A stretch of 64,000 nt of DNA, taken from a virus. Within the stretch, counting starts at the first letter, position 1; every line of letters starts with the position of its first letter. Where the stretch lies: positions 51,633 through 115,632 of the IMG/VR virus record IMGVR_UViG_3300032046_000005, one strand, 5' to 3'. The notes beneath the pieces are model-generated. The model ran no database searches and was not told the origin of the DNA. It was given only the letters and a program-made list of their open reading frames with translations. This document shows, piece after piece, positions 1 to 64,000 of the stretch. A program made the translations under genes and the position numbers.

Positions 1-342
1 TATTTTAGAACTGATTCTGTTTTTTTTATCATGTTCCAATGGAGAAGGCATTTGTCGTTCGTCGTGAAAGTATGCCAATGCTGTATGAATTGCTCGTAAT
101 TCATCTTCAGTTTTTATTTTCAATTCAATATCCAAGTTTTCTTTTCCAATCTTAACGTTTCCTTTTTCATTTTCCCATTTTATCTTCACATTTGAATTAG
201 GATAGTTCTTTTCGTAATAATCAATAACTTTTAACAAGAATTCTTTCGCTTCGATATCAAGTTTTTGTTCTACATCTTCTCGTTCTTTTTGTTTTACTTC
301 AGAAAGCGATGGGATATATTTGTTCGTTTCGTATTTTTCCAT
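1..342 (-). CDS. Hypothetical protein, 3' end outside window
   Basis: An open frame runs leftward from an ATG at 342 to the window edge, giving about 114 residues without a stop. The protein is charged and lysine/glutamate-rich, begins MEKYETNKYIPSL, and looks like a coiled or helical soluble protein. It lies downstream of the capsid gene and an HNH endonuclease on the same strand, so it may belong to the head operon. I do not recognise a family. The real length is unknown. Confidence 0.6.
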   Translation of the reverse strand, partial: MEKYETNKYIPSLSEVKQKEREDVEQKLDIEAKEFLLKVIDYYEKNYPNSNVKIKWENEKGNVKIGKENLDIELKIKTEDELRAIHTALAYFHDERQMPSPLEHDKKNRISSKI

Positions 343-443
343 GTTATCACTTCATTTTTAAATGTTTTATATATAATATGATACTAAATGTTATATCAAT
401 ATTATATAGTTCATTGTTTCTAAAAAAATTAGTAAAAAAGAAA

Positions 444-1118
444 CTATTTCATATAAAAAAGATTATGCGCTTCTGATTGAGTTCTTCTTGGAATATTGAA
501 ATATTCCATATTATTTCGAATAGTTGTTTCGTTTGTGTTTTTTAACTTAGCAATTTCAATAGCAGATTTTTGATTTTTTTCAAGTGTTCTTTCTTTCATA
601 TTTTTTTCTGTTAGCCAATATAATTCAATTAATTCTTTTTTTGTGAAATTTACACATTCATTTTGTTTCATATATTGTAATTTCTTTGATTCTCTTTGAG
701 TTCTTTCTTTCATGTTAAAATTTTTCATATTTCTTAAAATTGTTTGTTTTGTACAATTTTTAATTTTTCCTATTTCATTGTTTGTTTTCTGATTAATATC
801 TAAAATATTATGTTCCATATTATATTCAGAAATCCAATATAGTTTGATTAATTCTTCTCTTGAAAATAAAAAGATTTTTTTCTTTCTATCATTATGACAT
901 TTATCACATTTTTCTGTATAATCTTTTATATCTCTAGTATATGGATTAGGATGTTTGTTGAATGTCCAACTTGTTCTGACTCTTCTTCCACAAATTTCGC
1001 ATATTCCTTTTCTTGGATAATTTCTATTTAACCATATATGAATTGAATTATTACCTGCTTTATCTCCTTTCCAATTATGGTGGTTTTCTCTATATTTATA
1101 TGACTTTTTCTTAATCAT
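444..1118 (-). CDS. HNH-type homing endonuclease-like protein with C-terminal HTH repeats
   Basis: The N-terminal part has an HNH/zinc arrangement: CEICG near residue 40 and CDKCHND near residue 72, with the DYTEKC spacing typical of phage HNH enzymes. Two similar helix-turn-helix-like segments follow (each with an ELI.LYW start and a TIRNNM-type recognition helix), as in NUMOD-type DNA-binding tails. The frame opens upstream to 1229, but those residues are Phe/Ile/Leu translated from A/T runs, so I start at ATG 1118. It sits just downstream of the capsid gene, a common site for free-standing homing endonucleases. It is a selfish element and probably not needed for the virion. Confidence 0.7.
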   Translation of the reverse strand: MIKKKSYKYRENHHNWKGDKAGNNSIHIWLNRNYPRKGICEICGRRVRTSWTFNKHPNPYTRDIKDYTEKCDKCHNDRKKKIFLFSREELIKLYWISEYNMEHNILDINQKTNNEIGKIKNCTKQTILRNMKNFNMKERTQRESKKLQYMKQNECVNFTKKELIELYWLTEKNMKERTLEKNQKSAIEIAKLKNTNETTIRNNMEYFNIPRRTQSEAHNLFYMK

Positions 1119-1253
1119 ATATATAAAAACAACATCATCTAAGATTAATTTGATGATTATAAAATAAAAATATAAAAAAAAGAAAAAAAATAAAAAAATT
1201 AATTTGGTTCTTTCAAACCAATATTTCAATTAATAGTATTGTTAGAATGCTTC

Positions 1254-2225
1254 CTAAGTTAATGTCAAAGTGCCCGTCCGTTGTATGGCAGTGCTATATC
1301 GTTCAATCAAGCGTCCTGACCATATTAATAACCATTCGTAATATGCATTGTTGGTTCCACCACTATGTTCCATGTGAATCCTAAAAGGATATCCTTGAAC
1401 TAATTCTAAGGTTGGTACAATTCCTCTAGATCCTCTAGCTTCTCGTTGTTTTGGAGCAATCATTGCCATGCGGTATTTAACTCCTGAGTAATCAATGAAG
1501 TTAGGACTTGTTTCCCAATTTTGAATGTATTTCTTTTCGAGTATTCGTTGATGTTCAGTAATACCTACTGTTGAAAAGAAATGGTTTTCTAATTCAGCGT
1601 ATTTTTCTGTAGTTAAGTCTGAGAAAATTGGATATTTTGGCAAGTTATGTCCTGCAGTTAGCAAGGCATTTTTCATTGTAACAATTGTTGCTAAATAGTC
1701 CCCAGCAGTTTGCATGTCATCGTCTCCATCAATTCCTCCAGCAATCGTTGTTCCTCCATTGAATATTCCAGTGAACTCTCCTTTACCTTTGAAAGGATCC
1801 ATAGTTGATACTGGATTTTTCATTTCGTCTCCCCAAGCTAAAAATTGATCTACTTGGTTAACCATCACGGGAATAGTTCTCTTGACTGTTTCTTTTATCA
1901 AATCTCCATTAATCAATTGATTGTTTTTAAATTTATCAACATCTTGTAAGGAAATCTGAACTTTACAAGCCAAGTAAAGTAATCCAATTGTGGTCTCGCC
2001 GAAACGAGGTACGATTATGTTAGCATCGTGTATTGAACTTGACATCTGTGCTCCATCTGGTTTCTTCCAATCAAAGTATGTGAGTTTATCTATACCTTCT
2101 CCTATGTTTCTTACTAATCCATTCGTATTAAAAAAGTTCCATAATGTCGGTTGTACAAGAACGAATTCCCATACATACTTTTCTATCGTTTTGGATAGTA
2201 ATTCATTAAACATTTCGCCTACCAT
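1254..2225 (-). CDS. Major capsid protein, HK97-fold candidate
   Basis: At 323 residues the protein has the size and position of an HK97-type major capsid protein: it is the last gene in the order protease, scaffold, decoration, capsid. The segment GEGIDKLTYFDWKK (about residues 42-55) recurs nearly unchanged in a second capsid-like gene at 38624-39322. The C-terminal part is beta-rich with a WLLIWSGRLIERY segment, also shared with the paralogue. No signal peptide or membrane segment is visible. The capsid call rests on context and fold-like features, since I cannot run structure prediction. The start ATG at 2225 is 5 bp from the preceding stop. Confidence 0.72.
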   Translation of the reverse strand: MVGEMFNELLSKTIEKYVWEFVLVQPTLWNFFNTNGLVRNIGEGIDKLTYFDWKKPDGAQMSSSIHDANIIVPRFGETTIGLLYLACKVQISLQDVDKFKNNQLINGDLIKETVKRTIPVMVNQVDQFLAWGDEMKNPVSTMDPFKGKGEFTGIFNGGTTIAGGIDGDDDMQTAGDYLATIVTMKNALLTAGHNLPKYPIFSDLTTEKYAELENHFFSTVGITEHQRILEKKYIQNWETSPNFIDYSGVKYRMAMIAPKQREARGSRGIVPTLELVQGYPFRIHMEHSGGTNNAYYEWLLIWSGRLIERYSTAIQRTGTLTLT

Positions 2226-2229
2226 GTGT

Positions 2230-2721
2230 TTAGTTCTTCACCCATCTGGCATAAAAGTATTTTCGAGTAGCGCTTGCACCTGTTACGGCTTCTAAAGCAA
2301 TCATTTGAAAGTTATCGTTTGTATCTGCAACGGCAAACACTCCATCAACGCATTTGAGTTTATTCCCTTTCGCAATTGTAGTATTCGTTTCAGATAAAAC
2401 AAGAATATCTATTCCTTGTTTTGGAACTCCTACACGAATCCACGAATTATCAGCAAAGGGATGATCATAGTCTCTATAAAATATTCCAGTTGCATCAATT
2501 GTTTCTACTTGTGGCATATATTGTAATGCAAATCCAAAAATAGCTTCATTTTCTCCACATAAATCGATATCAGATTGTCCTGCTTCGCCATATTCTGTCA
2601 CAGCCATACCAATTGCTATATCAGAACCAGTACATTGTCTATCAACCACTCTTTCCCATTGTCCCTTATAAAGTAAAGTACTAATTGCTAAACCTATAAG
2701 AGTCGTTCCTAATGATACCAT
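2230..2721 (-). CDS. Putative head decoration/stabilisation protein
   Basis: A 163-residue, Gly/Thr/Val-rich, probably all-beta protein placed directly before the capsid gene with a 4-bp gap. Small beta-rich proteins in this slot (DUF2190 or gpD-like) commonly trimerise on the capsid surface. The N-terminal stretch SLGTTLIGLAISTLLYKG is hydrophobic but too short to call a membrane anchor. I see no catalytic motif. A fibre or minor capsid role is also possible. Confidence 0.5.
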   Translation of the reverse strand: MVSLGTTLIGLAISTLLYKGQWERVVDRQCTGSDIAIGMAVTEYGEAGQSDIDLCGENEAIFGFALQYMPQVETIDATGIFYRDYDHPFADNSWIRVGVPKQGIDILVLSETNTTIAKGNKLKCVDGVFAVADTNDNFQMIALEAVTGASATRKYFYARWVKN

Positions 2722-2727
2722 TTTTTA

Positions 2728-3930
2728 TTATGCCTCTAGAAAGTAACGTTTTTTCATATCATCTGCCATAGATTTGAAGTCTTCTTCCTTTAATTCCGGT
2801 TCGATAAGATCTTCAGTATCTCTTTTGATTGCCATTTCAAATCGTTTTTCTAATTTTTCTAGTTCTTGAATCGAATCGTTTTTCAACTCTTCTACAGGAA
2901 TTTGAAAATCGTTAGAAATTCTTTTTACGATTTCTTGTCGTTTAGCTTCTTTTTCTTTAGTTTCTTTTTCGTCAACTTTAGCCTTGAATGCAAGAAAGTC
3001 TTTTTTGAACGAATCTAATTCTTTATCAGCTTTTTCTTTATCAGCTTTTAAGGTTTTTAATTCTTCATATTTTGATTTCAAGAAATCGTATTCTTTAGCG
3101 CACACTTCAACAGTGTCACCTTTTTCTTTCTTTTCTCCAGGTTTTTCAGTTTCTGGTTCTTCCTCTTCTTCTTCCTCTTCTTTTTCAGGTTCTTTTTCTT
3201 CTTTAGTCATGTCTTTCTTTTCAGGTTCTTTTTCTTCTTTAATATCGCTTGTATTCGTATTTTCTGATCCTTGTTTTTTCATTTTACTTTTCACTTCTTT
3301 CGCACACTGCTCCCTAGACTTTTTGGTTTGTTCCATGCATTGGGAAATTCTTCGTTCCATCATTGCCGTGGAACCATCCGGTTTAGTCTCGGAAGTTTGT
3401 GTCATTTCGAAATCCGTTTTACTTTCGCCTTTTGTTTCATTCTTAATAGCGTTTGTTTCGTTTTTACTCAAATTCGAATCGTCAACAATTCCATCTATTT
3501 CATCAAGCAACATGTCATCGGTAAAGTCTTTCTTACCTCTCATTGTCTTGAAAGCTTTAGCAAGTTTTGCTTTTGCTTGAATTGATTTACTATCTGAATT
3601 CAATCCAGCTTCTATGCATTTATCGCCTACTTTACCATCCTTTCCCATCAAACCTTTCGATTTACACCAAACTCTAAACGAACCTGGTTCTTTTACGGTT
3701 TCAGAAGGCAATGTTTCAGATTCAGAATCTTCGGAATTATCTTGTTCGTTCTCGTTAATAATATTGCTCAAATCTTTAGTTTCGATCACATCATCAGATT
3801 GACAATTGCAATCTTCAGTAGTATCTTCTTTCTTGAGATCCAACTTGTATATTTCATCGTCTTTGTCAACATAGTAAAGATCGTTCTCTACTTGGTAAAA
3901 ACGATGTTCTGAGTCTTTTACTTCAGACAT
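2728..3930 (-). CDS. Acidic coiled-coil scaffold-like protein
   Basis: This 400-residue protein is extremely charged, with an unbroken run of eight glutamates near residue 250 and a long heptad-rich C-terminal coiled coil (about 280-365). It lies between the protease candidate and the capsid gene, exactly where scaffolding proteins are found. The N-terminal third has Cys-containing segments such as VWCKSKGLMGKDGKVGDKC and QCMEQTKKSREQCAKEV, which are unusual for a scaffold and may bind metal or DNA. The C-terminus (MKKRYFLEA) could be the capsid-binding helix. The role is inferred from composition and order. Confidence 0.55.
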   Translation of the reverse strand: MSEVKDSEHRFYQVENDLYYVDKDDEIYKLDLKKEDTTEDCNCQSDDVIETKDLSNIINENEQDNSEDSESETLPSETVKEPGSFRVWCKSKGLMGKDGKVGDKCIEAGLNSDSKSIQAKAKLAKAFKTMRGKKDFTDDMLLDEIDGIVDDSNLSKNETNAIKNETKGESKTDFEMTQTSETKPDGSTAMMERRISQCMEQTKKSREQCAKEVKSKMKKQGSENTNTSDIKEEKEPEKKDMTKEEKEPEKEEEEEEEEPETEKPGEKKEKGDTVEVCAKEYDFLKSKYEELKTLKADKEKADKELDSFKKDFLAFKAKVDEKETKEKEAKRQEIVKRISNDFQIPVEELKNDSIQELEKLEKRFEMAIKRDTEDLIEPELKEEDFKSMADDMKKRYFLEA

Positions 3931-4000
3931 TTATTTTTTGTCTTTTGGTTATTTAAAACAAATAGTATATTGTTATAAATAGATAATAATTTGTTTATAT

Positions 4001-4132
4001 CTAATAGATTAATTGATTTTTTTTGTTCTTTTTTTCGTTTGAAATAGATTTTTTCAAGTTACAAAGATCTTTTTCAGTTGTATCAAGACTTTTTTCGATT
4101 GAATCTCGAATCGTTATTTCTTGTTCGCGCAT
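4001..4132 (-). CDS. Small hypothetical protein (43 aa)
   Basis: A short frame from ATG 4132 to TAG encodes a charged helical peptide beginning MREQEITIRDSIEKSL. It fills the 250-bp gap between the protease and scaffold genes on the same strand. A TATA-like TATTTATAT lies directly before the start. No family is recognised, and it could be a chance frame. Confidence 0.35.
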   Translation of the reverse strand: MREQEITIRDSIEKSLDTTEKDLCNLKKSISNEKKNKKNQLIY

Positions 4133-4177
4133 ATAAATATATTAATACTTTTTTTAATCTAATATTTTTATTATTGA

Positions 4178-5014
4178 TTAATTATTAATGGTTTTTTTTA
4201 CGCTTACAACACACGGTATGCCATTAGCGGTCGAGCAGCGATCCAAATCGGCGTTGGAGAGCGAAATTGCGAGGTGATCCAAATAAAGGATTTTCTGAAT
4301 TCCGTTTTCAACTTCATCCTTAAACCCAATGCTCACATTATAACCACCTCTTTTCGGATTGAGTAAATCTGTTACTTCGGCTATGTTTTTAAACATTACA
4401 ACATCTCCATACATTACTTCTTTTTCATCATCAGGAGACCAGTTTGCAGCATAGCCAATGACTTCTGCAGCGTGGGCATTTTTTTCTATTGATCCTTTTA
4501 ATGGAATATAATCAGTTTTTCCAAATACATCTTTGATATTATTCCATTCTTTCTTCAATATTATTTTTTGTCCGTCTTTTGTGTATTCAAATTCATTTGC
4601 TCGTGTAAGAATTCCATGTAAAACTGTGAAGTCCTCGTTCATTTTCTCGTTGAAGTCTTTCGTGATGTCGTTGAACGTGTCAATTTCAACGAAGTCTTCG
4701 GTCATATTATCAACGAAATCTTTTCTTGCACATTCGTCTCTACAAATTTCTTGTAAATCGCTCAAGAAATGTGTAAATTCTTTTTGTAAATTTAGATCAT
4801 TTTTAATTTCATCCCAATCGAGATGAAGTAAAGTATCATTATATACATCTATCGTTTCTCTTAAATCTTCAAGAAATATTTTGCTTTCTCCTCTCACATG
4901 TTCTTTTACTGAATGTTCGATTCCTTTTTTTGATGTTCGCTCATATTCAGAAACAGGATAATCTTCAGTAAAATCATTAATATTTCCAATGCATTTAGCG
5001 ATTATCTTTTTCAT
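4178..5014 (-). CDS. Prohead protease candidate (DUF2213-like)
   Basis: The 278-residue protein ends with features of DUF2213 prohead proteases: IPLKGSIEKNAHAAEVIGYA, then YNVSIGF, then LDHLAISLSNADLDRC, which matches the family pattern of a Ser-Ile-Gly strand followed by an asparagine/aspartate-His-Leu-Ala motif. In that family the His and Ser are thought to be catalytic and to cleave scaffold or capsid precursors during maturation. The N-terminal half is acidic and helical and contains several DFTED-type motifs that recur in neighbouring virion genes. Position before scaffold and capsid agrees. Confidence 0.6.
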   Translation of the reverse strand: MKKIIAKCIGNINDFTEDYPVSEYERTSKKGIEHSVKEHVRGESKIFLEDLRETIDVYNDTLLHLDWDEIKNDLNLQKEFTHFLSDLQEICRDECARKDFVDNMTEDFVEIDTFNDITKDFNEKMNEDFTVLHGILTRANEFEYTKDGQKIILKKEWNNIKDVFGKTDYIPLKGSIEKNAHAAEVIGYAANWSPDDEKEVMYGDVVMFKNIAEVTDLLNPKRGGYNVSIGFKDEVENGIQKILYLDHLAISLSNADLDRCSTANGIPCVVSVKKTINN

Positions 5015-5015
5015 A

Positions 5016-5135
5016 TTATTTCATTACACTGTATATATTATGTGAATTATCAGGTTTTTTCTTTATGCACGATCTTCCTTCGTAATGAACTCGACCACAT
5101 TTTCTGCATTCTTTTTTTATTGTTGCTTTTTCCAT
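5016..5135 (-). CDS. Small zinc-knuckle protein (39 aa)
   Basis: ATG at 5135 opens a 39-residue frame ending one base before the protease gene start. It contains CRKCGRVHYEGRSC, a plausible zinc-binding CxxC...C cluster with a histidine. Tight packing and the Cys spacing argue that it is real. It belongs to the crowd of tiny zinc proteins in this genome; the function is unknown. Confidence 0.5.
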   Translation of the reverse strand: MEKATIKKECRKCGRVHYEGRSCIKKKPDNSHNIYSVMK

Positions 5136-5189
5136 TTTTACATCTTCATTTTTTTGTTAATTTTTAAATGATTTTTAATTACTAATAAT

Positions 5190-5342
5190 TTAATTCTTTT
5201 TATCTTCAACATCAACAATTCTTGCAATTCCCATCTTGACTAATTGTTGAGCTTGTTCTTCAGTAATATCTTTTTCAATTATTGCTGAATCAAAAAAGAT
5301 TTTATCGTTTTCTTTAAACTTGATTTCAATTATTCTTTTCAT
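5190..5342 (-). CDS. Small hypothetical protein (50 aa)
   Basis: A 50-residue frame from ATG 5342, overlapping the end of the metallopeptidase-type gene by 17 bp. It begins MKRIIEIKFKEND and contains EEQAQQLVKMGIARIVDV, the compact alpha/beta look of small phage head proteins. Overlap with the preceding gene suggests translational coupling. No family is recognised. Confidence 0.5.
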   Translation of the reverse strand: MKRIIEIKFKENDKIFFDSAIIEKDITEEQAQQLVKMGIARIVDVEDKKN

Positions 5343-7728
5343 ATTTTTTCATTCTTTCTCTAAAAAATTTACTTATTTCCGGAAAGTATTGGTATTGTTT
5401 TTTATTTTCTTTCCAACTTTCCCAAATATATAAAGGTTTTTTTACTTCATAATATCGTTTAAAACTTTCAGCAAACAATTCTTGAACATCGTTAGCTTCA
5501 TATCTCAATCCTTCAGCCATATTTTTTTTATATTCGTATTCAAAACTTCCTTTTTTATCATCTGCTTCTTTTTCCCAAATATCAGCATCATGTAACATTA
5601 TTTTTTTGTATTTTTTATGAATGCTTTTAAAGATTTCTTGATCGTGCAGAGTTAATCCATACCAAACCGAATGTCCAAGTTCGTGTCTAGTAGTTGATGG
5701 CATTGCTTTTCTGTTTAATATTATATTATTGTTTCCAATCAAATAAACTCCTTCAATATCGTTATATTTTCTAGTCCAACCAACTTTTTTATATGCTTCT
5801 GGAACTTTTCCATTGTCATCTTTCATATTTGGGTCATCAGTTATTTGGTTATAAACTCTTACCTCATTTACCATTGCTTTTAATCGAAACGGAAAACTTC
5901 TGATTGTTTCGTCAATTACTCGAATTTCCCAAGGATCTCTCGTTAAATCTATGTTTTTATCAACCTTCAAACTTAATTCTGATTTTTGGTAAGGTTCGTC
6001 TGAAAAATAACCTTTATACAATATTGCATTCAATTCTTCTGGAGTATAATATTTTGGTTTAGGAGGATTTCTAATCTTGTATAAATGTTGCCTTCCTACG
6101 GTTGAATTGAACCAATGATATGATTGACAAAATGTGCAAAAATATTTACGTTTCAAATCTTCGGTTAAATCGTTAAAATCATTCAATTGCAAAACATTGA
6201 ATTCATGAAAGTCAATGCGGGGCAATCCCAACACTCCTCCACCAGTTCTAAATCCTTTAATCTTCATTTCTCTCATTCCTTCTCTTGCTTGAAGCCATTT
6301 TTCGACTCTTGAACCAATGTCGGGATTTTGAGTTGGATTAGGAGTTGTTCGTTTCATTTGTCTTACAATTTCGTCAAACTTCTTGACTCTTGTAACGGGA
6401 ACTCGATTCGAAACCGTGTATGGAACTAATGATGCTGTTGTTCCTCCAATCGTTTTAATTTCTGGATGAAAATATGCGGGACCTAATTTTGATGATGTTA
6501 CTTTTTCTCCTGCTTGATGTCCTCTAAGATTTTTCCACACCCAACGACCAGGAGAACCGCTTTTAAGAAGGGATTTCCACGCTTCTTCTGCTACTTCTGG
6601 AGATTGGAATTTATATCGATATGTTCTTTGAGGAGTTAACCCTTTTGGGTGAAATTGAACAAGTAATTCGTTATTGAATTGTCCTCCAGCTTTAACGTTT
6701 GTACTTGAAACAGGAGTGAGTTGTTTTGTGTATTTTTCGAGGTTTTCTAGTATTTCTCCTTGAATTTCAGCGCCAGTTTCTGTATTGGTTAACGAAAATG
6801 GAACAGTTATACTTTGAACTGGTCCAACTTCAAATGCTTCCTCGCCAAGTTGTGATCGAATCGATTTACCAACGGTCGTTCGTTTAGCTCCAGAAATCAT
6901 TGCACTAGGAGTTCCTTTCTTCAAACCTCTTATGTCTTCAGTGAAATCGTTTATTGTGTCAAATGTGTTTGCAATGTCTTCTAATGTTTCGCTTAATGAT
7001 TTAGGTAAGGGATAATCTTCAACAAAATTATAAGCAATTATTCCTTTTTTGAGATAATAATCATTAAATGTTTTTGAAGCAAATGCTTTATCAATAACAA
7101 GAGTTGGAATATTCAACAATCTTGCTAAAGTAATATCTCCTCTTCGTAAAAGATCAATATCTTTCCAATCTTTTCTGGCTTTTTCTTTTACTGAAATAAT
7201 TAATGGACTAATTCTTTTTGAACTTTCTATGATATCATACTTATCTCCATAAAATTCTTTCAAAAATATATCTTTATCTAATTTTTCAATTTCTTTTATT
7301 AGATTTTCAGCAACTCCTTCAAAAGTTTCTGGAGGCAAATCTTTTATATCAACTTGTTTAGATAAAGTAGGAATTCCTATTGATTGTAAATAACAATCAA
7401 AACCTATAACTCCTATATTTGTTTCAAGAGCTTTTTTTAATTGTCTTCCACAAATTTCACATTTTGCGTGATATTCTTTTTTTATGATAATTTTATTTAC
7501 TTTTATATTTTGTTTATTCTTTATAAGTTCTTTGTCTTTTTCAACTTTTTCTTTTTTATATTCTTCGAGTTTAATGATTTTGTTCTGTAATTGATTATGT
7601 AAATGTTCTTTACCAACATCAGAATCAAAGTAATGATTAGACTTGCAGATGTTACAAAAATATGTATTCTTGTTATCTAGAGCAATTTCTCCAATGCTTT
7701 CTAGATGTATTGGTTTATAAACTTTCAT
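5326..7728 (-). CDS. Large virion-type protein with zinc motifs and C-terminal HExxH metallopeptidase domain
   Basis: About 800 residues. The N-terminus has a C-x2-C-x3-H-x9-H motif (FCNICKSNHYFDS) also found in the next gene and again here near residue 535 (FCTFCQSYHWFNS). A C4-type motif (CEICGRQL...GFDC) lies near residues 91-117. The central region has a YRYKFQSPEVAEEAWKSLL stretch reminiscent of KTSC domains. The C-terminal domain has RHELGHSVW (about residue 679) and ELFAESFKRYY (about 748), a zincin active site with a downstream glutamate. Its place between portal and protease suggests a MuF-like or injected head protein. I start at the internal ATG 7728, since the frame opens further upstream inside the preceding gene. 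The peptidase domain is firmer than the virion role. Confidence 0.6.
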   Translation of the reverse strand: MKVYKPIHLESIGEIALDNKNTYFCNICKSNHYFDSDVGKEHLHNQLQNKIIKLEEYKKEKVEKDKELIKNKQNIKVNKIIIKKEYHAKCEICGRQLKKALETNIGVIGFDCYLQSIGIPTLSKQVDIKDLPPETFEGVAENLIKEIEKLDKDIFLKEFYGDKYDIIESSKRISPLIISVKEKARKDWKDIDLLRRGDITLARLLNIPTLVIDKAFASKTFNDYYLKKGIIAYNFVEDYPLPKSLSETLEDIANTFDTINDFTEDIRGLKKGTPSAMISGAKRTTVGKSIRSQLGEEAFEVGPVQSITVPFSLTNTETGAEIQGEILENLEKYTKQLTPVSSTNVKAGGQFNNELLVQFHPKGLTPQRTYRYKFQSPEVAEEAWKSLLKSGSPGRWVWKNLRGHQAGEKVTSSKLGPAYFHPEIKTIGGTTASLVPYTVSNRVPVTRVKKFDEIVRQMKRTTPNPTQNPDIGSRVEKWLQAREGMREMKIKGFRTGGGVLGLPRIDFHEFNVLQLNDFNDLTEDLKRKYFCTFCQSYHWFNSTVGRQHLYKIRNPPKPKYYTPEELNAILYKGYFSDEPYQKSELSLKVDKNIDLTRDPWEIRVIDETIRSFPFRLKAMVNEVRVYNQITDDPNMKDDNGKVPEAYKKVGWTRKYNDIEGVYLIGNNNIILNRKAMPSTTRHELGHSVWYGLTLHDQEIFKSIHKKYKKIMLHDADIWEKEADDKKGSFEYEYKKNMAEGLRYEANDVQELFAESFKRYYEVKKPLYIWESWKENKKQYQYFPEISKFFRERMKKYEKNN

Positions 7729-9307
7729 TATCTCGTAAATTTCCCACACGAATCATTTTCACTTTCTTGAAATCTTTCTTATTTTTTGGTTCGAGAATCG
7801 TTTGAACCTTGAACTTGCCGTTCACGCGACAACCAACTGCTTTTTTACCTTTTCCAATGTTGAATGTTCGATATGTACCTTCTTCACATTCAGAAGGATC
7901 AAACTGTTGTTTTCGTATGAAGTTTTCAGTTTCGTGAATTTTTATCGTGTCTTTTGCAAATTTATGTTTGGCTCTTTCCTTTTCTTCCTCATATTCCATT
8001 TTCTGATGCTGTTTATGAGTTTCTTTATCAAGTTTTTCAAATTTTTTAGTTAATTTTGGATTATGGACAATTTCTTCTTTTGTTTCTCCTTTAATTCCTT
8101 GTAATTCGTTCATTTCTCTTTCCAATTTCTTGATTTCGTGAATCAATCGAACTCTTTTTTCTATTTTCAAGTTTTTAGCTTTTTTGATTCTTTCATAATA
8201 TTTAGCAAATGGAACGAGTGTTTTTTTCTTATGCGCTATGATATCCATCAAGATCATTATCAGTTCTTTAAGAACACTCTTAATGTTTGGATCGTTATCA
8301 GATAAGTGTCGTAATGTATCAACGCGTTTGTTAACTGCCTCTTGTTTTCTTTTCACGCGATAATTTTTCCATTCTTGATCTTTTTCTTTCTTTATTGATT
8401 CTTTTTTTGGATGTTCTTTATTGTGTTCTGATTCTGCTCGTTCTCGTTCGTATCCGGTTTGTTCGATCAACTTTTGAACTCCTTTTTCGCGTTCAGAAAG
8501 TTCTTTTTCTTTCTTGGTTGGTTTTTTAGGTTGTTTTGGTTCACTTGGTTCTTTCTTAATTACTTTCTTTTTCTTTACTTTTTCTTCTTTCAAGCCTTCG
8601 TAAAACTTTTTCTTGCTTTCTTCTTTTTCTCGTGGCGTTCTTTCCTTTTCCTTGTTTGCTATAAAGTTCTTAATTGCCTGTGCTTGAGTCTCTCCTTCGT
8701 TCATGCACACGTGTGTTCCTCTTATGGTTATCCAGTTGCATTTCGATGCGTCAAAATCTGTTTTTGATTCAAAAACATTATTGATTTGCCATAAATTATT
8801 TTTTGGTAATTTGATTTTTGAAAATGCTTTAAATATGACTGCATATCTTATACTATCTTTATCTTCATCTACTTTTTGAAATTCAATGTTCTTAATATCT
8901 TGTTTTGCAAGTTCATGTTCAAATTCTTCTTCATGACCTTTATCAATCCACACATCAATTTCTGTTTCTTTAAGTTCTTTTTTTTGTTTAACCAACTGTC
9001 TTTTTTCTCGTTGTTTTTCGAGTATTTCTCCTGTTTTTTCCCAAGACTGTTTCCATTCTGGTTGATTGTATTGTTCAAGTGATTTTTGACTCTTGTTCAA
9101 ATGTTCTCTTCCTTTTTCAGAATCATAAAAATGATTGCTTTTACATATGTTGCAATAATAAGTATTTTTATTATCTTCCACAAAATCCTCGTCAAGATCC
9201 TTGAACACTTCCTCAAGCAAATCGCGCTCGTCAAAATCTGGATGTATTTTCTTTAATTCGTTGTATTTCCGAATTATCGTTTCGTGTTTGAAATCTGTTT
9301 CTAACAT
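7715..9307 (-). CDS. Lysine/glutamate-rich virion-type protein with CCHH motif
   Basis: A 530-residue protein sharing the motif YCNICKSNHFYDSEKGREHL (Cys52, Cys55, His59, His69) with its downstream neighbour. The middle is a long, highly charged, Lys/Glu coiled region (about 220-430). Two Cys-containing beta modules stand out: NWITIRGTHVCMNEGE near residue 195 and CEEGTYRTFNIGKGKKAVGC near 475. It overlaps the next gene by about 14 bp, so the two are likely co-translated. A head-associated or internal protein is likely. No enzyme motif is visible. Confidence 0.5.
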   Translation of the reverse strand: MLETDFKHETIIRKYNELKKIHPDFDERDLLEEVFKDLDEDFVEDNKNTYYCNICKSNHFYDSEKGREHLNKSQKSLEQYNQPEWKQSWEKTGEILEKQREKRQLVKQKKELKETEIDVWIDKGHEEEFEHELAKQDIKNIEFQKVDEDKDSIRYAVIFKAFSKIKLPKNNLWQINNVFESKTDFDASKCNWITIRGTHVCMNEGETQAQAIKNFIANKEKERTPREKEESKKKFYEGLKEEKVKKKKVIKKEPSEPKQPKKPTKKEKELSEREKGVQKLIEQTGYERERAESEHNKEHPKKESIKKEKDQEWKNYRVKRKQEAVNKRVDTLRHLSDNDPNIKSVLKELIMILMDIIAHKKKTLVPFAKYYERIKKAKNLKIEKRVRLIHEIKKLEREMNELQGIKGETKEEIVHNPKLTKKFEKLDKETHKQHQKMEYEEEKERAKHKFAKDTIKIHETENFIRKQQFDPSECEEGTYRTFNIGKGKKAVGCRVNGKFKVQTILEPKNKKDFKKVKMIRVGNLRDNESL

Positions 9308-9381
9308 TATAAGTGTAAAATTTTAACAATAAAATATTTTAATGATAATAAGTAAGAATATTGAAACTAATATTTTTATCA

Positions 9382-10203
9382 TTAGATTGTTTCATTATTT
9401 TTTTCAATTTCTTTCAATCGATTGCATAATGGTTGATTTTTGTTCAATACAGACGAATATACTTGCCAATTTCGTTCAGAAGGATTGATTGGAATCATTA
9501 TAGGACGACCAAACGAGGGAAAATTCAAGAAATCTAACATTTCGTTGAAAGTTGATATTGTATAATTGTTCAAGTCTTCTAATCTGAATTTCTTGCATCT
9601 TGGATCGTTAATTTCTTTACCATATACAAGTTGATAATGTTCTTCAGTTTTTCTCATTGCAGTTTCTCTTTGTTCTCCAGTCCATTCTACATTAAAGTAT
9701 AATTCATGTGCTTTTATCATTGTATCGTGATCTCTTTGAACGATTACAACTCTATCGTATTGATTTTCATCTGGATCTTTTTTGTTTAAAAGTGCTTGAG
9801 GATCAACGTTATATACATTATTCCATTTTTTAGGCAATGGCAATCGGTTTCTTGTAGCGATCAAAGCAGAAATTTCGGTATTTTTTTTGGTTACGAATTC
9901 GATTGGAATGCCAAACATTGATTCATGAATATTGCTCAAAATTTTAATGATCCAACTGATTCCACACCTTTCTTGACTTACAAAAATTGTGTTGAGTTCA
10001 TAAGGAAGCTTATTATTTAACTTTGGAAGATATGGTTTAATGTAATCTCTTCTCAAGTATAAATAATTCTCTTTTGAAATCCAATTATGCAATCTACATT
10101 CTAAATTAACACATTCTACATCAAAAAACAATTCTCCATTGCTATCAATTGCTTGTTTCAATAATAGAGGGTTTAATATTTCTCCACAATTTTTACATTT
10201 CAT
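9382..10203 (-). CDS. Sulfotransferase-like protein with N-terminal zinc ribbon
   Basis: First of three related modules in this block. The core has SQERCGISWIIKIL, resembling the sulfotransferase 5'-phosphosulfate loop; DRVVIVQRDHDTMIKAHELY, resembling the 3'-phosphate-binding R...S region; and RLEDLNNYTISTFNEMLDFLNFP, resembling the EdL...FL motif. An N-terminal CKNCG...C...C ribbon (about residues 3-40) is extra. I start at ATG 10203, 11 bp inside the preceding glycosyltransferase gene; an ATG at 10218 is an alternative. The expected reaction is transfer of a sulfuryl group from PAPS to a glycan or protein, but the loop has Cys where typical enzymes have Ser/Thr, so a divergent P-loop transferase is possible. 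Confidence 0.5.
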   Translation of the reverse strand: MKCKNCGEILNPLLLKQAIDSNGELFFDVECVNLECRLHNWISKENYLYLRRDYIKPYLPKLNNKLPYELNTIFVSQERCGISWIIKILSNIHESMFGIPIEFVTKKNTEISALIATRNRLPLPKKWNNVYNVDPQALLNKKDPDENQYDRVVIVQRDHDTMIKAHELYFNVEWTGEQRETAMRKTEEHYQLVYGKEINDPRCKKFRLEDLNNYTISTFNEMLDFLNFPSFGRPIMIPINPSERNWQVYSSVLNKNQPLCNRLKEIEKNNETI

Positions 10204-10951
10204 GATATAACACTTCATAATCTCTTTTCATTTGTTCTGCAGTCAAGTTTCTCCATGTAATTTTATTCTTATTTTCGTTTTGTTTCATTAGTAAATCACG
10301 ATCAAAAACTTTTGATCCGGCATAATGAATTATATGCGAATCAAATCGATTAGGAGAAAAATATGTTATATGATTAAATTTATAACTTAGATTATAAATC
10401 TCAAACCTTAGTTTTCTAATCATATAATTTAAATAATCTTGTTCTGGAGTAACAATACCATTTATTTTTTGTACATTATTTATTTCTTCTATTGTTGTAT
10501 TAAAGATTTCTTTATGTTGTCTAGAAGCAACTATAACTCCTGCGTTCATATAACCTGATTTCCAATTTAAATCACCCAAATGTTTTTGTATGTTTATAAT
10601 TCGTTCATTTCTGTTTGATTCTGGTATTCCTTCATCTTCAAAAATGCCACCAATTTTATTTTCTGGAACAATTTCAAATATATTTGGACAATTAGGAGTA
10701 ATAATAACATCATAATCCAATCTAAGTATCCTATCGTATTTATCAAAAAGTTCATATATTTGATTCTTTTCAAACAAATTAATATTAGAATAAGTATCAA
10801 ATGGTTCTATGTTATATTTCATTTGTGTTATAATTTCTAAATGCAAGTTATATTTTTCACAATACTTTAAAACTGATGGTTTACAAACTTCCCACTCTTT
10901 ACTTTCTCCAATTACTATTGGAACAACAACATTAACAGGCTTATTTCTCAT
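10193..10951 (-). CDS. GT8-like glycosyltransferase
   Basis: A 252-residue GT-A type transferase. YDRILRLDYDVIITPNC carries the D-x-D metal/nucleotide-sugar motif (about residues 73-90), GYMNAGVIVAS is the typical acceptor-side segment, and HIIHYAGSKVFDRD near the C-terminus matches the H-x-x-G region of GT8. It is packed tightly (ATGA overlap upstream, 11-bp overlap downstream) with a sulfotransferase-like gene and other glycan genes. The donor sugar cannot be told. No membrane segment, so cytosolic. Confidence 0.72.
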   Translation of the reverse strand: MRNKPVNVVVPIVIGESKEWEVCKPSVLKYCEKYNLHLEIITQMKYNIEPFDTYSNINLFEKNQIYELFDKYDRILRLDYDVIITPNCPNIFEIVPENKIGGIFEDEGIPESNRNERIINIQKHLGDLNWKSGYMNAGVIVASRQHKEIFNTTIEEINNVQKINGIVTPEQDYLNYMIRKLRFEIYNLSYKFNHITYFSPNRFDSHIIHYAGSKVFDRDLLMKQNENKNKITWRNLTAEQMKRDYEVLYHEM

Positions 10952-11103
10952 GTTTTATCATCATTCAAATAAAATTTCCCATCTTTTTCTTTCCAACAAA
11001 AATGTTCTGGAGGATATTCTTTATTGATTGCCCGATATAAATCTTCTTTATTCCTTATTATTTTTTCTAGTTCTTTCAATAACTTTCCTTTTTCATTTTT
11101 CAT
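10948..11103 (-). CDS. Small hypothetical protein (51 aa)
   Basis: A 51-residue frame joined by ATGA overlap to the glycosyltransferase gene and starting at ATG 11103, which overlaps the stop of the methyltransferase gene. It starts MKNEKGKLLKELEKIIRNKED, ends acidic, and is mostly helical. The double coupling makes it a likely real gene of the glycan operon. The role is unknown. Confidence 0.55.
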   Translation of the reverse strand: MKNEKGKLLKELEKIIRNKEDLYRAINKEYPPEHFCWKEKDGKFYLNDDKT

Positions 11104-11807
11104 TATTTACTACTCCTCGCTGAAAAGTTTGTAAAATCAATCATGTTTGAACCTTTTTCAACAACTAAAAAATATTCGTAAAATCTAAAAGGTAATTTAT
11201 TTGTAAAATTTTTATTTGAAAAATCTCCTCGCTTTAAGAAATAATATTCTGACAACATTTTATGATTTTTTTCGTTTAATTGAGTTTGTAATTCAATTAC
11301 ATCAGTAAATGAATTAGGATGTCCTTTTTTTTTAGCTAATATTTCAGCATTACGAGCTAATTTATCATTTCCGAAATAATTTATATTTTTTCCGGTAATT
11401 AATAATTTCCCACCTATTTTCAAAACTCTTAACATTTCAGAAAGCGATTTTTCTTGTTCTAAAGCGTCAAATGTTGCCATGCATATTACACGATCAAAAA
11501 AATCACTATGAAATGGAAGTCTTTCTGCTTCAGTCTTTATTATTTCAACGGTATTATCATTTGAATGTTTTTTTGCTTCATTTATCATTTTTTCTGAAAT
11601 ATCGATTGCATATACTTTTACATCAAGTTTTGAATAATATTGAAACAATCTTCCAAAACCACATCCGACTTCCAAAACTTTACCTTGTATGTTTGTTTGG
11701 CTAATCATCCATTCAATAACATCATCATTAGGAACTTCTTTTATATTTTTTACTTTTTCTTTCCAATAATCGTAATAATTGTTCCAATATTCTTCTTTAC
11801 TATTCAT
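11103..11807 (-). CDS. Class I SAM-dependent methyltransferase
   Basis: Residues near 45-70 hold the SAM-binding motif VLEVGCGFGRLFQYY followed by VYAIDISEKMINEA, and FDRVICMATFDALEQ plus MLRVLKIGGKLLITG complete the Rossmann methyltransferase signature. At 234 residues it is full length for the small-molecule type. Position between a deacetylase-like gene and a GT8 gene points to sugar or lipid-linked glycan O- or N-methylation rather than DNA methylation. The substrate is unknown. Confidence 0.75.
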   Translation of the reverse strand: MNSKEEYWNNYYDYWKEKVKNIKEVPNDDVIEWMISQTNIQGKVLEVGCGFGRLFQYYSKLDVKVYAIDISEKMINEAKKHSNDNTVEIIKTEAERLPFHSDFFDRVICMATFDALEQEKSLSEMLRVLKIGGKLLITGKNINYFGNDKLARNAEILAKKKGHPNSFTDVIELQTQLNEKNHKMLSEYYFLKRGDFSNKNFTNKLPFRFYEYFLVVEKGSNMIDFTNFSARSSK

Positions 11808-13113
11808 GTAAAACCCTTCTTTTTATTGTATTAGAATCAACATCTAAAACAACGATTTCAGTCATACCATTATCTGTATTAGAAGCAATTCCTATTTTAT
11901 CTATTGCTTTTTTAGGAAGCGTATAAAAATCAAAAGTGAAAGTCCACCAATTATCACTACGATAATCCAAATTTTGCCAAATGTATTCACCAGATTTAGT
12001 TTTGATTGCAAGAAAAGGTTGAGTTCCAAATATGTTATTTTCTGATATTACATTTAATCTTGAAGAATCAAAAGTAAGACTGAATTTGGGAGGGTTTAAA
12101 TTGGTCGTGTTTGTGACATTTCTTATTCCTTCATTGGCATTACAATATCTAAATTTAACATCTGGATATTCTCCTGATACAATTCGTATCATATTTTGTG
12201 TTCTATTAATTTCCTTTTTCATATTTCTATAATCGTGATCAGCAAACGAAATCAAGGTTGGTAAACCTTCTGAAGCTCGTTTGAATCCATCTCTAAAATC
12301 ATTAATTGAAATTTCTTTTACTCTCGCTTCCATATTCAAACATCTTGCAATCAAACGATGACAATTTCCTTTTTCTTGATAATCTCTATAATCTGGATGA
12401 TACGGCATCCATTCTAAAGGAGCATGTCGCCAATCTCCAAAACGTCCATCAGATAAATCAAATTGTTCTGATGTATTTATTTTCATTGAACTGTTTCCAT
12501 AAACAAAAGGAATCCATTGTTCAAAAAAATAAGATAAGTCTGGTCTTTCTATACCAGAACGAACTGCAGAAGGAAACCACAAACGATCTATTATCTTTCT
12601 TGCCAATGTTTCATATATTATGGGAGAATAAGTATTTCCTGTTAAGTGAGCATCTTTCTTTATTGAAATGGGATGAAAATGAAACTGAATTTCGTCTTCT
12701 TTATATTTAAGGTAATGATCGAAAATGTTATGAAATCCCATATCTCGTCTTCGTGGATTTTCTCCCATAAAACCGACCCAATCGATACAAAACCAAGTAT
12801 ATTTCCATCCATTTTCAAACGAATCTGGAAAATTATGTCTAAAATCTTTTGATGTAATTTCATTTAACATCACATCTATTTTATCCCAAGTATCGTTATA
12901 ATCTAAGAGTTCTAGAGAAACCATTTCGGCAATTGCCTTATCTTTTCCCTGTCTTAACATTTCTAAGTTTTGGAGAGTAGGTTCATACTTTACTCCAAAA
13001 ATATCATAAATTCGTTCAAATGTAGCTTCTGAAGATTCATATAATGGTCCTTCTGTATCTACACAATGAACAATATTTACTATTTTTTCATTCTGGATAT
13101 TCGGAACGAACAC
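11800..13113 (-). CDS. Polysaccharide-deacetylase-like protein (NodB-type fold, divergent)
   Basis: This 437-residue protein begins with VNIVHCVDTEGPLYESS, the aspartate-containing first strand seen in divergent carbohydrate deacetylases, and has QFHFHPISIKKD, a His-x-His metal motif, near residue 140. FADHDYR occurs further on, and the last 100 residues look like a beta-sandwich carbohydrate-binding domain. Proteins of this kind occur in surface-polysaccharide clusters. It overlaps the radical SAM gene upstream and the methyltransferase downstream. Enzyme activity is an inference. Confidence 0.55.
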   Translation of the reverse strand: MFVPNIQNEKIVNIVHCVDTEGPLYESSEATFERIYDIFGVKYEPTLQNLEMLRQGKDKAIAEMVSLELLDYNDTWDKIDVMLNEITSKDFRHNFPDSFENGWKYTWFCIDWVGFMGENPRRRDMGFHNIFDHYLKYKEDEIQFHFHPISIKKDAHLTGNTYSPIIYETLARKIIDRLWFPSAVRSGIERPDLSYFFEQWIPFVYGNSSMKINTSEQFDLSDGRFGDWRHAPLEWMPYHPDYRDYQEKGNCHRLIARCLNMEARVKEISINDFRDGFKRASEGLPTLISFADHDYRNMKKEINRTQNMIRIVSGEYPDVKFRYCNANEGIRNVTNTTNLNPPKFSLTFDSSRLNVISENNIFGTQPFLAIKTKSGEYIWQNLDYRSDNWWTFTFDFYTLPKKAIDKIGIASNTDNGMTEIVVLDVDSNTIKRRVLHE

Positions 13114-13985
13114 GATTTACACACATCAATTAAATGAGATTTTTTTTCATCCATCAGTTTTCGAATTTGAGCAAATTCTTTTCCTAACCAAACATCTTCA
13201 ATTGTATCTGTATTGATATCTCCTAAGATTTTGTTATCTCCACGCGTTCCACAACATAATACCATTTTTCCATCTGCTCTTATTGTCATTCGTTGATATA
13301 TGCTTTCACAAAAGAAATCAGAAGGGTTTTCCATATTGCGAAGATTAATATAATCTTCACAATATGGACTTATTCTAATAACATCAGCATAATGCTTCCA
13401 AAACTCTTCATATTCTCCTGATTCTATTTCTTCTTTATTCAATGCCATGAGAATTGCTTGAATTTGTATTCGGGGTTTTTTTGATTGGTATTCTTTTCGT
13501 AATCTGTTTAGTCCATTTAAACCATTAATTACTTTGTTTAAATCTCCATTTACTCGTAATTTTTTATATGTTTCTTGGATAAGCGAATCAATTGAAAAAA
13601 TAATGAGGTCTAAACCACTTTTTATTAATTTAGAAGATATTATATCAGTTAATAAAGTTCCATTTGTTGCTAACATTACATCGACAATTCCTTTATCTTT
13701 TGCATATTTAATTGCTTTTCCTAAGTTTTTATATAATAAAGGTTCTCCAAGATAGCACAATTTAACAGAAGAACCGCCTTTTTCAGCAAATTCGTCTATT
13801 ATTTTTTCATACATTTCAAATGGCATATCAAGTAATTCTGGAGGATGTGATGTGTGTTCGCAAAATGCACATGAAAGATTGCATCGTGTTGTGATTTCAA
13901 TATCTGTGTGGATTGGAGTTTTATCTACAATTCGTAGTTTAGGATAATTTTCCCATTTCCAACGATAAGTTTCATAATCAGTCAT
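13080..13985 (-). CDS. Radical SAM enzyme with SPASM-type C-terminus
   Basis: CNLSCAFCEH near residue 34 is the CxxxCxxC cluster that binds the 4Fe-4S/SAM centre. SSVKLCYLGEPLLYKN is the GE motif, and MLATNGTLLTD and IIFSIDSL are conserved strands. The C-terminal region has MVLCCGTRG and VCKSC, the cysteines of a SPASM/twitch auxiliary cluster. Such enzymes often modify sugars or peptides. Its neighbours are glycan genes, so a sugar dehydrogenation or epimerisation role is a reasonable guess. 301 residues is near normal length. Confidence 0.8.
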   Translation of the reverse strand: MTDYETYRWKWENYPKLRIVDKTPIHTDIEITTRCNLSCAFCEHTSHPPELLDMPFEMYEKIIDEFAEKGGSSVKLCYLGEPLLYKNLGKAIKYAKDKGIVDVMLATNGTLLTDIISSKLIKSGLDLIIFSIDSLIQETYKKLRVNGDLNKVINGLNGLNRLRKEYQSKKPRIQIQAILMALNKEEIESGEYEEFWKHYADVIRISPYCEDYINLRNMENPSDFFCESIYQRMTIRADGKMVLCCGTRGDNKILGDINTDTIEDVWLGKEFAQIRKLMDEKKSHLIDVCKSCSFRISRMKK

Positions 13986-13986
13986 T

Positions 13987-14880
13987 TTATAACAATCCTA
14001 ATATTTTCAAAGCATCTGGCATTAGTTCTCTATAAATTCTAAAAGATCTACAATGTTGTAATTTATATTCTTCTGGAGTTAACACATAAGGGTTTGGAAG
14101 AGTGGGATCGTGCGTAAATTGAGTATATTCCATTTTTTTGTTCGGATCTCCTTTTTCTTCCATTTTTAAGAAATCTCCTTTTGCATATTCACCAGTAGGA
14201 TCTTGATTTTGAATGTCAATACTCATGGGATCTAAACCCCAATCTTTTGCTATTTGACACGACATTACGTTCCAATTCCTTAATGGAGTATTGAAAGGAA
14301 CTAAGCAAGATCGTATTGGATTGTCTTTCAAATATTGCAATATTTGGTTTTTATCCATTTCGTTCAAATGAGTTTCGACATGATTAATTACATCTGGATA
14401 TGTGTGTTTTGGATATTCTAAGAAGTCTAGTAAATCGCTAAATGTTGGTTCTGTATAGTTGTTTAAATTACCTAAATCAACTAAATACATTCGAGGATCT
14501 TTAAATTCGTGATTATAACACAAATCATAGTAAAATTCGCATTCTTTCAAGAAATCAGGACATTTTTTCAATGTTTCATCATAAGTTAATTCAGGACATC
14601 TATATATTTGCATTGCTTTCATATAACTCTCTTTATCTCGTTTTATAATGATGATTTTATCGTATGGTCTATTCAAGAGTTTCAAGGGATTTATCAGCAA
14701 AACTTCGTTAAATCCTTTTGGAAAATAATATTTATCAATAGTTGCTAAAATTCTACTAATTCCAAAGTTCCAATTCATTATTTCTCCATACATTTTTTTA
14801 TGAATTTCTGATATGATGCCACATACCCATGATGCTCCACATCTTTCTACACTTACTATAATTATGTTTTTTTTAATCAT
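13987..14880 (-). CDS. Sulfotransferase-like protein
   Basis: Second sulfotransferase-like module. IIIVSVERCGASWVCGII near the N-terminus is the putative PAPS loop; DKIIIIKRDKESYMKAMQIY is the R...S region; LVDLGNLNNYTEPTFSDLLDFLEYP is the ED/L-FL segment. About 80 additional C-terminal residues are not present in the other copies. It is coupled to the fusion gene upstream (stop/start overlap) and abuts the radical SAM gene. An acceptor in a glycan chain is likely but unproven. Confidence 0.5.
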   Translation of the reverse strand: MIKKNIIIVSVERCGASWVCGIISEIHKKMYGEIMNWNFGISRILATIDKYYFPKGFNEVLLINPLKLLNRPYDKIIIIKRDKESYMKAMQIYRCPELTYDETLKKCPDFLKECEFYYDLCYNHEFKDPRMYLVDLGNLNNYTEPTFSDLLDFLEYPKHTYPDVINHVETHLNEMDKNQILQYLKDNPIRSCLVPFNTPLRNWNVMSCQIAKDWGLDPMSIDIQNQDPTGEYAKGDFLKMEEKGDPNKKMEYTQFTHDPTLPNPYVLTPEEYKLQHCRSFRIYRELMPDALKILGLL

Positions 14881-17800
14881 TTTCTAACTTTACCTATTTT
14901 ATATTGATTCCATTTTTCTATTATTAATTCTCCCCAATTAGGATTATGTTGCCAGGTAAAAGCTAAAATCTGTGATAGAACCTGTCCCCATTTGGTTAAA
15001 CATACTTCTATTGGAGCCCAACACACTTCTTTTGTTATTTCATCAGGTTGAGTATATTTTACTAGTCCATGCCATTGCATGAACATTGTATCTTTTTCAT
15101 TAAATGTTTGTTTTGTTTCAAGTATTTGATGAACATGCCATGCCCATACTTTTTTGTACTTAAAACCATTTTGTTTACATCTTGATTGAAAAATCAAATC
15201 TTCATTTCTATAAATAAAATCGTCTTCAATTTCATCAATCAAATCTTTTATTGATTCCTTCTGTATCAATTGAAATCCAGAATATGATCTTTTTGTATAA
15301 TGCGTTTTACCTCGTTTGTATGTTTTTCCATCAAAAAATATTCTTTCAGATTCAATAATTCCAATATCTGGTTTTGCATGTTTTTGCATTACTCTAAAAC
15401 TTCCTTTAGTAAGTCTTACATCTGAATGAACGAAGACAAACCAATTTTGGACGAGTTTCATTAATTCAACAAGACACATTCCAAGTGTTTTGTATTTTCT
15501 TTGATCTATTACTTGTATTTCGATATTAGGTGGAATAATGGGTCGTATTTTATATTTGATAACTTCTTCAAAATCAAAATCTTTAATTGATCTATTTATT
15601 CCAAATATGATGCGTTTGACTGGAATTTCTTTTATCCATGATTTCACATTATCAACAAAAAAATCGGTATTAATCCAATAAACAGGACAAATCACATCAA
15701 ATTTTTCTTTGTCTAATATTTTTAATGTGTCAATAGTAGTCAAAAACGGATTCATTGTGAATGTTTCTCCTTTTTGCATTTCTTTTTCCATTGGAGTTGT
15801 TTCATAACCTTCAGTTTCTTCAGTAGTAATGTAATCTATCGCAGGAGTTATTGTTTTTTTATTTGTTTTGAATTCTAGTTTTGTATTACTATATTTTGAA
15901 TGAAGTTTTTGTAATCTTTCGTTGATTAAATCTCCAGCATTAAAATCTGCTGAAAATGCTTCCCACACTCGTTCTGGTGTATTTACAGGAATGATGATTG
16001 GTCTTCCTTCTTTTGGAAAATCTAAAAAATTAAATATTTCAGTAAATGTAGCTACTGTATAATTGTTTAAATCTTCTATATATATTCGCAATACTTTTGG
16101 AGAATCAATTTCATCATATGTTTGATTGTAATATTCTGCTATTCTATCAAACCATACTTTATATTCCGGATTATCTTTATCTGTTTTATAGTCAAGATTA
16201 GGTTTATATTCATTATAATAGTAGAACAACATTGATTCTTTCCAAGATTCGAATTTTCTTTGCAATAAAATGATTCGATCATGTGGTTTTTTTACTATAT
16301 CTTTAATTGGAACATAATTTACAGCATTCCAACCTTTAGGAGAAGGATAATCAGGATGAGCAACTTCTAATCTACTTATCCTCGTGTTCCATACTTTTCT
16401 TTTTTTATACATTTTTTCATATATTAATGAAACATATCGGCAAAACCAAGAAAGTCCACATCGTTCAGTTGTAGAAATTAATATGTTCAAATCTCCAGGA
16501 TCATTTTTATATTCAATTGTTCTGTTTTTAAGGATGTTTGGAGTTAATTTAAAGAATAGTTTTGTAATATATTTTGCATTTTCGATATATGTATTATCTT
16601 TTAATATTTTTTTATATGCATTTTCTACAATTTCTTGTTTGTTTTGAGTTTGATCATATACTTCTTTGATTTCATTTAATGCTTTTATAGCAATATAATG
16701 TTTTCCAGCAATAAAACCAGCATTTTCTAGTATTTGTTTATGCGTTTCATTTTCTAATTTAATAATACACAATGTCTTACATGCCATAGTTTCATATATT
16801 TTATGTGAAAGGTATTGTTGAGTAGCTATATTAACAAACAATGCTTCACATTTTGGTAGTATTTCTCTATATTCAATGTTAGAAATCGGAGTATCAAAAC
16901 ATCGAAATCCTAATTTTTTAAATTCTTCCCATTCGTTATATAAGATGTGAGCAATGGGAACCATCGTGATTTCATTTGCTTTTTCTATATATTCTATGGT
17001 TTCTCGAAATCCAATTCCGGTTATTCTATCGTATTTCTTTTCTTCTGGATGGTATATTTCAGTGTCAATGGCAAGAGGTATGATTTCATGATATGGAACA
17101 TTATACATCCAAAAAGGAGCAAAAATTTTTTCGAAATAATTCATTACAACTCCATGCCAAAGAAATATCACATCAGGATAATCAACTTCTGGAGGTCTTT
17201 TGTATTCCCTATGATGATAAAAAACAGGAATGCTTACATCATTTTTCCACAAAAAATTACATTCATCAATTAGAATGAGATCTGGATAAAAAGAATATTT
17301 TTGTAATATGATTGATAATGGATAATGTTTTTGTTGCATCCAATGTCTATCAAAATATTCGTCATACAAATCGTGAGGAGAAATATATTTTACTTCTTTT
17401 CCTAATTTTTCAAAAGCAATTTTAATACCTTCAGAAAAATGACACGATTCAGCAATAGAGGGACCTATTATAAGTATTTTGTTTAATACTATAACTTTTG
17501 ATATTTTTTCAATTTTTTGTTTTATTTCTTTTTGTTTAATTTCTTCTTTTTTTTGTTTTATTTCTTCTAATGTAGATTTTGATTTTTCTTCAATTTTTTG
17601 CTTTTCTTCTGTTATGTGTTTTATTTCAATTTTTTTTTCAAAGACTTTCAAATCTTCTTTAATTTTAGGAATTGATGTATAAGTATTACTTATTAACCAT
17701 TTCAATCTGTCACGCAAATTATTATCAAGATTATATTTTATAAAAATACCCATGCAATATAATAGATTTTGTTCTATAACTTCATTTGTCCAATTAATTT

Positions 17801-17972
17801 TTTGAAATTCTGGATCATCAAATCCACTTGGATCTATGTTATCTGCTATATTTTCTAATTCTTTTTTATGATTATCATTATCAAGTTTAAACCTACTAAT
17901 ATGACGCAATATAGAACCTATTTCTTTCTTAGCTTTGTTTTTTAAAATCTTTCTTTCTTCTAATGTTGCCAT
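14877..17972 (-). CDS. Three-domain fusion: CgeB-like glycosyltransferase, sulfotransferase-like, GT-A glycosyltransferase
   Basis: A 1031-residue multidomain protein. Residues 1-160 are helical, ending in a Lys/Glu coiled coil. About 163-480 is a GT-B transferase of CgeB/GT1 type (NKILIIGPSIAES at the start; ATQQYLSHKIYETMACKT as the donor-site helix). About 490-700 is the third sulfotransferase-like module (STTERCGLSWFC; DRIILLQRKFESWKES; IEDLNNYTVATF). About 750-1000 is a GT-A domain (FDVICPVYW, FVFVHSDVRL with the acidic metal motif, AWHVHQ). Fusion of two glycosyltransferases and a sulfotransferase suggests sequential building and capping of one glycan. It starts at ATG 17972, next to the acyltransferase stop. 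Confidence 0.65.
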   Translation of the reverse strand: MATLEERKILKNKAKKEIGSILRHISRFKLDNDNHKKELENIADNIDPSGFDDPEFQKINWTNEVIEQNLLYCMGIFIKYNLDNNLRDRLKWLISNTYTSIPKIKEDLKVFEKKIEIKHITEEKQKIEEKSKSTLEEIKQKKEEIKQKEIKQKIEKISKVIVLNKILIIGPSIAESCHFSEGIKIAFEKLGKEVKYISPHDLYDEYFDRHWMQQKHYPLSIILQKYSFYPDLILIDECNFLWKNDVSIPVFYHHREYKRPPEVDYPDVIFLWHGVVMNYFEKIFAPFWMYNVPYHEIIPLAIDTEIYHPEEKKYDRITGIGFRETIEYIEKANEITMVPIAHILYNEWEEFKKLGFRCFDTPISNIEYREILPKCEALFVNIATQQYLSHKIYETMACKTLCIIKLENETHKQILENAGFIAGKHYIAIKALNEIKEVYDQTQNKQEIVENAYKKILKDNTYIENAKYITKLFFKLTPNILKNRTIEYKNDPGDLNILISTTERCGLSWFCRYVSLIYEKMYKKRKVWNTRISRLEVAHPDYPSPKGWNAVNYVPIKDIVKKPHDRIILLQRKFESWKESMLFYYYNEYKPNLDYKTDKDNPEYKVWFDRIAEYYNQTYDEIDSPKVLRIYIEDLNNYTVATFTEIFNFLDFPKEGRPIIIPVNTPERVWEAFSADFNAGDLINERLQKLHSKYSNTKLEFKTNKKTITPAIDYITTEETEGYETTPMEKEMQKGETFTMNPFLTTIDTLKILDKEKFDVICPVYWINTDFFVDNVKSWIKEIPVKRIIFGINRSIKDFDFEEVIKYKIRPIIPPNIEIQVIDQRKYKTLGMCLVELMKLVQNWFVFVHSDVRLTKGSFRVMQKHAKPDIGIIESERIFFDGKTYKRGKTHYTKRSYSGFQLIQKESIKDLIDEIEDDFIYRNEDLIFQSRCKQNGFKYKKVWAWHVHQILETKQTFNEKDTMFMQWHGLVKYTQPDEITKEVCWAPIEVCLTKWGQVLSQILAFTWQHNPNWGELIIEKWNQYKIGKVRK

Positions 17973-18545
17973 TTAGTCAAAATTCCTAATTTTTTCTCTC
18001 ATTCCTATTTTTTTGCAAGGAGAACCGACGTAAATCGTCCAAGGTTCTAAGTCTTTTAACGCCAATGAATTAGAACCGAGTATTGCTCCATCTCCAACCG
18101 TGATACAAGGATGAACGATTGAATTAGTTCCTATGACTACATCTTTACCAATATACATTCTTCCTCTTTTTATATTTTGTTGATTATTTGGAACAGATGC
18201 AGTCATGTGAAAGCCTCCTTGATGCAAGTTTGAACCTGTAACCAAACGAGAACCAGCGGCTAATGCGCTATAATCTCCCATTTCTAATTCCCCTCCTCCT
18301 ACTATGCTTACAAACGATGCAATATGAACATATTTTCCAATCTTGATTCCCATTCCTCCGTAAAGAAATGTAAAATCGTCAATCATGGAATAATCTCCGA
18401 TTTCTATGACTTCTGGATTTACAAACTTAGCCTGTGGAAAAATTTTTACATTCTTTCCAAAACTTTTGAAATCATTTGACATTAATTTACGATATCCGTT
18501 TTCTAATTTTATTTTTGTTAGGCAATCGATTATTTCATTTGGCAT
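17973..18545 (-). CDS. Left-handed beta-helix acyltransferase
   Basis: A 190-residue protein full of hexapeptide repeats ([IV]G-x4): IGDYSMIDD, IGKYVHIA, IGKDVVIGTNSIV, VGDGAILGSNS. It ends with WTIYVGSPCKKIG, the typical end of the maa/NodL/WbbJ family. These trimeric enzymes acetylate sugars using acetyl-CoA, with a loop histidine as base (NLHQGG is a candidate). It sits between the fusion glycosyltransferase and a homing endonuclease. Sugar O- or N-acetylation is likely. Confidence 0.8.
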   Translation of the reverse strand: MPNEIIDCLTKIKLENGYRKLMSNDFKSFGKNVKIFPQAKFVNPEVIEIGDYSMIDDFTFLYGGMGIKIGKYVHIASFVSIVGGGELEMGDYSALAAGSRLVTGSNLHQGGFHMTASVPNNQQNIKRGRMYIGKDVVIGTNSIVHPCITVGDGAILGSNSLALKDLEPWTIYVGSPCKKIGMREKIRNFD

Positions 18546-19348
18546 TTTTTCTCTCCTTTCATATCTCTTAATATTTTACTTTCTGATTTAGTTCTTATTG
18601 TTATATCATATTTTATGAGATTTTGTCTAATAGTTCCATAATTACAATTGTTTTCTTTAGCTATTTCTAATATACCTTTTTGTAATTTATTTAATTGCTT
18701 ATTTTTCATACATTTTTCTGAAGTCCAATATTCTATAATTAAATATATTCTACTAAAAAAACATCTAATTCTATGATTTGTTATTTCTTTAGAAATTTTT
18801 TTTCCTTTTTCCCATTGATGATAACATTTTAATGAACAAAAATGATGACAACTATTTTTATTATATTTACAACCTTTTTTTATTACTTCTTTTCCACAAT
18901 GATCACAATTATATTTATGTTCAATTCCTCCATCTTTCCAATTTGGATTATCTTTACCATTATATTTTCCTTTTCTCATTTCACTTATTTTTTTCTTTGT
19001 TTCAAATGTATGTTTTCCATTATTTCCTCCACATTTAAGATTATAACCATAAGAATGATCTAATGTATTATATTTTTGAATGTAAAAATCTTCTTTTCTA
19101 TTTAATTCATTTTGGCTAATTGCAGAATCAATAATTTTAAATTCAAAATTATTAATTTCATATTTTTTTAAACTATTACATAAATATGAATTAAAATTAT
19201 AATTGCGTAATAATTCATTTAATTTACAAGAACGACTTCTAAAACCTCGTTTATTTACTGTTTGACCAATATATCTTTTATTATTTATTTTGTTTCTAAT
19301 TTGATAAATATATCCATAAGGATTTAAAAAATCTTCTAATGTTATCAT
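18530..19348 (-). CDS. GIY-YIG homing endonuclease
   Basis: GYIYQIRNKINNKRYIGQT near the N-terminus is the GIY-YIG core, and the downstream ERK-type region follows. A NUMOD3-like motif (TKKKISEMRKGKYNG..NPNW) lies mid-protein, then a C4 zinc cluster (CDHCGKEV..CSLKCYH) and an HTH tail like that of the HNH protein at 444-1118. ATG 19348 overlaps the amidotransferase stop by ATGA; a TTG at 19372 is less likely. It splits the glycan operon between the acyltransferase and amidotransferase genes. Confidence 0.82.
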   Translation of the reverse strand: MITLEDFLNPYGYIYQIRNKINNKRYIGQTVNKRGFRSRSCKLNELLRNYNFNSYLCNSLKKYEINNFEFKIIDSAISQNELNRKEDFYIQKYNTLDHSYGYNLKCGGNNGKHTFETKKKISEMRKGKYNGKDNPNWKDGGIEHKYNCDHCGKEVIKKGCKYNKNSCHHFCSLKCYHQWEKGKKISKEITNHRIRCFFSRIYLIIEYWTSEKCMKNKQLNKLQKGILEIAKENNCNYGTIRQNLIKYDITIRTKSESKILRDMKGEKKCQMK

Positions 19349-20379
19349 TCGGCTTTCATTTTTAATTTCCAATATCCATCACCATTCTTTTCTAATATTT
19401 TACGATTTGCAAATTTATCTATTGTTTTTAGAAACAATTCTTTTGAAATATTCAAACCACTACAAAAATCTTCTTCCATCACTAGATCTTTCTGCCAGTC
19501 ATATTTATTAACTCTTTTGACGGCTTCTTTTCTACTCATTTCACCGTGTCTTACCATATTACTACAATGTTCTGTTGTGGCTCCAAATCCAAATTTGATG
19601 AATTTGCAAAATTCATTAATAAGATATCCGACAGTATCCACTTGGCAATATTCAAATCCTTGATATCCTTCACGATCCCATTCGTTTGTATCGTTTAATC
19701 CTTTGAAACCGTATTGTTTTGCAAATTCATATCTCTTTATTAGACTCTTCCAAGGAACATAATAACTTGTAAATATTACATCAAGATCTTTAAATTCATT
19801 AGAATCTTTAAGTAATATTTTAGCATTTGGAGTTTCTTTTTCATTCTTATTTCCAATAGTTATATTTGTGTTTTCTCCCCAAATAACTAATTTAATACCC
19901 ATTTTCTGTGCTATTTCTAATGGTTTTTTATAAAGAATTTCATCCCAATATTTTTCTGGATGTAAATAATTTAAAAAATCTTCTCTTGTTCTTTTTATAA
20001 TTTCTTTTCTATTTGGAGTAAAAGTAATGATATCAATTCCAAAACGTTCGCTTAAATTATCAAAATTTTTTCTTCCAGTATTGGTCCAACTAAAATTATC
20101 AATCATTATTCCTAATGGATTCATTAAAAGTTTTTCTTTAAATAAATAAACCAAATAATGAGAATCTTTTCCTGAACTAATACAAATAATGCAATCATAA
20201 TTTCCATCATTTCGTTTATATTTTTTACATAATTCTTCAAGTTCTTTCCATCTTTCATTCCAATCTATTTTTTTACTTTCTTCAAATTGAACACACGAAT
20301 TACATATTCCTTCTTTTGTAAACGAAAGATTCAATCTTTGATTAGTCATCACACATCTTTTACAACGCAAAAATTTCAT
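19345..20379 (-). CDS. N-acetyl sugar amidotransferase, PseA/WbpG-like
   Basis: MKFLRCKRCVMTNQR and GICNSCVQFE give the N-terminal zinc cysteines, and CIICISSGKDSHYLVYLF is the PP-loop ATP-binding motif. The 344-residue length and layout match the N-acetyl sugar amidotransferase family that amidates nonulosonic acids (PseA) or 2,3-diacetamido sugars (WbpG). Family members normally work with HisH/HisF-like ammonia-supplying subunits, which are not seen here. It fits with the PseB/WbpM-like gene two genes upstream and the NeuB/NeuC-like genes at 32-34 kb. Confidence 0.78.
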   Translation of the reverse strand: MKFLRCKRCVMTNQRLNLSFTKEGICNSCVQFEESKKIDWNERWKELEELCKKYKRNDGNYDCIICISSGKDSHYLVYLFKEKLLMNPLGIMIDNFSWTNTGRKNFDNLSERFGIDIITFTPNRKEIIKRTREDFLNYLHPEKYWDEILYKKPLEIAQKMGIKLVIWGENTNITIGNKNEKETPNAKILLKDSNEFKDLDVIFTSYYVPWKSLIKRYEFAKQYGFKGLNDTNEWDREGYQGFEYCQVDTVGYLINEFCKFIKFGFGATTEHCSNMVRHGEMSRKEAVKRVNKYDWQKDLVMEEDFCSGLNISKELFLKTIDKFANRKILEKNGDGYWKLKMKAE

Positions 20380-20859
20380 TTAAATCAACTTCTTTATAGT
20401 ATATTGATTGTTGCATATTCCTAAATCCCAATCTTTTTTTGTGTGACAAGAATGACATAACCATTCATAATCTTCAATATTTCGTGTATAATTTCCTTTT
20501 GAATGATCAAAACTTAATTCTATTTTTCTTTCTTTTCTACATTTCATGCAATATATTGGTTTGGAATAATTGGTATTTAACCATATATGAATTGCTTTTT
20601 GTCCAGCATTATTTCCTTTCCATAAATAATGTTTTTCTCTTCCTAAAAACCCTTTTAATCCTTTATTCCAAGGTATTTTTCCTTTTAAATATTTTATTTT
20701 TTGAGATTCAGAAAGATTTCTTATTTTTATGTTAAAGCGTACTAACCAATTAAAAACAGTTGTAGGACTATTTACATTACATAAATGTGCTATTTCTACA
20801 GTTGAATTTTTTTTAATTATATACTGATCATATAACCAATTTTTATCTTTATAACTCAA
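20380..20859 (-). CDS. HNH homing endonuclease
   Basis: The order is an N-terminal HTH (STVEIAHLCNVNSPTTVFNWL), then YLWKGNNAGQKAIHIWLN, then CMKCRKERKIELSFDHS and CHSCHTKKD. The central WKGxxAG..AIH.W segment is nearly the same as in the HNH protein at 444-1118, so they are related. The start overlaps the dehydratase stop by 4 bp. It is an insertion inside the glycan operon, and the flanking genes look intact. Confidence 0.8.
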   Translation of the reverse strand: MSYKDKNWLYDQYIIKKNSTVEIAHLCNVNSPTTVFNWLVRFNIKIRNLSESQKIKYLKGKIPWNKGLKGFLGREKHYLWKGNNAGQKAIHIWLNTNYSKPIYCMKCRKERKIELSFDHSKGNYTRNIEDYEWLCHSCHTKKDWDLGICNNQYTIKKLI

Positions 20860-21722
20860 TCTATTTCACTCCACTTTTCATATTCATTAGGAATTATCCA
20901 ATATTTAGGATTCACATCATTAGAAATCAAGATTTCATAATCAGAAATAAGTTTTTCGTGTAATTTTTCTCCTAATCGATTACCAATTATTTCGATAGGA
21001 TAATCTTTTCCCACTATTTCTTGAATAACATCTATTAGTTTTTGTTCTCTAAGTTTCGGAACCCATATTTCTCCATTTTTACCTTCTATAAATGCTTTCG
21101 TGATGAAATCAATCATTTCTTTAGGATACATGAAAAACCGTTCCATATCTATATTTGTAAGTAATATGGGTTCTTTTTTTTCTTTTTTTTCTTTAGCAAT
21201 TTGAACTATTGAACCTCTAGAACCATATATATTTCCTAGTCTCACACAAACCATTTGAATCAGAGGATCTTGACTCCATCTTACCTGTAGCAATCTTTCA
21301 CTTATTTTTTTTGAACATCCCATTAAGGATGAAGGTTCAATTGCCTTATCTGTACTAATATGTAATAATTTCTTGATTTTATGTTCAATAGAAGCAGTAA
21401 TAATGTTATCAAGTCCCATAATATTTACAGAAACTGCTTCCATAGGATTATATTCACAAAAGGGAACATGTTTGATTGCGGCACAATTTATTGCATAATT
21501 TACTCCTTTCAATGCTCTACGAACTCTTTCTAAGTTTCTTACATCACCCAACAAACACCGAATTCTGTTATTATTCCATTTTTGTTGACATTCCCATAAA
21601 GAATTTTCATCATTACTGAATACTCGTATTGAATATGGTTTTTGTTTTAATAGATATTCAACAATGAGAGAACCAATAGATCCTGTTCCTCCAAATACAC
21701 ATGTTGTCTTATCTTTAAACAT
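20856..21722 (-). CDS. UDP-sugar 4,6-dehydratase, PseB/WbpM/CapD-like SDR
   Basis: CVFGGTGSIGSLIVEYLL is the NAD(P)-binding Rossmann motif. HISTDKAIEPSSLMGCSKK holds the catalytic Lys with Met in place of the usual SDR tyrosine, which is normal for the FlaA1/WbpM/PseB branch. NCAAIKHVPFCEYNPMEA is also diagnostic of that branch. At 288 residues it is a soluble, single-domain form. The family converts UDP-GlcNAc to 4-keto-6-deoxy intermediates, the first step of pseudaminic acid and related sugar pathways. Confidence 0.83.
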   Translation of the reverse strand: MFKDKTTCVFGGTGSIGSLIVEYLLKQKPYSIRVFSNDENSLWECQQKWNNNRIRCLLGDVRNLERVRRALKGVNYAINCAAIKHVPFCEYNPMEAVSVNIMGLDNIITASIEHKIKKLLHISTDKAIEPSSLMGCSKKISERLLQVRWSQDPLIQMVCVRLGNIYGSRGSIVQIAKEKKEKKEPILLTNIDMERFFMYPKEMIDFITKAFIEGKNGEIWVPKLREQKLIDVIQEIVGKDYPIEIIGNRLGEKLHEKLISDYEILISNDVNPKYWIIPNEYEKWSEID

Positions 21723-21735
21723 TTCTAAATCTTTT

Positions 21736-21978
21736 TCAATCGTCTTTTTTACCCATATCTTTTTTTTTAATATCAGTTATTTCTTTTAATCCAATTACTT
21801 TTTTTAAAAACAACCAAGAAACTGTAGCTTCGTGAATTTGAGAAGTGATTGACATTCCGGTAGTTTCTTTATAATTCTTTAATAAAGAATATATTTTCAA
21901 TGGAATTCGCAAACGAATGTATTTATTGTCTGGATTTATCTTCTTTCCTTTTATTCTTCTGCTTTTTTTGGATTGCAT
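21736..21978 (-). CDS. Ribbon-helix-helix-like DNA-binding protein
   Basis: A basic 80-residue protein with a strand KYIRLRIPLKIYSLLKNY followed by MSITSQIHEATVSWL, the strand-helix-helix layout of Arc/MetJ/CopG regulators. It overlaps a related RHH gene upstream (21951-22157) by 28 bp, so they may form a heterodimeric or tandem regulator pair. The placement between the glycan block and small accessory genes suggests local control. No operator is obvious nearby. Confidence 0.6.
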   Translation of the reverse strand: MQSKKSRRIKGKKINPDNKYIRLRIPLKIYSLLKNYKETTGMSITSQIHEATVSWLFLKKVIGLKEITDIKKKDMGKKDD

Positions 21979-22157
21979 TTTATTTCCTTATATTTTATTT
22001 TTTCATCTGTAAAATCTAAAAATCCAACATTTATTAGATATTCATTCAAACCCATTTGAATGATTGATGATATTGAAATACCACTAAATTTTTTATATTT
22101 TTGTAGTATTTTATATATATTAGTTGGAATTGAAACAATTATTCTTTTTTTCTTCAT
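21951..22157 (-). CDS. Ribbon-helix-helix-like DNA-binding protein
   Basis: A 68-residue protein starting KKKRIIVSIPTNIYKILQKY, then GISISSIIQMGLNEYL, again strand-helix-helix. It is similar in layout to the next gene. Both have a serine-rich turn (ISISS / MSITS) between helices, where RHH proteins contact DNA backbone. Likely a transcription regulator of the virus. Confidence 0.6.
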   Translation of the reverse strand: MKKKRIIVSIPTNIYKILQKYKKFSGISISSIIQMGLNEYLINVGFLDFTDEKIKYKEIKCNPKKAEE

Positions 22158-22175
22158 TTTAAATCATTTATGAGT

Positions 22176-22637
22176 TTAAGTGTAAAAATCTAAACAAGGA
22201 TTTTTTATATCTATTTCTCGTTCATTATTAGGAGGTTTTACAATTTTTTCATATTCTTCAATTTCTTCTTCGGAAATATCTGAATCTTTGTTGTTTATTC
22301 CTTTTGCTAGGAGTTTGAGAAATAGTTCACACCAACTTTCAATTCCTTCCATAAATTTATACATGCCCATTTCATACATCTTTAACTTTTTTAGCACATA
22401 TAAACTAGTTACTCTAAAATTTTGCATACAATGAGCACGATCATCATTAGTACAAGTACTACAATCTAGATTACATTCAAAACAATCTTTAATTTCATTG
22501 TTTATGGCATCAAAGAAATCGAATTCTTGTTCAAAATCATTTTTTACTTTTGTCAATTCATCCATTTTTGCTATTATTTTATCAGTCAATTCTTGTTTCT
22601 TTTCATTACTTAAACGATTCCATTTTTTTCTTCCCAT
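22176..22637 (-). CDS. Cys-containing helical hypothetical protein
   Basis: A 153-residue helical, acidic protein with a compact cysteine cluster CFECNLDCSTCTNDDRAHC near residues 52-70 that could bind zinc or an Fe-S cluster. No family is recognised. It overlaps its upstream neighbour (22610-22885) by 28 bp. Its role in the accessory set between portal and glycan genes is unknown. Confidence 0.6.
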   Translation of the reverse strand: MGRKKWNRLSNEKKQELTDKIIAKMDELTKVKNDFEQEFDFFDAINNEIKDCFECNLDCSTCTNDDRAHCMQNFRVTSLYVLKKLKMYEMGMYKFMEGIESWCELFLKLLAKGINNKDSDISEEEIEEYEKIVKPPNNEREIDIKNPCLDFYT

Positions 22638-22885
22638 CGTTGTTTACTCTCCTTTTCGTTAATAATCAAATGTTCGATATCAAAATTAAGTTGTCCTATA
22701 AGATTCCAGATTTCTATCATCGAACCAACAATATCATATAAAATTGGTTTGAGTTCTATCATTGAAAGTTTGGGAGTTTCTTCAAGAAATTTCAGATTAG
22801 TCTCTAAAGCATTCTTTACTTCTTCTATGAGATCTTTCCTTTTTTCAATTTTTTCTGAATATTCTTCAATTTTTTTTTCCAACAT
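22610..22885 (-). CDS. Coiled-coil hypothetical protein
   Basis: A 91-residue, almost fully helical protein with heptad-rich ends (KKIEEYSEKIEKRKDLIEE). It overlaps the next and previous genes, so it is likely translationally coupled. No catalytic or metal motif is visible. Confidence 0.55.
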   Translation of the reverse strand: MLEKKIEEYSEKIEKRKDLIEEVKNALETNLKFLEETPKLSMIELKPILYDIVGSMIEIWNLIGQLNFDIEHLIINEKESKQRWEEKNGIV

Positions 22886-23213
22886 TTTTCATGATCTCCT
22901 TATTAATTTTCCAAAACCGATTGCTGTATTTACTAATGTATTTATTTGTTTCAAATTCACGAAAACAATGGTTTAATTGCTTTCCTAAGCGTTTTTGAAA
23001 AGGACTATATTCAGATTCAGTAAATAAATATCTTTCAGGAACATTGAATATATCAACAATGATTTTATCTCTCAATTGTCGCAATGAAAAATATTTGTTA
23101 AAGTGATCTGAAAGCAAAATTCTTGTTGCTAATACTTTCACATCGTCTAAATTTAAGTTTGATTTATTTATTTTTTCGCTATTATACAATGAAATTTTTA
23201 TACATCTCTTCAT
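22866..23213 (-). CDS. Hypothetical basic protein
   Basis: About 115 residues, basic, with the segment VKVLATRILLSDHFNKYFSLRQLRDKI and an aromatic-rich C-terminus (NRFWKINKEI). The layout could be a small winged helix, but I do not recognise it. ATG 23213 is chosen over 23234 because it lies at the start of the better-structured sequence. Overlaps both neighbours. Confidence 0.5.
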   Translation of the reverse strand: MKRCIKISLYNSEKINKSNLNLDDVKVLATRILLSDHFNKYFSLRQLRDKIIVDIFNVPERYLFTESEYSPFQKRLGKQLNHCFREFETNKYISKYSNRFWKINKEIMKNVGKKN

Positions 23214-23478
23214 ATGATTTTTTTTCTTTATCATTCACATAATATGGAACATGTGTTGTTTCATTTGATTGTTCAAAAGTAATGACCATCAACCAACCGT
23301 TTTTATAATTCTTGAATTCGACTTCCTTTATTTTATTTTCAATATAAGGAAAAAAACATTCAAAAAAATATGGTTCTGGAAATGTTCCTATGATTGTAAA
23401 TCCATGATGCCACATTATTGACAACCAATTTTTCAAATTTTCCATATTTTTTTTCATATTTTTTCTGATAATTATCAT
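23182..23478 (-). CDS. Hypothetical protein
   Basis: Up to 98 residues, with several possible ATGs (23478, 23457, 23445); MENLKNWLSIMWHHGF would be a natural start at 23445. Aromatic-rich alpha/beta sequence with YKNGWLMVITFEQ. It sits just downstream of the portal gene. Function unknown. Confidence 0.5.
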   Translation of the reverse strand: MIIIRKNMKKNMENLKNWLSIMWHHGFTIIGTFPEPYFFECFFPYIENKIKEVEFKNYKNGWLMVITFEQSNETTHVPYYVNDKEKKSYEEMYKNFIV

Positions 23479-23507
23479 AGAATTATGATAGTTTTATAGT
23501 TCATTGT

Positions 23508-25445
23508 TTATTTTTTGACTTTTTTATCAAAATCTTTTCGTTGATACATATAACTTGGACTATTTTCTATTTGTTTTTGTAATCGTTCGCTTCGTTCTCG
23601 TAATCTATCCATCGTTTCGTTCCATTCGTCCATTCTTTCTTTAAAAAAGTTTTTGTTATGCATCATGATTTCCATAAATCGTTGATTTTCTAACGATTCT
23701 TGTATCCAATCAATGTTATCAAAATCTTGTATTCCTTTCACTGGTTTATTTCTAACAGCTTTTTCTGGTTTGCCCGTTCTCACGGTTTTTGTTCGTTCAG
23801 GAGTGATTTTTTGATCTTCATTTACTTTTTTTTCTACTTTTTCTCCTTTTCCTTGTCCTTGTTCATTACCTTGTCCTTGTGGTGGCAATAACAACTGTGG
23901 ATTTTTCTTGAATTGTTCGAATTGCATCATAGCTTGCTCGTATTGCATGCCCATTAATTTCTTTTGAATTTTGACCATTTTTGTTTGAACTTTTGCTTGT
24001 TCTAGTTGTTCTCGCATTAATTGTTCAGTTAATCGTTGCTGTTCGGTTTTATGCAAGTCCAAGTTCCAACGCAATGTCACATTACCTAAGTCTGGAAAAT
24101 GACACATGTTCTGCAAAATATCCATTATGTCATCCGTTATGTCCATTTGTAATGTAGACAGGTTTGAAGCCAAGTAATCTTCTTTTGAAACTAACGCACC
24201 TGCGCCTTCAAGACCCCCACCTTCCGCTCTTCCAAATAATTGGTTCTTAGGTATGATCCAAGCACTCGAAATGTCTTCTCTCAAGAATTCGAGATATGAA
24301 TCAATACCTTCTCCAATCTTGCCTGCCGCATTCATGAGTTTAAAATCCATGTTCTTTCCAAATATATAGAACTTGTTTGCTCTCATTTTAGCAAATAAAT
24401 CGAGATATTTCTGAGTCAATTCAGCAGAAGGATATTCTTGAGCTACAGTTGCTCCCACTAATACTGTTCCAAGTTGAGATAATGATCGTAATATGTAATA
24501 ACAAGTATTTAGATAACAGATTAACGGAATCCAACACAATTCCGGTATTGCAATACCTCTCAAACCTCCTTCTACTTTTCTTGTTTCTAAAACATGAACT
24601 CTTGAATGATGTATGGTCGTTTGAGTAGGCACTCCACCAATATAATCCCATTTCGATTTGTCATAATCTAATCTTGCGTTATCAAAAATGTTCATTGGAG
24701 TCATATAATAACAACTAAACGCATCAAAATCAATTGGTCTGGTTCTAGGAGCAGATTTATCCATTCTCTCTACTCCTTTTTCTCCTCTATAATATCCAAT
24801 CAAATGTCCTAATCCGGTCATTCGTTCGAAATAAACCGTATCAGTTATGTGATCCCATAAATGTGTCTGATTCATCCATTTCAAAATAGTCATTATTTCA
24901 GGAGTTTTGATTTCTTTATCAGGATCATCATAATTCACGAAAGAAAAACGATTTCTAAACGCATCCTTCGCTACTGAATAACAACCTCTATGTGCAACTC
25001 CCAATCGTTGAGTACACATTACCACGAGATGAGAAACGGGAATTCTTCCATAGTCGTAAACATAATCTCCTCCTCCTGGAGTTCCGTAAAAATCGTCAAG
25101 AGGAGTATAATAAGATTGAAAGTCTGATGTAATGCTTTCAAATTTTTCTTTAATTCCATCTCCTAACGGAATCCGGTAATCTTTTCCATAACCTTGAGGA
25201 ATTCCTAAAAACTTGTAAAAATCTTTAGTTAATCCCCATTCGTCCGTTTTTTCGTTTTCTTGTTTAAGTTTGCTTTTAATAAGTGCTTCGTCTAAAACTT
25301 CAATGTAGTCTCGTGGTTTCTTGATTTCATCTGAAAAACCGTATTCTTTCGCAACTTTATCGTGTCGCTTTTTTACATCAGAAGAAGTGAATCCGCCTAG
25401 TTTAGATTGAAATCCTTTCGAACCTTTTTTACTTATACCTGTCAT
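23508..25445 (-). CDS. Portal protein (DUF1073-like)
   Basis: A 645-residue protein. The central part has AWIIPKNQLFGRAEGGGLEGAG followed by a segment ending in NLSTLQMDITDDI, closely following the iP..rLfG...gGl...G....Y...i...Q pattern of DUF1073/phage portal proteins. VMCTQRLGVAHRGCYSV resembles the early portal region. The tail is a Gln/Lys/Glu-rich coiled coil (about 480-640), common at portal C-termini. Portals form the dodecameric ring through which DNA is packaged by terminase (at 30394-32196). Start ATG 25445 abuts the stop of the preceding gene. Confidence 0.8.
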   Translation of the reverse strand: MTGISKKGSKGFQSKLGGFTSSDVKKRHDKVAKEYGFSDEIKKPRDYIEVLDEALIKSKLKQENEKTDEWGLTKDFYKFLGIPQGYGKDYRIPLGDGIKEKFESITSDFQSYYTPLDDFYGTPGGGDYVYDYGRIPVSHLVVMCTQRLGVAHRGCYSVAKDAFRNRFSFVNYDDPDKEIKTPEIMTILKWMNQTHLWDHITDTVYFERMTGLGHLIGYYRGEKGVERMDKSAPRTRPIDFDAFSCYYMTPMNIFDNARLDYDKSKWDYIGGVPTQTTIHHSRVHVLETRKVEGGLRGIAIPELCWIPLICYLNTCYYILRSLSQLGTVLVGATVAQEYPSAELTQKYLDLFAKMRANKFYIFGKNMDFKLMNAAGKIGEGIDSYLEFLREDISSAWIIPKNQLFGRAEGGGLEGAGALVSKEDYLASNLSTLQMDITDDIMDILQNMCHFPDLGNVTLRWNLDLHKTEQQRLTEQLMREQLEQAKVQTKMVKIQKKLMGMQYEQAMMQFEQFKKNPQLLLPPQGQGNEQGQGKGEKVEKKVNEDQKITPERTKTVRTGKPEKAVRNKPVKGIQDFDNIDWIQESLENQRFMEIMMHNKNFFKERMDEWNETMDRLRERSERLQKQIENSPSYMYQRKDFDKKVKK

Positions 25446-25748
25446 TTATGATACTTTTAATTGATAATTATTAAACAGATTATCCCACGATTTGGTGTCT
25501 TTAAAATTTGCTACTATTTTAGCACATAAATGAAATGGTTTTATCACTTCAGTTGAAAACGTATCATTAAATTCATAATCTAATATGACTCCATATTCAT
25601 CTTTGTTCAAATTTCTTTCTTCAATAGGTATGATTGATATTTTAAACGAATCTAAAATCTGTTTTTCTATTATCTTTTTCATGTGTTCTATAATAGCTTT
25701 AAAACTTGGACTTTCTTTTTCTAGTAATTTTTCATTTGCATTATTCAT
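25446..25748 (-). CDS. Small head-operon protein, paralogue of 39412-39732
   Basis: A 100-residue protein directly before the portal. The pattern SFKAIIEHMKKIIEKQILDSFKISI...PFHLCAKI...W..LF..Y is repeated in the 106-residue protein at 39412-39732, which precedes a capsid paralogue. The family is unrecognised. Position and pairing suggest a small head component or assembly factor. Confidence 0.65.
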   Translation of the reverse strand: MNNANEKLLEKESPSFKAIIEHMKKIIEKQILDSFKISIIPIEERNLNKDEYGVILDYEFNDTFSTEVIKPFHLCAKIVANFKDTKSWDNLFNNYQLKVS

Positions 25749-25909
25749 AATCTTTCTTTATCTCTTTGTTCATATACATAAAATGCTAATTTTTTCTCAA
25801 AATCTAAAACATCTTCATCAAGTTGATGCAAGAATGTTGGATCATATTGAATATCATCAAAACATATTCCATCAATAATATGGTGATGTTTTTGAGTTTT
25901 AATAGACAT
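25745..25909 (-). CDS. Small hypothetical protein, first gene of the head operon
   Basis: A 54-residue acidic protein starting MSIKTQKHHHIIDGICFDD at ATG 25909, overlapping the next gene by ATGA. An upstream in-frame ATG at 25945 is unlikely because it runs through the promoter. It is the first gene of the long minus-strand operon and faces a divergent zinc-ribbon gene. Function unknown. Confidence 0.5.
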   Translation of the reverse strand: MSIKTQKHHHIIDGICFDDIQYDPTFLHQLDEDVLDFEKKLAFYVYEQRDKERL

Positions 25910-26030
25910 TTTACACGTATTAGTATTTTTTAGTATGTTAATCAAAAATCATACTAAATCTAAATAATTCATTGTTTCAAAAAAGTTAAATAATATGAAA
26001 AATTATACAATATAAAAGTAAGGCAAAAAA

Positions 26031-26231
26031 ATGTGGTTTAAAAACAAAAAAAGAATAGATAATTTAGGAAAAAAATGTTTAGAATGCGATGGATATTTAA
26101 AAATTAAAGAAACTGTTTACTCTGAATCAAGATATAAATTTTTTGTGGGATTAGAATGTAAGAAATGCAAAAAACAATACTATGTTGAATTAATTAGTCC
26201 TGCAAAAATGCCATATAAAAAAATAGAATAA
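26031..26231 (+). CDS. Small zinc-ribbon protein
   Basis: A 66-residue basic protein with KKCLECDGYLKI and GLECKKCKKQYY, two CxxC knuckles spaced as in zinc ribbons. It is divergent from the head operon and alone on the plus strand here. Possible transcription-associated or DNA-binding factor; no specific family. Confidence 0.6.
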   Translation: MWFKNKKRIDNLGKKCLECDGYLKIKETVYSESRYKFFVGLECKKCKKQYYVELISPAKMPYKKIE

Positions 26232-26243
26232 AAAAGTAAAAAA

Positions 26244-26411
26244 TTAATAACAAGGACAATCAGGATAAGGATAATCTCCATTTCCGCATTCATCCCAAGC
26301 ATCATTACAACATTTCTTAGAACAATAATAATCGCATCCATAACCTGCTGACCAAGTATGCTTTTCAACATTGTAAATTTTTCCACAATGATCGCATTTA
26401 TCTTTAGTCAT
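26244..26411 (-). CDS. Small Cys-rich zinc protein (55 aa)
   Basis: ATG 26411 opens a 55-residue frame rich in cysteine: KCDHCGKIY, CDYYCSKKCCND and a CPCY end. A CTTTAAATA TATA box lies about 20 bp upstream on the minus strand (26430-26441). The longer frame on the same strand at 26180-26386 is a hydrophobic shadow. Confidence 0.6.
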   Translation of the reverse strand: MTKDKCDHCGKIYNVEKHTWSAGYGCDYYCSKKCCNDAWDECGNGDYPYPDCPCY

Positions 26412-26487
26412 AAATAATATATATGATTATAAGTATTTAAAGTTTTCTAAAAAAATAAGAAAAAAAAGAATTGTTTAATTTAGTTTT

Positions 26488-26919
26488 TTAACTTATATAA
26501 ATCATATAATTATTTCTGTTGTTTTTTCCTGTTTTTAAATTATTTATATGGTTTATTTTTTTCAATATTCTTTCAAAATCATAATCCATAAAAACTTCAA
26601 TATATTCTAAATTTTTTTCACGATCTTTTGAATCTCTATAATCATCTCCATAACTTAAATGAAGATCTTTACCAATTTCAAATTTAAAATAATCAAGAAG
26701 TTCTTTAAAATTTTTAATTTTTTTTTCATTTATTTTTTTTGATTCTTGTTCATTTTCTTTTTTCTTAGACTTTGTAGCAGAAAGAATCTTTCCTGCTTGT
26801 TCATCTGCTTCTTTTTTACCAATTCCTTTTTCTTTTTGCAATCGAGAAGAGATTTCATCAAATGCAGTATCACTTTTCAAATTTCCTATATATTTTACTT
26901 TGACTTTTTTTTCTGACAC
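26488..26919 (-). CDS. Hypothetical charged protein
   Basis: A 143-residue protein with an N-terminal KVKVKYIGNLKSDTAFDEISSRLQ-type alpha/beta segment (read in parts), a Lys/Glu-rich linker, and a C-terminal FKFEIGKDLHLSYG..DYRDSKD domain. Not recognised. Standalone transcription unit between two zinc-protein genes. Confidence 0.55.
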   Translation of the reverse strand: MSEKKVKVKYIGNLKSDTAFDEISSRLQKEKGIGKKEADEQAGKILSATKSKKKENEQESKKINEKKIKNFKELLDYFKFEIGKDLHLSYGDDYRDSKDREKNLEYIEVFMDYDFERILKKINHINNLKTGKNNRNNYMIYIS

Positions 26920-26944
26920 AATTAGTATATATTTTTACTCATAT

Positions 26945-27214
26945 TTAAATCTTTTCTTTTTCTAGTTTTCTTGTTTCATTGTCAATTCCATTGAAAGTTT
27001 CAACAGATAAAGGTTTAATTCCTTTTATGTTTTGTTTCAATTTGATCGTTTTCCATTTCTTTTCTTTTTTCCTTTTTGCCGTTTCGAACAAATTATCGGA
27101 ATGTTTTTTGGCAATATTGTCAACAGGACAATATCTTAACGTGTTGGGATATTCGTTTTCACACTTGAAACAAGTCCAAGTGTGCGATTTTTCGGGTTTT
27201 TTATCTAATATCAT
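26945..27214 (-). CDS. Zinc-finger hypothetical protein
   Basis: An 89-residue basic protein with TWTCFKCENEYPNTLRYCPVDN near the N-terminus: three visible cysteines, similar to RanBP2-type or rubredoxin-like knuckles. The rest is Lys-rich. Possibly nucleic-acid binding. Not further assigned. Confidence 0.5.
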   Translation of the reverse strand: MILDKKPEKSHTWTCFKCENEYPNTLRYCPVDNIAKKHSDNLFETAKRKKEKKWKTIKLKQNIKGIKPLSVETFNGIDNETRKLEKEKI

Positions 27215-27551
27215 GTCATAACAATATTTTTATGTTTATCTATGTATTGATTTATTGTTTTTTTTAACTAATAATTTCATTATTTTATTGATTTTAGAAT
27301 GTTCATTTTTAAATGATTTTAAAATACATGTAAAAATCATATCAATAAGTTTATATATTTTAGTTAACTTTATATAATCATGACTTTAAAAAAGGACATT
27401 AGGAAGTGGATAATTCTAGATAATTTCACGAGACTTATTCTATGAAGATATTTAAAAATGCAATTTCATTGTGAATCTTTACAATATGGAGCCTAACCTT
27501 AATTGAAAAGTCTAAAATTTAATTTAAAATGAGATGATATATATTAAAAAA
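27215..27551. other. Non-coding region before the tRNA genes
   Basis: About 340 bp without a gene. It holds a TATA-like CTTTATATAA at about 27368-27378 and, downstream of it, a stretch with nested complementarity: TTAGG (27399-27403) with CCTAA (27492-27496), and AAGAT with ATCTT inside. This could be a small RNA or the leader of the tRNA transcript; the evidence is weak. The left 18-bp repeat lies at its right end. Confidence 0.4.
27504..27521 (+). repeat. 18-bp direct repeat, left copy, flanking the tRNA pair
   Basis: TGAAAAGTCTAAAATTTA occurs here and again at 27914-27931, where it is the start of the ASCH gene. The two copies bracket the two-tRNA block. The left copy lacks any open frame of its own. 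Confidence 0.85.
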
Positions 27552-27700
27552 GCAGAGGTGGTAGAGTGGACGAATACGCCAGACTTAAGATGTATATATC
27601 GGTTATGGGCGACACTAAGGACGAAACTCAAGTCCACCTTTAGTATCGTGAGAAATCTGGTACACAGGACACATCGCAGGTTCAAATCCTGCCCTCTGCA
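27552..27700 (+). tRNA. tRNA-Leu (anticodon TAA) with 65-nt intron
   Basis: Acceptor stem GCAGAGG (27552-27558) pairs with CCTCTGC (27693-27699), discriminator A at 27700, no encoded CCA. The anticodon stem is CCAGA/TCTGG (27579-27583 with 27656-27660); the anticodon TAA is at 27586-27588. The T arm is GCAGG-TTCAAAT-CCTGC. An intron at 27590-27654 interrupts the canonical 37/38 site and folds into a long hairpin (about 27610-27648, ACTAAGG with CCT-TAGT). The 15-nt variable region is long, as expected for Leu, but I cannot draw a good stem in it, which is odd. Decodes TTA, a codon well used in AT-rich genes. Confidence 0.88.
27590..27654 (+). other. Intron in tRNA-Leu at position 37/38
   Basis: Sixty-five bases between the first base 3' of the anticodon and position 38. 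Removal restores a seven-base loop CT-TAA-GA and the five-pair anticodon stem. Position and internal hairpin are those of archaeal introns cut by the splicing endonuclease at a bulge-helix-bulge motif. Confidence 0.8.
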
Positions 27701-27710
27701 TGTTAATATT

Positions 27711-27858
27711 GGTAGAGTGTCAGAATGGTTAATGGGCTCGACTGGAAGTTTCGAATCGAAATTCTGAGAGAATCGAATTTCCGAGAACGCTATTCCCGAG
27801 AGTTGAAATCGAGTTGTCCCTTAAATGTGGATTGGAGGTTCAAGTCCTCCCTCTACCG
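27711..27858 (+). tRNA. tRNA-Ser (anticodon GGA) with 60-nt intron
   Basis: Acceptor GGTAGAG (27711-27717) pairs with CTCTACC (27851-27857), discriminator G at 27858. The anticodon stem is CTCGA/TCGAG (27737-27741 with 27809-27813); anticodon GGA at 27744-27746. A long variable arm with GTCC...GGAT pairing marks a class II serine tRNA; the T arm is GGAGG-TTCAAGT-CCTCC. An intron occupies 27748-27807. It follows tRNA-Leu after 10 bp, so both are likely one transcript. A T run follows at once. Confidence 0.88.
27748..27807 (+). other. Intron in tRNA-Ser at position 37/38
   Basis: Sixty bases at the canonical archaeal site. It contains consecutive small hairpins (TTTCG/CGAAA and ATTCT/AGAAT). 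Removal gives loop CT-GGA-AA closed by CTCGA/TCGAG. Confidence 0.8.
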
Positions 27859-27912
27859 TTTTTTTTTGTTTGAACAAATAAATTCAAATATTAAATAAGA
27901 TTATTAATATAT

Positions 27913-28242
27913 ATGAAAAGTCTAAAATTTACATTATTAAAAGAAAAATTAATTTCAGGAGAAAAAGATCAAACGTTCCGATGTTTGTTTGTGCCTAATT
28001 ACGATGTTGGAGAAGTAATTAACATAAAATTTCAAGATGAAATTTTGTATCAAGCAATTATAAAAGAAATATATCCCAAACAGATAAAGGATTTGTCTTT
28101 TGAAGAAGCAAAACGAGATGGTTTTGATTCAATACAAGAAATGCAAGATAAAGTAATGGAATTGAACAAAGTAAAAAACTTGAATCGGTGGGGATTTGTA
28201 ATACAATTTAAAAAAATACTTAGTATTGATACTTTTTTATGA
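27913..28242 (+). CDS. ASCH-domain protein
   Basis: A 109-residue protein with EKDQTFRCLFVPNYDVGEVINIKF, then IIKEIYPKQIKDLSFEEAKRDGF, matching the ASCH (PUA-like) fold: a K-x-Q-T-x-R strand, a hydrophobic G-[DE]-x-[IV] turn and the D-L-S-x-E-[DE]-A-x-x-[DE]-G-F helix. ASCH proteins bind RNA or modified nucleosides. It sits right after two tRNA genes, which supports an RNA-related task. First gene of a plus-strand operon. Confidence 0.72.
   Translation: MKSLKFTLLKEKLISGEKDQTFRCLFVPNYDVGEVINIKFQDEILYQAIIKEIYPKQIKDLSFEEAKRDGFDSIQEMQDKVMELNKVKNLNRWGFVIQFKKILSIDTFL
27914..27931 (+). repeat. 18-bp direct repeat, right copy
   Basis: Identical to 27504-27521. This copy encodes the first residues (MKSLKF) of the ASCH-domain protein. 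It could mark the edge of a tRNA cassette insertion or a local duplication. Confidence 0.85.
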
Positions 28243-28283
28243 AAAACAATATATTTAAATATTATGAATTATATATACTTATC

Positions 28284-28421
28284 ATGATAAAAGAAAAATT
28301 ATTGTTAAATTTAGCAGAATTAAATAGAGCATTGATTTTTCACAAAAACGAATTCAAGAAAAATGAAATCAATTTCTTGAACTTGAAAAAAGAAAAAATA
28401 AAGAAGATGATAATCAAATGA
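28284..28421 (+). CDS. Small basic helical protein (45 aa)
   Basis: Starts MIKEKLLLNLAELNRALIFH at ATG 28284, about 22 bp after a TATTTAAATATT box (28252-28263), which argues against the longer upstream start at 28239. Lys-rich and helical. Overlaps the next gene by ATGA. Unknown function. Confidence 0.5.
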   Translation: MIKEKLLLNLAELNRALIFHKNEFKKNEINFLNLKKEKIKKMIIK

Positions 28422-28690
28422 ACGAAGAAAAAAAGCCTGGAAAAAAACCTGGATTCAAGAAAAAAGCTTCTGTTCTCTTGAACATGGAAAGAGAAGAGTT
28501 AGAAGCTCTTGATAACATGATTCAAAAACAAAACTTTGAATCATTGTATAAACTGAAAAATGACAAAGAATTTCCAACATTATCAAAAGCAAAAGCTAAG
28601 AAAAAAATTTCTGGATTGTTAATAAACAGAAACAAGCGAATCCGAAACTTAATTATAGATGAAACAAACAAGTTTTCAGTAAAAAAATAA
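28418..28690 (+). CDS. Basic hypothetical protein
   Basis: A 90-residue Lys-rich protein with KKPGKKPGFKKKASVLLNM followed by a helical part. High positive charge suggests nucleic-acid binding. Second-to-fourth genes here are overlapped or closely spaced, so they form an operon with the ASCH gene. Confidence 0.5.
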   Translation: MNEEKKPGKKPGFKKKASVLLNMEREELEALDNMIQKQNFESLYKLKNDKEFPTLSKAKAKKKISGLLINRNKRIRNLIIDETNKFSVKK

Positions 28691-28700
28691 GGTATGAAAA

Positions 28701-28913
28701 ATGACAAACGAAAAGAAAACCATAATTACAAATCCTTTTAAAATATTGATTGACAACATGCATAAAACCATACTTGATATTGTAAAAATATTAGAAAAAA
28801 TGCCTGAAATGTTGTTAGAATCAGTTAAGAACAACAAGGATTATGTAATTGCAAGAATAAACAAGAAAATGATCGAATATCGAAACTTAAAAAAATTCGT
28901 CAAGACATTGTGA
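28701..28913 (+). CDS. Small helical hypothetical protein (70 aa)
   Basis: Helical, basic protein starting MTNEKKTIITNPFKILIDNM. Overlaps the next gene by 4 bp. No recognisable domain. Confidence 0.5.
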   Translation: MTNEKKTIITNPFKILIDNMHKTILDIVKILEKMPEMLLESVKNNKDYVIARINKKMIEYRNLKKFVKTL

Positions 28914-29215
28914 TCGATCTCATAAAATCGTTAAAAACGCTACAAATCAACGATCAAGATTTAGAAAAAAAACTAAATCAATTAAATAATTTTTTATTTT
29001 CTACTTTTGAAATCATCGATAATACGATTAAAAACGTTGATTTAAAGTTTGCAAAAACAATTCAAAAAATCGACAATTTATTTTTTCAACTTAACATGAT
29101 CGAAAATAAATATCAAAATAAAAAACAAATATTACAAAAACAAACTATTTTACAAAAAGAATTGCTTGATTTATTAGAGAAAAGCATTCAAAAAAGAGAA
29201 AAAAAAGCTATTTAA
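28910..29215 (+). CDS. Coiled-coil hypothetical protein (101 aa)
   Basis: Long heptad-type helices throughout (LEKKLNQLNNFLFSTFEII; IQKIDNLFFQLNMIENKY). Likely an oligomeric structural or adaptor protein. It ends the plus-strand operon and converges on a minus-strand zinc protein. Confidence 0.5.
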   Translation: MIDLIKSLKTLQINDQDLEKKLNQLNNFLFSTFEIIDNTIKNVDLKFAKTIQKIDNLFFQLNMIENKYQNKKQILQKQTILQKELLDLLEKSIQKREKKAI

Positions 29216-29218
29216 GAT

Positions 29219-29401
29219 TTAAGTAACATCAACATATCCTTCAAACTCTTCGATTTTACCAATTACTCTTGTGTGTTTTGCGTGAGTAACATTTTGAAAG
29301 TAATTGATTCGATTCAAGTTTTCAAGATCGTCAGGATCAATTTGAATGTAAACTTTACATTTATTACAAGCCACTACTCGAATTCCTTGTTTGTTTATCA
29401 T
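29219..29401 (-). CDS. Small zinc-knuckle protein (60 aa)
   Basis: Starts MINKQGIRVVACNKCKVYIQI with one CxxC, followed by DDLENLNRINYFQNVTHAKH, whose histidines could complete a metal site. Ends acidic. Its promoter region is shared with the methyltransferase gene to the right. Confidence 0.5.
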   Translation of the reverse strand: MINKQGIRVVACNKCKVYIQIDPDDLENLNRINYFQNVTHAKHTRVIGKIEEFEGYVDVT

Positions 29402-29465
29402 TTTTGAACACCTACACTATTATTATTGGACATTGACACTTGTTATAATCAACCATTTTAGACTT

Positions 29466-29524
29466 CAAAAAACACCACACCCATTGTTTTCCATCGTGAG
29501 TACAGTGTTTTTTGGAATGTTTGC
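29466..29524. repeat. 10-bp inverted repeat in divergent intergenic region
   Basis: CAAAAAACAC (29466-29475) and GTGTTTTTTG (29515-29524) are perfect reverse complements separated by 39 bp. They lie in the 240-bp gap between the divergent genes at 29219-29401 and 29643-30410. Could be an operator pair or an RNA hairpin. No gene is seen in the gap. Confidence 0.6.
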
Positions 29525-29611
29525 AAATTATTTCCAAAAAAATCACTTTTTTTTGTTGTTAAGTATAGTATATATAATTTGATATATAAATTTATGTTTT
29601 TTAAATCAAAA

Positions 29612-29623
29612 CATATAAATATA
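29612..29623 (+). promoter_or_regulatory. TATA box for the DNA methyltransferase
   Basis: CATATAAATATA lies about 20-30 bp before the GTG start at 29643, the spacing of a leaderless or near-leaderless archaeal transcript. Confidence 0.55.
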
Positions 29624-29642
29624 TCTTATTATTTAATAACAT

Positions 29643-30410
29643 GTGATACAAACAAACAAAATATACAACATTGATTGTCAAGAAGGATTCAAACAATTGA
29701 ACGATAATTCGATACATTTGATTGTTACATCTCCTCCTTACAATGTCAACAAAGAATACGAAGAAAACCAAACATTTGATGATTGGTATGAACTAATGAA
29801 AGAAGTAATAAAAGAATCAAAACGAGTTCTCGTTTCTGGAGGAAGACTATGCATTAATGTAGCTAATATTGCTCGAAAACCTTATATTCCTTTAAATTAT
29901 TACATAATAGATATTTTACTTCAGATAAAATTTTTACTTAGAGGTATTATAATATGGGAAAAAGGAATATCTGGAGGAAAAAGTACAACTTGGGGATCTT
30001 GGAGATCTGCTTCTAATCCAGTTATTAGAGATGATTATGAATTTATTATTGTTTCTTGTAAAGATAAATACAAACTTGAACCAAAAGGTATTAATTCAAT
30101 TTCTTCAAAAGATTTTCTTTTTTGTTATAATGCAGTATGGCATATGAATGCAGAATCAAATCCTAATATAAATCATCCTACTCCTTTTCCAATTAATTTA
30201 CCAAAGCAATTAATAGAATTTTATACTTTTGAAAACAACATTATATTAGATCCTTTCATTGGATCAGGAACAACAGCAATTGCTGCCTTATTAACAAGAA
30301 GAAAGTTCATAGGATTCGAAAAAGAAAAAAAGTATGTTGACTTGGCAAATAAACGCATTTATCCATACTTAGGACAACAAAAAATAACAGACTTTACCAG
30401 TCATCAATAA
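29643..30410 (+). CDS. DNA methyltransferase (N4-cytosine/N6-adenine, TSPPY type)
   Basis: The catalytic motif IV is TSPPYNV near residue 30, and the SAM-binding FxGxG is ILDPFIGSGTTAIAALL near residue 203, followed by FIGFEKEKKYVDLA. This catalytic-before-SAM order defines beta-class amino-methyltransferases. GTG 29643 is the likely start, since the ATG just before it reads straight into a stop. It is convergent with, and overlaps, the terminase gene by 17 bp. No partner nuclease is adjacent, so self-protection is the likely role. Confidence 0.85.
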   Translation: MIQTNKIYNIDCQEGFKQLNDNSIHLIVTSPPYNVNKEYEENQTFDDWYELMKEVIKESKRVLVSGGRLCINVANIARKPYIPLNYYIIDILLQIKFLLRGIIIWEKGISGGKSTTWGSWRSASNPVIRDDYEFIIVSCKDKYKLEPKGINSISSKDFLFCYNAVWHMNAESNPNINHPTPFPINLPKQLIEFYTFENNIILDPFIGSGTTAIAALLTRRKFIGFEKEKKYVDLANKRIYPYLGQQKITDFTSHQ

Positions 30411-32196
30411 CAACTCTGCTTTTACCTCTCCTTAATTGTCTCCTAATTTCTTCTTCTTTATCTTCGGGAGTTTTGATGTTTCTATGAGTTAGATTATCTT
30501 CAAAATCAGCATACACGCTCATAATTTCTACAAATGGATCTTCACTAAGAGCAACTGGTATTTTCTGAAGTTCGTATTCTGCATTTGCCAACGCATCAAT
30601 GGCATCAAGTTTAGGATAATACGGAAACTTTAATATCTCGTTTGCAAGTTCAGAACGTTCTAATGTTGACATCATGCTTATTAATTCGTTTTTAATGGGT
30701 AATAAAAGGCGATCTTTTATTCGTTGAATTTTCTCTCCAGTATTATGCAAGTCCATGATTTCAGCATAAATAGCAATCTTGTTTGTTATTTGTTTACCAT
30801 CATGTATAAAATACACTCTAGAACGACACATTTCAATGAAATCATCTCCTCCTCCTTGTTTTTCAATTATGATTATGATTCGTATGCTTTCGTATTTTTT
30901 CTTGAATTCAATCACAAAATCGTTAATCTTTATGAGCAACTCTTCAAGCGTGGTATGTTCTGTCCAATCGTGTAATATGACTTTATGACCAGTGTTCATG
31001 TTTCTCAAACCAATCACACATCCGGTATAACTTGAAGATTGTTTCGTGGTTGTAGCTCGATCAATCGTTATGAAACAAATGTCATATTTCCGGTTAACTG
31101 GATCTTCAAGCAAGTTTATTGTCTTGATATGATCCCAAATTTCTCCTGTTATTGGGTGCGGATCTTGCTCATATTCAGAAAACCAAGCGTATTCTCCCAC
31201 GTGTTTTCTAGTTGCTTCTAAATTTATCTTTTTCTTTTTAAGATCTTTTTCAAATGAAGGTAAACTTGGATGAGTGAATAGTTCAGGACATAATAACGAT
31301 CCGTCTTCATTTCTTGTTTTTCTCTTATAAACAACTAAATCTTTACCAAATTTTTCTCCAATAAAATCAAAAAAGTCTCCTTCAAATTTATGAGTTCCCG
31401 TAAAACTCCACTTATCTGGATGAATTGGATAAAGCGAACTATTAAAATGAAGTTCAAGCGTTTCTTCTAAATGTCGTTCTTTCATGAATTTAGAATCAAT
31501 AGGATCATCAACCGAAATCCATAATTTTCGTTCTATTTTTCGTTGTTCTTCAACATATCTCTTGATTTCTTTAGGATCAAAAGCTCCATCTTCGTTATCT
31601 TCAAACATCTTTACAAAATCGTCCCAATCTTCATTAGACATGTTTTCAAAACGGTCTTGTCGACCTAATGAATGCATTCCTAGAGTATCTTTTGAAGTTA
31701 TCAAATAACAATCAAACTTGCCTCCATTTACTAACCTAAAATGAAATGGAGATGTCCTTTTATCTTTCTCAACCAATCTTTGTCGTTCAAAAAAAACATA
31801 AACTGTATATGCAATTTCTTTTCTTCGATCAGTCCATCCTAACAAAAGAACATCGTAGTTTTGGTACCACATTGCCCATTCGTATTTCCACGCGTATTCA
31901 ATTGATTTCCCATGATTACGAGGAACAAGCGTTTCTTCAAATGTAGATTCCCAAGTTAAATCGTGATGTTCTTTTTGCCATTTGAACAAACCTCTGAATT
32001 TAGGATATGTAATATATCTACAAAACTTTTCAAATCCAGGATCTTTTGTTGGAAGTGGAATTAGTTCTTCGTCTAATTCTGATTCTTCTCCATCTTTCTT
32101 TTTCTTTTTCTTTTTAGGATCGTCTTTCTTGATTATGTTTCCATTTAAATCCCATAAACCAAGCACGGTTTGTGGAGCATATTCTTCTTTAGACAA
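30394..32196 (-). CDS. Terminase large subunit
   Basis: 600 residues. The ATPase Walker A appears as LVPRNHGKSIEYAW near residue 92. The nuclease domain begins with ICFITIDRATTTKQSSSY (about 375), with the acidic residues of the RNase H-like site, and QDPHPITGEIW precedes it as in other large terminases. The N-terminus has a run of seven lysines. It powers DNA packaging into the portal. The start seems to be TTG at 32196, about 20 bp after a GTTTAAATAT box, so the transcript may be leaderless with a rare start codon. Confidence 0.88.
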   Translation of the reverse strand: MSKEEYAPQTVLGLWDLNGNIIKKDDPKKKKKKKDGEESELDEELIPLPTKDPGFEKFCRYITYPKFRGLFKWQKEHHDLTWESTFEETLVPRNHGKSIEYAWKYEWAMWYQNYDVLLLGWTDRRKEIAYTVYVFFERQRLVEKDKRTSPFHFRLVNGGKFDCYLITSKDTLGMHSLGRQDRFENMSNEDWDDFVKMFEDNEDGAFDPKEIKRYVEEQRKIERKLWISVDDPIDSKFMKERHLEETLELHFNSSLYPIHPDKWSFTGTHKFEGDFFDFIGEKFGKDLVVYKRKTRNEDGSLLCPELFTHPSLPSFEKDLKKKKINLEATRKHVGEYAWFSEYEQDPHPITGEIWDHIKTINLLEDPVNRKYDICFITIDRATTTKQSSSYTGCVIGLRNMNTGHKVILHDWTEHTTLEELLIKINDFVIEFKKKYESIRIIIIIEKQGGGDDFIEMCRSRVYFIHDGKQITNKIAIYAEIMDLHNTGEKIQRIKDRLLLPIKNELISMMSTLERSELANEILKFPYYPKLDAIDALANAEYELQKIPVALSEDPFVEIMSVYADFEDNLTHRNIKTPEDKEEEIRRQLRRGKSRVVIDDW

Positions 32197-32212
32197 AATT
32201 TCAACTTTTTGT

Positions 32213-32223
32213 ATATTTAAACA
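32213..32223 (-). promoter_or_regulatory. TATA box for the terminase gene
   Basis: On the minus strand TTGTTTAAATAT lies about 20 bp before the TTG start. It is the best promoter in the 120-bp gap to the NeuB-like gene. Confidence 0.5.
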
Positions 32224-32317
32224 ATAATAAATGTGTATAGAATTCTATATATTTCATTGTTTAAATAAAAAAATAAAAAAAATCACAAGTTTAATCTAGT
32301 TTTCATAATAGATTTGG

Positions 32318-32977
32318 TCAAGCATTTTTAATGACTTTTTCTAAATCGTCAAATGAAATTGACCATTTGTTTTCCAAACAATCGTTGTTTAACTTGACGT
32401 GCTTTTCAAAATATCCTTGCCAAAAAGGAGTAAAATGTTTATAATTTAACACATATTCAAGTAAACAACTACAAGACGTGTGATCCGAAATTCCATTAAA
32501 TATTCTAAATAAATTTGAAGGATAATCAATAAATTTAGCTGGATATTTCGGAACACATAATAAATCAATTCCATTCAAATAAACTTTTTCTGGTTCGTGA
32601 TCATACGAAATAAAAAACGGTTTATCTGTTAAATCTACAAGATCAATTAATTCTTCGTTATTAGAATCTTTACAACGAATCTTGTAATAATTAACTCCAA
32701 TTTTTTCACAAATTTCTATAGCTTCAGGATAATACATTGGAGTAAAAAACACTTCTTGTTCAATTGACTTGCCATATTGAAACAATTCATTTGCTTTTTC
32801 ATAGTCAAATATGATTGTTTTCAAAAAATCGTGATAAGGATTTCCTTGTATTTCATTTTCAGAAAAAAGTTGAAATTTAGACGCCCAACATCCAATTTCC
32901 TTGCTTCGTTTAATCATTTCTTTGGCTTCTTTCAAATTTTTGAAGTTACATCCACATTCTGCTATGATCTTTAACAT
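32318..32977 (-). CDS. Reduced NeuB-like nonulosonic acid synthase
   Basis: A 219-residue TIM-barrel type protein. IIAECGCNFKNLKEAKEMI...KFQLF matches the NeuB start (AEiG.NH.G......I..A...gad.vKfQ); YYKIRCKDSNNEELI matches the K-[IV]-x-S-x-D-x-x-N region; GISDHTS and FEKHVKLN carry the two histidines that bind Mn in NeuB, and the Glu of EKH. The family condenses phosphoenolpyruvate with N-acetylmannosamine-type sugars. It is shorter than the usual 340 residues and lacks the C-terminal SAF domain, so it may act with a separate lid or on another substrate. Overlaps the NeuC-like gene. Confidence 0.75.
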   Translation of the reverse strand: MLKIIAECGCNFKNLKEAKEMIKRSKEIGCWASKFQLFSENEIQGNPYHDFLKTIIFDYEKANELFQYGKSIEQEVFFTPMYYPEAIEICEKIGVNYYKIRCKDSNNEELIDLVDLTDKPFFISYDHEPEKVYLNGIDLLCVPKYPAKFIDYPSNLFRIFNGISDHTSCSCLLEYVLNYKHFTPFWQGYFEKHVKLNNDCLENKWSISFDDLEKVIKNA

Positions 32978-33612
32978 TTTCTTCCCTTATTTCTTTTACC
33001 TAACCATATTATCTTATCTTTATCAATCAAAAAAGGTGCTTCGTAAACTCCTGATGAACTATTTGTGTAAAACTTTTTACAACAGGCAATCAATCCTAAC
33101 AACTGATCGTGTGGTAAATTTGCATATGATTGATCTGGATTGGATCCAATAAATATTTCCTTAATTGTTGTTGTTTGATTATACAACACTAGATTGTAAG
33201 GTTCTTCAGGAACTTTAGACAAATCTATTTTAGAATCAAACAAGTGAATAGCTCCTATTATTTTCACGTTTGATTTTCTTCCAATTGATTTCAATATTTT
33301 TTTTGTAGTTTTTGCACATTTTTTACTTTCACACCATTGTTCGTTGCTCAAAATCGTGATACAATGCCTTAAATAATCGTCGTAGCAAGTTAAATACTTT
33401 TGTTTTACTCCTGTTCCGTAATGTATTATGTATTTATGTTTCATAAATGCTTCTAATGTCAAATCAAATATTTCTTTTCGATCTCCAATTGCAATAAATA
33501 TATCACAATTATCAATAGTATCTACAAACGAACAATCTTTTAATATCTGTTTCATGTTTTCAACTAAAACTTTATCAGATCTCGAACTGAAAGGAATCAT
33601 AATTTTTTTCAT
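32971..33612 (-). CDS. Reduced NeuC/WecB-like UDP-N-acetylglucosamine 2-epimerase
   Basis: 213 residues. DIFIAIGDRKEIFDLTLEAFM matches the GDR-x-E segment of hydrolysing 2-epimerases, YIIHYGTGVKQ corresponds to the H-x-x-x-G loop, NLVLYNQTTT to the Y-x-x-x-T-x-H-P-x-T region (with the HP replaced), and YTNSSSGVYEAPFL to the uridine-binding SSSG-x-x-E. Full-length enzymes are about 370-390 residues, so this is a shortened form. Its overlap with a NeuB-like gene strongly supports a joint pathway: UDP-sugar to ManNAc-type product to nonulosonate. Activity is uncertain because of the size. Confidence 0.65.
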   Translation of the reverse strand: MKKIMIPFSSRSDKVLVENMKQILKDCSFVDTIDNCDIFIAIGDRKEIFDLTLEAFMKHKYIIHYGTGVKQKYLTCYDDYLRHCITILSNEQWCESKKCAKTTKKILKSIGRKSNVKIIGAIHLFDSKIDLSKVPEEPYNLVLYNQTTTIKEIFIGSNPDQSYANLPHDQLLGLIACCKKFYTNSSSGVYEAPFLIDKDKIIWLGKRNKGRKC

Positions 33613-33950
33613 ATTAATAATGGTTCAATTTCTTGTTTATAATAAAAATCAAATTGTGTTCTTCCTACTTTAACATACCGTTCTTGCCATTCAGGAGTCC
33701 ATTCATTTTTTTTGTTTAAAAATGGTGCTTCTTCGAATCGTTTTTTTATTTCCGGAATATATCCTTGTAGAAAGTATTCAAACAATAGATTTTTACTTGT
33801 AAGTTTACAATACAAATATCTTTTCAATTCTCCAATTATTTTGTTAGGATTTTCAGTAGTTTCTTTACTTGCAATTGCTTGTCCTGTTCTAGCTAAAAAT
33901 AGAAATATTTTTACCTGTTCTTGTGGAACTCCAAATAATTTTTCATCCAT
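33609..33950 (-). CDS. Hypothetical protein upstream of NeuC-like gene
   Basis: A 113-residue helical protein beginning MDEKLFGVPQEQVKIFLFLA, joined to the NeuC-like gene by an ATGA overlap. No domain is recognised. Coupling hints at a link to the same pathway, but it may just be operon packing. Confidence 0.55.
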   Translation of the reverse strand: MDEKLFGVPQEQVKIFLFLARTGQAIASKETTENPNKIIGELKRYLYCKLTSKNLLFEYFLQGYIPEIKKRFEEAPFLNKKNEWTPEWQERYVKVGRTQFDFYYKQEIEPLLI

Positions 33951-33955
33951 ATTAT

Positions 33956-34084
33956 TTATGGACTTTCATTTTTTGTCGAACTTTGTATTTGTTCAATCAA
34001 AAATCTAATTCTTTTGCTTGTTTTTTTATCAATAGTTTCAGCAGCAATATCAAATAACCGGTTAATAATATCATCTATTTTCAT
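33956..34084 (-). CDS. Small helical protein (42 aa)
   Basis: A short frame from ATG 34084, coupled by ATGA to the membrane protein gene and ending 6 bp before the next start. Starts MKIDDIINRLFDIAAETID. The tight spacing on both sides supports it as a gene. Confidence 0.5.
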   Translation of the reverse strand: MKIDDIINRLFDIAAETIDKKTSKRIRFLIEQIQSSTKNESP

Positions 34085-34323
34085 TTTTCATCTTCCTTCA
34101 TATTGTTCATTATTCCATACACACTTACAAGTGCCATGTATATGTAAGCAAAGAACATCAAATAAAGTTGATTGTACAACATTAAAATAGCACACATTAC
34201 ATCTCCAAACATGAAAATATACAAGTTAATTCGTCTGTAAAGCGAATTGTTCATTTTCTTCGATGCAAGTAATGTCGTTCCAATCATGAATATTAACATC
34301 GATATAATTTCAATAATTTCCAT
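34081..34323 (-). CDS. Small integral membrane protein (about three TM segments)
   Basis: 80 residues, nearly all hydrophobic: IIEIISMLIFMIGTTLLAS, INLYIFMFGDVMCAILML and LMFFAYIYMALVSVYGI are separated by short charged turns. A TATTTAAATT box lies about 25 bp before the start on the minus strand. Could be a holin-like or envelope-directed protein; nothing specific identifies it. Confidence 0.6.
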   Translation of the reverse strand: MEIIEIISMLIFMIGTTLLASKKMNNSLYRRINLYIFMFGDVMCAILMLYNQLYLMFFAYIYMALVSVYGIMNNMKEDEK

Positions 34324-34398
34324 ATTATGAATAATATTTTATTATATTTAAATTTTTTTTTAAATTTTTTTCTGGTTGGTTCTTCAATAGAAATTTCT

Positions 34399-34457
34399 AA
34401 TAATTAAGTCCAGATCCTAGAACCATTAATCTGAGTAGGTTTTAGACTAATTATTAT
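34399..34457. ncRNA. Structured non-coding element: long stem enclosing two crossing helices
   Basis: Bases 34399-34411 pair with 34446-34457 (12 pairs, one bulged A). Inside, CAGAT (34412-34416) pairs with ATCTG (34430-34434), and CCTA (34417-34420) pairs with TAGG (34437-34440). The two inner helices cross, so they form either a pseudoknot or two alternative folds. It lies in the 155-bp gap between two minus-strand genes, upstream of the promoter of the membrane protein gene. Which strand is transcribed is not known. It may be a 3' end/processing signal, a small RNA or a switch. Confidence 0.5.
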
Positions 34458-34477
34458 CACCAATTTCCAGTAAAAAT

Positions 34478-34819
34478 CTAATTCATTTGTAAATAATCTT
34501 TCATCATATTTAAAATTTTTTCATTATTATCATTTTTAGGAACAAATCGTTCAAATGATTCTACAAACTTTATTACATCGCTCACATTCGTAAAAAATTG
34601 AGTATAAAAACCATGAATATTATAATGAGCAATAAAATTACAATGACAACATATATATTGATATAAATTTTGAGTAAAAAAATGTCGATTAAATCCTGAA
34701 TCTATGAATTTTTTAAAGATCTTGATGATATTAATTTCTTTTTTTTTCTTAGGTTTTTCTTCTTTTTCTTCTTTAATTTCAATTTTTTTAGATAAATTCA
34801 AGAATTTTTCTAAAATCAT
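34478..34819 (-). CDS. Hypothetical protein with Cys/His cluster
   Basis: 113 residues, basic N-terminal half (Lys/Glu helix) and then YICCHCNFIAHYNIHGFYTQF, a CxxC...H...H cluster near residues 57-68 that could bind zinc. Acidic helical tail. Follows a small zinc gene by one base, so co-transcribed. Confidence 0.5.
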   Translation of the reverse strand: MILEKFLNLSKKIEIKEEKEEKPKKKKEINIIKIFKKFIDSGFNRHFFTQNLYQYICCHCNFIAHYNIHGFYTQFFTNVSDVIKFVESFERFVPKNDNNEKILNMMKDYLQMN

Positions 34820-34820
34820 T

Positions 34821-35021
34821 TTATTTTCTCTTTATTTCGATGTTTTGATAAAGTAATAATAAATTATTGATTTCTAACATCAAACATTCTTGTTTGCAAT
34901 AATGAAATTCTCGTAATTCATACATTTCATTTTTTCCTAATATTTTAATTAGAATAAGATACCAAGCAGTAGTTATATTTATTTCTTTTTTACAATGATC
35001 ACATATATATTTGATTGTCAT
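34821..35021 (-). CDS. Small zinc-finger protein
   Basis: 66 residues starting MTIKYICDHCKKEINITTAW, with a second cluster FHYCKQEC, giving a CxxC...CxxxC zinc site like that of small treble-clef proteins. ATG 35021 is chosen because the residues before it derive from the promoter. Confidence 0.6.
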   Translation of the reverse strand: MTIKYICDHCKKEINITTAWYLILIKILGKNEMYELREFHYCKQECLMLEINNLLLLYQNIEIKRK

Positions 35022-35096
35022 GATATATGTAATAATAATCAAATATTTAAATAGTTGATTCAAATATTTAAAAAATTAGAAAAAAAAATTAGAAAT

Positions 35097-35660
35097 TTAT
35101 AAAATTTTTGTTCCAAAAACACTTAAGTCTAACAATGAATATTGATGACCACATTTAGAACATTCAAAAAATATCCATTGCCTAATTGTTTCAGAAGTTT
35201 CAGAAAGTCCTTTTACAAACCATCCAGATGATCCGTGTTCATAATATTGACAATTAGAAGGATTAAAAGGCATTTCACAAAATTTACATTGTTTCTTATA
35301 TTCACTTAATGAATTATAAATTCGATTAGCAATTTCAATAGGCATTGGTTTTATTTCTTCTGTTTTAGGAAAACGCTTTTCAATCCTTATTTTCTTTACG
35401 CATTCTGGACCAATACCTCTTTGAACCGATTCAAACACTGTCAATTCTCTTCCACAAATCTGACAATGATTTGAAGGAGAAAAAGAACTCCATTCATATC
35501 TATGAGTATTTTCATTCTTTTTCCATTCCCTTGCTTCATAAGGAATGTTTTTTTTGTCAAATCTATGTGAAACGCTTGCAATTTCGCTTTTTGTCTTAAC
35601 TTCTCTTCTAATAATTTTATCATTAGAAGAATTTTTAAATTCAATTTTATATTTAGTCAT
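35097..35660 (-). CDS. Zinc-binding protein with DUF6011-like motif
   Basis: 187 residues. HCQICGRELTVFESVQRGIGPEC matches the DUF6011-like pattern (CxxCGR.L....s...GiGP.C). Two more cysteine pairs follow (CKFCEMPF and FECSKCGHQY), making three potential zinc knuckles. The N-terminal 60 residues form an alpha/beta region. A similar CEICGRQL...GFDC motif occurs in the virion protein at 5326-7728. A TATA box lies 22-32 bp upstream. Confidence 0.62.
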   Translation of the reverse strand: MTKYKIEFKNSSNDKIIRREVKTKSEIASVSHRFDKKNIPYEAREWKKNENTHRYEWSSFSPSNHCQICGRELTVFESVQRGIGPECVKKIRIEKRFPKTEEIKPMPIEIANRIYNSLSEYKKQCKFCEMPFNPSNCQYYEHGSSGWFVKGLSETSETIRQWIFFECSKCGHQYSLLDLSVFGTKIL

Positions 35661-35681
35661 AATTAGTATATATCATACTAA

Positions 35682-35692
35682 CTATTTAAATG
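35682..35692 (-). promoter_or_regulatory. TATA box for the zinc protein at 35097-35660
   Basis: On the minus strand CATTTAAATAG sits about 22-32 bp before the ATG at 35660; the same form precedes many genes here. Confidence 0.6.
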
Positions 35693-35745
35693 TTTTGTTT
35701 TTTTATAATAAAAAAAAGAAAAAAAATAAAATTTAGGTTAAATAA

Positions 35746-35856
35746 TTAAACATCTTCATCGTCTTCAAAATCCAAATCATCGTCTTCATCTTCATCATCT
35801 TCAAAATCTCCATCGTCTTCATCTTCTTGTTTGGGTTCTTTTTGTTTTTTTGCCAT
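35746..35856 (-). CDS. Tiny hyper-acidic protein (36 aa)
   Basis: Starts MAKKQKEPKQEDEDDGDF, and 22 of 36 residues are Asp or Glu. A free-standing acidic peptide of this size could mimic DNA, as several phage anti-restriction or anti-histone proteins do, but this is a guess. The frame is bounded by non-coding sequence on both sides. Confidence 0.45.
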   Translation of the reverse strand: MAKKQKEPKQEDEDDGDFEDDEDEDDDLDFEDDEDV

Positions 35857-35935
35857 TTTTTTCACTTTTATGTTTTTGTAATATGTTATTTAATCAAACT
35901 TCAAATTGTTGAAAATATAAAATAATTTTAAACAT

Positions 35936-36091
35936 TTAAATGTTATCATTTTCGTTATCAATATCAAAAATGCGATTATATGTTTCACATCCTACACAGT
36001 AATCGTAATTGCAATAATCATCGGTTTCTTTGCAACATTCGTCACAATTCCAATTACTATAATAATATGGACAGTCGTATGGAGGATTCAT
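35936..36091 (-). CDS. Small Cys-rich protein (51 aa)
   Basis: Starts MNPPYDCPYYYSNWNCDECC, with later CNYDYCVGCE: seven cysteines and many tyrosines in 40 residues, suggesting a metal site. Overlaps its upstream neighbour by ATGA, so it is likely translated. Resembles the small Cys/Tyr protein at 26244-26411. Confidence 0.55.
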   Translation of the reverse strand: MNPPYDCPYYYSNWNCDECCKETDDYCNYDYCVGCETYNRIFDIDNENDNI

Positions 36092-36411
36092 TTTTCATCC
36101 TCTTCATCAAAATCAAAACAAATTGCCATTGCATTTTCTTTGAGTTTTTCGTAATCTTTTTTTAATTCAGAGTTTTCTTTTATTAATTCTTTAATTGTTT
36201 TAATTTTATCGTCAATTTCAGTTATCGCATCCTTTAATTGCTCTTTTAACTCCTTGATTTTATTGTTCAATTGGTTAAACGATTCCAAACATTGTTTATT
36301 AGCCAAATGGAAATTGTAATTGTCATCTTTCATCTCGGCATTTTCTTTCTCTAATTCTTTGATGTATCTATTTGCTTCTTCAGTAATATCCTTTTCGTAA
36401 TTAAAGTTCAC
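36088..36411 (-). CDS. Coiled-coil protein
   Basis: 107 residues, a single long coiled coil (INNKIKELKEQL-type heptads; TIKELIKENSELKKDYEKL). The C-terminus is acidic (FDFDEEDEK). It shares the RYIKELEKENAEMK-type N-terminal helix with the next gene upstream (YIERLVKENAELKQEN), so the two are probably paralogues. Confidence 0.6.
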   Translation of the reverse strand: MNFNYEKDITEEANRYIKELEKENAEMKDDNYNFHLANKQCLESFNQLNNKIKELKEQLKDAITEIDDKIKTIKELIKENSELKKDYEKLKENAMAICFDFDEEDEK

Positions 36412-36434
36412 TTCTTTTCCTCCAATTTTCCATT

Positions 36435-36626
36435 TTATTCAATTTCAATCAATCCATTTGGATCAAATAAATCGTGTAATTTAAAAAAGCGAATTTTCCA
36501 TTTTTCTTTTACTTGTTTCAAATGAAAGTTTTCTTGCTTGAGTTCGGCGTTCTCTTTTACTAACCGTTCTATATATGCCGCAGAATCAAGAATATCTTCA
36601 TAACTTTTATAATGTTTTTCGCTCAT
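36435..36626 (-). CDS. Coiled-coil protein, paralogue of 36088-36411
   Basis: 63 residues starting MSEKHYKSYEDILDSAAYIERL and continuing as a heptad helix. Ends with LHDLFDPNGLIEIE. ATG 36626 is preferred to the upstream one. Confidence 0.55.
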   Translation of the reverse strand: MSEKHYKSYEDILDSAAYIERLVKENAELKQENFHLKQVKEKWKIRFFKLHDLFDPNGLIEIE

Positions 36627-36634
36627 TTTTATTA

Positions 36635-36763
36635 TCAACTCTTTTTCTCTTTTTTCTCTAACATTCGTAATTTGTTTTTAAGATTAACAATTTCGTTCAA
36701 TTGAAATAGGATTATTCCTATTAAGGTAAAAGTCGTCAAATATATTAAAAATATTTCGCTCAC
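36635..36763 (-). CDS. Small single-TM protein (42 aa, GTG start)
   Basis: GTG 36763 overlaps the preceding stop (GTGA). The product has one hydrophobic segment (IFLIYLTTFTLIGIILFQL) then a basic coiled tail, the look of a small spanin or membrane anchor. Supported by the overlap only. Confidence 0.45.
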   Translation of the reverse strand: MSEIFLIYLTTFTLIGIILFQLNEIVNLKNKLRMLEKKEKKS

Positions 36764-37164
36764 TTCTCTCCCGCCTCCTTTTCTTTTATTCTTTCGTACA
36801 TTTTCTTTAATTTTTCATATTCAACTTTAAAATCGTTCACATATTCATGCGAAGATTCTGGTACATTTTCAACAAGTTTTAAACATTCTTCCCAAGTTGG
36901 AATCCTTTTTTCACAATGATAAATCAAACCCATATGATCAAACAAGAATTCGTTTGGATCCCAATCATAAATACAAACTTTATTATTAGTTGTGTTATAA
37001 ATCCATTTTTTGTGTTTTTCGTTATCGTCCCACTTGACTTCAGCATTATAACCATCCCAATAATACACTTTCTCTTCCACAAAAAATACAGGATTGTTTC
37101 CACACGAAACAACTGCATCTTGACTGCATTTTTGCAGTTCTTCGATCAATTCTTTAACTTTCAT
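36760..37164 (-). CDS. Hypothetical protein with phage-type N-terminal motif
   Basis: 134 residues. The start MKVKELIEELQKCSQDAVV is the common phage pattern (KELIEEL...dpdA.V) of small alpha/beta proteins. Trp/Tyr-rich middle and a coiled C-terminus. Overlaps the gene before it. Unassigned. Confidence 0.55.
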   Translation of the reverse strand: MKVKELIEELQKCSQDAVVSCGNNPVFFVEEKVYYWDGYNAEVKWDDNEKHKKWIYNTTNNKVCIYDWDPNEFLFDHMGLIYHCEKRIPTWEECLKLVENVPESSHEYVNDFKVEYEKLKKMYERIKEKEAGEK

Positions 37165-37534
37165 CTATTCTATCTCTTACTTCTGTTATTTTTTCACATA
37201 TTTCCCACAACAAACCAAGATGATTACAAGCTACTTTATTCTTAATAATATCGTTCCAATCTTTTTCTATTTTTTGTTCAAGTTCTTTCAATCGTTTTTT
37301 GTTTTTTTCTTCTTCTGTTATTTTTTGTTTTTTATAATATGTTTTCATTTCTTTCTTAGTTAATAAATCTTTAGGATACACGACAAATTGATTGTTTTGA
37401 GCAGTATAACAACACATATCATATTTTATAATTTTAAACTTCCCAGATACAAATAAAACTACTTTTATAAGTTGATACTTTCTAAACTTAGGCAATAATT
37501 TCCGATCAATTGGATATTCATATATTATTTTCAT
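37154..37534 (-). CDS. Hypothetical alpha/beta protein
   Basis: 126 residues; N-terminal beta strands (KYQLIKVVLFVSGKFKII) then a Lys/Glu coiled coil. Overlaps both neighbours. The end (NHLGLLWEICEKI) resembles the DHMGLIYHCEKR segment of the next gene, suggesting a shared short motif. Confidence 0.5.
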   Translation of the reverse strand: MKIIYEYPIDRKLLPKFRKYQLIKVVLFVSGKFKIIKYDMCCYTAQNNQFVVYPKDLLTKKEMKTYYKKQKITEEEKNKKRLKELEQKIEKDWNDIIKNKVACNHLGLLWEICEKITEVRDRIDES

Positions 37535-37926
37535 TTTTTATCGTCTTTATTTTCATTTTTATCTGTAATTTCCCAAACAATGTAACAACTCTTATCTACA
37601 AGTTTCAATGCTTTTTCAATTGCTTCTTCTTCCGAATTTGCTTCAATATCGATTTTATCTTCAATCATGACTCTATATTTGTCAGGTTTGTAAAAATCTT
37701 CAATATTCCATACTGGTTTTGAATATTCCCAATTACTAACAATTTTAAATATTTCATGTTTTTGGTCATTTGTTAGTGTCTTGAATTCTTCTTTAAACTT
37801 CAAAACAAAATCATTTTTATCAATATCTTCTTCATAAAAACAATCAACCCACAAACATCTCCATTTTTTAAAATCTGGATCATAATCTAATGAATATTCT
37901 CCACATTTAGGACATTTCTTTACCAT
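37531..37926 (-). CDS. Zinc-ribbon protein
   Basis: 131 residues with KKCPKCGEYSLDYDPDFKKW followed by RCLWVDCFYEE, a CxxC...C...C zinc ribbon at residues 5-31. The rest is an acidic alpha/beta region including EANSEEEAIEKALKLV. ATGA-coupled to the next gene. Confidence 0.55.
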   Translation of the reverse strand: MVKKCPKCGEYSLDYDPDFKKWRCLWVDCFYEEDIDKNDFVLKFKEEFKTLTNDQKHEIFKIVSNWEYSKPVWNIEDFYKPDKYRVMIEDKIDIEANSEEEAIEKALKLVDKSCYIVWEITDKNENKDDKK

Positions 37927-37929
37927 AGT

Positions 37930-38115
37930 TCAGTTTCCACTTGGATCATCAAAACATATACCTTCACGATCAGGACATTCTCCTTTATCATCTATGTAAT
38001 AAATATTATTGTAAATTTTTCCATCAACTTCTTTTAATAAAGAATATCCTTTATTACATTTAGAAAATATATTGAATAAAATAGGTTTATATTTACAATC
38101 ATTACAAGTTTTCAT
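37930..38115 (-). CDS. Small Cys-rich protein (61 aa)
   Basis: Starts MKTCNDCKYKPILFNIFSKC and has GECPDREGICFDDP near the end: CxxC...C...C...C spacing as in small zinc or Fe-S proteins. A TTTAAATATTT box lies about 25-35 bp upstream on the minus strand. Confidence 0.55.
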   Translation of the reverse strand: MKTCNDCKYKPILFNIFSKCNKGYSLLKEVDGKIYNNIYYIDDKGECPDREGICFDDPSGN

Positions 38116-38175
38116 AACATTTAAATATAATGCATCTAAATATTTAAACTTTTCAATAAAAAAAAAACAAAAAAA

Positions 38176-38358
38176 TTACAATCTATAAAGTTTTGTTATT
38201 AATGCAGATAAGTATCCTTTTCTCTCTTTTTTTGATTTAATTTCGATAAAAGCATCTACTAAATCAATTAATCCGGTTTCTAATCCTTCAACTTTCCTTT
38301 TTAACTTTTCTATTTCTTTTTCAAGATCTTCTGTTGTTTTTTTGTTCACTTCTGACAT
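38176..38358 (-). CDS. Small coiled-coil protein (60 aa)
   Basis: Heptad-rich N-terminus (EDLEKEIEKLKRKVEGLE), then a hydrophobic helix. Standalone gene with its own promoter, divergent from the small gene at 38469. Confidence 0.5.
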   Translation of the reverse strand: MSEVNKKTTEDLEKEIEKLKRKVEGLETGLIDLVDAFIEIKSKKERKGYLSALITKLYRL

Positions 38359-38426
38359 TTTCTCATATTATTAAGTTTTGATATGTTAAAAGTAAAACAA
38401 ACATATAAAGTTTATTGATATACAAA

Positions 38427-38437
38427 CATTTAAATAT
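38427..38437 (+). promoter_or_regulatory. TATA box
   Basis: CATTTAAATAT lies about 32-42 bp before the ATG at 38469, giving a short leader. Confidence 0.6.
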
Positions 38438-38468
38438 GAATAATTATATATACTAATTAGTGAAAAAT

Positions 38469-38627
38469 ATGATAAATGAAATCATAATTGATTTAAAAGC
38501 GTTAAAAATCTCACTTGAACGCGTTCCTAAAAATGTTGCTCCAAGTGAAGATAAAGAACTATATTTAGGAAAAGCACTTGAAGATTTGAAAGTGCTGATT
38601 CTTAAATATATGAAATTAAAGGATTAA
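38469..38627 (+). CDS. Small helical protein (52 aa)
   Basis: ATG 38469 opens a 52-residue frame, MINEIIIDLKALKISLERV..., preceded by a good TATA box. It ends 4 bp into the stop of the minus-strand capsid paralogue. Helical, basic/acidic mix, unassigned. Confidence 0.55.
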   Translation: MINEIIIDLKALKISLERVPKNVAPSEDKELYLGKALEDLKVLILKYMKLKD

Positions 38628-39322
38628 TTTTTAACAAACAAAATCGCATTGGGATAATGAATCATCAATCTTCCAGACCACACGAAAAGAAAATCAACCG
38701 TTTTTTGAAGGTTATGCGTGATTGGTTCAAATACAAACGAATAACCTTCATACAATTCAAATGTTTTGAATTTATGTTCATCCTTACCAATTGAAGTTGA
38801 AATCAAACAATATCCTTTTTCATGTTTATAATTTTCGAAATTAGGACTTGTAAAAACTGTTTTTATGTCTTCTGAAAGTTGTGGTATAAGAATATCAGGA
38901 CTTACAAGCAAAACAAAAGGTAAATCATATCCATCGCCTTTCATTGTTTCTATTGATTCATTCAAATCAATTCTATAAAATCCGCCGTTAAATAAGCCAT
39001 AGAATTCTCTACATTTCCATTCTCTCATTTTTTCAATCGTTTCTACTGGATCTAACATATCATCTCCCCAAGCAATGAATTGTTCGATTTGATCTTGCAT
39101 TACCTTAACTACTTTCTTAAATTGTTCTTCATACAATTTATTATAATTATCCTTATATTCGTCAATCTTTTCAAATGAAATTTCAACTTTAGTAGCAAGA
39201 TATAACATTGGAACAGTTGATTCACATCCAACATCTATCAATCCAGAATCTTTTTTCCAATCAAAATATGTTAACTTATCAATTCCTTCTCCAAGTTGTT
39301 TAATCAATCCATTCTTTCTCAA
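38624..39322 (-). CDS. Second capsid-like protein (paralogue of 1254-2225)
   Basis: The sequence around GEGIDKLTYFDWKK is identical to the major capsid protein, and other shared pieces include LYLATKVEIS/LYLACKVQIS, DQIEQFIAWGDDM/NQVDQFLAWGDEM and LFVWSGRLM/LIWSGRLI. At 232 residues it is about 90 shorter than the main capsid protein. The first usable start is TTG 39322, yet similarity to the capsid continues upstream (NLYSFLRKNGL vs TLWNFFNTNGL) back to a stop near 39409, with no ATG. It may use a non-standard start or be coupled to the upstream gene. Could be a minor capsid or vertex protein, or a decaying copy. Confidence 0.7.
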   Translation of the reverse strand: MRKNGLIKQLGEGIDKLTYFDWKKDSGLIDVGCESTVPMLYLATKVEISFEKIDEYKDNYNKLYEEQFKKVVKVMQDQIEQFIAWGDDMLDPVETIEKMREWKCREFYGLFNGGFYRIDLNESIETMKGDGYDLPFVLLVSPDILIPQLSEDIKTVFTSPNFENYKHEKGYCLISTSIGKDEHKFKTFELYEGYSFVFEPITHNLQKTVDFLFVWSGRLMIHYPNAILFVKN

Positions 39323-39411
39323 GAAGCTGTAAAGATTGTCTTGATTTTCTATTTGTTCTTTCGTTCTTTCTTGTATTTTTTTTGATATTTCTTGTATTTT
39401 TTCTTCCGTTT

Positions 39412-39732
39412 TTAATCATCTTCTAAAGTATATTTTTCAAACAATTCGTCCCATTTATCTACATCTTTCGCATTAACTTGTATTTTGCTACAAACATGAA
39501 ATGGTAATGGTAATGTTTCTGGATATTTTTCTCTAATTTCTAGATCAAATATTTTATTGTTAAAATAATAATCAATAAGATATTCACGCGTGTCTTCTTT
39601 TTCTTGTTCTTCGTTTCTCATTGGTTCAATAGATACATCAAAAGAATCTAAAATTCTATGTTCAATGTTTCTTTTCACATCTTTAATGATTGCTTTCATG
39701 CTTGGTCTATTTAACAAATTTTCATTTGTCAT
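39412..39732 (-). CDS. Paralogue of the small head gene at 25446-25748
   Basis: 106 residues with MKAIIKDVKRNIEHRILDSF, LPLPFHVCSKIQV and WDELFEKYTL, matching the pre-portal gene position by position. Its stop overlaps the open frame of the capsid paralogue (GATGATTAA region). The two genes form a duplicated mini head module far from the main cluster. Confidence 0.68.
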   Translation of the reverse strand: MTNENLLNRPSMKAIIKDVKRNIEHRILDSFDVSIEPMRNEEQEKEDTREYLIDYYFNNKIFDLEIREKYPETLPLPFHVCSKIQVNAKDVDKWDELFEKYTLEDD

Positions 39733-39776
39733 GATATATAGATTTTATGCTATATTTATATACTTCATTATCAAAA

Positions 39777-39788
39777 CGTTTAAATTAT
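39777..39788 (+). promoter_or_regulatory. TATA box
   Basis: CGTTTAAATTAT about 21-32 bp before ATG 39809. Confidence 0.5.
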
Positions 39789-39808
39789 AACAAGTATAAT
39801 TATATCAT

Positions 39809-40102
39809 ATGAACATAAATCTTAATTCAACAGAAAGAATAAGTATTGAAAAACCAGATCTAAAAGGTTGGTCTCATTGTTCTTGTAACGATCCAACCTG
39901 CAATCGAATGTTCTTTCAAAAATCTACATTACTTCATGTTTTGAAACCATATTTAGAAAAATGGAAGGATTTGCCTTTAGATTTGGATCTTATGTCTTTT
40001 CATAATATTAATACTGGATTCATGACACTTGTTTTAACAATTTCTCAAACAGGAGATATTCAAGAAAGTGAATTGAAAAAAGCAATTGAAACCAAACGAT
40101 GA
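39809..40102 (+). CDS. Small Cys-containing hypothetical protein
   Basis: 97 residues with HCSCNDPTCNRMFFQKS near residue 23-40, a possible zinc or Fe-S site. Alpha/beta remainder ending in SELKKAIETKR. ATGA-coupled to the next gene, so they probably work together. Confidence 0.55.
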   Translation: MNINLNSTERISIEKPDLKGWSHCSCNDPTCNRMFFQKSTLLHVLKPYLEKWKDLPLDLDLMSFHNINTGFMTLVLTISQTGDIQESELKKAIETKR

Positions 40103-40833
40103 TTGATCAACTTTATACCGAACAAGAAATCAAGAAATACGAGAAGTATTGTTTCAAATGTAAAAAGACTTTGTATTATCATGAAGCTTTTGTTGAATTC
40201 ATTAATAAAAAAATGAAAGAAGATGGATTTCGAGATAAAATGCCTTCTGAACTCAAACTACTTTTCAGAGATCAATTTAATGTTTGGTGGTTAAGCGATA
40301 AAATACAATTTTATTGTTGCAATTGTTATAATCAAGACAATAATCCTGCTCATTTACCATATTTCTTTAATCCTGATACGCGTGAATTTAATGCCGGAAG
40401 GAATGAATATAATAATGTTTCAATGACAGGAGATCTTTTAGCAACAGTCTTTTCTGCCATGCATATATTTGAAGAATATTATTATCTTGATTTACATCAT
40501 CGTTGTCGTCTTGATATTGAAATGAATTCTTATACATTGATACAATTTCAAATAGAAAATCATTATGATACAATACTTGGATTGACAGAATTAGAACGAG
40601 TATCTGAAATGCCTTTTATCAGAAAAATAAACACAAACAACGATTTGCGAGAAAACAGAATTATATTCAAAACTAGCAATCTTCCAACTCCTCTTGTAAT
40701 TAATGATTATAATCAATGGATAGAATATGATTTATATCATAACAATCCTATTGGACATCATGATGATTATTATAGATATAGAGATCTTACAAAAAGAGAA
40801 ATAGAAATTCACACGGGAATTTTGACTTTTTAA
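40099..40833 (+). CDS. Hypothetical protein with two zinc knuckles
   Basis: 244 residues. YCFKCKKTLYYHEAF near the start and FYCCNCYNQDNN near residue 75 form a split CxxC...CxxC zinc site. The rest is Tyr/Asn/His-rich with no recognised motif. Second gene of a two-gene operon converging on an RNA ligase. Confidence 0.55.
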   Translation: MIDQLYTEQEIKKYEKYCFKCKKTLYYHEAFVEFINKKMKEDGFRDKMPSELKLLFRDQFNVWWLSDKIQFYCCNCYNQDNNPAHLPYFFNPDTREFNAGRNEYNNVSMTGDLLATVFSAMHIFEEYYYLDLHHRCRLDIEMNSYTLIQFQIENHYDTILGLTELERVSEMPFIRKINTNNDLRENRIIFKTSNLPTPLVINDYNQWIEYDLYHNNPIGHHDDYYRYRDLTKREIEIHTGILTF

Positions 40834-40843
40834 TGTTAAAAAA

Positions 40844-41962
40844 TTAAGTAATAAAATATTTTTTTAGAATATTATAGATTTTCGTAATTGTTTTCTTATA
40901 ATTTCCATACTTATTAGAAAAGAAATGCATGGTTGTTCGCTTGTCTACATTAATATCAAGATTGTTTTCCTTGTAAACTTTTACGATTTCGCGTTCAAAC
41001 GCTTTTTCTTGGTTTATCAAGATGATTTGTAGTTCAATATATTGTTTGTAAAGCAAAATTTCGCTTTCAGAATACTCCTCTTCCAAGTAAGGTAAAATTG
41101 ATTCGTAATCTAACACATAAAGATCTTCCGTAGCATTCAAAAGCGTGTTTCTTATTGCAATCTTAGCCATTCGCATCGAACCACATAATGAGTGATGATA
41201 TGATTCAATTGTTGGAGGTTTGAGCTTGTAAAGTTGAGTATAATGTTCTAAGTGACAATACCAAACCGCTCCTTCGCTCCCCTTGAACATGTTCTGGTCT
41301 CCAATTCGTTCAAGTTTTGTTTCTAAGTTGTTTTGCTCGCTTTTGTAATTATCAATCAAGTTCAAATTATTATCATATGTCTTGAATAGTACTGGAATTG
41401 AAACTGAACCGTGTTTTAAGCATGATGGTGATATGATCAATCCATTTTCTTTCAAACCAAACAACAAACATATCTCAATGTCTTTATCATAAACAATCGT
41501 GATTGGATTCAAATATCCATATAGTTCATAACTCAAATTACAACAATTTTCAAAAGGTAAAGTTGAAATATCAGGATGTTTTGATAGTGTTTTATATAAC
41601 AACACTTGAAAATCTTCTCTTGGAAACATCGTTAATCTAGTTTTATACGATACAAAAGACTTGAAATTTTGATCTTTATAAACAAACTGCAAAATATTGG
41701 TCCCATCTAGTTTTTCCCAACTAGTTATTAAATCAATATCAGGAGGAAAATGAAAGTTTCCTTCAAAATCGTTGGGATAATTCATCTTAGGTGTCGTGGC
41801 AATTTCTTGATTACAAAACTCACCATTAATATTTGTTATTATCAATTTTGAATAATCACCTCTATGAATGTATCCATTTAATACGTTTTGCTTGTTATAT
41901 GGATCTTGTTCGTCTTTAAACTCAATCAGATTCTTTTTTTCGATTCTCATTTTCTTTTTCAC
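40844..41962 (-). CDS. RNA ligase (nucleotidyltransferase superfamily)
   Basis: Motif I is WEKLDGTNI near residue 82 (the Lys is adenylated), motif III LSYELYGYLN, motif IV SEGAVWYCH, motif V LYKLKPP. The order and spacing fit T4 Rnl-type RNA ligases or related RNA ligase domain proteins, not DNA ligases, as no OB or zinc domain is visible. 372 residues, with a C-terminal helical extension of about 90 residues. Works by ATP-dependent sealing of RNA 3'-OH and 5'-phosphate ends. A second ligase lies at 46513. Confidence 0.78.
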   Translation of the reverse strand: MKKKMRIEKKNLIEFKDEQDPYNKQNVLNGYIHRGDYSKLIITNINGEFCNQEIATTPKMNYPNDFEGNFHFPPDIDLITSWEKLDGTNILQFVYKDQNFKSFVSYKTRLTMFPREDFQVLLYKTLSKHPDISTLPFENCCNLSYELYGYLNPITIVYDKDIEICLLFGLKENGLIISPSCLKHGSVSIPVLFKTYDNNLNLIDNYKSEQNNLETKLERIGDQNMFKGSEGAVWYCHLEHYTQLYKLKPPTIESYHHSLCGSMRMAKIAIRNTLLNATEDLYVLDYESILPYLEEEYSESEILLYKQYIELQIILINQEKAFEREIVKVYKENNLDINVDKRTTMHFFSNKYGNYKKTITKIYNILKKYFIT

Positions 41963-42257
41963 TTTTTTTCCTATCTATTATGAATTTAAAACTACCCAAA
42001 TGATGATAAGCAGCAGCTTTAGTGGGATCTGCTCTAGGAAAATCAATCATTAATGGACCAAAACTAGAACAAGGAAAATTAATTAAAAATGCCATTTGTT
42101 TGATAAATTCAAAATAATTTTCTTCGTTCATTTGAATTGTAAAATCTAATTCTGTTTTGTCTATTTTAACAATTTTCCCATGATATCTTTCAATTTCATA
42201 AAATAATAAATCTAAATTTTGTTCAAGTAATTCAATTATCTCTTTTTTATTCAACAC
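41922..42257 (-). CDS. Hypothetical protein upstream of RNA ligase
   Basis: 111 residues, alpha/beta, with EIERYHGKIVKIDKTELDFTI and SFGPLMIDFPRADPTKA. Overlaps the ligase start by 41 bp, so likely co-translated. Unassigned. Confidence 0.5.
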   Translation of the reverse strand: MLNKKEIIELLEQNLDLLFYEIERYHGKIVKIDKTELDFTIQMNEENYFEFIKQMAFLINFPCSSFGPLMIDFPRADPTKAAAYHHLGSFKFIIDRKKSEKENENRKKESD

Positions 42258-42260
42258 TAA

Positions 42261-42869
42261 TCACCAATATGCAAACTCATTCTTATAGTTTGGAAAGTTC
42301 TTTTTCATGTATTCTTTACATGATTCTCGCTCTTTATCGTCAAAACAACCTTTTTCAACTATTTCAGTTTTGAATAATATGTTATCATTAACAGTATCAA
42401 CACAAATCACATATTTTTGCAAGTTGTGAAAATTATTAGGTTCTACAAACTTATCTTGTATTGCATATCTGCATAAAAAACAAATAAACGCATTACAATC
42501 ATAAAACGCACCTTTATAAAAAAAATTAGCCCGTTTTCTGTTTTTATCGTCAATCAAATTGTTCCACATCGAATGTTCTGTATTTTCAATTCTCCAACCT
42601 TCAGGCAATTTCACTTCAAAAAACAAATCATCATATTCCTTGATTATCTCAATGTCTAATTTTTCATATGCTTTTTTGATATCAGTATAACCCAAGTGCT
42701 TTCTTTCGTAAGGGTTATATTTCTTAGGCAATAATTGAAATTCCTTCACTTTCTTTTGTTCTCGTTTCTCTTGGTTCTCAATCGTTTGAGGAATGTTTTT
42801 TGTTGTCATTCCTTCAGTAAATACTTCTAAAAAACCTTCTTCTTTTTTATCATTTTTCATGTCTTTCAT
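42261..42869 (-). CDS. Hypothetical protein
   Basis: 202 residues. Charged N-terminus, then KKYNPYERKHLGYTDIKKAYE and a cysteine-containing domain (FYDCNAFICFLCRYAI). Preceded by a TTTAAATATT box about 22-32 bp upstream on the minus strand, so it is the first gene of a three-gene unit ending with the RNA ligase. Confidence 0.55.
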   Translation of the reverse strand: MKDMKNDKKEEGFLEVFTEGMTTKNIPQTIENQEKREQKKVKEFQLLPKKYNPYERKHLGYTDIKKAYEKLDIEIIKEYDDLFFEVKLPEGWRIENTEHSMWNNLIDDKNRKRANFFYKGAFYDCNAFICFLCRYAIQDKFVEPNNFHNLQKYVICVDTVNDNILFKTEIVEKGCFDDKERESCKEYMKKNFPNYKNEFAYW

Positions 42870-42955
42870 GATTTATATATACAATTTATAATATTTAAAC
42901 TTTTTTAATAATAAATAAAAAAAATAAAAAAAAGATTATTTCAAATATTCATTTA

Positions 42956-43300
42956 TTATCTTTTAGTTCTATGACCAAGTCCACAGCAACAACAACAAAT
43001 CAATGCAAAACAACCCACGATAAGTATTCCAATCCAAGCAATTGATGTCGACAACATTTCGTTAAATCCAAGTCCAATTCCCATGTCTCTTACAACATTC
43101 CATAAAAACACGAAAAATAGAACAACAAAAATTATTCCTATAATTATTGCCATCAACAATAAAATAAATCCTATGTTTTCCATCATAAAACTTGAAAACT
43201 TATGCAAACCATTTTTTAGTTTTCCATAAAACTGTTTCAATATCATTTTTATTTTTTCTATATATCGTTGTATTGTAGTTTTCTTTTCAACTTCTGTCAT
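42956..43300 (-). CDS. Two-TM membrane protein with Cys-rich C-terminus
   Basis: 114 residues. FILLLMAIIIGIIFVVLFF and IAWIGILIVGCFALICCCC are membrane segments; the latter runs into six consecutive or near-consecutive cysteines. The N-terminal 40 residues are basic and helical, probably cytosolic. Follows another membrane gene by 4 bp. Confidence 0.6.
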   Translation of the reverse strand: MTEVEKKTTIQRYIEKIKMILKQFYGKLKNGLHKFSSFMMENIGFILLLMAIIIGIIFVVLFFVFLWNVVRDMGIGLGFNEMLSTSIAWIGILIVGCFALICCCCCGLGHRTKR

Positions 43301-43304
43301 TTAT

Positions 43305-43508
43305 TCATACCTCTAAAATTTCCATTTTTTCAAGAATAGCAAAAATACCTATTATTATGATTATATAAATCAAAATTGTTAGAAAAAGATATTCGATCCA
43401 AGTATTGTCATTAAACTCTTTATATGTACATACAATAAGAACTGGAAACAAAATCAATATAAAAACAACCAAACCTATTGCAATCCATAATAATATTTCT
43501 ATAAACAT
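43305..43508 (-). CDS. Two-TM small membrane protein (67 aa)
   Basis: Segments ILLWIAIGLVVFILILFPVL and YLFLTILIYIIIIIGIFAI span the protein. It is the first gene of a pair with 42956-43300. A membrane or exit role is possible but not shown. Confidence 0.6.
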   Translation of the reverse strand: MFIEILLWIAIGLVVFILILFPVLIVCTYKEFNDNTWIEYLFLTILIYIIIIIGIFAILEKMEILEV

Positions 43509-43603
43509 TTCATATCATTTTTGTTAAATTTTTATATTGCTTAATAAATATCTTTCTTTTTATATAAATTTAACTTTTTTTATTGATCAAAATCAAAAGA
43601 AAA

Positions 43604-43614
43604 CATTTAAATAT
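43604..43614 (+). promoter_or_regulatory. TATA box for the large Cys-rich protein
   Basis: CATTTAAATAT about 65-75 bp before ATG 43679, implying a leader of roughly 40 nt that includes AAAAGTGAAAAAATG. Confidence 0.6.
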
Positions 43615-43678
43615 TTATAATTATTATATATATTAAAATCAAATTATGATTAAACAATAAAAAATAAAAAGTGAAAAA

Positions 43679-46261
43679 ATGGCAAATACATTACTAAATG
43701 ATACAAATAATAACTCGATAGCAAAAAGAACTTATGAAAGTTGTATTTGTTGCGATAATTATGTAGGAATTGAAGATTCATGCGCATTATATCCTTTAAT
43801 TCGTATAAAAATAATCAATATCATTCATCCTTGTGGTCATTGTGATGACAATTTTAACAAACTTACTATCGATCAAGCAGAACAAATCAAGTCAAAAGTT
43901 CTAAACAATCCAAACAAGAAATCGTTTCAAGATCTCTACAATGAAGTTGTTAATGTGAAAAACGAAGATTGTAAAACTTGCATAAATTATTGTAATACTA
44001 ATACTACAAACAAATACTGTAATTATTATAAAGATTCTAACGATGAAAATCAAAGTCGATATTTTCTTGTTAATAGTATCATAAAACCTTGCAAACATTA
44101 CAATATAAAATTCAATTTTACTAAAGAAGAAGCAATTAAAATTTGTGTAGCTTTGAATTCAAGTTCAACTCCAAAAAAAACATTCGAACAAATCATCAAC
44201 GAAGTCAAGAATCAAACAGAAAATTGTAGATCTTGTAAAAATTATCATGACGAAAGTGGAGGAGCCGAATTTTGTAAACTTTATTACGATAAAGATCATC
44301 CGGAAAAAACGTTATTCGTGGGATTGACTGCAATTACTAAACCTTGCGGATATCATGGATTAGAATTTGGATTTCCAGAATCAGATGCGAAAAAAATTCA
44401 AGATGCTTTATTAGATAATCATACATTCCATCAGAAAAAGAAATCGATGCATCAAATCATCCGAGAAACGAGAGAACAAATCATTAATGAAAAAAACACG
44501 CAAAAATCTTGTAAAGATTGTAAGCATTTAAATGATAAGAATTATTGCGATCATTTAAATCATGTTCCTTTTTTACCTGAATACATTTGTATCAGTTTTG
44601 AACAATCAAAAGAAAGTGAACAACTAAAAGAAAACAAAACAAACGAACATTTCGTTTGTTTTGGATGTTCTTATTTTGGTCACAAATATGAAAATACAAT
44701 TCTACAACGATATTGTTACCACGATGGTATCATAATATATAATTCTATTGATTCTTGTGAACATTTTAGTTATTTCAAACAAAAATTAAATTCAGAACAA
44801 AAAGTCCGTTGTATTGATTGCAAGTTCCATCAAATTGAAAATGATAACGGTAAAATACAATCTTATTGTGGGAATATTAATGCTCCTTCTCGAAATGGTA
44901 AACTTTCTCAATCTAATATGTTTTCCGCGTGTTATATGTTTGAACAAAAATCAAAAGAACCAAGCAATGAATCTTGTATCAAATGTGGTTATTTTCAATC
45001 CAATTACATAATACCAAACTATTCAGATAATGATCCACACGAATATTGTCACTGTTCGCATCAAAGAGCATATTGTTTTGATAGTGAAACTTTACATTGT
45101 GATTCTTTCGTTCCCAAATTCGTTCGAAAAAATCTTCCAAAACACGAAACGATATGTTTCAAATGCAATCATTACAAACGCCCATTGTCGTCTTTAAACA
45201 CTGGATCGTATTGGTGTCAACAGTATAGTGGTTATGTATATCCGGAAAAAAAAACCGTTTGCTCGTCTTTCGAACAAAAAAACAATTCCTTACTAAATTC
45301 AATCAAACAAGACCAAAAAAAAGAATTCAACCAAATAAAAAAAGAAATCAACGAATTCAACGCTAAAAAACAACAAGAAAAATTAACTTGCAACAAGTGT
45401 CAACACTTTACCGGACATGTTGATGAATCAGCAGTTTGTAATCTTAAAGGAAAAAATTTGGAAAATAAAGGTAAATGTAGAATTTGTATTGACTTCAAGC
45501 AATTCGAACGACCTAAAACTCCTGAACAAATCAACCAAGAAAAATTAATCGATGAGCAAATCAAATCAGTAAAGAAATCAATAGAACAACAAACTGGTAT
45601 TATAAACAATCTTTTTGTTGACAATAAAACATTTCAAGATCAAAATAAAAAATTACAAAAAAATGAGGTAAAAAAAATGTACAAATCATTGCCTGAAATC
45701 AAGAAACTCCAAGAAGAACAAAAACACGCAGTCGAACAACTTCACGACAATGTTCAAATCAAACAAACTCAAGTTGAAATTTCCAAAATCAAAAAACGCA
45801 TCGACGAAGTCAAGGAACAACGCGGGAAAATTATAAAAAACTTACGAAAAGACATTGTTTTTGATGTTTTATGTGATGCTATTGATCATTGGCTTAAACA
45901 TAAGCACACGACAAATAAATTTAAAGAATATATCAAAGAAAAAAAGATTTTGAAACGAAAAGAATTCAAGACGTTTTTACAATTAGACTTTTATTCAGAT
46001 GATATAAAATTTAAACATGTTGATGGAAATCCTGTTAATTATACGAAAGAAAATTGGGATCTCGTGATAAAATTCGTAAATATTATCATACAAAAACAAA
46101 ATGAATTTCTTAGAATTGAAGAAAAAAAAGAACTTTGTAAGCTGACTCGATGCTTAGACAACATTGATGGTTCAAATCCTTGTAAACACATCTGTGAACA
46201 GTGTGGCATTGAGAATCCCATTGAAGCCTTGTTTTGTTCAAATTGCGGAGTTAAACTCTAA
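43679..46261 (+). CDS. Giant multi-cysteine zinc-repeat protein with C-terminal zinc ribbon
   Basis: 860 residues. The first 540 residues carry about ten Cys units of form CxxC-x2-[YFH]...C-x2-Y, in two flavours: longer modules ending in I.KPC.HYN..F.F...EA (four near the start) and short CxxCx..Fx...YC modules. A Gln/Lys/Glu coiled coil follows (about 530-720), then a helical region, then CEQCGIENPIEALFCSNCG, a classic zinc ribbon. The paralogue at 48747 shares the modules, coiled coil and C-terminal ribbon. I find no known family. Probably a DNA- or RNA-binding scaffold or virion/regulatory protein. Confidence 0.65.
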   Translation: MANTLLNDTNNNSIAKRTYESCICCDNYVGIEDSCALYPLIRIKIINIIHPCGHCDDNFNKLTIDQAEQIKSKVLNNPNKKSFQDLYNEVVNVKNEDCKTCINYCNTNTTNKYCNYYKDSNDENQSRYFLVNSIIKPCKHYNIKFNFTKEEAIKICVALNSSSTPKKTFEQIINEVKNQTENCRSCKNYHDESGGAEFCKLYYDKDHPEKTLFVGLTAITKPCGYHGLEFGFPESDAKKIQDALLDNHTFHQKKKSMHQIIRETREQIINEKNTQKSCKDCKHLNDKNYCDHLNHVPFLPEYICISFEQSKESEQLKENKTNEHFVCFGCSYFGHKYENTILQRYCYHDGIIIYNSIDSCEHFSYFKQKLNSEQKVRCIDCKFHQIENDNGKIQSYCGNINAPSRNGKLSQSNMFSACYMFEQKSKEPSNESCIKCGYFQSNYIIPNYSDNDPHEYCHCSHQRAYCFDSETLHCDSFVPKFVRKNLPKHETICFKCNHYKRPLSSLNTGSYWCQQYSGYVYPEKKTVCSSFEQKNNSLLNSIKQDQKKEFNQIKKEINEFNAKKQQEKLTCNKCQHFTGHVDESAVCNLKGKNLENKGKCRICIDFKQFERPKTPEQINQEKLIDEQIKSVKKSIEQQTGIINNLFVDNKTFQDQNKKLQKNEVKKMYKSLPEIKKLQEEQKHAVEQLHDNVQIKQTQVEISKIKKRIDEVKEQRGKIIKNLRKDIVFDVLCDAIDHWLKHKHTTNKFKEYIKEKKILKRKEFKTFLQLDFYSDDIKFKHVDGNPVNYTKENWDLVIKFVNIIIQKQNEFLRIEEKKELCKLTRCLDNIDGSNPCKHICEQCGIENPIEALFCSNCGVKL

Positions 46262-46270
46262 ATTCTAAAT

Positions 46271-46292
46271 TTATTTTTTTTATTTTTTTTTT
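46271..46292 (+). terminator. Oligo-T terminator
   Basis: Three T runs interrupted by single A bases directly after the stop at 46261, typical of archaeal intrinsic termination. Confidence 0.5.
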
Positions 46293-46298
46293 GTAAAA

Positions 46299-46309
46299 CT
46301 TTAAATGTT
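46299..46309 (+). promoter_or_regulatory. TATA box
   Basis: CTTTAAATGTT about 43-53 bp before ATG 46352. Confidence 0.5.
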
Positions 46310-46351
46310 TTTATTTCTTATTCTTAATTAAATATATTATAATGATAAAAA

Positions 46352-46513
46352 ATGACCGGATTTACAAAAGCAATTGATAATGTGATTTGTTGTTTGAAAA
46401 CTGAAGAAATACTCTCAATTGACGAAATTTACAAACTCAATGAATTACAAAAAGAAATAAGTAATACGTTTCTTGAAATCATAAAATCAAAAAATAAAGT
46501 GATTGATGAATAA
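46352..46513 (+). CDS. Small helical protein (53 aa) coupled to RNA ligase
   Basis: Starts MTGFTKAIDNVICCLKTEE; its TAA shares a base with the ATG of the RNA ligase (TAATG). Helical, otherwise unremarkable. The coupling suggests a small partner or regulator of the ligase. Confidence 0.55.
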   Translation: MTGFTKAIDNVICCLKTEEILSIDEIYKLNELQKEISNTFLEIIKSKNKVIDE

Positions 46514-47412
46514 TGGGTTATCTTGAAATCGAAAACTTATACAAGGATCAATGTGTTTTGATGTTCAAAAAATTATGGGCAACTGAAAAGATAGATGGAA
46601 CAAGTGCTCATATTCATTATAACGGAGAAAAAACAGTGACATATTTTTCTGGAGGAGGATCTCATGACTTGTTCATAAAGTTGTTTGATCAAGAAAAAAT
46701 ACTAAATACAATGCAAGAACTTTTCGGAAGCAAAAAAGTAACATTATATGGAGAATTCTACGGAGGCAAGATTCAAAAGAGAAGTTATATGTATGGATTG
46801 AAATCAGACTTCATACTTTTTGACATTCAAGTTGACAATGCTTGGTTATCGTTTGATAAAGTTGTTGAATTAGGCAAAAAATTCAATCTTGATGTAGTTG
46901 AATCTGAAATAATAGATTCAACAGTTGAAGAAATCGAACGAGTAGCAAAAAAAACATCTGCTTTAGCTCTAAAAAAAGGTATGGGAGAACACTTGCGAGA
47001 AGGCATTGTTTTGCATCCGTTAATAGAAGTTGTATGCAATAATGGTAATCGTGTGATCGCAAAATACCGGAACGATGTATCAAACGAAACTAAAACTCCT
47101 AGACCAATCGCCGATCCTGAAAAATTGAAAGTTTTACAAGAAGCAAAAGCAATTGCAGACGAATGGGTCACACCTAATCGCTTGAATCATGTCCTGAACA
47201 AATTAGCTTCCGAACAAAAAATTAACGTTGAAACCATCAATAAAAAAGATACATCTACAGTAATTCAAGGAATGATCGACGACGTTATAAAAGAATCTAA
47301 AAACGAAATCGTTGATTCAAACGAAGCTAAAAAAGAAATTGGAGTAAAAACCCACGAAATATTCTTTGAATACTTGAAAACCGAATTTCTAGAAAAAAAC
47401 AAACAAATTTAA
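46513..47412 (+). CDS. RNA ligase, Rnl2-like
   Basis: 299 residues. Motif I ATEKIDGTSAHI near residue 26, motif III TLYGEFYGGKI, motif IIIa FILFDIQV, motif IV REGIVLHPL, motif V VIAKYRND. This set matches Rnl2/RNA-editing-type ligases, which seal nicks in duplex RNA. The C-terminal 80 residues form a helical domain. It differs clearly from the ligase at 40844-41962. With the tRNA genes nearby, repair of cleaved tRNA is a natural hypothesis. Confidence 0.82.
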   Translation: MGYLEIENLYKDQCVLMFKKLWATEKIDGTSAHIHYNGEKTVTYFSGGGSHDLFIKLFDQEKILNTMQELFGSKKVTLYGEFYGGKIQKRSYMYGLKSDFILFDIQVDNAWLSFDKVVELGKKFNLDVVESEIIDSTVEEIERVAKKTSALALKKGMGEHLREGIVLHPLIEVVCNNGNRVIAKYRNDVSNETKTPRPIADPEKLKVLQEAKAIADEWVTPNRLNHVLNKLASEQKINVETINKKDTSTVIQGMIDDVIKESKNEIVDSNEAKKEIGVKTHEIFFEYLKTEFLEKNKQI

Positions 47413-47416
47413 ATAC
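47405..47416 (+). promoter_or_regulatory. TATA box
   Basis: AATTTAAATACT overlaps the ligase stop and lies about 47-58 bp before ATG 47463. Confidence 0.5.
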
Positions 47417-47462
47417 TTTTAATTATTATATATATCAAACATATTAAAAAAAGTGAGAATGA

Positions 47463-47972
47463 ATGAGAGACAGACATTTATATGCATTATTAGTTTTTAG
47501 TTTAGTTTTTTTCGAGACATCAATGATATTATTCATGATTGCATTGTTCTATCTTTTAGAAGTATCAGGAATGATAAACGGCATAGCATTATTCATGCTG
47601 TTTCCAATAATTTTTGGAGGAGCATTTTATTATATATTATTAGAAGAAGTTTATAATGAATCTAATATGGTCAATGGAGAAACGCACCAAATATACAAAG
47701 CAAACAAACAAATCAAGAAACTCGAACTCAAGAAACAATTCCTCGAAAACAAGCAAAAACATGACTCCAAGGTTCAAGAACTCAAAAATAAAATCAAACA
47801 AATAAAAAACGAAATGAATCCGTTTGAAGAAGGATCGTTTTTCCACGCCAAAAAGAACGATAAATTTTCAAAATCAGTAAAACTATGTCTAACTTGTAAA
47901 TCGCTCAATCACTCCGAAGCTATGTATTGTTCTCAATGTGGTTCAGTAAAGTTTTCTAATATAATATATTAA
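47463..47972 (+). CDS. Membrane protein with coiled coil and C-terminal zinc ribbon
   Basis: 169 residues. Two membrane segments (LLVFSLVFFETSMILFMIAL; GIALFMLFPIIFGGAFYYI), a Lys-rich coiled coil (80-115), then CLTCKSLNHSEAMYCSQCG. The ribbon resembles those ending the large Cys proteins on either side, so the ribbon may be a shared docking module. Confidence 0.65.
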   Translation: MRDRHLYALLVFSLVFFETSMILFMIALFYLLEVSGMINGIALFMLFPIIFGGAFYYILLEEVYNESNMVNGETHQIYKANKQIKKLELKKQFLENKQKHDSKVQELKNKIKQIKNEMNPFEEGSFFHAKKNDKFSKSVKLCLTCKSLNHSEAMYCSQCGSVKFSNIIY

Positions 47973-47995
47973 TTTTTTTATTTTTTTTTATTTTT
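47973..47995 (+). terminator. Oligo-T terminator
   Basis: T runs of 7, 9 and 5 bases right after the stop at 47972. Confidence 0.5.
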
Positions 47996-48001
47996 ACAAT
48001 A

Positions 48002-48012
48002 ACTTTAAATAT
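48002..48012 (+). promoter_or_regulatory. TATA box
   Basis: ACTTTAAATAT about 21-31 bp before ATG 48033; supports that start over the earlier one at 48015. Confidence 0.6.
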
Positions 48013-48032
48013 GTTTGAAAATTATATTCTTT

Positions 48033-48215
48033 ATGAAAGTATCAACAATATGTATATTTTTAATGATTACTTTAAGAATCGTGTTAATGATTCTATATTT
48101 TACTAAAATTATTACTCGCGAAACGTTTGAATTTGACACTCTTTCAGACACGTTATATTTAGGAATACTAGCAATCGTGTTTGCAATCAAAGAATTAAGG
48201 GAGAACGACGATTAA
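48033..48215 (+). CDS. Small membrane protein (60 aa)
   Basis: Starts MKVSTICIFLMITLRIVLMILYF (read as one hydrophobic segment), then a second hydrophobic helix near YLGILAIVFAI and an acidic end. ATG 48215 of the next gene overlaps its stop. Confidence 0.55.
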   Translation: MKVSTICIFLMITLRIVLMILYFTKIITRETFEFDTLSDTLYLGILAIVFAIKELRENDD

Positions 48216-48745
48216 TGTTTCCATCTAATACTCTCAAGCGAACCAATTTTTCAAACATCGTGGTTGAAAATCCTGAATGTGACATCTACATCGAAAAAGA
48301 ACTCAAAGAAGCAGGTCTTGAAACTTCATCTGGTCATGACAATTGGAAGTTGTTTGATAGAACACGATATATGAAATATGAAGACAAATATTATGAAGAT
48401 CACGATAGACGATTATATCATATTCAATCAGAAGTTCCTTATCATATCGTGGGGAAATATAACCAATTCATATTTGAACGTGCTTGGTATTATTATGTTG
48501 TTAATGGTAATGTTCCTCTTGAAGTTGCCAAAGAACTTTATTCAAATCCAATAGGCAGAATCGATATTCGTGTTGGTGGCGATTGTTCTTGTCCTCCTCC
48601 AAACTATACTGTTTACACATATCATATCGATTCTCAAGAAGGTTTGAACTTGTTTGTTTCTACCATCAAAAAATATAACCTTTCCGGACACGAATCAGAT
48701 TTTCACGATAAAAGAAAAATTAGACAAAATAATGAGGTAAAATAA
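48215..48745 (+). CDS. Hypothetical protein
   Basis: 176 residues, Tyr/His/Asp-rich with YHIVGKYNQFIFERAWYYYV and GGDCSCPPPNYTVYTYHI. No motif I recognise. It lies in an operon with a membrane protein before it and a Cys-repeat protein after it. Confidence 0.55.
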   Translation: MFPSNTLKRTNFSNIVVENPECDIYIEKELKEAGLETSSGHDNWKLFDRTRYMKYEDKYYEDHDRRLYHIQSEVPYHIVGKYNQFIFERAWYYYVVNGNVPLEVAKELYSNPIGRIDIRVGGDCSCPPPNYTVYTYHIDSQEGLNLFVSTIKKYNLSGHESDFHDKRKIRQNNEVK

Positions 48746-48746
48746 A

Positions 48747-50018
48747 ATGTTTACAATATGTGATGGATGTAAGAATTTAAGATGTTGTGATGGATGTAAG
48801 AATTTAAGAGGAGATTGTTGTTATTTATTAGATAAACCTCAAATATCTGTTTGTCTTAATGTATCATATGTTCTTGCAGTATGTAATTGTTATAATTTTA
48901 CTTTTACGTTTAATCAAGAAGAAGCTGAAGAAGTTTCAAAAAAACTTATTACTCAATACAACGAACACCAAAAGAATCCTAATAGCATAAGAGACACTTT
49001 CAGAAGTATCATAAAACAAGTCAAAAACAAGGATAAAGAAAATTGTGAATCGTGTTCTAATAAAATACTTCGTGTTTGTTATTTATATAATAAACAAGGA
49101 ATTGGTTTAAATTTACCTTTAAAAAATGTAATTAAACCTTGTAATCATTATAATAAACCGTTTGATTTATCGTTTGAACAATCTTCTAAAGTTAAAGAAA
49201 AATGCGAAAAAAATGATCAAAACAAATCGTTAGAAGAGATCGTGAACGATGTGAAATTACAATCAAAAGAAAAACTCATAAAAGAAATATCAAAAATGTG
49301 TGGTTTATCTGAAGAAATGTTTGCTAATTATACTTTACAAAATTTAACTGATTATAAGAATGCATTAATAAAACAAAAAGAAGCGTTAGATACAAACCGT
49401 TTGATATTAACTCCAAAAGAAGATAAATTATATTGTGATATTTACGAATGGCAAAAGGAAGAATCGACCAAAGAGAAGATTGAACGCTTGGAAAAAAGCA
49501 TTCAAGAAGTTAAGGACAAGAGAAAGAAAATACTCGAAAATCTTTACAATCAGATCGAAAAGAAGATATTAAATGGCGAAGTTTTAGAAGACGGTTTTGT
49601 TAACTATGTTATCTCAACAGAAAATAACCTCGCTAACAAATTAATATTATCAAGAAAATCTAGAAGGAAACTAAAAAAGAGCATTAAAAAATTAAATTTT
49701 ATTTTAAATCATTTTTTAGTTGAAAAATCTCCTTCTCGGTACAAGAGGTTTTTCTATGATGATATAACAGAAATATATAGAGATTTAACGGAAGATTTGC
49801 ATCAAGACGAATGGGATAAATTACTTAAACTATTACATTTAATCTTGAAGTATCAATTGCCTTATCTTGAAATAAAGGAAAAGAAAGAACTTTGTAGACT
49901 AACCAAATGTTGGGATGAATTGGACAGTTCTAATTCTTGTAAATACACTTGCGAAAAGTGTGGTAAGGTAAATGCTACAGATGCTAACTATTGCGCGGAG
50001 TGTGGAAGCAAGTTATGA
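48747..50018 (+). CDS. Multi-cysteine zinc-repeat protein, paralogue of 43679-46261
   Basis: 423 residues. N-terminal CDGCKNLRCCDGCKNLR is an exact tandem duplication at DNA level (27-bp period). It then has CESCSNKI..VCYLY and VIKPCNHYNKPFDL modules like those of the 860-residue paralogue, a coiled coil, and CEKCGKVNATDANYCAECG at the end. ATGA overlap with the following zinc gene. Function unknown; see the paralogue for the shared layout. Confidence 0.65.
   Translation: MFTICDGCKNLRCCDGCKNLRGDCCYLLDKPQISVCLNVSYVLAVCNCYNFTFTFNQEEAEEVSKKLITQYNEHQKNPNSIRDTFRSIIKQVKNKDKENCESCSNKILRVCYLYNKQGIGLNLPLKNVIKPCNHYNKPFDLSFEQSSKVKEKCEKNDQNKSLEEIVNDVKLQSKEKLIKEISKMCGLSEEMFANYTLQNLTDYKNALIKQKEALDTNRLILTPKEDKLYCDIYEWQKEESTKEKIERLEKSIQEVKDKRKKILENLYNQIEKKILNGEVLEDGFVNYVISTENNLANKLILSRKSRRKLKKSIKKLNFILNHFLVEKSPSRYKRFFYDDITEIYRDLTEDLHQDEWDKLLKLLHLILKYQLPYLEIKEKKELCRLTKCWDELDSSNSCKYTCEKCGKVNATDANYCAECGSKL
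48759..48809 (+). repeat. 27-bp tandem duplication inside the Cys-repeat gene
   Basis: A 24-base unit starting TGTGATGGATGTAAG occurs at 48759-48782 and 48786-48809, identical. It duplicates one CDGCKNLR zinc knuckle in frame, apparently a recent event. Confidence 0.85.
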
Positions 50019-50167
50019 AATGTCCTGTCTGTGGTCATTCACACGATGATAAATGGAACGATAAAATAAGAGATTTTGACGATCACGATACGGAAGAATT
50101 TATTGAATTATCTTTAAAAGGCTTATATGCGTGTCCAAATTGTAGTGTGGTAATATATGAAAACTAA
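50015..50167 (+). CDS. Small zinc-ribbon protein (50 aa)
   Basis: Starts MKCPVCGHSHDDKWNDKI and has ACPNCSVVIYEN at the end, a two-knuckle zinc ribbon split by an acidic helix. Coupled to the gene before it and overlaps the next by 11 bp. Confidence 0.6.
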   Translation: MKCPVCGHSHDDKWNDKIRDFDDHDTEEFIELSLKGLYACPNCSVVIYEN

Positions 50168-50345
50168 GAATAGCTTCATAGTAGTCTTGTATAGGATTTA
50201 CCATTGCTTTCACAAGATAAATTGCCAATATTTAGAAGAATCAAACCATATGTGTCGTTTTGATACTTATACTCACAACGGATACTTGTGGTGCAATAAT
50301 AAAGGAAAATGTTGTTTTAATCAAAATAACAAGAAAAATAAATAG
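50157..50345 (+). CDS. Small Cys-rich protein (62 aa)
   Basis: Contains YHCFHKINCQY, HMCRF and WCNNKGKCCF: a Cys/His pattern that could hold one or two metals. Translationally coupled upstream. Unassigned. Confidence 0.5.
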   Translation: MKTKNSFIVVLYRIYHCFHKINCQYLEESNHMCRFDTYTHNGYLWCNNKGKCCFNQNNKKNK

Positions 50346-50357
50346 AAGTAGAAAAAT

Positions 50358-50579
50358 ATGAACAAAGTAGAAATAAAAGAAAAAATTGAAAAATTAGCAA
50401 AAGAATACCACGAAATTTGTAGAGAAATGGTTAATCAACAAATAGGAATGATCACTAAACCTACTCAACCTTACATAGAATGGAACGCTTTAACCGAAGA
50501 ACAAAAAGAAGGAAGGCGATTCATTATTGAATCTTTGCTAGAAAAGTTCGTGATATATCCAAAAAAAACTAAGCAATAA
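50358..50579 (+). CDS. Small helical protein (73 aa)
   Basis: Helical start (EIKEKIEKLAKEYHEICREM), then a Pro-containing middle and LTEEQKEGRRFIIESLL. Last gene of this operon. Unknown. Confidence 0.5.
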   Translation: MNKVEIKEKIEKLAKEYHEICREMVNQQIGMITKPTQPYIEWNALTEEQKEGRRFIIESLLEKFVIYPKKTKQ

Positions 50580-50625
50580 TTAAATATTTAACATCTTTTT
50601 TTTCCTTTTTTTAATCTTTTCAAAA

Positions 50626-50636
50626 CATTTAAATAT
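50626..50636 (+). promoter_or_regulatory. TATA box
   Basis: CATTTAAATAT about 22-32 bp before ATG 50658. Confidence 0.6.
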
Positions 50637-50657
50637 ATCAAATTATATATATATATC

Positions 50658-50954
50658 ATGAAGATAAATTTTGATGTTAGTAAATTAACTGCAACAACTG
50701 AAGAACTAGACGAATTTTTCAAACATCCGTTCAAACAAACAAAAATATATAACTACACGTCTGGTTTAGAAATTACTGTTTTGATAAACAACCTGAAAAA
50801 ACCAAAACACCTTTTCCTATATGACGCGTCTCTTTCCGAAAGTAAATACGATAAAAAAATGTCAGTGTTCGCTTTCTGGACCAAGCGAAGAAAAATCTTC
50901 TGGATCGCAAACATCCGAAACAAGAGATATAAAGAAGAAAATTATTTACTTTAA
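50658..50954 (+). CDS. Small alpha/beta hypothetical protein (98 aa)
   Basis: Starts MKINFDVSKLTATTEELDEF; mid-part KIYNYTSGLEITVLINNL; basic C-terminus. Own promoter. No family. Confidence 0.5.
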   Translation: MKINFDVSKLTATTEELDEFFKHPFKQTKIYNYTSGLEITVLINNLKKPKHLFLYDASLSESKYDKKMSVFAFWTKRRKIFWIANIRNKRYKEENYLL

Positions 50955-50956
50955 TG

Positions 50957-50978
50957 TTTTTTTTTCCTTTTTTTTTTC
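50957..50978 (+). terminator. Oligo-T terminator
   Basis: Two long T runs separated by CC after the stop at 50954. Confidence 0.5.
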
Positions 50979-51024
50979 TAATTTTCCAAAACATTTAATT
51001 ATAATTATTCATTCATTATTTTAT

Positions 51025-52107
51025 ATGAAAAAACCATTTCAACAATTATCTTTAATAGATTTTATTAATACTCAAAAAAACCAAATAAAAAAAAAAGACC
51101 CATATCCTAATTTTTTTTTTAAAAAGAATTTAAAAGAATCTACTTTACGAAACATAAAACATATTTTTGTTAGATCATATAAAATTAAACCAGAAGAATG
51201 TGAATGTTGTCACGAAAAGAAAAAACTTGTACTTTCTTTCTTATACCATCCTCAACCTTATACTTTTAACATTGAAGATTATCGTTATTTATGCGTATCT
51301 TGTCATATGAAATATGATTTAAAAATTGGGCAAAGGAAAAGATATTCACATATAACTTCTTTAGAAACAAGAAAAAAAATATCTGAAAAAAACAAAGGAA
51401 GAATAAGTCCTATGAAAGGAAAACACCATTCTTTAGAAACTTTAGAAAAAATGAGGCAATCTTGCAAAGGAAAATCTTCAGGAATGAAAGGAAAACATCA
51501 TTCTTTAGAAGCAAAGAAAAAAATATCTGAAAAATTAAAGAAAAAAAAGAAAAAAATAATAATAGAAAAACCAATTTTAGAATCTTCAATTGATTATATT
51601 CGAAAATATATAAAAAAATATAAAATAAAAAGTAATATATGCGAAATTTGTCATAAAAATAAAAAACTTATTCTTTCATTAATTGATTATGATAAAGGTT
51701 ATACATATAATGTAAATGATTATAGATATATATGTTATTCTTGTAATTCTAAATATCTTATTAGCCAAAATCGGATTCAAATTCCTATTCATAATATTCC
51801 CCATTCTGAAGAAACTAAGAAAAAGTTGTCAATAATTAATACATCAAATCCTACAAAATCTATGTTAGGAAAACATCATTCTTTAGAAACTAAAAAGAAA
51901 ATGTCAATGTCACATAATGGAAAAAACAAACCAAATTTTGAAAATGATCCAATTAAAAAAGAAGTTGAAATGTTTTTGCATTTTAATAATGAATTAAAAA
52001 TTAATCAGTGTCCTTATTGTAAAATACATTATGAAACACGAAATAAGAATAAAATTTTCTGTTCTCAAAAATGTATGCAATTATATCACAGAAAAAAATT
52101 TTTGTGA
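51025..52107 (+). CDS. HNH homing endonuclease with duplicated HNH-like and NUMOD3 units
   Basis: 360 residues. CECCHEKKKLVLSFLYH...YRYLCVSCHMKYD is an HNH-like zinc module; a second, CEICHKNKKLILSLIDY...YRYICYSCNSKY, is its duplicate about 150 residues on. Between and after them are NUMOD3 motifs (MKGKHHSLETLEKM; GKHHSLETKKKMS), at least four copies. A final CPYCKIHYETRNK..CSQKC cluster closes the protein. ATG 51025 follows a CATTTAATT box by 25-30 bp. Confidence 0.75.
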   Translation: MKKPFQQLSLIDFINTQKNQIKKKDPYPNFFFKKNLKESTLRNIKHIFVRSYKIKPEECECCHEKKKLVLSFLYHPQPYTFNIEDYRYLCVSCHMKYDLKIGQRKRYSHITSLETRKKISEKNKGRISPMKGKHHSLETLEKMRQSCKGKSSGMKGKHHSLEAKKKISEKLKKKKKKIIIEKPILESSIDYIRKYIKKYKIKSNICEICHKNKKLILSLIDYDKGYTYNVNDYRYICYSCNSKYLISQNRIQIPIHNIPHSEETKKKLSIINTSNPTKSMLGKHHSLETKKKMSMSHNGKNKPNFENDPIKKEVEMFLHFNNELKINQCPYCKIHYETRNKNKIFCSQKCMQLYHRKKFL

Positions 52108-52349
52108 TATAAAAACAACTTTTATCATATTTCCAAATTTTGAAAAAAGGTAATTATCTTTTATAATTATCAAAAAAATTTTTTCTAGATCTCCAAATCA
52201 TATTAAAAAAAATAAAAAAGCATTTTTTGATTTAACTTCTATAACAAATTAATATCTAAAAAAGCCTCTTTTTTGCATAATTACAAGTAAGAAAAAGCAT
52301 GCTTACAACTGAAGGTTTTATCTTTTAAAATTTTAAAGATCTTAATGAA

Positions 52350-52360
52350 CATATAAATAT
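52350..52360 (+). promoter_or_regulatory. TATA-like box for a candidate ncRNA
   Basis: CATATAAATAT, the form used by several genes here, but followed by no open frame. A start near 52382 (GGGATTAGGACG) would fit the usual spacing. Confidence 0.45.
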
Positions 52361-52381
52361 TATTAATTAAATAAGGGATTA

Positions 52382-52560
52382 GGACGAATGATATGGTGAT
52401 GATGTAGTGCGTGAAGATCAGGAGATCGTTTGTATCAGAACATCACGCATTCTAACACATCATGATATAAATGATATATAATTACATGTAATGATATATA
52501 ATAATAACGCTTGTGATGTAACACCAATGTTTGGGCACATGGGCATTAGGTGTAACAACA
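52382..52560 (+). ncRNA. Candidate structured ncRNA
   Basis: Stem 1: ATGATGT (52399-52405) with ACATCAT (52457-52463). Stem 2 inside it: TGCGTGA (52408-52414) with TCACGCA (52443-52449), enclosing GATC-AGGA-GATC (52416-52427). Stem 3: GTAACACC-AATG (52518-52529) with CATT-A-GGTGTAAC (52544-52556), 11-12 pairs with one mismatch and one bulge, loop TTTGGGCACATGGG. The region is richer in G+C than its surroundings, as AT-rich archaeal RNA genes usually are. No known RNA family is recognised; the ends are estimates. Confidence 0.45.
52470..52503. repeat. AT-rich iterons around a 12-bp palindrome
   Basis: ATGATATATAAT is present twice on either side of ATTACATGTAAT, with a further ATGATATAA just before. 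The arrangement resembles an initiator or repressor binding array. Confidence 0.5.
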
Positions 52561-52704
52561 AGAAATCGGCATGGTGTAGGTTTTAACTAGTATATACAAG
52601 TCAACTTAATATATGCAAGTACGAGTAATATAAACCATACAAAGGAAAAAAAATCAGTTGAAAAAACCATATAGAACACGTGTTTTTGTATATGATTTTA
52701 CGAA

Positions 52705-52989
52705 TCATGTTACTGATTTTTGATCAAGCAAGGAAAAAATTTCAATGATTTTTTTTTGGTTGTGTTCATATCGTTTAATTTTAATTTTTTTTGTTTCAAC
52801 GATATTATTTTTCTGCATATTGTTCAGGAGAGTAAGAACAAACGGTTTAAGTTTATTATCAGAACCAAAAACGTGATCTGGATTCAAACATATAACAAGA
52901 GTTTTGAAGTCACGATCAAATGGGTATAAGATTTGTAATAGGTGTAAAAGTTCAGTTTTAAGTGCATTAATATCGATGGATTTAACCAT
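52705..52989 (-). CDS. Hypothetical helical protein, possible winged helix
   Basis: 94 residues from ATG 52989 (MVKSIDINALKTELLHLLQIL). A middle segment LKPFVLTLLNNMQKNNIVETKKIKIKRYEHN has the helix-plus-wing look of small archaeal DNA-binding proteins. The frame is open further upstream to 53055, but that part has no support. It may regulate the adjacent structured region. Confidence 0.45.
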   Translation of the reverse strand: MVKSIDINALKTELLHLLQILYPFDRDFKTLVICLNPDHVFGSDNKLKPFVLTLLNNMQKNNIVETKKIKIKRYEHNQKKIIEIFSLLDQKSVT

Positions 52990-53044
52990 ATATAGATATG
53001 GTAAGGGATTGAATATAAAGGTATTGGTTTGCAGTAAACTTGGA

Positions 53045-53070
53045 ATTGACATCAACTTTTTGTTGTCAAT
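53045..53070. repeat. Short hairpin upstream of the 52705-52989 gene
   Basis: ATTGA-cat-CAAC-TTTTT-GTTG-TCAAT: nine pairs with a 3-nt bulge. Located about 56-81 bp upstream of the minus-strand ATG. Operator or leader hairpin. Confidence 0.45.
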
Positions 53071-53122
53071 AATTGATTGCTACATTTTAGAATGAACATT
53101 AAAATGAACAAAAAAAACAAAA

Positions 53123-53133
53123 CATTTAAATAG
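53123..53133 (+). promoter_or_regulatory. TATA box
   Basis: CATTTAAATAG about 62-72 bp before ATG 53195, implying a leader of about 40 nt. Confidence 0.55.
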
Positions 53134-53194
53134 GACGATTGATATATATTAATTATAGAACAAAAAATAAAACCAAAAAAGAATGTGAAAAAAA

Positions 53195-53533
53195 ATGGGA
53201 GGAATTATTTTAAAACAAAATATTATAATAGAAAACATGGAATATCATATTAAAGGAGAAGTTGACGCATGGGAGACTTGTTTGTGGAGAGTAACAGTCT
53301 TTGGTTCAATAACGAGAAAGATCGACGATAAAACGATAGAATTCAAGTACGAAGCCATTAATCGTAAGGTTTACGATTCGAGACATAACGAGTTTGATTC
53401 AGTTAAATCGGGAAATCTTACTGTTATTGGAGACCTCGTGATAATCAGAGCCATTAACCCAAAATATTACGAGGAAGACGATCCTTTAAGTAATGGAGAT
53501 TTAAATCTTGAAGTTTTATTTAAAAACAATTAA
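53195..53533 (+). CDS. Hypothetical beta-rich protein
   Basis: 112 residues with alternating strands (YHIKGEVDAWETCLWRVTVF; NLTVIGDLVIIRAI), a possible OB- or SH3-like barrel. Acidic C-terminus. Could be a single-strand DNA-binding or similar early protein, but no diagnostic motif is visible. Confidence 0.5.
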   Translation: MGGIILKQNIIIENMEYHIKGEVDAWETCLWRVTVFGSITRKIDDKTIEFKYEAINRKVYDSRHNEFDSVKSGNLTVIGDLVIIRAINPKYYEEDDPLSNGDLNLEVLFKNN

Positions 53534-53617
53534 TTAAGTTTTTTTATTATTTTTATTTTTCACGATCACATTAATCAATCTAATATTTAACAATTGTAGA
53601 TATAACATTTAACAATC

Positions 53618-54046
53618 ATGAGAACGAAGCAACAAAAAATAATTTACGTGTGTCGGAGTTGTGGCAAGAAGTATTTTTACCTGAAGTGCTTGAAGAATCA
53701 CCAGATCAAGAAACAACACGCGCCAATTTGGGTGATTTATCACGTGCACGACGATTTAATGGACCTGAAAAGAGAAATCCAGGAGCTTCGAGACGAAGTC
53801 AACGAACTAAAAAACAACGGGTTGTTCATCGAGAACTTCAATACCACGCTACCACGCATCAGGAAACAAGCAAGAGTTAAAGAAAAGAATAAAGATCAAA
53901 CAAATTTAACGATAGTGATCCAAGAAATGAACCTTTATTTCAAGGAAAAAAAGCAACAAAAAAACAACAATAATGGTGAAGAACACAACTTGAAACCTTC
54001 GGAATTGTTCAGGCAACAAATTGTTGTTGAAAAAACAAAAGTTTAA
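53618..54046 (+). CDS. C2H2 zinc-finger protein with coiled coil
   Basis: 142 residues. YVCRSCGKKYFYLKCLKNHQIKKQH is a C2H2 finger (Cys, Cys, His, His) at residues 10-34, read here in two overlapping parts CRSCGKKYF and LKNHQIKKQH. A coiled coil follows (50-70, LKREIQELRDEVNELKN), then a basic Gln/Asn-rich tail. Likely sequence-specific DNA-binding regulator acting as a dimer. Confidence 0.65.
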   Translation: MRTKQQKIIYVCRSCGKKYFYLKCLKNHQIKKQHAPIWVIYHVHDDLMDLKREIQELRDEVNELKNNGLFIENFNTTLPRIRKQARVKEKNKDQTNLTIVIQEMNLYFKEKKQQKNNNNGEEHNLKPSELFRQQIVVEKTKV

Positions 54047-54051
54047 ATAGT
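54041..54051 (+). promoter_or_regulatory. TATA box
   Basis: GTTTAAATAGT overlaps the previous stop and lies about 27-37 bp before ATG 54078. Confidence 0.55.
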
Positions 54052-54077
54052 ATATAAAACATATACTAATTAGTGAT

Positions 54078-54233
54078 ATGAAAATGAAAATAATAAACGT
54101 TAAAAGATACACAAATCCTTTCAAATGGGAACTATTTCTTGCTTTTACTATCATAAAAGCAAATGGAAAACAAGTTCAAAAGATATATTGTTATAACAAT
54201 AACGGCATATCGATTGAAATTATCAAATCTTGA
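54078..54233 (+). CDS. Small hypothetical protein (51 aa)
   Basis: Starts MKMKIINVKRYTNPFKWELF; beta-strand-rich. Own TATA box and a T-run terminator (54236-54253) frame it, so it is a likely real gene. Confidence 0.55.
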   Translation: MKMKIINVKRYTNPFKWELFLAFTIIKANGKQVQKIYCYNNNGISIEIIKS

Positions 54234-54235
54234 TC

Positions 54236-54253
54236 TTTTTTTTATTTTTTTTT
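54236..54253 (+). terminator. Oligo-T terminator
   Basis: T runs interrupted by one A right after the stop at 54233. Confidence 0.5.
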
Positions 54254-54268
54254 GAACAACTTCAATAA

Positions 54269-54279
54269 CTTTAAATATT
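54269..54279 (+). promoter_or_regulatory. TATA box
   Basis: CTTTAAATATT; a start near 54305 would give a 60-nt leader before ATG 54369. Confidence 0.45.
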
Positions 54280-54368
54280 ACAACTTCTTATGATCATTCA
54301 TACTAATGAGATTATTTTATACAATAAAAAAACAACACATTAAAAATCAAAACAAGAAAGTGAAAAAC

Positions 54369-54533
54369 ATGGAACAACCTCAAAAAGTAAAAATTGAAAA
54401 GGACGCCAACATGATCCTTTTCGAAGAGAAAACTGGCAAGCACGCAATTTATGCCAGTAAAGTCACCAAACAATACGAAAAGTTTAAAGCAAAGCAAAAC
54501 AAGGCTTCAGTTGCACCTGAAACCAAAATCTAA
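54369..54533 (+). CDS. Small basic protein (54 aa)
   Basis: Starts MEQPQKVKIEKDANMILFEE; Lys/Ala-rich C-terminus (KAKQNKASVAPETKI) similar to histone-like tails. ATG 54369 follows a purine-rich AAGTGAAAAAC; the frame extends upstream to 54306 but that part is weak. Confidence 0.5.
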   Translation: MEQPQKVKIEKDANMILFEEKTGKHAIYASKVTKQYEKFKAKQNKASVAPETKI

Positions 54534-54540
54534 TTAATAT

Positions 54541-54570
54541 TTCTTTTTTTCTTTTTTCTTTTTTTTTGTT
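54541..54570. terminator. Oligo-T tract between convergent genes
   Basis: T runs on the plus strand after 54533, facing the convergent gene at 54613; likely terminates the rightward operon. Confidence 0.5.
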
Positions 54571-54612
54571 CTTTATCTTTATACTTTCTGAACTTTCGCT
54601 TCCAAACTACAT

Positions 54613-54894
54613 CTAATCTCCTGATACTATTACCCTTTCCGCATCCAATAACAACTCCACATCATCGGTTGAAAGTTGTTTGATTGGAGCCATCTTAGCC
54701 TTGATCAACACGTACATCCTCCTTATGATCCTTTTCATGTTCTTCACGTCGCTTTGTTGAAACCTGATGAATTCTAACCTGTGCGATTCTAACGTGTTGT
54801 AATTCATGTCTCCAAAATTAAACTTTAACTCCCTGATACTCGCATCTGGATGCTTTTCCATGTATAACCAAACTTTTCTCTTAATTGTTGTCAT
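54613..54894 (-). CDS. Putative HTH transcription regulator
   Basis: 93 residues. MEKHPDASIRELKFNFGDMNYNTLESHRLEF (in two parts: HPDASIRELKFNF and NYNTLESHRLEF) reads as a helix-turn-helix with the second helix contacting DNA. The C-terminus is a helix that may dimerise. Its own promoter carries an unusually clear triple half-site operator (54911-54964), which suggests autoregulation, as in phage repressors. Confidence 0.55.
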   Translation of the reverse strand: MTTIKRKVWLYMEKHPDASIRELKFNFGDMNYNTLESHRLEFIRFQQSDVKNMKRIIRRMYVLIKAKMAPIKQLSTDDVELLLDAERVIVSGD

Positions 54895-54910
54895 TTTTTT
54901 ACATCAAAAT

Positions 54911-54964
54911 TTTTCTGTTTGTATAGATATTTTTCTATTTGTATAGATACTTATCTATACAAAT
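54911..54964 (-). promoter_or_regulatory. Triple half-site operator upstream of the HTH regulator
   Basis: Two tandem 20-bp repeats (54911-54930 and 54931-54950; 18 of 20 identical, core TTTGTATAGATA) are followed by an inverted copy. ATTTGTATAGATA-CT-TATCTATACAAAT (54937-54964) is a perfect 13-bp palindrome. It lies just downstream of a TATATATAAAC box for the regulator gene, over the expected start site, so binding would block transcription. Confidence 0.85.
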
Positions 54965-54970
54965 AAACAT

Positions 54971-54985
54971 TTGTTTATATATATA
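54971..54985 (-). promoter_or_regulatory. TATA box of the HTH regulator gene
   Basis: On the minus strand TATATATAAACAAATG; about 25 bp upstream of the middle of the operator palindrome. Confidence 0.5.
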
Positions 54986-55017
54986 CTTTATTGTTCAAAA
55001 ATTATAACTCATTAAAA

Positions 55018-55055
55018 CCCATACCCAACCCCAAACAAGCAACTTTAAAAACCCC
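55018..55055 (-). other. Four G-runs on the minus strand
   Basis: C-runs of 3, 3, 4 and 4 on the plus strand at 55018-55020, 55024-55026, 55029-55032 and 55052-55055. Rare in this AT-rich genome. Could fold as a G-quadruplex, though one loop would be 19 nt. Confidence 0.4.
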
Positions 55056-55073
55056 GTTTTCGAGCACACTACA

Positions 55074-55122
55074 AGGTTAAAGGCAGTTTTGGAAAAGAAT
55101 GTATGGATCAAGCCTTATACCT
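55074..55122. repeat. Imperfect hairpin in the non-coding region
   Basis: AGGT-TA-AAGGC (55074-55084) pairs with GCCTT-AT-ACCT (55112-55122): nine pairs around a 2x2 internal loop. The minus-strand TATA-like GTATATAATG near 55155 could drive it. Candidate small RNA or operator. Confidence 0.4.
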
Positions 55123-55181
55123 CGTTTTAACACATTCAAACGTCTGAACATTATATACAATACTATTTCACGCATACTATT

Positions 55182-55463
55182 TCACACACACACTTTATAT
55201 ATATACTCTTTATATATATTATCAATAAACTTTTTCACATGAAAGGCGTAATGAAGAAGGTACCAAACAAATGGTTTCGTATTCATATCAACTCCTTTAT
55301 TTACAACATTAAAAACAAAATTACATCCGCAACAAACAAGAAAACCTTTTTCAATTCGCTTGAAAGGAGCCGGAATCGTTCTTTTGCATATATCACAACG
55401 ATCAAGCAATGAAGAATGATCATACCAATCTTGTTGAGTATCAAACGATCTTTTATTAATCAT
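55182..55463 (-). CDS. Zinc-finger hypothetical protein
   Basis: 93 residues from ATG 55463 (MINKRSFDTQQDWYDHSSLL). CDICKRTIPAPFKRIEKGFLVCCGC forms a CxxC...CCxC zinc site (CDICKRTI and FLVCCGCNF). The frame extends upstream to 55499 but ATG 55463 fits the overlap with the next gene. Unassigned. Confidence 0.55.
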   Translation of the reverse strand: MINKRSFDTQQDWYDHSSLLDRCDICKRTIPAPFKRIEKGFLVCCGCNFVFNVVNKGVDMNTKPFVWYLLHYAFHVKKFIDNIYKEYIYKVCV

Positions 55464-55572
55464 GATAATATTTTTCGCTACATAACAACTTGATTCCATA
55501 TATAACCACTAAAATCAACCAAACTACACAAGCGAGCAACATTCCAAGCATAAAAACGTGAACATCAATCAT
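55456..55572 (-). CDS. Small single-TM protein (38 aa)
   Basis: ATG 55572 overlaps the preceding stop, and the product is one hydrophobic helix (FMLGMLLACVVWLILVVI). Overlap on both sides suggests coupling. Confidence 0.5.
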   Translation of the reverse strand: MIDVHVFMLGMLLACVVWLILVVIYGIKLLCSEKYYHD

Positions 55573-55759
55573 AATCATCATCAAAAAAACCATCAAAATA
55601 TTCCTTTGAACATTTTTTGCATAAATGTCCATTTAATAATTTAGTTCTTTTATTTATTATTTTATCGTACCATTTGTCTTTAATGCTCATCAATCGTAAT
55701 TTCTCGCAAGATTCACATTTATAAGGTATTATCACCAATCTATTTATTATACCTAACAT
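55565..55759 (-). CDS. Small zinc-ribbon protein (64 aa)
   Basis: IPYKCESCEKLRLMS and GHLCKKCSKEYF make a two-knuckle zinc ribbon. Acidic tail (FFDDDYD). In a packed minus-strand operon. Confidence 0.55.
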   Translation of the reverse strand: MLGIINRLVIIPYKCESCEKLRLMSIKDKWYDKIINKRTKLLNGHLCKKCSKEYFDGFFDDDYD

Positions 55760-55762
55760 TCA

Positions 55763-55960
55763 TTACCACGATCTATAAGTTGTTATTTTAAATTTGTTAT
55801 ATATTTTACTTTCTTTATCATAATTATAATCAACACCAATTACTCCATTTGTATCTTCAAACATCGAAAAAAACATATCCAAAAATAGTTTTTCAGTTTC
55901 CCATTCAGGAGTAAAAATGAAACCTTTTTCATTTTCATTATCTATATATTTGATTTTCAT
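55763..55960 (-). CDS. Small acidic protein, paralogue of 55967-56170
   Basis: 65 residues. KGFIFTPEWETEKLFLDMFF..FEDTN matches KGLILLPESDLDWGFLGNLF..VNECSN in the adjacent gene, and both have a following beta pair ending in F-K-I-T or F-I-M-R. Tandem duplication of a small alpha/beta protein. Function unknown. Confidence 0.55.
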   Translation of the reverse strand: MKIKYIDNENEKGFIFTPEWETEKLFLDMFFSMFEDTNGVIGVDYNYDKESKIYNKFKITTYRSW

Positions 55961-55966
55961 GATTAA

Positions 55967-56170
55967 TCATTCATTATCCTCAACATTTCTCATTATAAAA
56001 TTATTATCAATTACATCTATAATAAAAGTTGTATTTGAACATTCATTAACAACATCAAACAAATTACCTAAAAATCCCCAATCTAAATCAGATTCAGGAA
56101 GCAATATCAATCCTTTTGTTCCTTTAAAATCAAACATTTTTTCTTTTACTTTTACAATATCAACTTTCAT
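55967..56170 (-). CDS. Small protein, paralogue of 55763-55960
   Basis: 67 residues from ATG 56170 (MKVDIVKVKEKMFDF). See the neighbour for the shared pattern. An upstream TTG at 56176 is possible but not needed. Confidence 0.55.
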   Translation of the reverse strand: MKVDIVKVKEKMFDFKGTKGLILLPESDLDWGFLGNLFDVVNECSNTTFIIDVIDNNFIMRNVEDNE

Positions 56171-56176
56171 GTTCAA

Positions 56177-56323
56177 TCACACATCAAAAGTGAATGAAAG
56201 AAGAGAAGAAAAAACTGTAGCTATAATATATATATATAAAAAATCGTAATGATTTAAGTTGGGATTTAGATTTTCCCTTGCAGTAATATATAATCGTTTT
56301 TTCTGTAAGTTCTCTTCGATCAT
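56177..56323 (-). CDS. Small protein with possible TM segment (48 aa)
   Basis: ATG 56323 gives MIEENLQKKRLYITAREN followed by a hydrophobic C-terminal segment (FLYIYIIATVFSSLLSF). A CATTTAAATATC box lies about 29 bp upstream on the minus strand. It fills most of a 250-bp gap that otherwise shows nothing. Confidence 0.4.
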   Translation of the reverse strand: MIEENLQKKRLYITARENLNPNLNHYDFLYIYIIATVFSSLLSFTFDV

Positions 56324-56424
56324 TCCATGAGTAATAAATAATCAAAGATATTTAAATGTTATGTTTTGTTTTGTTTTAATCATTAAAAAACGATTATTAA
56401 AAATCATAAAAAAAAGAAAAAAAA

Positions 56425-56724
56425 TTATTTAATATCATTAATATGTTGATTAATACCTTTTTTCATCATATCAAGCAACAAAAAATACTGCAATTTAGCA
56501 AATTCTCTCTTTTCAATAGGTACCGTCCATAACATGCCAATAAAAAAAGAAGCAAGTTCGTGAAAAAATTCATCTATTGAAGGCAATATGAAATTTCTTT
56601 CTTTTCGATCTTTATCAAAATCGTCTGAAAACTGCTTTACATTGATATATTTATAATCTTCAATTTCAACTTCGATCTTTTTCCCATCTTTATCTTTCAA
56701 AACATTATCGTTATCTAACAACAT
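56425..56724 (-). CDS. Hypothetical protein
   Basis: 99 residues from ATG 56724 (MLLDNDNVLKDKDGKKIEV), with an aromatic helix near FFHELASFFIGMLW. ATG 56724 lies 14 bp inside the upstream gene; a longer start at 56781 would run through it in another frame. Unassigned. Confidence 0.5.
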   Translation of the reverse strand: MLLDNDNVLKDKDGKKIEVEIEDYKYINVKQFSDDFDKDRKERNFILPSIDEFFHELASFFIGMLWTVPIEKREFAKLQYFLLLDMMKKGINQHINDIK

Positions 56725-56875
56725 ATTCGTTCCATTCCGGATGATCTTTTTCTTGAAAATATCGAACGAACCAAGATTCAATCATTAGTTCGTGCTTGAT
56801 TGCTGGATCTTGTTCGGTTTGCCATTGCTTGCCAAGTTCGGATATGAAATCGTCAAACCAGTTTTTAGGTTTCAT
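56711..56875 (-). CDS. Small hypothetical protein (54 aa)
   Basis: ATG 56875 overlaps the zinc gene stop by ATGA. The product (MKPKNWFDDFISELGKQW...) is Trp/Glu-rich and helical. Overlaps at both ends support it as coding. Confidence 0.55.
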   Translation of the reverse strand: MKPKNWFDDFISELGKQWQTEQDPAIKHELMIESWFVRYFQEKDHPEWNEYVVR

Positions 56876-57240
56876 TTTTTATCATCAAAATTATAATGTT
56901 TGTTCAAATATATTATTTTTTTTTCGATTCTAAATTCAATCGTTTCTTCAAACCATTTAAAAGCATCAAAAACAAAGCTTGTTTCTTTCAAAAGATATTC
57001 GATTTTTGGATAAAAATCAACAAATTCTTTCATTTTATCAAGTTCATCTATTTCTTTGTTATATTCTTCAATATTATCTCGAACAAACTTAACATTTCCA
57101 CATTTTGGACATATTTCGTTCCAATGAAAATCAATACCTCCACACAAACCATCGTCTGATTCTATTCGTTCTGCTCTTGTTTTGCCTTCACAAATCGGAC
57201 AAGTTCCTTTTTCGTTTTTCTTTTTCGTTAATTCGTTCAT
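56872..57240 (-). CDS. Zinc-ribbon protein with helical domain
   Basis: 122 residues. GTCPICEGKTRAERIES and EICPKCGNVKFVR bring four cysteines together (residues 14-48). Then an acidic helical region with IEYLLKETSFVFDAFKWF. Could bind nucleic acid. Not further assigned. Confidence 0.6.
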   Translation of the reverse strand: MNELTKKKNEKGTCPICEGKTRAERIESDDGLCGGIDFHWNEICPKCGNVKFVRDNIEEYNKEIDELDKMKEFVDFYPKIEYLLKETSFVFDAFKWFEETIEFRIEKKIIYLNKHYNFDDKK

Positions 57241-57300
57241 TTTTTCACATCGTCTTTTTTTCTTTCAATTATATCTTTCAAATAATTAACAACCCGATTA

Positions 57301-57423
57301 TCATTTCAACCATTCTTTCGTTAAATAGACAAGTAACACGCTCAGGCAAAACACCAATGCCATCAATATCGTGTTGTATTTAAACAACCAATATTCTAAC
57401 CTGTTGATCGTTTTTTGCTTCAT
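57301..57423 (-). CDS. Small single-TM protein (40 aa)
   Basis: Starts MKQKTINRLEYWLFKYN, then ILMALVFCLSVLLVYL as one membrane helix. It is the first gene of the leftward operon next to the AT-rich intergenic region. Confidence 0.5.
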   Translation of the reverse strand: MKQKTINRLEYWLFKYNTILMALVFCLSVLLVYLTKEWLK

Positions 57424-57562
57424 CGTTCAAAAATCTCAACGTTAATACTATACAAATATCATTACAAGTATTTAAAGTTGTTTGATTTTTTTGTGTTACT
57501 TTTGCATTACAAAACACACTTGTTCAAACCATTATAAAATGAATAATGAACACATATCATAT

Positions 57563-57593
57563 AAAATGTAATGAAAATGTAATAAAAATGTAT
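57563..57593. repeat. Three AAAATGTAAT-type iterons
   Basis: AAAATGTAAT at 57563-57572 and 57574-57583, and AAAATGTAT at 57585-57593, spaced 11 bp apart (one helical turn), which suits cooperative protein binding. Confidence 0.6.
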
Positions 57594-57943
57594 CATTGAT
57601 TTCGAAGAGATAAAGGTTAAACAAATAAAAATAAGCCTATATATATATAATATTTTTATTAAAAAAATAATATATATATGGTTATGTAGAAAAAATTTCA
57701 TTTTAATATATAAACATATAAATATAAATATATATATAAATAAATATATAAAAATTAAATATTATTATACGGATACACACGGATGATCGATGAAATGTAA
57801 CGCTAGTTTTGTGACGGGTTCTAAAGCTTTCCTTTCTTATTTTATGGGTATATATTCAATGAAAATCACATTTTTTTTTGTATTATAAGAAGGTTTGAAA
57901 GCTTGATAATTGATTTTTATTTTTTTGAATTGAAAATGATACA

Positions 57944-57981
57944 TTTTCTTGATATATATGGTATTTTTTCTTGATATATAT
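57944..57981. repeat. 16-bp tandem repeat
   Basis: TTTTCTTGATATATAT at 57944-57959 and 57966-57981, identical, 22-bp period. Confidence 0.65.
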
Positions 57982-58146
57982 AATAAAAATATATACTAAA
58001 TGAATGTATATATATGGTTTCTCGTGTAATGGGAGTAATAAAAATATATATTTTAATAGCCTGTATATACGAAAATAGAAAAGTTTATAAATAAAGAATT
58101 ATCTATATTATTATTTAAAAAAATATAGAAGATATGAGATGATGAA

Positions 58147-58320
58147 ATGGAAATAAAGAAAAACAAAAAACCGTATATATTCTCGCTTTCTGAAGATGCA
58201 AACAACATGTTAAACGAATGCGTGAATTTGATAAACGAAAAGAAGGAAGGAAAGATAAATAGATCGTTGATTATTGAATCGTTGATTAAGAAATTGAACG
58301 AAGACTTGAAAAAGAAATGA
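58147..58320 (+). CDS. Ribbon-helix-helix protein (57 aa)
   Basis: PYIFSLSEDANNMLNECVNLI then GKINRSLIIESLIKKL gives the strand-helix-helix of Arc/ParG-type proteins. It is ATGA-coupled to the next gene and opens the operon that leads to the ParB-like fusion. May bind the repeats in the adjacent intergenic region and act as autorepressor. Confidence 0.65.
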   Translation: MEIKKNKKPYIFSLSEDANNMLNECVNLINEKKEGKINRSLIIESLIKKLNEDLKKK

Positions 58321-58745
58321 ACGAGAACGATAATGAAAAAGAAATTTTTTTGCCTGAAGAAAACAAAGGAAGATTTCAATTTATAAAATGGATAAATAAA
58401 GGAATGGTTTATGAAGAGAAAAACAACGAGCCAATTGAAGGAGTAGGATATGATGAAAAAGGAATATATTGTGTTAAATGGAGCAATAAACATGGAGTAT
58501 TTTTCAAGAAATATGTTTATAATATAGTGTTTGAAATAGATGAAATTAAAACAAAAACAAAAGAAATGAAATATAATAGTAAAAAATACGAAGTATATTC
58601 GTTTTTCTTGAATGGAATCAAACATGAAAATGTTTCGTTTAATGGAATGATGAAGGCATTGAAACCGTTTGAAACGAACGAAGAATATGGAAGAAAAGAT
58701 GCGATAAAAAGGATTGTTGCGATACAGGAAAAAAATAAGGTTTAA
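58317..58745 (+). CDS. Hypothetical protein
   Basis: 142 residues, alpha/beta with many aromatic strands (YDEKGIYCVKWSNKHGVFF; KKYVYNIVFEIDEI). Acidic N-terminus. Second gene in the RHH-ParB operon. Not recognised. Confidence 0.55.
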   Translation: MNENDNEKEIFLPEENKGRFQFIKWINKGMVYEEKNNEPIEGVGYDEKGIYCVKWSNKHGVFFKKYVYNIVFEIDEIKTKTKEMKYNSKKYEVYSFFLNGIKHENVSFNGMMKALKPFETNEEYGRKDAIKRIVAIQEKNKV

Positions 58746-58802
58746 AAGTAATGAACAACTATACGAACAAAAGAATGAATGAATGAACGAGTGAAATAAT
58801 GA

Positions 58803-60275
58803 ATGAAAGAATATAAATGGATTGATGTAAAGGATTTGAAATTTTCGGGATTGAGGGAAATAAGGCAACATACCGTGGAACAGATAAAGGAAAGTGTGAA
58901 GGAAAATGGATTTGACGAGGCGAGGGTATTGTTGGTAATTCCTGATACTGAAAACGGAAAGTATGTAGTAGCGGGAGGAAATCATAGGCTAAAAGCATTG
59001 ATTGAGATGAAAGTGGAAAAAGTGCCATGTTTGATCGATAACGAAGGGGATTTGTATCAACTTGCGATACAAGATAACGAAGCGGAAAAAACTTATGCGC
59101 CAATTGATTTGTTTGATTATTTGTATATGATTGAACGACTGAAAAAAGAAAATAAATCATTAAAAGAAATTAGTATAATAATTGGATGGGAAGAAAATCT
59201 TATTAAATCTTATTCTGCTTTACTCAAAAATATAGTTGCAGAATTTTTAGAGTTTTGCAAGTTGCATCAAAAAGATCGTGCATCTGAAAAAGTTGCAATT
59301 ACAACTTTTAATTTTACTGAAGGATGGTTTCGAAATAGTGGATTATATGAACTTAACGAAGAACACCAATTAAAAACAATCAAATGGTTCATTGAAGAAA
59401 AGAAATGTAAAGTATCAACAAATCAAATACAAGAAAAAACAAATGCGTTAAAAGAAATAGAAGAACAAATACAATTACTTGAAGATAATTTAGATCCAAC
59501 AATAGATGCTAAGAAATTGATTGAATCGATAGAAAACGGAGAATATACAACGGAAAGATTAGCAACGGTAATTAAAAGATTGAACGAAGGAGCAAAAGAT
59601 AAAGCGTTGTTTGGAGTAGATTGTAGAGATGAATTAAAAAAGTTAGAAGATGGTTCGATTGATTGTATGATTACTGATCCTCCTTGGGGTGTTGAATACG
59701 TGCCTTCAAGAAAAACAACTAATCCACAATTTGATAAAGAACTGAAAGAGGTATTGATTTTGCTTGATGATGTATTCAAGGAATGCAAAAGAGTATTGAA
59801 AAATAATGGACACGTTTATGTGTTCTTTCCAACAATGTTTTTTGTTGAATTTAAGAATTTGCTTGAAAAATATTTTGCAGTATATTCTATTCCATTGATT
59901 TGGTATAAAAATAATCATAATCTATGTAATTTTAAGCAAAGATATGCTTCGATTTATGAAACCGTGTTTTTTTGCAAGATGGAAAAAGGAGATTTGAGAG
60001 AACTAAATGCTAAAGTTTCACCTGATGTGTTGAAGTATGATAAACCAATGAACAAACAACACGATGCACAAAAACCAGAAGATTTATTAGAATATTTGAT
60101 AAAGAACTCAACAGGAAAAGAAGAAGTTATATTAGATCCATTCATGGGATCTGGAAGTACATTAATAGCTGCAATAAAATCTGGAAGGCATTATATTGGA
60201 TTTGAAAAAGAAAAATCATACGAATCAAACTTTAAAAGAAGAATAGGAGAAATATTAGAAGGTAAAGCTAAATAA
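58803..60275 (+). CDS. ParB-like domain fused to DNA methyltransferase
   Basis: 490 residues. The N-terminal 110 form a ParB/Srx-like domain (ARVLLVIPDTENGKY, VVAGGNHRLKALIEMKVEKVP). A helical linker follows. The C-terminal half is an amino-methyltransferase with MITDPPWGVEY near 290 and VILDPFMGSGSTLIAAI near 445, beta-class order. Fusions of this kind occur in phages and plasmids, where the ParB part may act as a nuclease or targeting module. Followed without a gap by a nuclease-like gene. Confidence 0.82.
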   Translation: MKEYKWIDVKDLKFSGLREIRQHTVEQIKESVKENGFDEARVLLVIPDTENGKYVVAGGNHRLKALIEMKVEKVPCLIDNEGDLYQLAIQDNEAEKTYAPIDLFDYLYMIERLKKENKSLKEISIIIGWEENLIKSYSALLKNIVAEFLEFCKLHQKDRASEKVAITTFNFTEGWFRNSGLYELNEEHQLKTIKWFIEEKKCKVSTNQIQEKTNALKEIEEQIQLLEDNLDPTIDAKKLIESIENGEYTTERLATVIKRLNEGAKDKALFGVDCRDELKKLEDGSIDCMITDPPWGVEYVPSRKTTNPQFDKELKEVLILLDDVFKECKRVLKNNGHVYVFFPTMFFVEFKNLLEKYFAVYSIPLIWYKNNHNLCNFKQRYASIYETVFFCKMEKGDLRELNAKVSPDVLKYDKPMNKQHDAQKPEDLLEYLIKNSTGKEEVILDPFMGSGSTLIAAIKSGRHYIGFEKEKSYESNFKRRIGEILEGKAK

Positions 60276-60916
60276 TGGAAAGAAATATAGAAGAATATTT
60301 TGGAAAATGGGAAGATAAACCAGAAGTAAAAAAAGGAAATTTTGGAGAAAGAATAGTAAAAGATTATTTAGAAAAAGAAGGATATGTTGTATATACAACC
60401 AAATCAATTGGTTCTCATTTGTGTGATGGATTTGTTTCAAATAAGAACAAAAAAGAAATATTTATTGGAGATGTTAAATCAAAAGCAAGAAGGAATATAT
60501 ATCCAGATACAGGAATAGATGAAAAGTATTATAATAATTATAAAGAACTTTCTATGAAATATAATATGCCTTTTTTTCTTTATTTTATTGATGAAGGAAT
60601 GAAAAAGATTTATGGAAATCGATTAGATGTATTAGAAATAGAAAGAACAATTCTTTATGAATATGATAATGGAAAAGGAAAAGAAAGTTTTCCAATTACA
60701 TATCCAAGTCCAAAAATTGATAGTAAAGGAAATAATATTGTTTATTTTCCTTTATGTTGTATGAAAGAAATGAATAATATTACTTCTGAAGATGTAGAAA
60801 TATTAAAAGATTTGAGTAGAAGATCTATTGAATACAAACCAAATCAAAATGAAAAAATAACAATTATTGATTCAAAAATAAAAGAAGAAATCAATAAAGT
60901 TTTTTATATGATATAA
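60275..60916 (+). CDS. PD-(D/E)xK restriction-endonuclease-like protein
   Basis: 213 residues. Conserved features: GNFGERIVKDYLEKEGYVVY (helix with the first Glu), HLCDGFV (active-site Asp) and FIGDVKSKAR (the D/E-x-K strand), a full PD-(D/E)xK core. It starts on the last base of the methyltransferase stop (TAATG). A methylase followed by a nuclease reads as a viral restriction-modification pair, although a repair or recombination nuclease is possible. Confidence 0.65.
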   Translation: MERNIEEYFGKWEDKPEVKKGNFGERIVKDYLEKEGYVVYTTKSIGSHLCDGFVSNKNKKEIFIGDVKSKARRNIYPDTGIDEKYYNNYKELSMKYNMPFFLYFIDEGMKKIYGNRLDVLEIERTILYEYDNGKGKESFPITYPSPKIDSKGNNIVYFPLCCMKEMNNITSEDVEILKDLSRRSIEYKPNQNEKITIIDSKIKEEINKVFYMI

Positions 60917-60921
60917 CTTAA

Positions 60922-60951
60922 CTTTTTTTCTTTATTTTTATTTTTTTTTAT
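60922..60951 (+). terminator. Oligo-T terminator
   Basis: Four T-rich runs interrupted by C or A right after the stop at 60916. Confidence 0.5.
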
Positions 60952-60960
60952 TAAAACCAA

Positions 60961-60973
60961 AACATTAAATAGG
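60961..60973 (+). promoter_or_regulatory. TATA box
   Basis: AACATTAAATAGG about 11-23 bp before ATG 60984; a leaderless transcript is likely. Confidence 0.5.
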
Positions 60974-60983
60974 GAAATAAACA

Positions 60984-61640
60984 ATGAAAATATTAAATCT
61001 TTTTAGTGGAATTGGAGGAAATAGAGAATTATGGAAGAATGAGTATGAAATAACTGCTGTAGAATATGATGAAAAAATAGCTAAATTATATTCAGAAAGG
61101 TTTCCAAAAGATAAAATGATAATAGGAGATGCTTATGAATATTTAGAAAAAAACTATCAAGAATTTGATATAATTTGGGCATCTCCTCCTTGTGTTACTC
61201 ATTCAAGAATAAATATTAATTTCAATCAAACATGGAATATAAGACTTCCAGATTTGAAATTATATTCAATCATAATTTTTTTAAAACAATGGTTTAAAGG
61301 TAATTGGATTGTAGAAAATGTTATTCCTTTTTATTCTCCTTTAATTAAACCTAGTTGTATTAGAGGAAGACATTGTTATTGGTCTAATGTTGCTATTCCT
61401 TCTGATAAAAAAAAAAGAATAAGAGAAGTAGGATGTCACCATTCTAAAAAATATTTATCTACTTTAAATCCAAAACAACAAACAAAGGAAAAATTTTCTA
61501 AAATAGTAAGGAATAAAGTAAATTCTATGGAAGGAAAGATTTTATTAGATTATTTAATACACAAAAATCAAAAAAGTATATTTGATTATAATATAAATGA
61601 TAATACCAAAACTTTAAATACGAACAAAGACATATATTAA
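60984..61640 (+). CDS. C5-cytosine DNA methyltransferase-like protein (short)
   Basis: 218 residues. LNLFSGIGGNRELW is the SAM motif, ASPPCVTHSRI the catalytic Pro-Cys, and WIVENVIPFY the ENV motif. Typical enzymes are 300-400 residues, so the target-recognition domain and last motifs are shortened. This is common in phage Dcm-like proteins that methylate their own DNA. It has its own promoter after the nuclease gene. Confidence 0.78.
   Translation: MKILNLFSGIGGNRELWKNEYEITAVEYDEKIAKLYSERFPKDKMIIGDAYEYLEKNYQEFDIIWASPPCVTHSRININFNQTWNIRLPDLKLYSIIIFLKQWFKGNWIVENVIPFYSPLIKPSCIRGRHCYWSNVAIPSDKKKRIREVGCHHSKKYLSTLNPKQQTKEKFSKIVRNKVNSMEGKILLDYLIHKNQKSIFDYNINDNTKTLNTNKDIY
61612..61622 (+). promoter_or_regulatory. 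TATA box
   Basis: CTTTAAATACG inside the end of the methyltransferase gene, about 21-31 bp before ATG 61643. Confidence 0.5.
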
Positions 61641-61642
61641 TC

Positions 61643-62041
61643 ATGACTAAAACTGTTTTCGAAAGAATTTTTGACAAGTTATCAAGAATTGTTGATTTTG
61701 ATGCGTTAAAGAACAACGAATATTTAAAATACAAATCGATTGGATTGATGGATTTGAACGTTGATTTTTTGCGTGGAGATAATAAAGAATTTAGAATTTC
61801 AATGGCACATGACTACGAACAAAACGGGGATTTGATGTGTGATCCTGACATGGAAATTAGAGTATATCCAGAAACAAAAATGGCTGAAGCGATGACTTAT
61901 CAGGATGGATTTGGATATAAGGAAGTGTATGTTGAAACTGAAAGCAGAACATTGGTTCATTTGAAAAATAAGAAGGAACTTAACGAATTCTTGAACAAAT
62001 GGTTAACGAATTTGATTAACCAAGATTTTAAAGCAATGTAA
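61643..62041 (+). CDS. DUF6908/DUF1249-like protein
   Basis: 132 residues. ISMAHDYEQNGDLMCDPDMEIRV is close to the pattern shared by DUF1249 and DUF6908 proteins (H.y.QNGD.m.DPeM...v), known from plasmids and phages but without an assigned activity. C-terminal helix ends NEFLNKWLTNLINQDF. Confidence 0.65.
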   Translation: MTKTVFERIFDKLSRIVDFDALKNNEYLKYKSIGLMDLNVDFLRGDNKEFRISMAHDYEQNGDLMCDPDMEIRVYPETKMAEAMTYQDGFGYKEVYVETESRTLVHLKNKKELNEFLNKWLTNLINQDFKAM

Positions 62042-62067
62042 TTTTTTGATTTTTTTGATTTTTTTTG
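62042..62067 (+). terminator. Oligo-T terminator
   Basis: Three T runs separated by GA, just after 62041. Confidence 0.5.
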
Positions 62068-62076
62068 AACATAAAA

Positions 62077-62087
62077 CTTTAAATAAT
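62077..62087 (+). promoter_or_regulatory. TATA box
   Basis: CTTTAAATAAT about 20-30 bp before ATG 62107. Confidence 0.6.
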
Positions 62088-62106
62088 ATAAAGAATTACA
62101 TTTAAT

Positions 62107-62364
62107 ATGGTTAAGTATAAAGTAATTGATAGTTTATTAAAGTCTGATATTGATGGAATAATAAAGACTAAATTTAGACCATATCACAAAGCGTTAAAAA
62201 AACTAAGGAAAGACATGCGAAAAGCATTGGATGAAGGAAAGGATTTTACGGGGAAGATCATGATGGTAAAGAACAACGGATTAGAAGAAATAAAGGCAGA
62301 ATTGACGGTAACAAATCAAGAAGGTAAAGATCTGAATCCTAACGAATGGAAAAAAAGACTTTAA
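62107..62364 (+). CDS. Small basic protein (85 aa)
   Basis: Helical basic N-terminus (FRPYHKALKKLRKDMRKAL), then a short beta part. Flanked by its own TATA box and a T-rich terminator (62373-62397), so a single-gene unit. Possible nucleic-acid binding. Confidence 0.55.
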   Translation: MVKYKVIDSLLKSDIDGIIKTKFRPYHKALKKLRKDMRKALDEGKDFTGKIMMVKNNGLEEIKAELTVTNQEGKDLNPNEWKKRL

Positions 62365-62372
62365 AGAAGCAA

Positions 62373-62397
62373 ATTTATTTTTTTTAACTTTTTTTTG
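62373..62397 (+). terminator. Oligo-T terminator
   Basis: T-rich tract ending TTTTTTT, after the stop at 62364. Confidence 0.5.
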
Positions 62398-62418
62398 AGC
62401 ATGTATATAACAACTAAA

Positions 62419-62430
62419 ACTTTAAATAGA
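62419..62430 (+). promoter_or_regulatory. TATA box
   Basis: ACTTTAAATAGA about 21-32 bp before ATG 62451. Confidence 0.6.
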
Positions 62431-62450
62431 AAGTATCATATATGATATAC

Positions 62451-62633
62451 ATGAACGAAAAAGAAAGCATTAATACAAAAACTAATAATCATAATTACAT
62501 GAAAGCACGGACAGAGTTGCTTGAAGGACTTTTAAAAGTAATCTTCAAGCATTTCGGACTTCCGTTTGATTTGGGAATAGAAAACACCAAAATTTTATTG
62601 AAAATGATAGGAATAATGGAAGAACAAGAATAG
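62451..62633 (+). CDS. Small hypothetical protein (60 aa)
   Basis: Starts MNEKESINTKTNNHNYMKAR and continues as a helix (ELLEGLLKVIFKHFGLPFDL). First gene of a tight run of small genes to the window end. An ATG three codons upstream (62442) is also possible. Confidence 0.5.
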   Translation: MNEKESINTKTNNHNYMKARTELLEGLLKVIFKHFGLPFDLGIENTKILLKMIGIMEEQE

Positions 62634-62655
62634 ACAAAATTAAGGAAGCGAGAAA

Positions 62656-62787
62656 ATGAAAATAAAGTGTGGGAACGATGGTTTGACGAAGGATGCGAAG
62701 AGATGTTTCGATTGCAAAAGATCGGTTGTTAGTATCAAGAGTGGAAAGATAAAGATAGAATGCGAAAAGATATGGATGTGTGATTGA
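62656..62787 (+). CDS. Small zinc-knuckle protein (43 aa)
   Basis: MKIKCGNDGLTKDAKRCFDCK, then a strand and CEKIWMC at the end: five cysteines in 43 residues. Spaced 3 bp before the next gene. Confidence 0.5.
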   Translation: MKIKCGNDGLTKDAKRCFDCKRSVVSIKSGKIKIECEKIWMCD

Positions 62788-62790
62788 ACA

Positions 62791-62997
62791 ATGAGCGAAA
62801 ACCACGATAAATATGAGTTTATGAGTAGAATGGATTTATTAAATGAATGCAGGAGATTGCAAAAAGAAAACCTAAAATTGGGCGAATTAGTCAAACTTTC
62901 TGAACAAATGTTAGAAGAACAAGATGATAAAAAAGAAAAGGAGAATAAGAAAAAAAGGAGATATGAAAAACAATGTTTGGTTTTTTTGATGGAATAA
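62791..62997 (+). CDS. Small coiled-coil protein (68 aa)
   Basis: A helix with heptads (LLNECRRLQKENLKLGELV) and a Lys/Glu tail. Overlaps the next gene by 25 bp. Confidence 0.5.
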   Translation: MSENHDKYEFMSRMDLLNECRRLQKENLKLGELVKLSEQMLEEQDDKKEKENKKKRRYEKQCLVFLME

Positions 62998-63503
62998 TGA
63001 AACAAGAACAAGAATATGAGAGACTGAAAACATTAAAACAACAATTCAAGACTGCAAAAGATTTAGGAGTAAAGGAATGTGTGAAATGTGGTTGGTGTTG
63101 TAATAGGAGAACTTGCATTCCAACTCCAGAAGAATTCAAGAAAATTGCAGAGTATTTACGATTGAGTGTTCAAGAATGCATTAAGAAGTATTTTTGTGTT
63201 GACAAACAAAGTAGTGATGATTTTTGTTATGTAAAGCCTGCTGGAGTAAATCAACAAGATTTGATTGGAAAGTTCATACCATGCGATAGAACATACAACG
63301 AAGGAAAGTGCGTGTTCTTGGTTGATAATAATCTGTGCAAGATACACGATGTTAAACCGTTATCTGCGAAGTTGTTAGAATGTTGGAATGATAATGAAAA
63401 TGAAGGTGATGAAATAATAAAAGCGTGGAAAGAGTATTATAAAAACAACCATGATTTGGATTTTATTAACGAAAAAAATGATTATGATGAAGATGATGAT
63501 TAA
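62973..63503 (+). CDS. YkgJ-type cysteine-cluster protein
   Basis: 176 residues. CVKCGWCCNRRTCIPTPEEF and CVFLVDNNLCKIHDVKPLSAK..ECW are the conserved pieces of the YkgJ/UPF0153 family, thought to bind zinc or iron. The acidic C-terminus (NDYDEDDD) is extra. Role in a virus unknown. Confidence 0.75.
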   Translation: MFGFFDGIMKQEQEYERLKTLKQQFKTAKDLGVKECVKCGWCCNRRTCIPTPEEFKKIAEYLRLSVQECIKKYFCVDKQSSDDFCYVKPAGVNQQDLIGKFIPCDRTYNEGKCVFLVDNNLCKIHDVKPLSAKLLECWNDNENEGDEIIKAWKEYYKNNHDLDFINEKNDYDEDDD

Positions 63504-63671
63504 ATGAGCGAAAGATGGATTGTGAAAAACAAGCATTATATTGTTTTGGAACTGATGGATGTAATATCGGATGTGAGAGACGAACACGATTCTACAATAG
63601 CATTCTTTGATAACGTTCAGAAAAGAATAAACAAGTGGATGGAGATATGGAGGCAAGATAAAGAAAAATGA
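63504..63671 (+). CDS. Small helical protein (55 aa)
   Basis: Starts directly after the previous stop (TAAATGAGCG). Helical, Trp-containing (INKWMEIWRQDKEK). Unknown function. Confidence 0.55.
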   Translation: MSERWIVKNKHYIVLELMDVISDVRDEHDSTIAFFDNVQKRINKWMEIWRQDKEK

Positions 63672-63684
63672 GAGATGAAGAAGA

Positions 63685-63918
63685 ATGGGTGGAAAACAGC
63701 AAAAACCGACCGATTTAAAACACTTGCACGCGCTTGTTCCGAGAAGCAAAAAAGAACAAAAGGAATTTGAGAGGTTCAAGGACAAATTGAACGAGAGCAT
63801 GAAAGTTGTTTGTGACGATTGCAAGCATTATTTGGCGAGTTTGAATTTTTGCAAGGCGTGGAAAATGCCTCGCGATGTGTTAACGGTTGATAATTGCAAG
63901 AGGTTCAAGAAAAAATGA
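63685..63918 (+). CDS. Small zinc-binding protein (77 aa)
   Basis: Basic helical N-terminus and VCDDCKHYLASLNFCKAWKM..NCKRF at the end, a CxxC-H-C-C pattern. ATGA overlap with the last gene. Confidence 0.55.
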   Translation: MGGKQQKPTDLKHLHALVPRSKKEQKEFERFKDKLNESMKVVCDDCKHYLASLNFCKAWKMPRDVLTVDNCKRFKKK

Positions 63919-64000
63919 GTAAAGAAAAAAATGAAGATGAATTTGGAAAAATGTTGAAAGGAGCAATTTCTTGTGGCATGCAAGGAAATAGAATGCATGT
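63915..64000 (+). CDS. Partial hypothetical protein, cut by window end
   Basis: ATG 63915 overlaps the preceding stop (ATGA). The 28 visible residues (MSKEKNEDEFGKMLKGAISC...) show no motif. Confidence 0.5.
   Translation, partial: MSKEKNEDEFGKMLKGAISCGMQGNRMH

Follow-up and report, generated by a model that had tools for sequence, protein, structure and literature searches.

Can a phage make a sialic acid-like sugar with biosynthetic enzymes that are little more than half of their usual length? The question is raised by two genes in the last 64 kb (the window, to which coordinates refer unless another record is named) of a linear, 115,632-bp record with 28.7% GC from an uncultivated phage. 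One (32318 to 32977, minus strand) codes for P0001, a compact 219-aa NeuB-like synthase, and the other (32971 to 33612, minus strand) for P0002, a reduced 213-aa NeuC-like protein of the UDP-GlcNAc 2-epimerase type. The initial annotation described them as adjacent, overlapping genes with NeuC and NeuB motifs, both about 60% of usual length and the NeuB without its SAF domain, and this description holds throughout: the open reading frames lie at these coordinates, the quoted motifs are present in the sequences, the lengths are ∼63% (P0001) and ∼57% (P0002) of the usual ones, and the NeuB match ends before SAF. The neuC-like stop and the neuB-like start overlap by 7 nt (32971 to 32977, minus strand), suggesting translational coupling, and a purine-rich Shine-Dalgarno-like stretch (AAGGGAAG) lies within the last neuC-like codons, 5' of the neuB-like start. 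The neuC-like start is itself overlapped by 4 nt by a 113-aa open reading frame without a family match (33609 to 33950, minus strand), the first of this overlapping trio, and the terminase large subunit gene (30394 to 32196, minus strand; phrog_38, 2.7e-29) is directly downstream of the pair. Elsewhere in the window are two DNA methyltransferases of the N4/N6 type and a fragmentary open reading frame that resembles a C5 cytosine methylase (29643 to 30410, 58803 to 60275, and 60984 to 61640).

P0001 belongs to the NeuB family by sequence and by fold. It exceeds the gathering cutoff of Pfam PF03102 (E 3e-9; 37 bits against 22.1), matches TIGR03586 (E 2.5e-11), and reaches 124.5 bits (E 4e-37) with a NeuB profile built solely from other viral records; it is under the NCBIfam equivalog cutoffs for PseI (43 versus 340 bits) and NeuB (34 versus 400 bits), and is ∼34% identical to its nearest relative. 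The AF2 model, made with seven phage sequences, is an eight-stranded (beta/alpha)8 barrel (pLDDT 83, pTM 0.86) whose 12 best Foldseek matches in the PDB are all of the NeuB family (NeuB, PseI, or SpsE type). Alignment to 1xuu gives the following P0001 equivalents of Neisseria meningitidis NeuB residues (in parentheses): E7 (E25), K34 (K53), Q36 (Q55), T79 (T110), K99 (K129), S124 (S154), Y145 (Y186), S164 (S213), H166 (H215), E191 (E234), and H193 (H236). The catalytic Glu25, Lys53, Lys129, His215, and His236 are all represented, and the substitutions, in N. meningitidis numbering, are Cys at S132, Asp at E134, Pro at N184, and Glu at D247. Across 13 aligned divergent viral NeuBs there are 13 invariant columns, ten of which are at active-site positions (E25, K53, Q55, K129, S154, Y186, S213, H215, E234, and H236). 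Part of this active-site residue list is given in PMC6795526, the rest being general background on the N. meningitidis enzyme. The initial annotation had made its reading of P0001 depend on a NeuB barrel with its active site, and the predicted fold contains both.

The match of P0001 stops at position 264 of the 350-position cellular NeuB model, and P0001 therefore lacks SAF. Arg314 of N. meningitidis NeuB comes from the SAF lid, and its replacement by Ala (R314A) abolishes activity (PMC6795526); that this residue is missing from P0001 counts against a working nonulosonic acid (NulO) route. As judged from sequence and model, P0001 retains the catalytic core of NeuB but has no counterpart of the lid found in ordinary NeuBs, and the predicted NeuB step is well supported, the best supported of the pair.

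The predicted NeuC step is doubtful. P0002 exceeds the gathering cutoff of PF02350 (Epimerase_2; E 5e-10, 39.2 bits against 30.6), matches TIGR03568 (E 1.5e-16, under the NCBIfam equivalog cutoff), and scores 64 bits (E 1e-18) with a NeuC profile built solely from other viral records. The epimerase assignment stands for much of the active site: P0002 keeps equivalents of human GNE Arg19, Asp112 (D44), Arg113 (R45), Asp143 (D78 or D79), Arg147 (R82), Ser301/302 (S185/S186), Glu307 (E191), and Arg321 (R207), and hence the catalytic Asp and Arg together with most of the residues that bind UDP, and its best AF2 model matches the NeuC structures 5zlr and 5xvs (E 1e-9). It does not stand for the remainder. 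The phosphate-binding and otherwise strictly conserved His220 of GNE is Asn (N145), and Glu134, which contacts the sugar 4-OH and where Gln or His is tolerated, is Gly (G66), this column having been placed by hand via the H-x-E-G-G pattern (residue roles are from PMC4793188). The GNE Asn253 segment is absent, as are ∼45 C-domain residues and roughly the last 50, with two C-domain segments gone. It is the loss of the conserved His and of these two segments that makes activity doubtful. AF2 predicts the N domain and a C domain reduced to about three strands, and the models disagree; catalytic competence is uncertain because the other four of the five models are poor (mean pLDDT 48 to 60).

A sialic, legionaminic, or pseudaminic-type pathway had also been sketched from a dehydratase and an amidotransferase elsewhere in the window, and both enzymes are as described. 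The 288-aa PseB/WbpM-type nucleotide-sugar 4,6-dehydratase (20856 to 21722, minus strand) matches PF02719 (E 7e-72) and the PseB profile TIGR03589 (237 bits, under the equivalog cutoff), and the 344-aa WbuX-type N-acetyl sugar amidotransferase (19345 to 20379, minus strand) scores 254 bits with TIGR03573, above the cutoff of 203. They are part of a glycan island (∼9.4 to 21.7 kb) together with a methyltransferase, a radical SAM/SPASM protein, a GT8-type glycosyltransferase (10193 to 10951, minus strand; PF01501, 8e-12), and a 190-aa hexapeptide-repeat acyltransferase (17973 to 18545, minus strand; PF00132, 6e-13). The last is a candidate sugar N/O-acetyltransferase with WcaF-type (9e-19) and NeuD/PglD-type (3e-12) matches, both under cutoffs. 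A 1,031-aa protein (14877 to 17972, minus strand) has a weak glycosyltransferase match (PF13524, 2e-4, under cutoff).

Two other features of the island are of note. The WbuX gene is flanked on both sides by endonuclease genes, one for a GIY-YIG homing enzyme and one of the HNH type (18530 to 19372 and 20380 to 20859), which looks as though homing elements had targeted the amidotransferase or carried it along. Three proteins (9382 to 10218, 13987 to 14880, and within 14877 to 17972) share the motif ERCGxSW followed by IH/IY..MY, which by eye resembles the start of a sulfotransferase; the two short ones have no Pfam match, and all may be glycan sulfotransferases or other P-loop transferases.

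The pathway itself stands only in part. The pair, the dehydratase, and the amidotransferase are present and have relatives in near-complete pathways, but the PseB and WbuX genes are ∼11 kb from the pair and do not share an operon with it, which counts against reading them as one route, and an aminotransferase and NeuA are lacking. No DegT/LegC aminotransferase is detectable in the 115,632-bp record, even with phage-derived profiles. The initial annotation saw no CMP-transferase in the window and suggested looking for one in the rest of the genome; neither a family search nor phage-derived profiles detect NeuA (CMP-sugar cytidylyltransferase) anywhere in the 115,632 bp. Both absences apply to this record, which may be a fragment.

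Protein searches with P0001 and P0002 give no match among 50,697 phage records, and single-protein scans of viral contigs find no near kin of P0001, P0002, or the terminase. Relatives were therefore reached by profile scans of viral contigs and a phage collection, and those with a readable NeuB C-terminus were counted. SAF is absent from 19 of these 22 viral records (window included). SAF-less viral NeuBs are commonly encoded beside NeuC, NeuA, a PseB-like protein, DegT, a hexapeptide transferase, and WbuX, and NeuA is present in nine of ten SAF-less-NeuB phage records tested with the same family search as the window's record. Record L096 has DegT, a hexapeptide transferase, NeuA, NeuB, a PseB-like protein, an SDR, and NeuC, adjoining terminase and portal genes; L099 has a PseB-like protein, a hexapeptide transferase, DegT, NeuA, NeuB, and NeuC; L133 has NeuA, a hexapeptide transferase, NeuC, DegT, a PseB-like protein, NeuB, and WbuX, adjoining the terminase small and large subunits; and L098 has NeuA, NeuC, DegT, a PseB-like protein, NeuB, and WbuX. 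L007 and L008 both have GNAT, GlmS, a PseB-like protein, NeuB, NeuA, Gfo/Idh, and DegT; the names GNAT, GlmS, Gfo/Idh, and FemAB were given to L005 to L010 seed proteins by eye from their sequences, not from library matches. The GC content of the loci ranges from 0.29 to 0.66. The PseB-like, WbuX, NeuC, and NeuB set of the window recurs in L098 and L133 with DegT and NeuA added, and several phage sets with a SAF-less NeuB appear, from their gene content, to be near-complete legionaminic-type pathways. L098 is also 115 kb long, and a backbone shared with the window's phage was considered and rejected, the two being unrelated. What appears distinctive from these comparisons is that phages seldom keep SAF and that the predicted barrel of the window is among the shortest measured.

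The reductions of P0002 have parallels in the same records. A shortened N-domain is common to P0002 and the phage NeuCs of L005, L095 to L097, L099, and L101, and the 322-aa NeuC of L101 (5860 to 6825) further resembles P0002 in having Asn where the phosphate-binding His is otherwise strictly conserved.

Terminase genes are the neighbors of nonulosonate genes in L010 (5061 to 9203), L096 (1199 to 6792), L101 (4783 to 6825), L133 (3072 to 9693), and the window (32318 to 33612), and also in L097; the terminases of the five records belong to different families, and the position is a possible preferred insertion site. In L006 (3886 to 6555), a NeuB-NeuC-NeuA trio sits among head genes, with a portal and (by eye) a prohead protease on one side and a likely major capsid gene on the other. 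Reading L006 to L008 by eye raised the suspicion of Maf-like flagellin NulO transferases, for which Pfam gave no match. The phage collection also includes L137 (FPLJ01000048), a capsule locus of Moritella viscosa, which was set aside as bacterial. L010 also contains a low-complexity repeat tract (3780 to 4283) that is open in several frames on both strands (HSHS.. / GNGDGYGYG..).

Loss of SAF is not viral as such, since Bacteroidota and Leptospira NeuBs also lack it, and the idea that it is virus specific was rejected. SAF is present in 79 of 80 cellular NeuBs in a sample that was fetched with PseI-like patterns and is thus biased, and a first scan of genome contigs with narrow compact-NeuB patterns found none. 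In a search of 198 genomes from the single bacterial phylum to which a Bacteroidia MAG belongs, SAF-less NeuBs of ∼290 aa nonetheless prove common, and in the solved 290-aa chain from Leptospira (6ncs) just ∼27 residues follow the barrel match. In the same phylum, the widespread 289- to 298-aa SAF-less NeuBs of loci L102 to L116 (G041, G073, G112, G134, and others) end in a conserved helix (...GDGVKRVYEGE..RKKLRR). In trees, P0001 sits on a long terminal branch and groups weakly with L005, L007, L008, and L010, also with long branches, whereas the viral NeuBs of L135 and L136 group with the Bacteroidota type; from this placement, NeuB probably entered viruses on more than one occasion.

The reading preferred here, to which we give an even chance, is that the pair forms the compact core of a NulO route carried by the phage and dependent on the host for some steps, and its sugar product would probably supply an envelope or virion glycan. 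The phage PseB-like dehydratase and a host aminotransferase would make a UDP-amino-sugar, possibly with contributions from the phage hexapeptide acyltransferase and the WbuX-type amidotransferase. In the weakest step, the NeuC-like protein would take off UDP and invert C2, and in the best-supported one the NeuB-like barrel is predicted to condense PEP with the 2-epimeric sugar by means of its Glu/Lys set and the conserved His pair that binds metal. A host NeuA, assumed because the phage record has none, would then convert the product to CMP-NulO, and the NulO may end on the envelope of the infected cell or on the virion, a destination suggested by the position of the pair in the terminase/portal region and by the glycosyltransferase island ∼10 kb away.

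A tentative alternative is that the compact NeuB is active in PEP condensation and makes a different ulosonic acid, because it lacks the Arg through which SAF reads the N-acetyl group, with the NeuC-like protein acting as a modified UDP-sugar hydrolase and a product that is not necessarily CMP-activated. The absence of Arg314, together with Pro at N184 and Glu at D247 in a site that is kept elsewhere, is consistent with this, as are the Gly at the sugar 4-OH contact of P0002 and the failure to find NeuA in the 115,632-bp record. However, most phages with a SAF-less NeuB carry NeuA, so that CMP activation is the usual fate, and Bacteroidota and Leptospira likewise have SAF-less NeuBs. It is rather unlikely that the pair is the decaying remnant of a once whole pathway like that of L133 or L098, with DegT and NeuA lost, NeuC eroding, and no sugar made any longer. 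The two reading frames are uninterrupted and overlap closely, and a protein only ∼34% identical to its nearest relative has kept the principal catalytic residues of NeuB, which implies purifying selection; the missing DegT and NeuA, the lost NeuC residues and C-domain segments, and the long terminal branch of P0001 would fit decay, but the shortened NeuC N-domain and the Asn at the His position recur in the other phages named above. Nonviral contamination, misassembly, or chance similarity is very improbable, even for an uncultivated metagenomic record without near kin, since the pair adjoins a terminase gene, the neuC-like gene overlaps genes on both sides, other contigs have comparably compact genes next to terminase, portal, or capsid genes, and the profile scores exclude chance.

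An extension of the preferred reading, a core completed by host steps, is possible but speculative: phages may have evolved their own lid-less minimal NulO synthases for use late in infection on virions or the envelope of the dying host, and this pair, which would be among the smallest NeuB and NeuC proteins, would work with a host aminotransferase and NeuA. If so, NeuB chemistry can proceed without the SAF Arg. The characterized NeuB is dead without that residue, yet most of the phage NeuBs found and a large cellular group have no SAF, and a 219-aa NeuB would bear directly on how NulO synthases bind sugar without a lid. Near-complete phage NulO pathways also suggest that phages may rewrite sialic acid-like glycans of host surfaces or virions, beyond recognizing or trimming them. 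The literature searched, with subscription journals outside its coverage, describes phage enzymes modifying the NulO of the host, but neither SAF-less NeuBs nor near-complete NulO cassettes in phages; neuB and neuA have been counted among virome genes (PMC3877843).

Among known systems, bacterial NeuB, PseI, and SpsE (PF03102 plus SAF; 1xuu, 8h2c, and 1vli) share with P0001 the barrel fold and the metal/PEP site (Foldseek E 1e-10 to 1e-12), but they are ∼345 aa rather than 219 aa, and P0001 lacks SAF with Arg314/Phe288, has shorter loops, and is under their NCBIfam equivalog cutoffs. The SAF-less NeuBs of Bacteroidota (∼290 aa) and of Leptospira (6ncs, 290 aa, the top fold match) likewise consist of the barrel only; these are ∼70 aa longer and retain a post-barrel helix, and P0001 is outside the Bacteroidota SAF-less group in trees. 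P0002 shares the GDR Asp/Arg, DD..R, NSSS..E, and GxRxxGR motifs and the fold (E 1e-9) with NeuC/LegG, the hydrolyzing UDP-GlcNAc/UDP-diNAcBac 2-epimerases (5xvs and 5zlr; human GNE, 4zht), and differs in length (213 versus ∼375 aa), in Asn for His220 and Gly for Glu134, and in its missing C-domain segments. The epaA and epaB genes of Acinetobacter baumannii prophages (PMC12053666) are another case of phage genes with a role in the nonulosonate metabolism of the host, but they modify host-made pseudaminic acid and do not synthesize the backbone. The cassettes of the uncultivated phages L005, L007, L008, L010, L096, L098, L099, and L133 differ from the window's record in having NeuA and an aminotransferase, and in NeuCs that, where present, are 300 to 390 aa; like the window, they combine a compact NeuB with a PseB-like protein, often with NeuC or WbuX, and like its pair they lie near structural or packaging genes.
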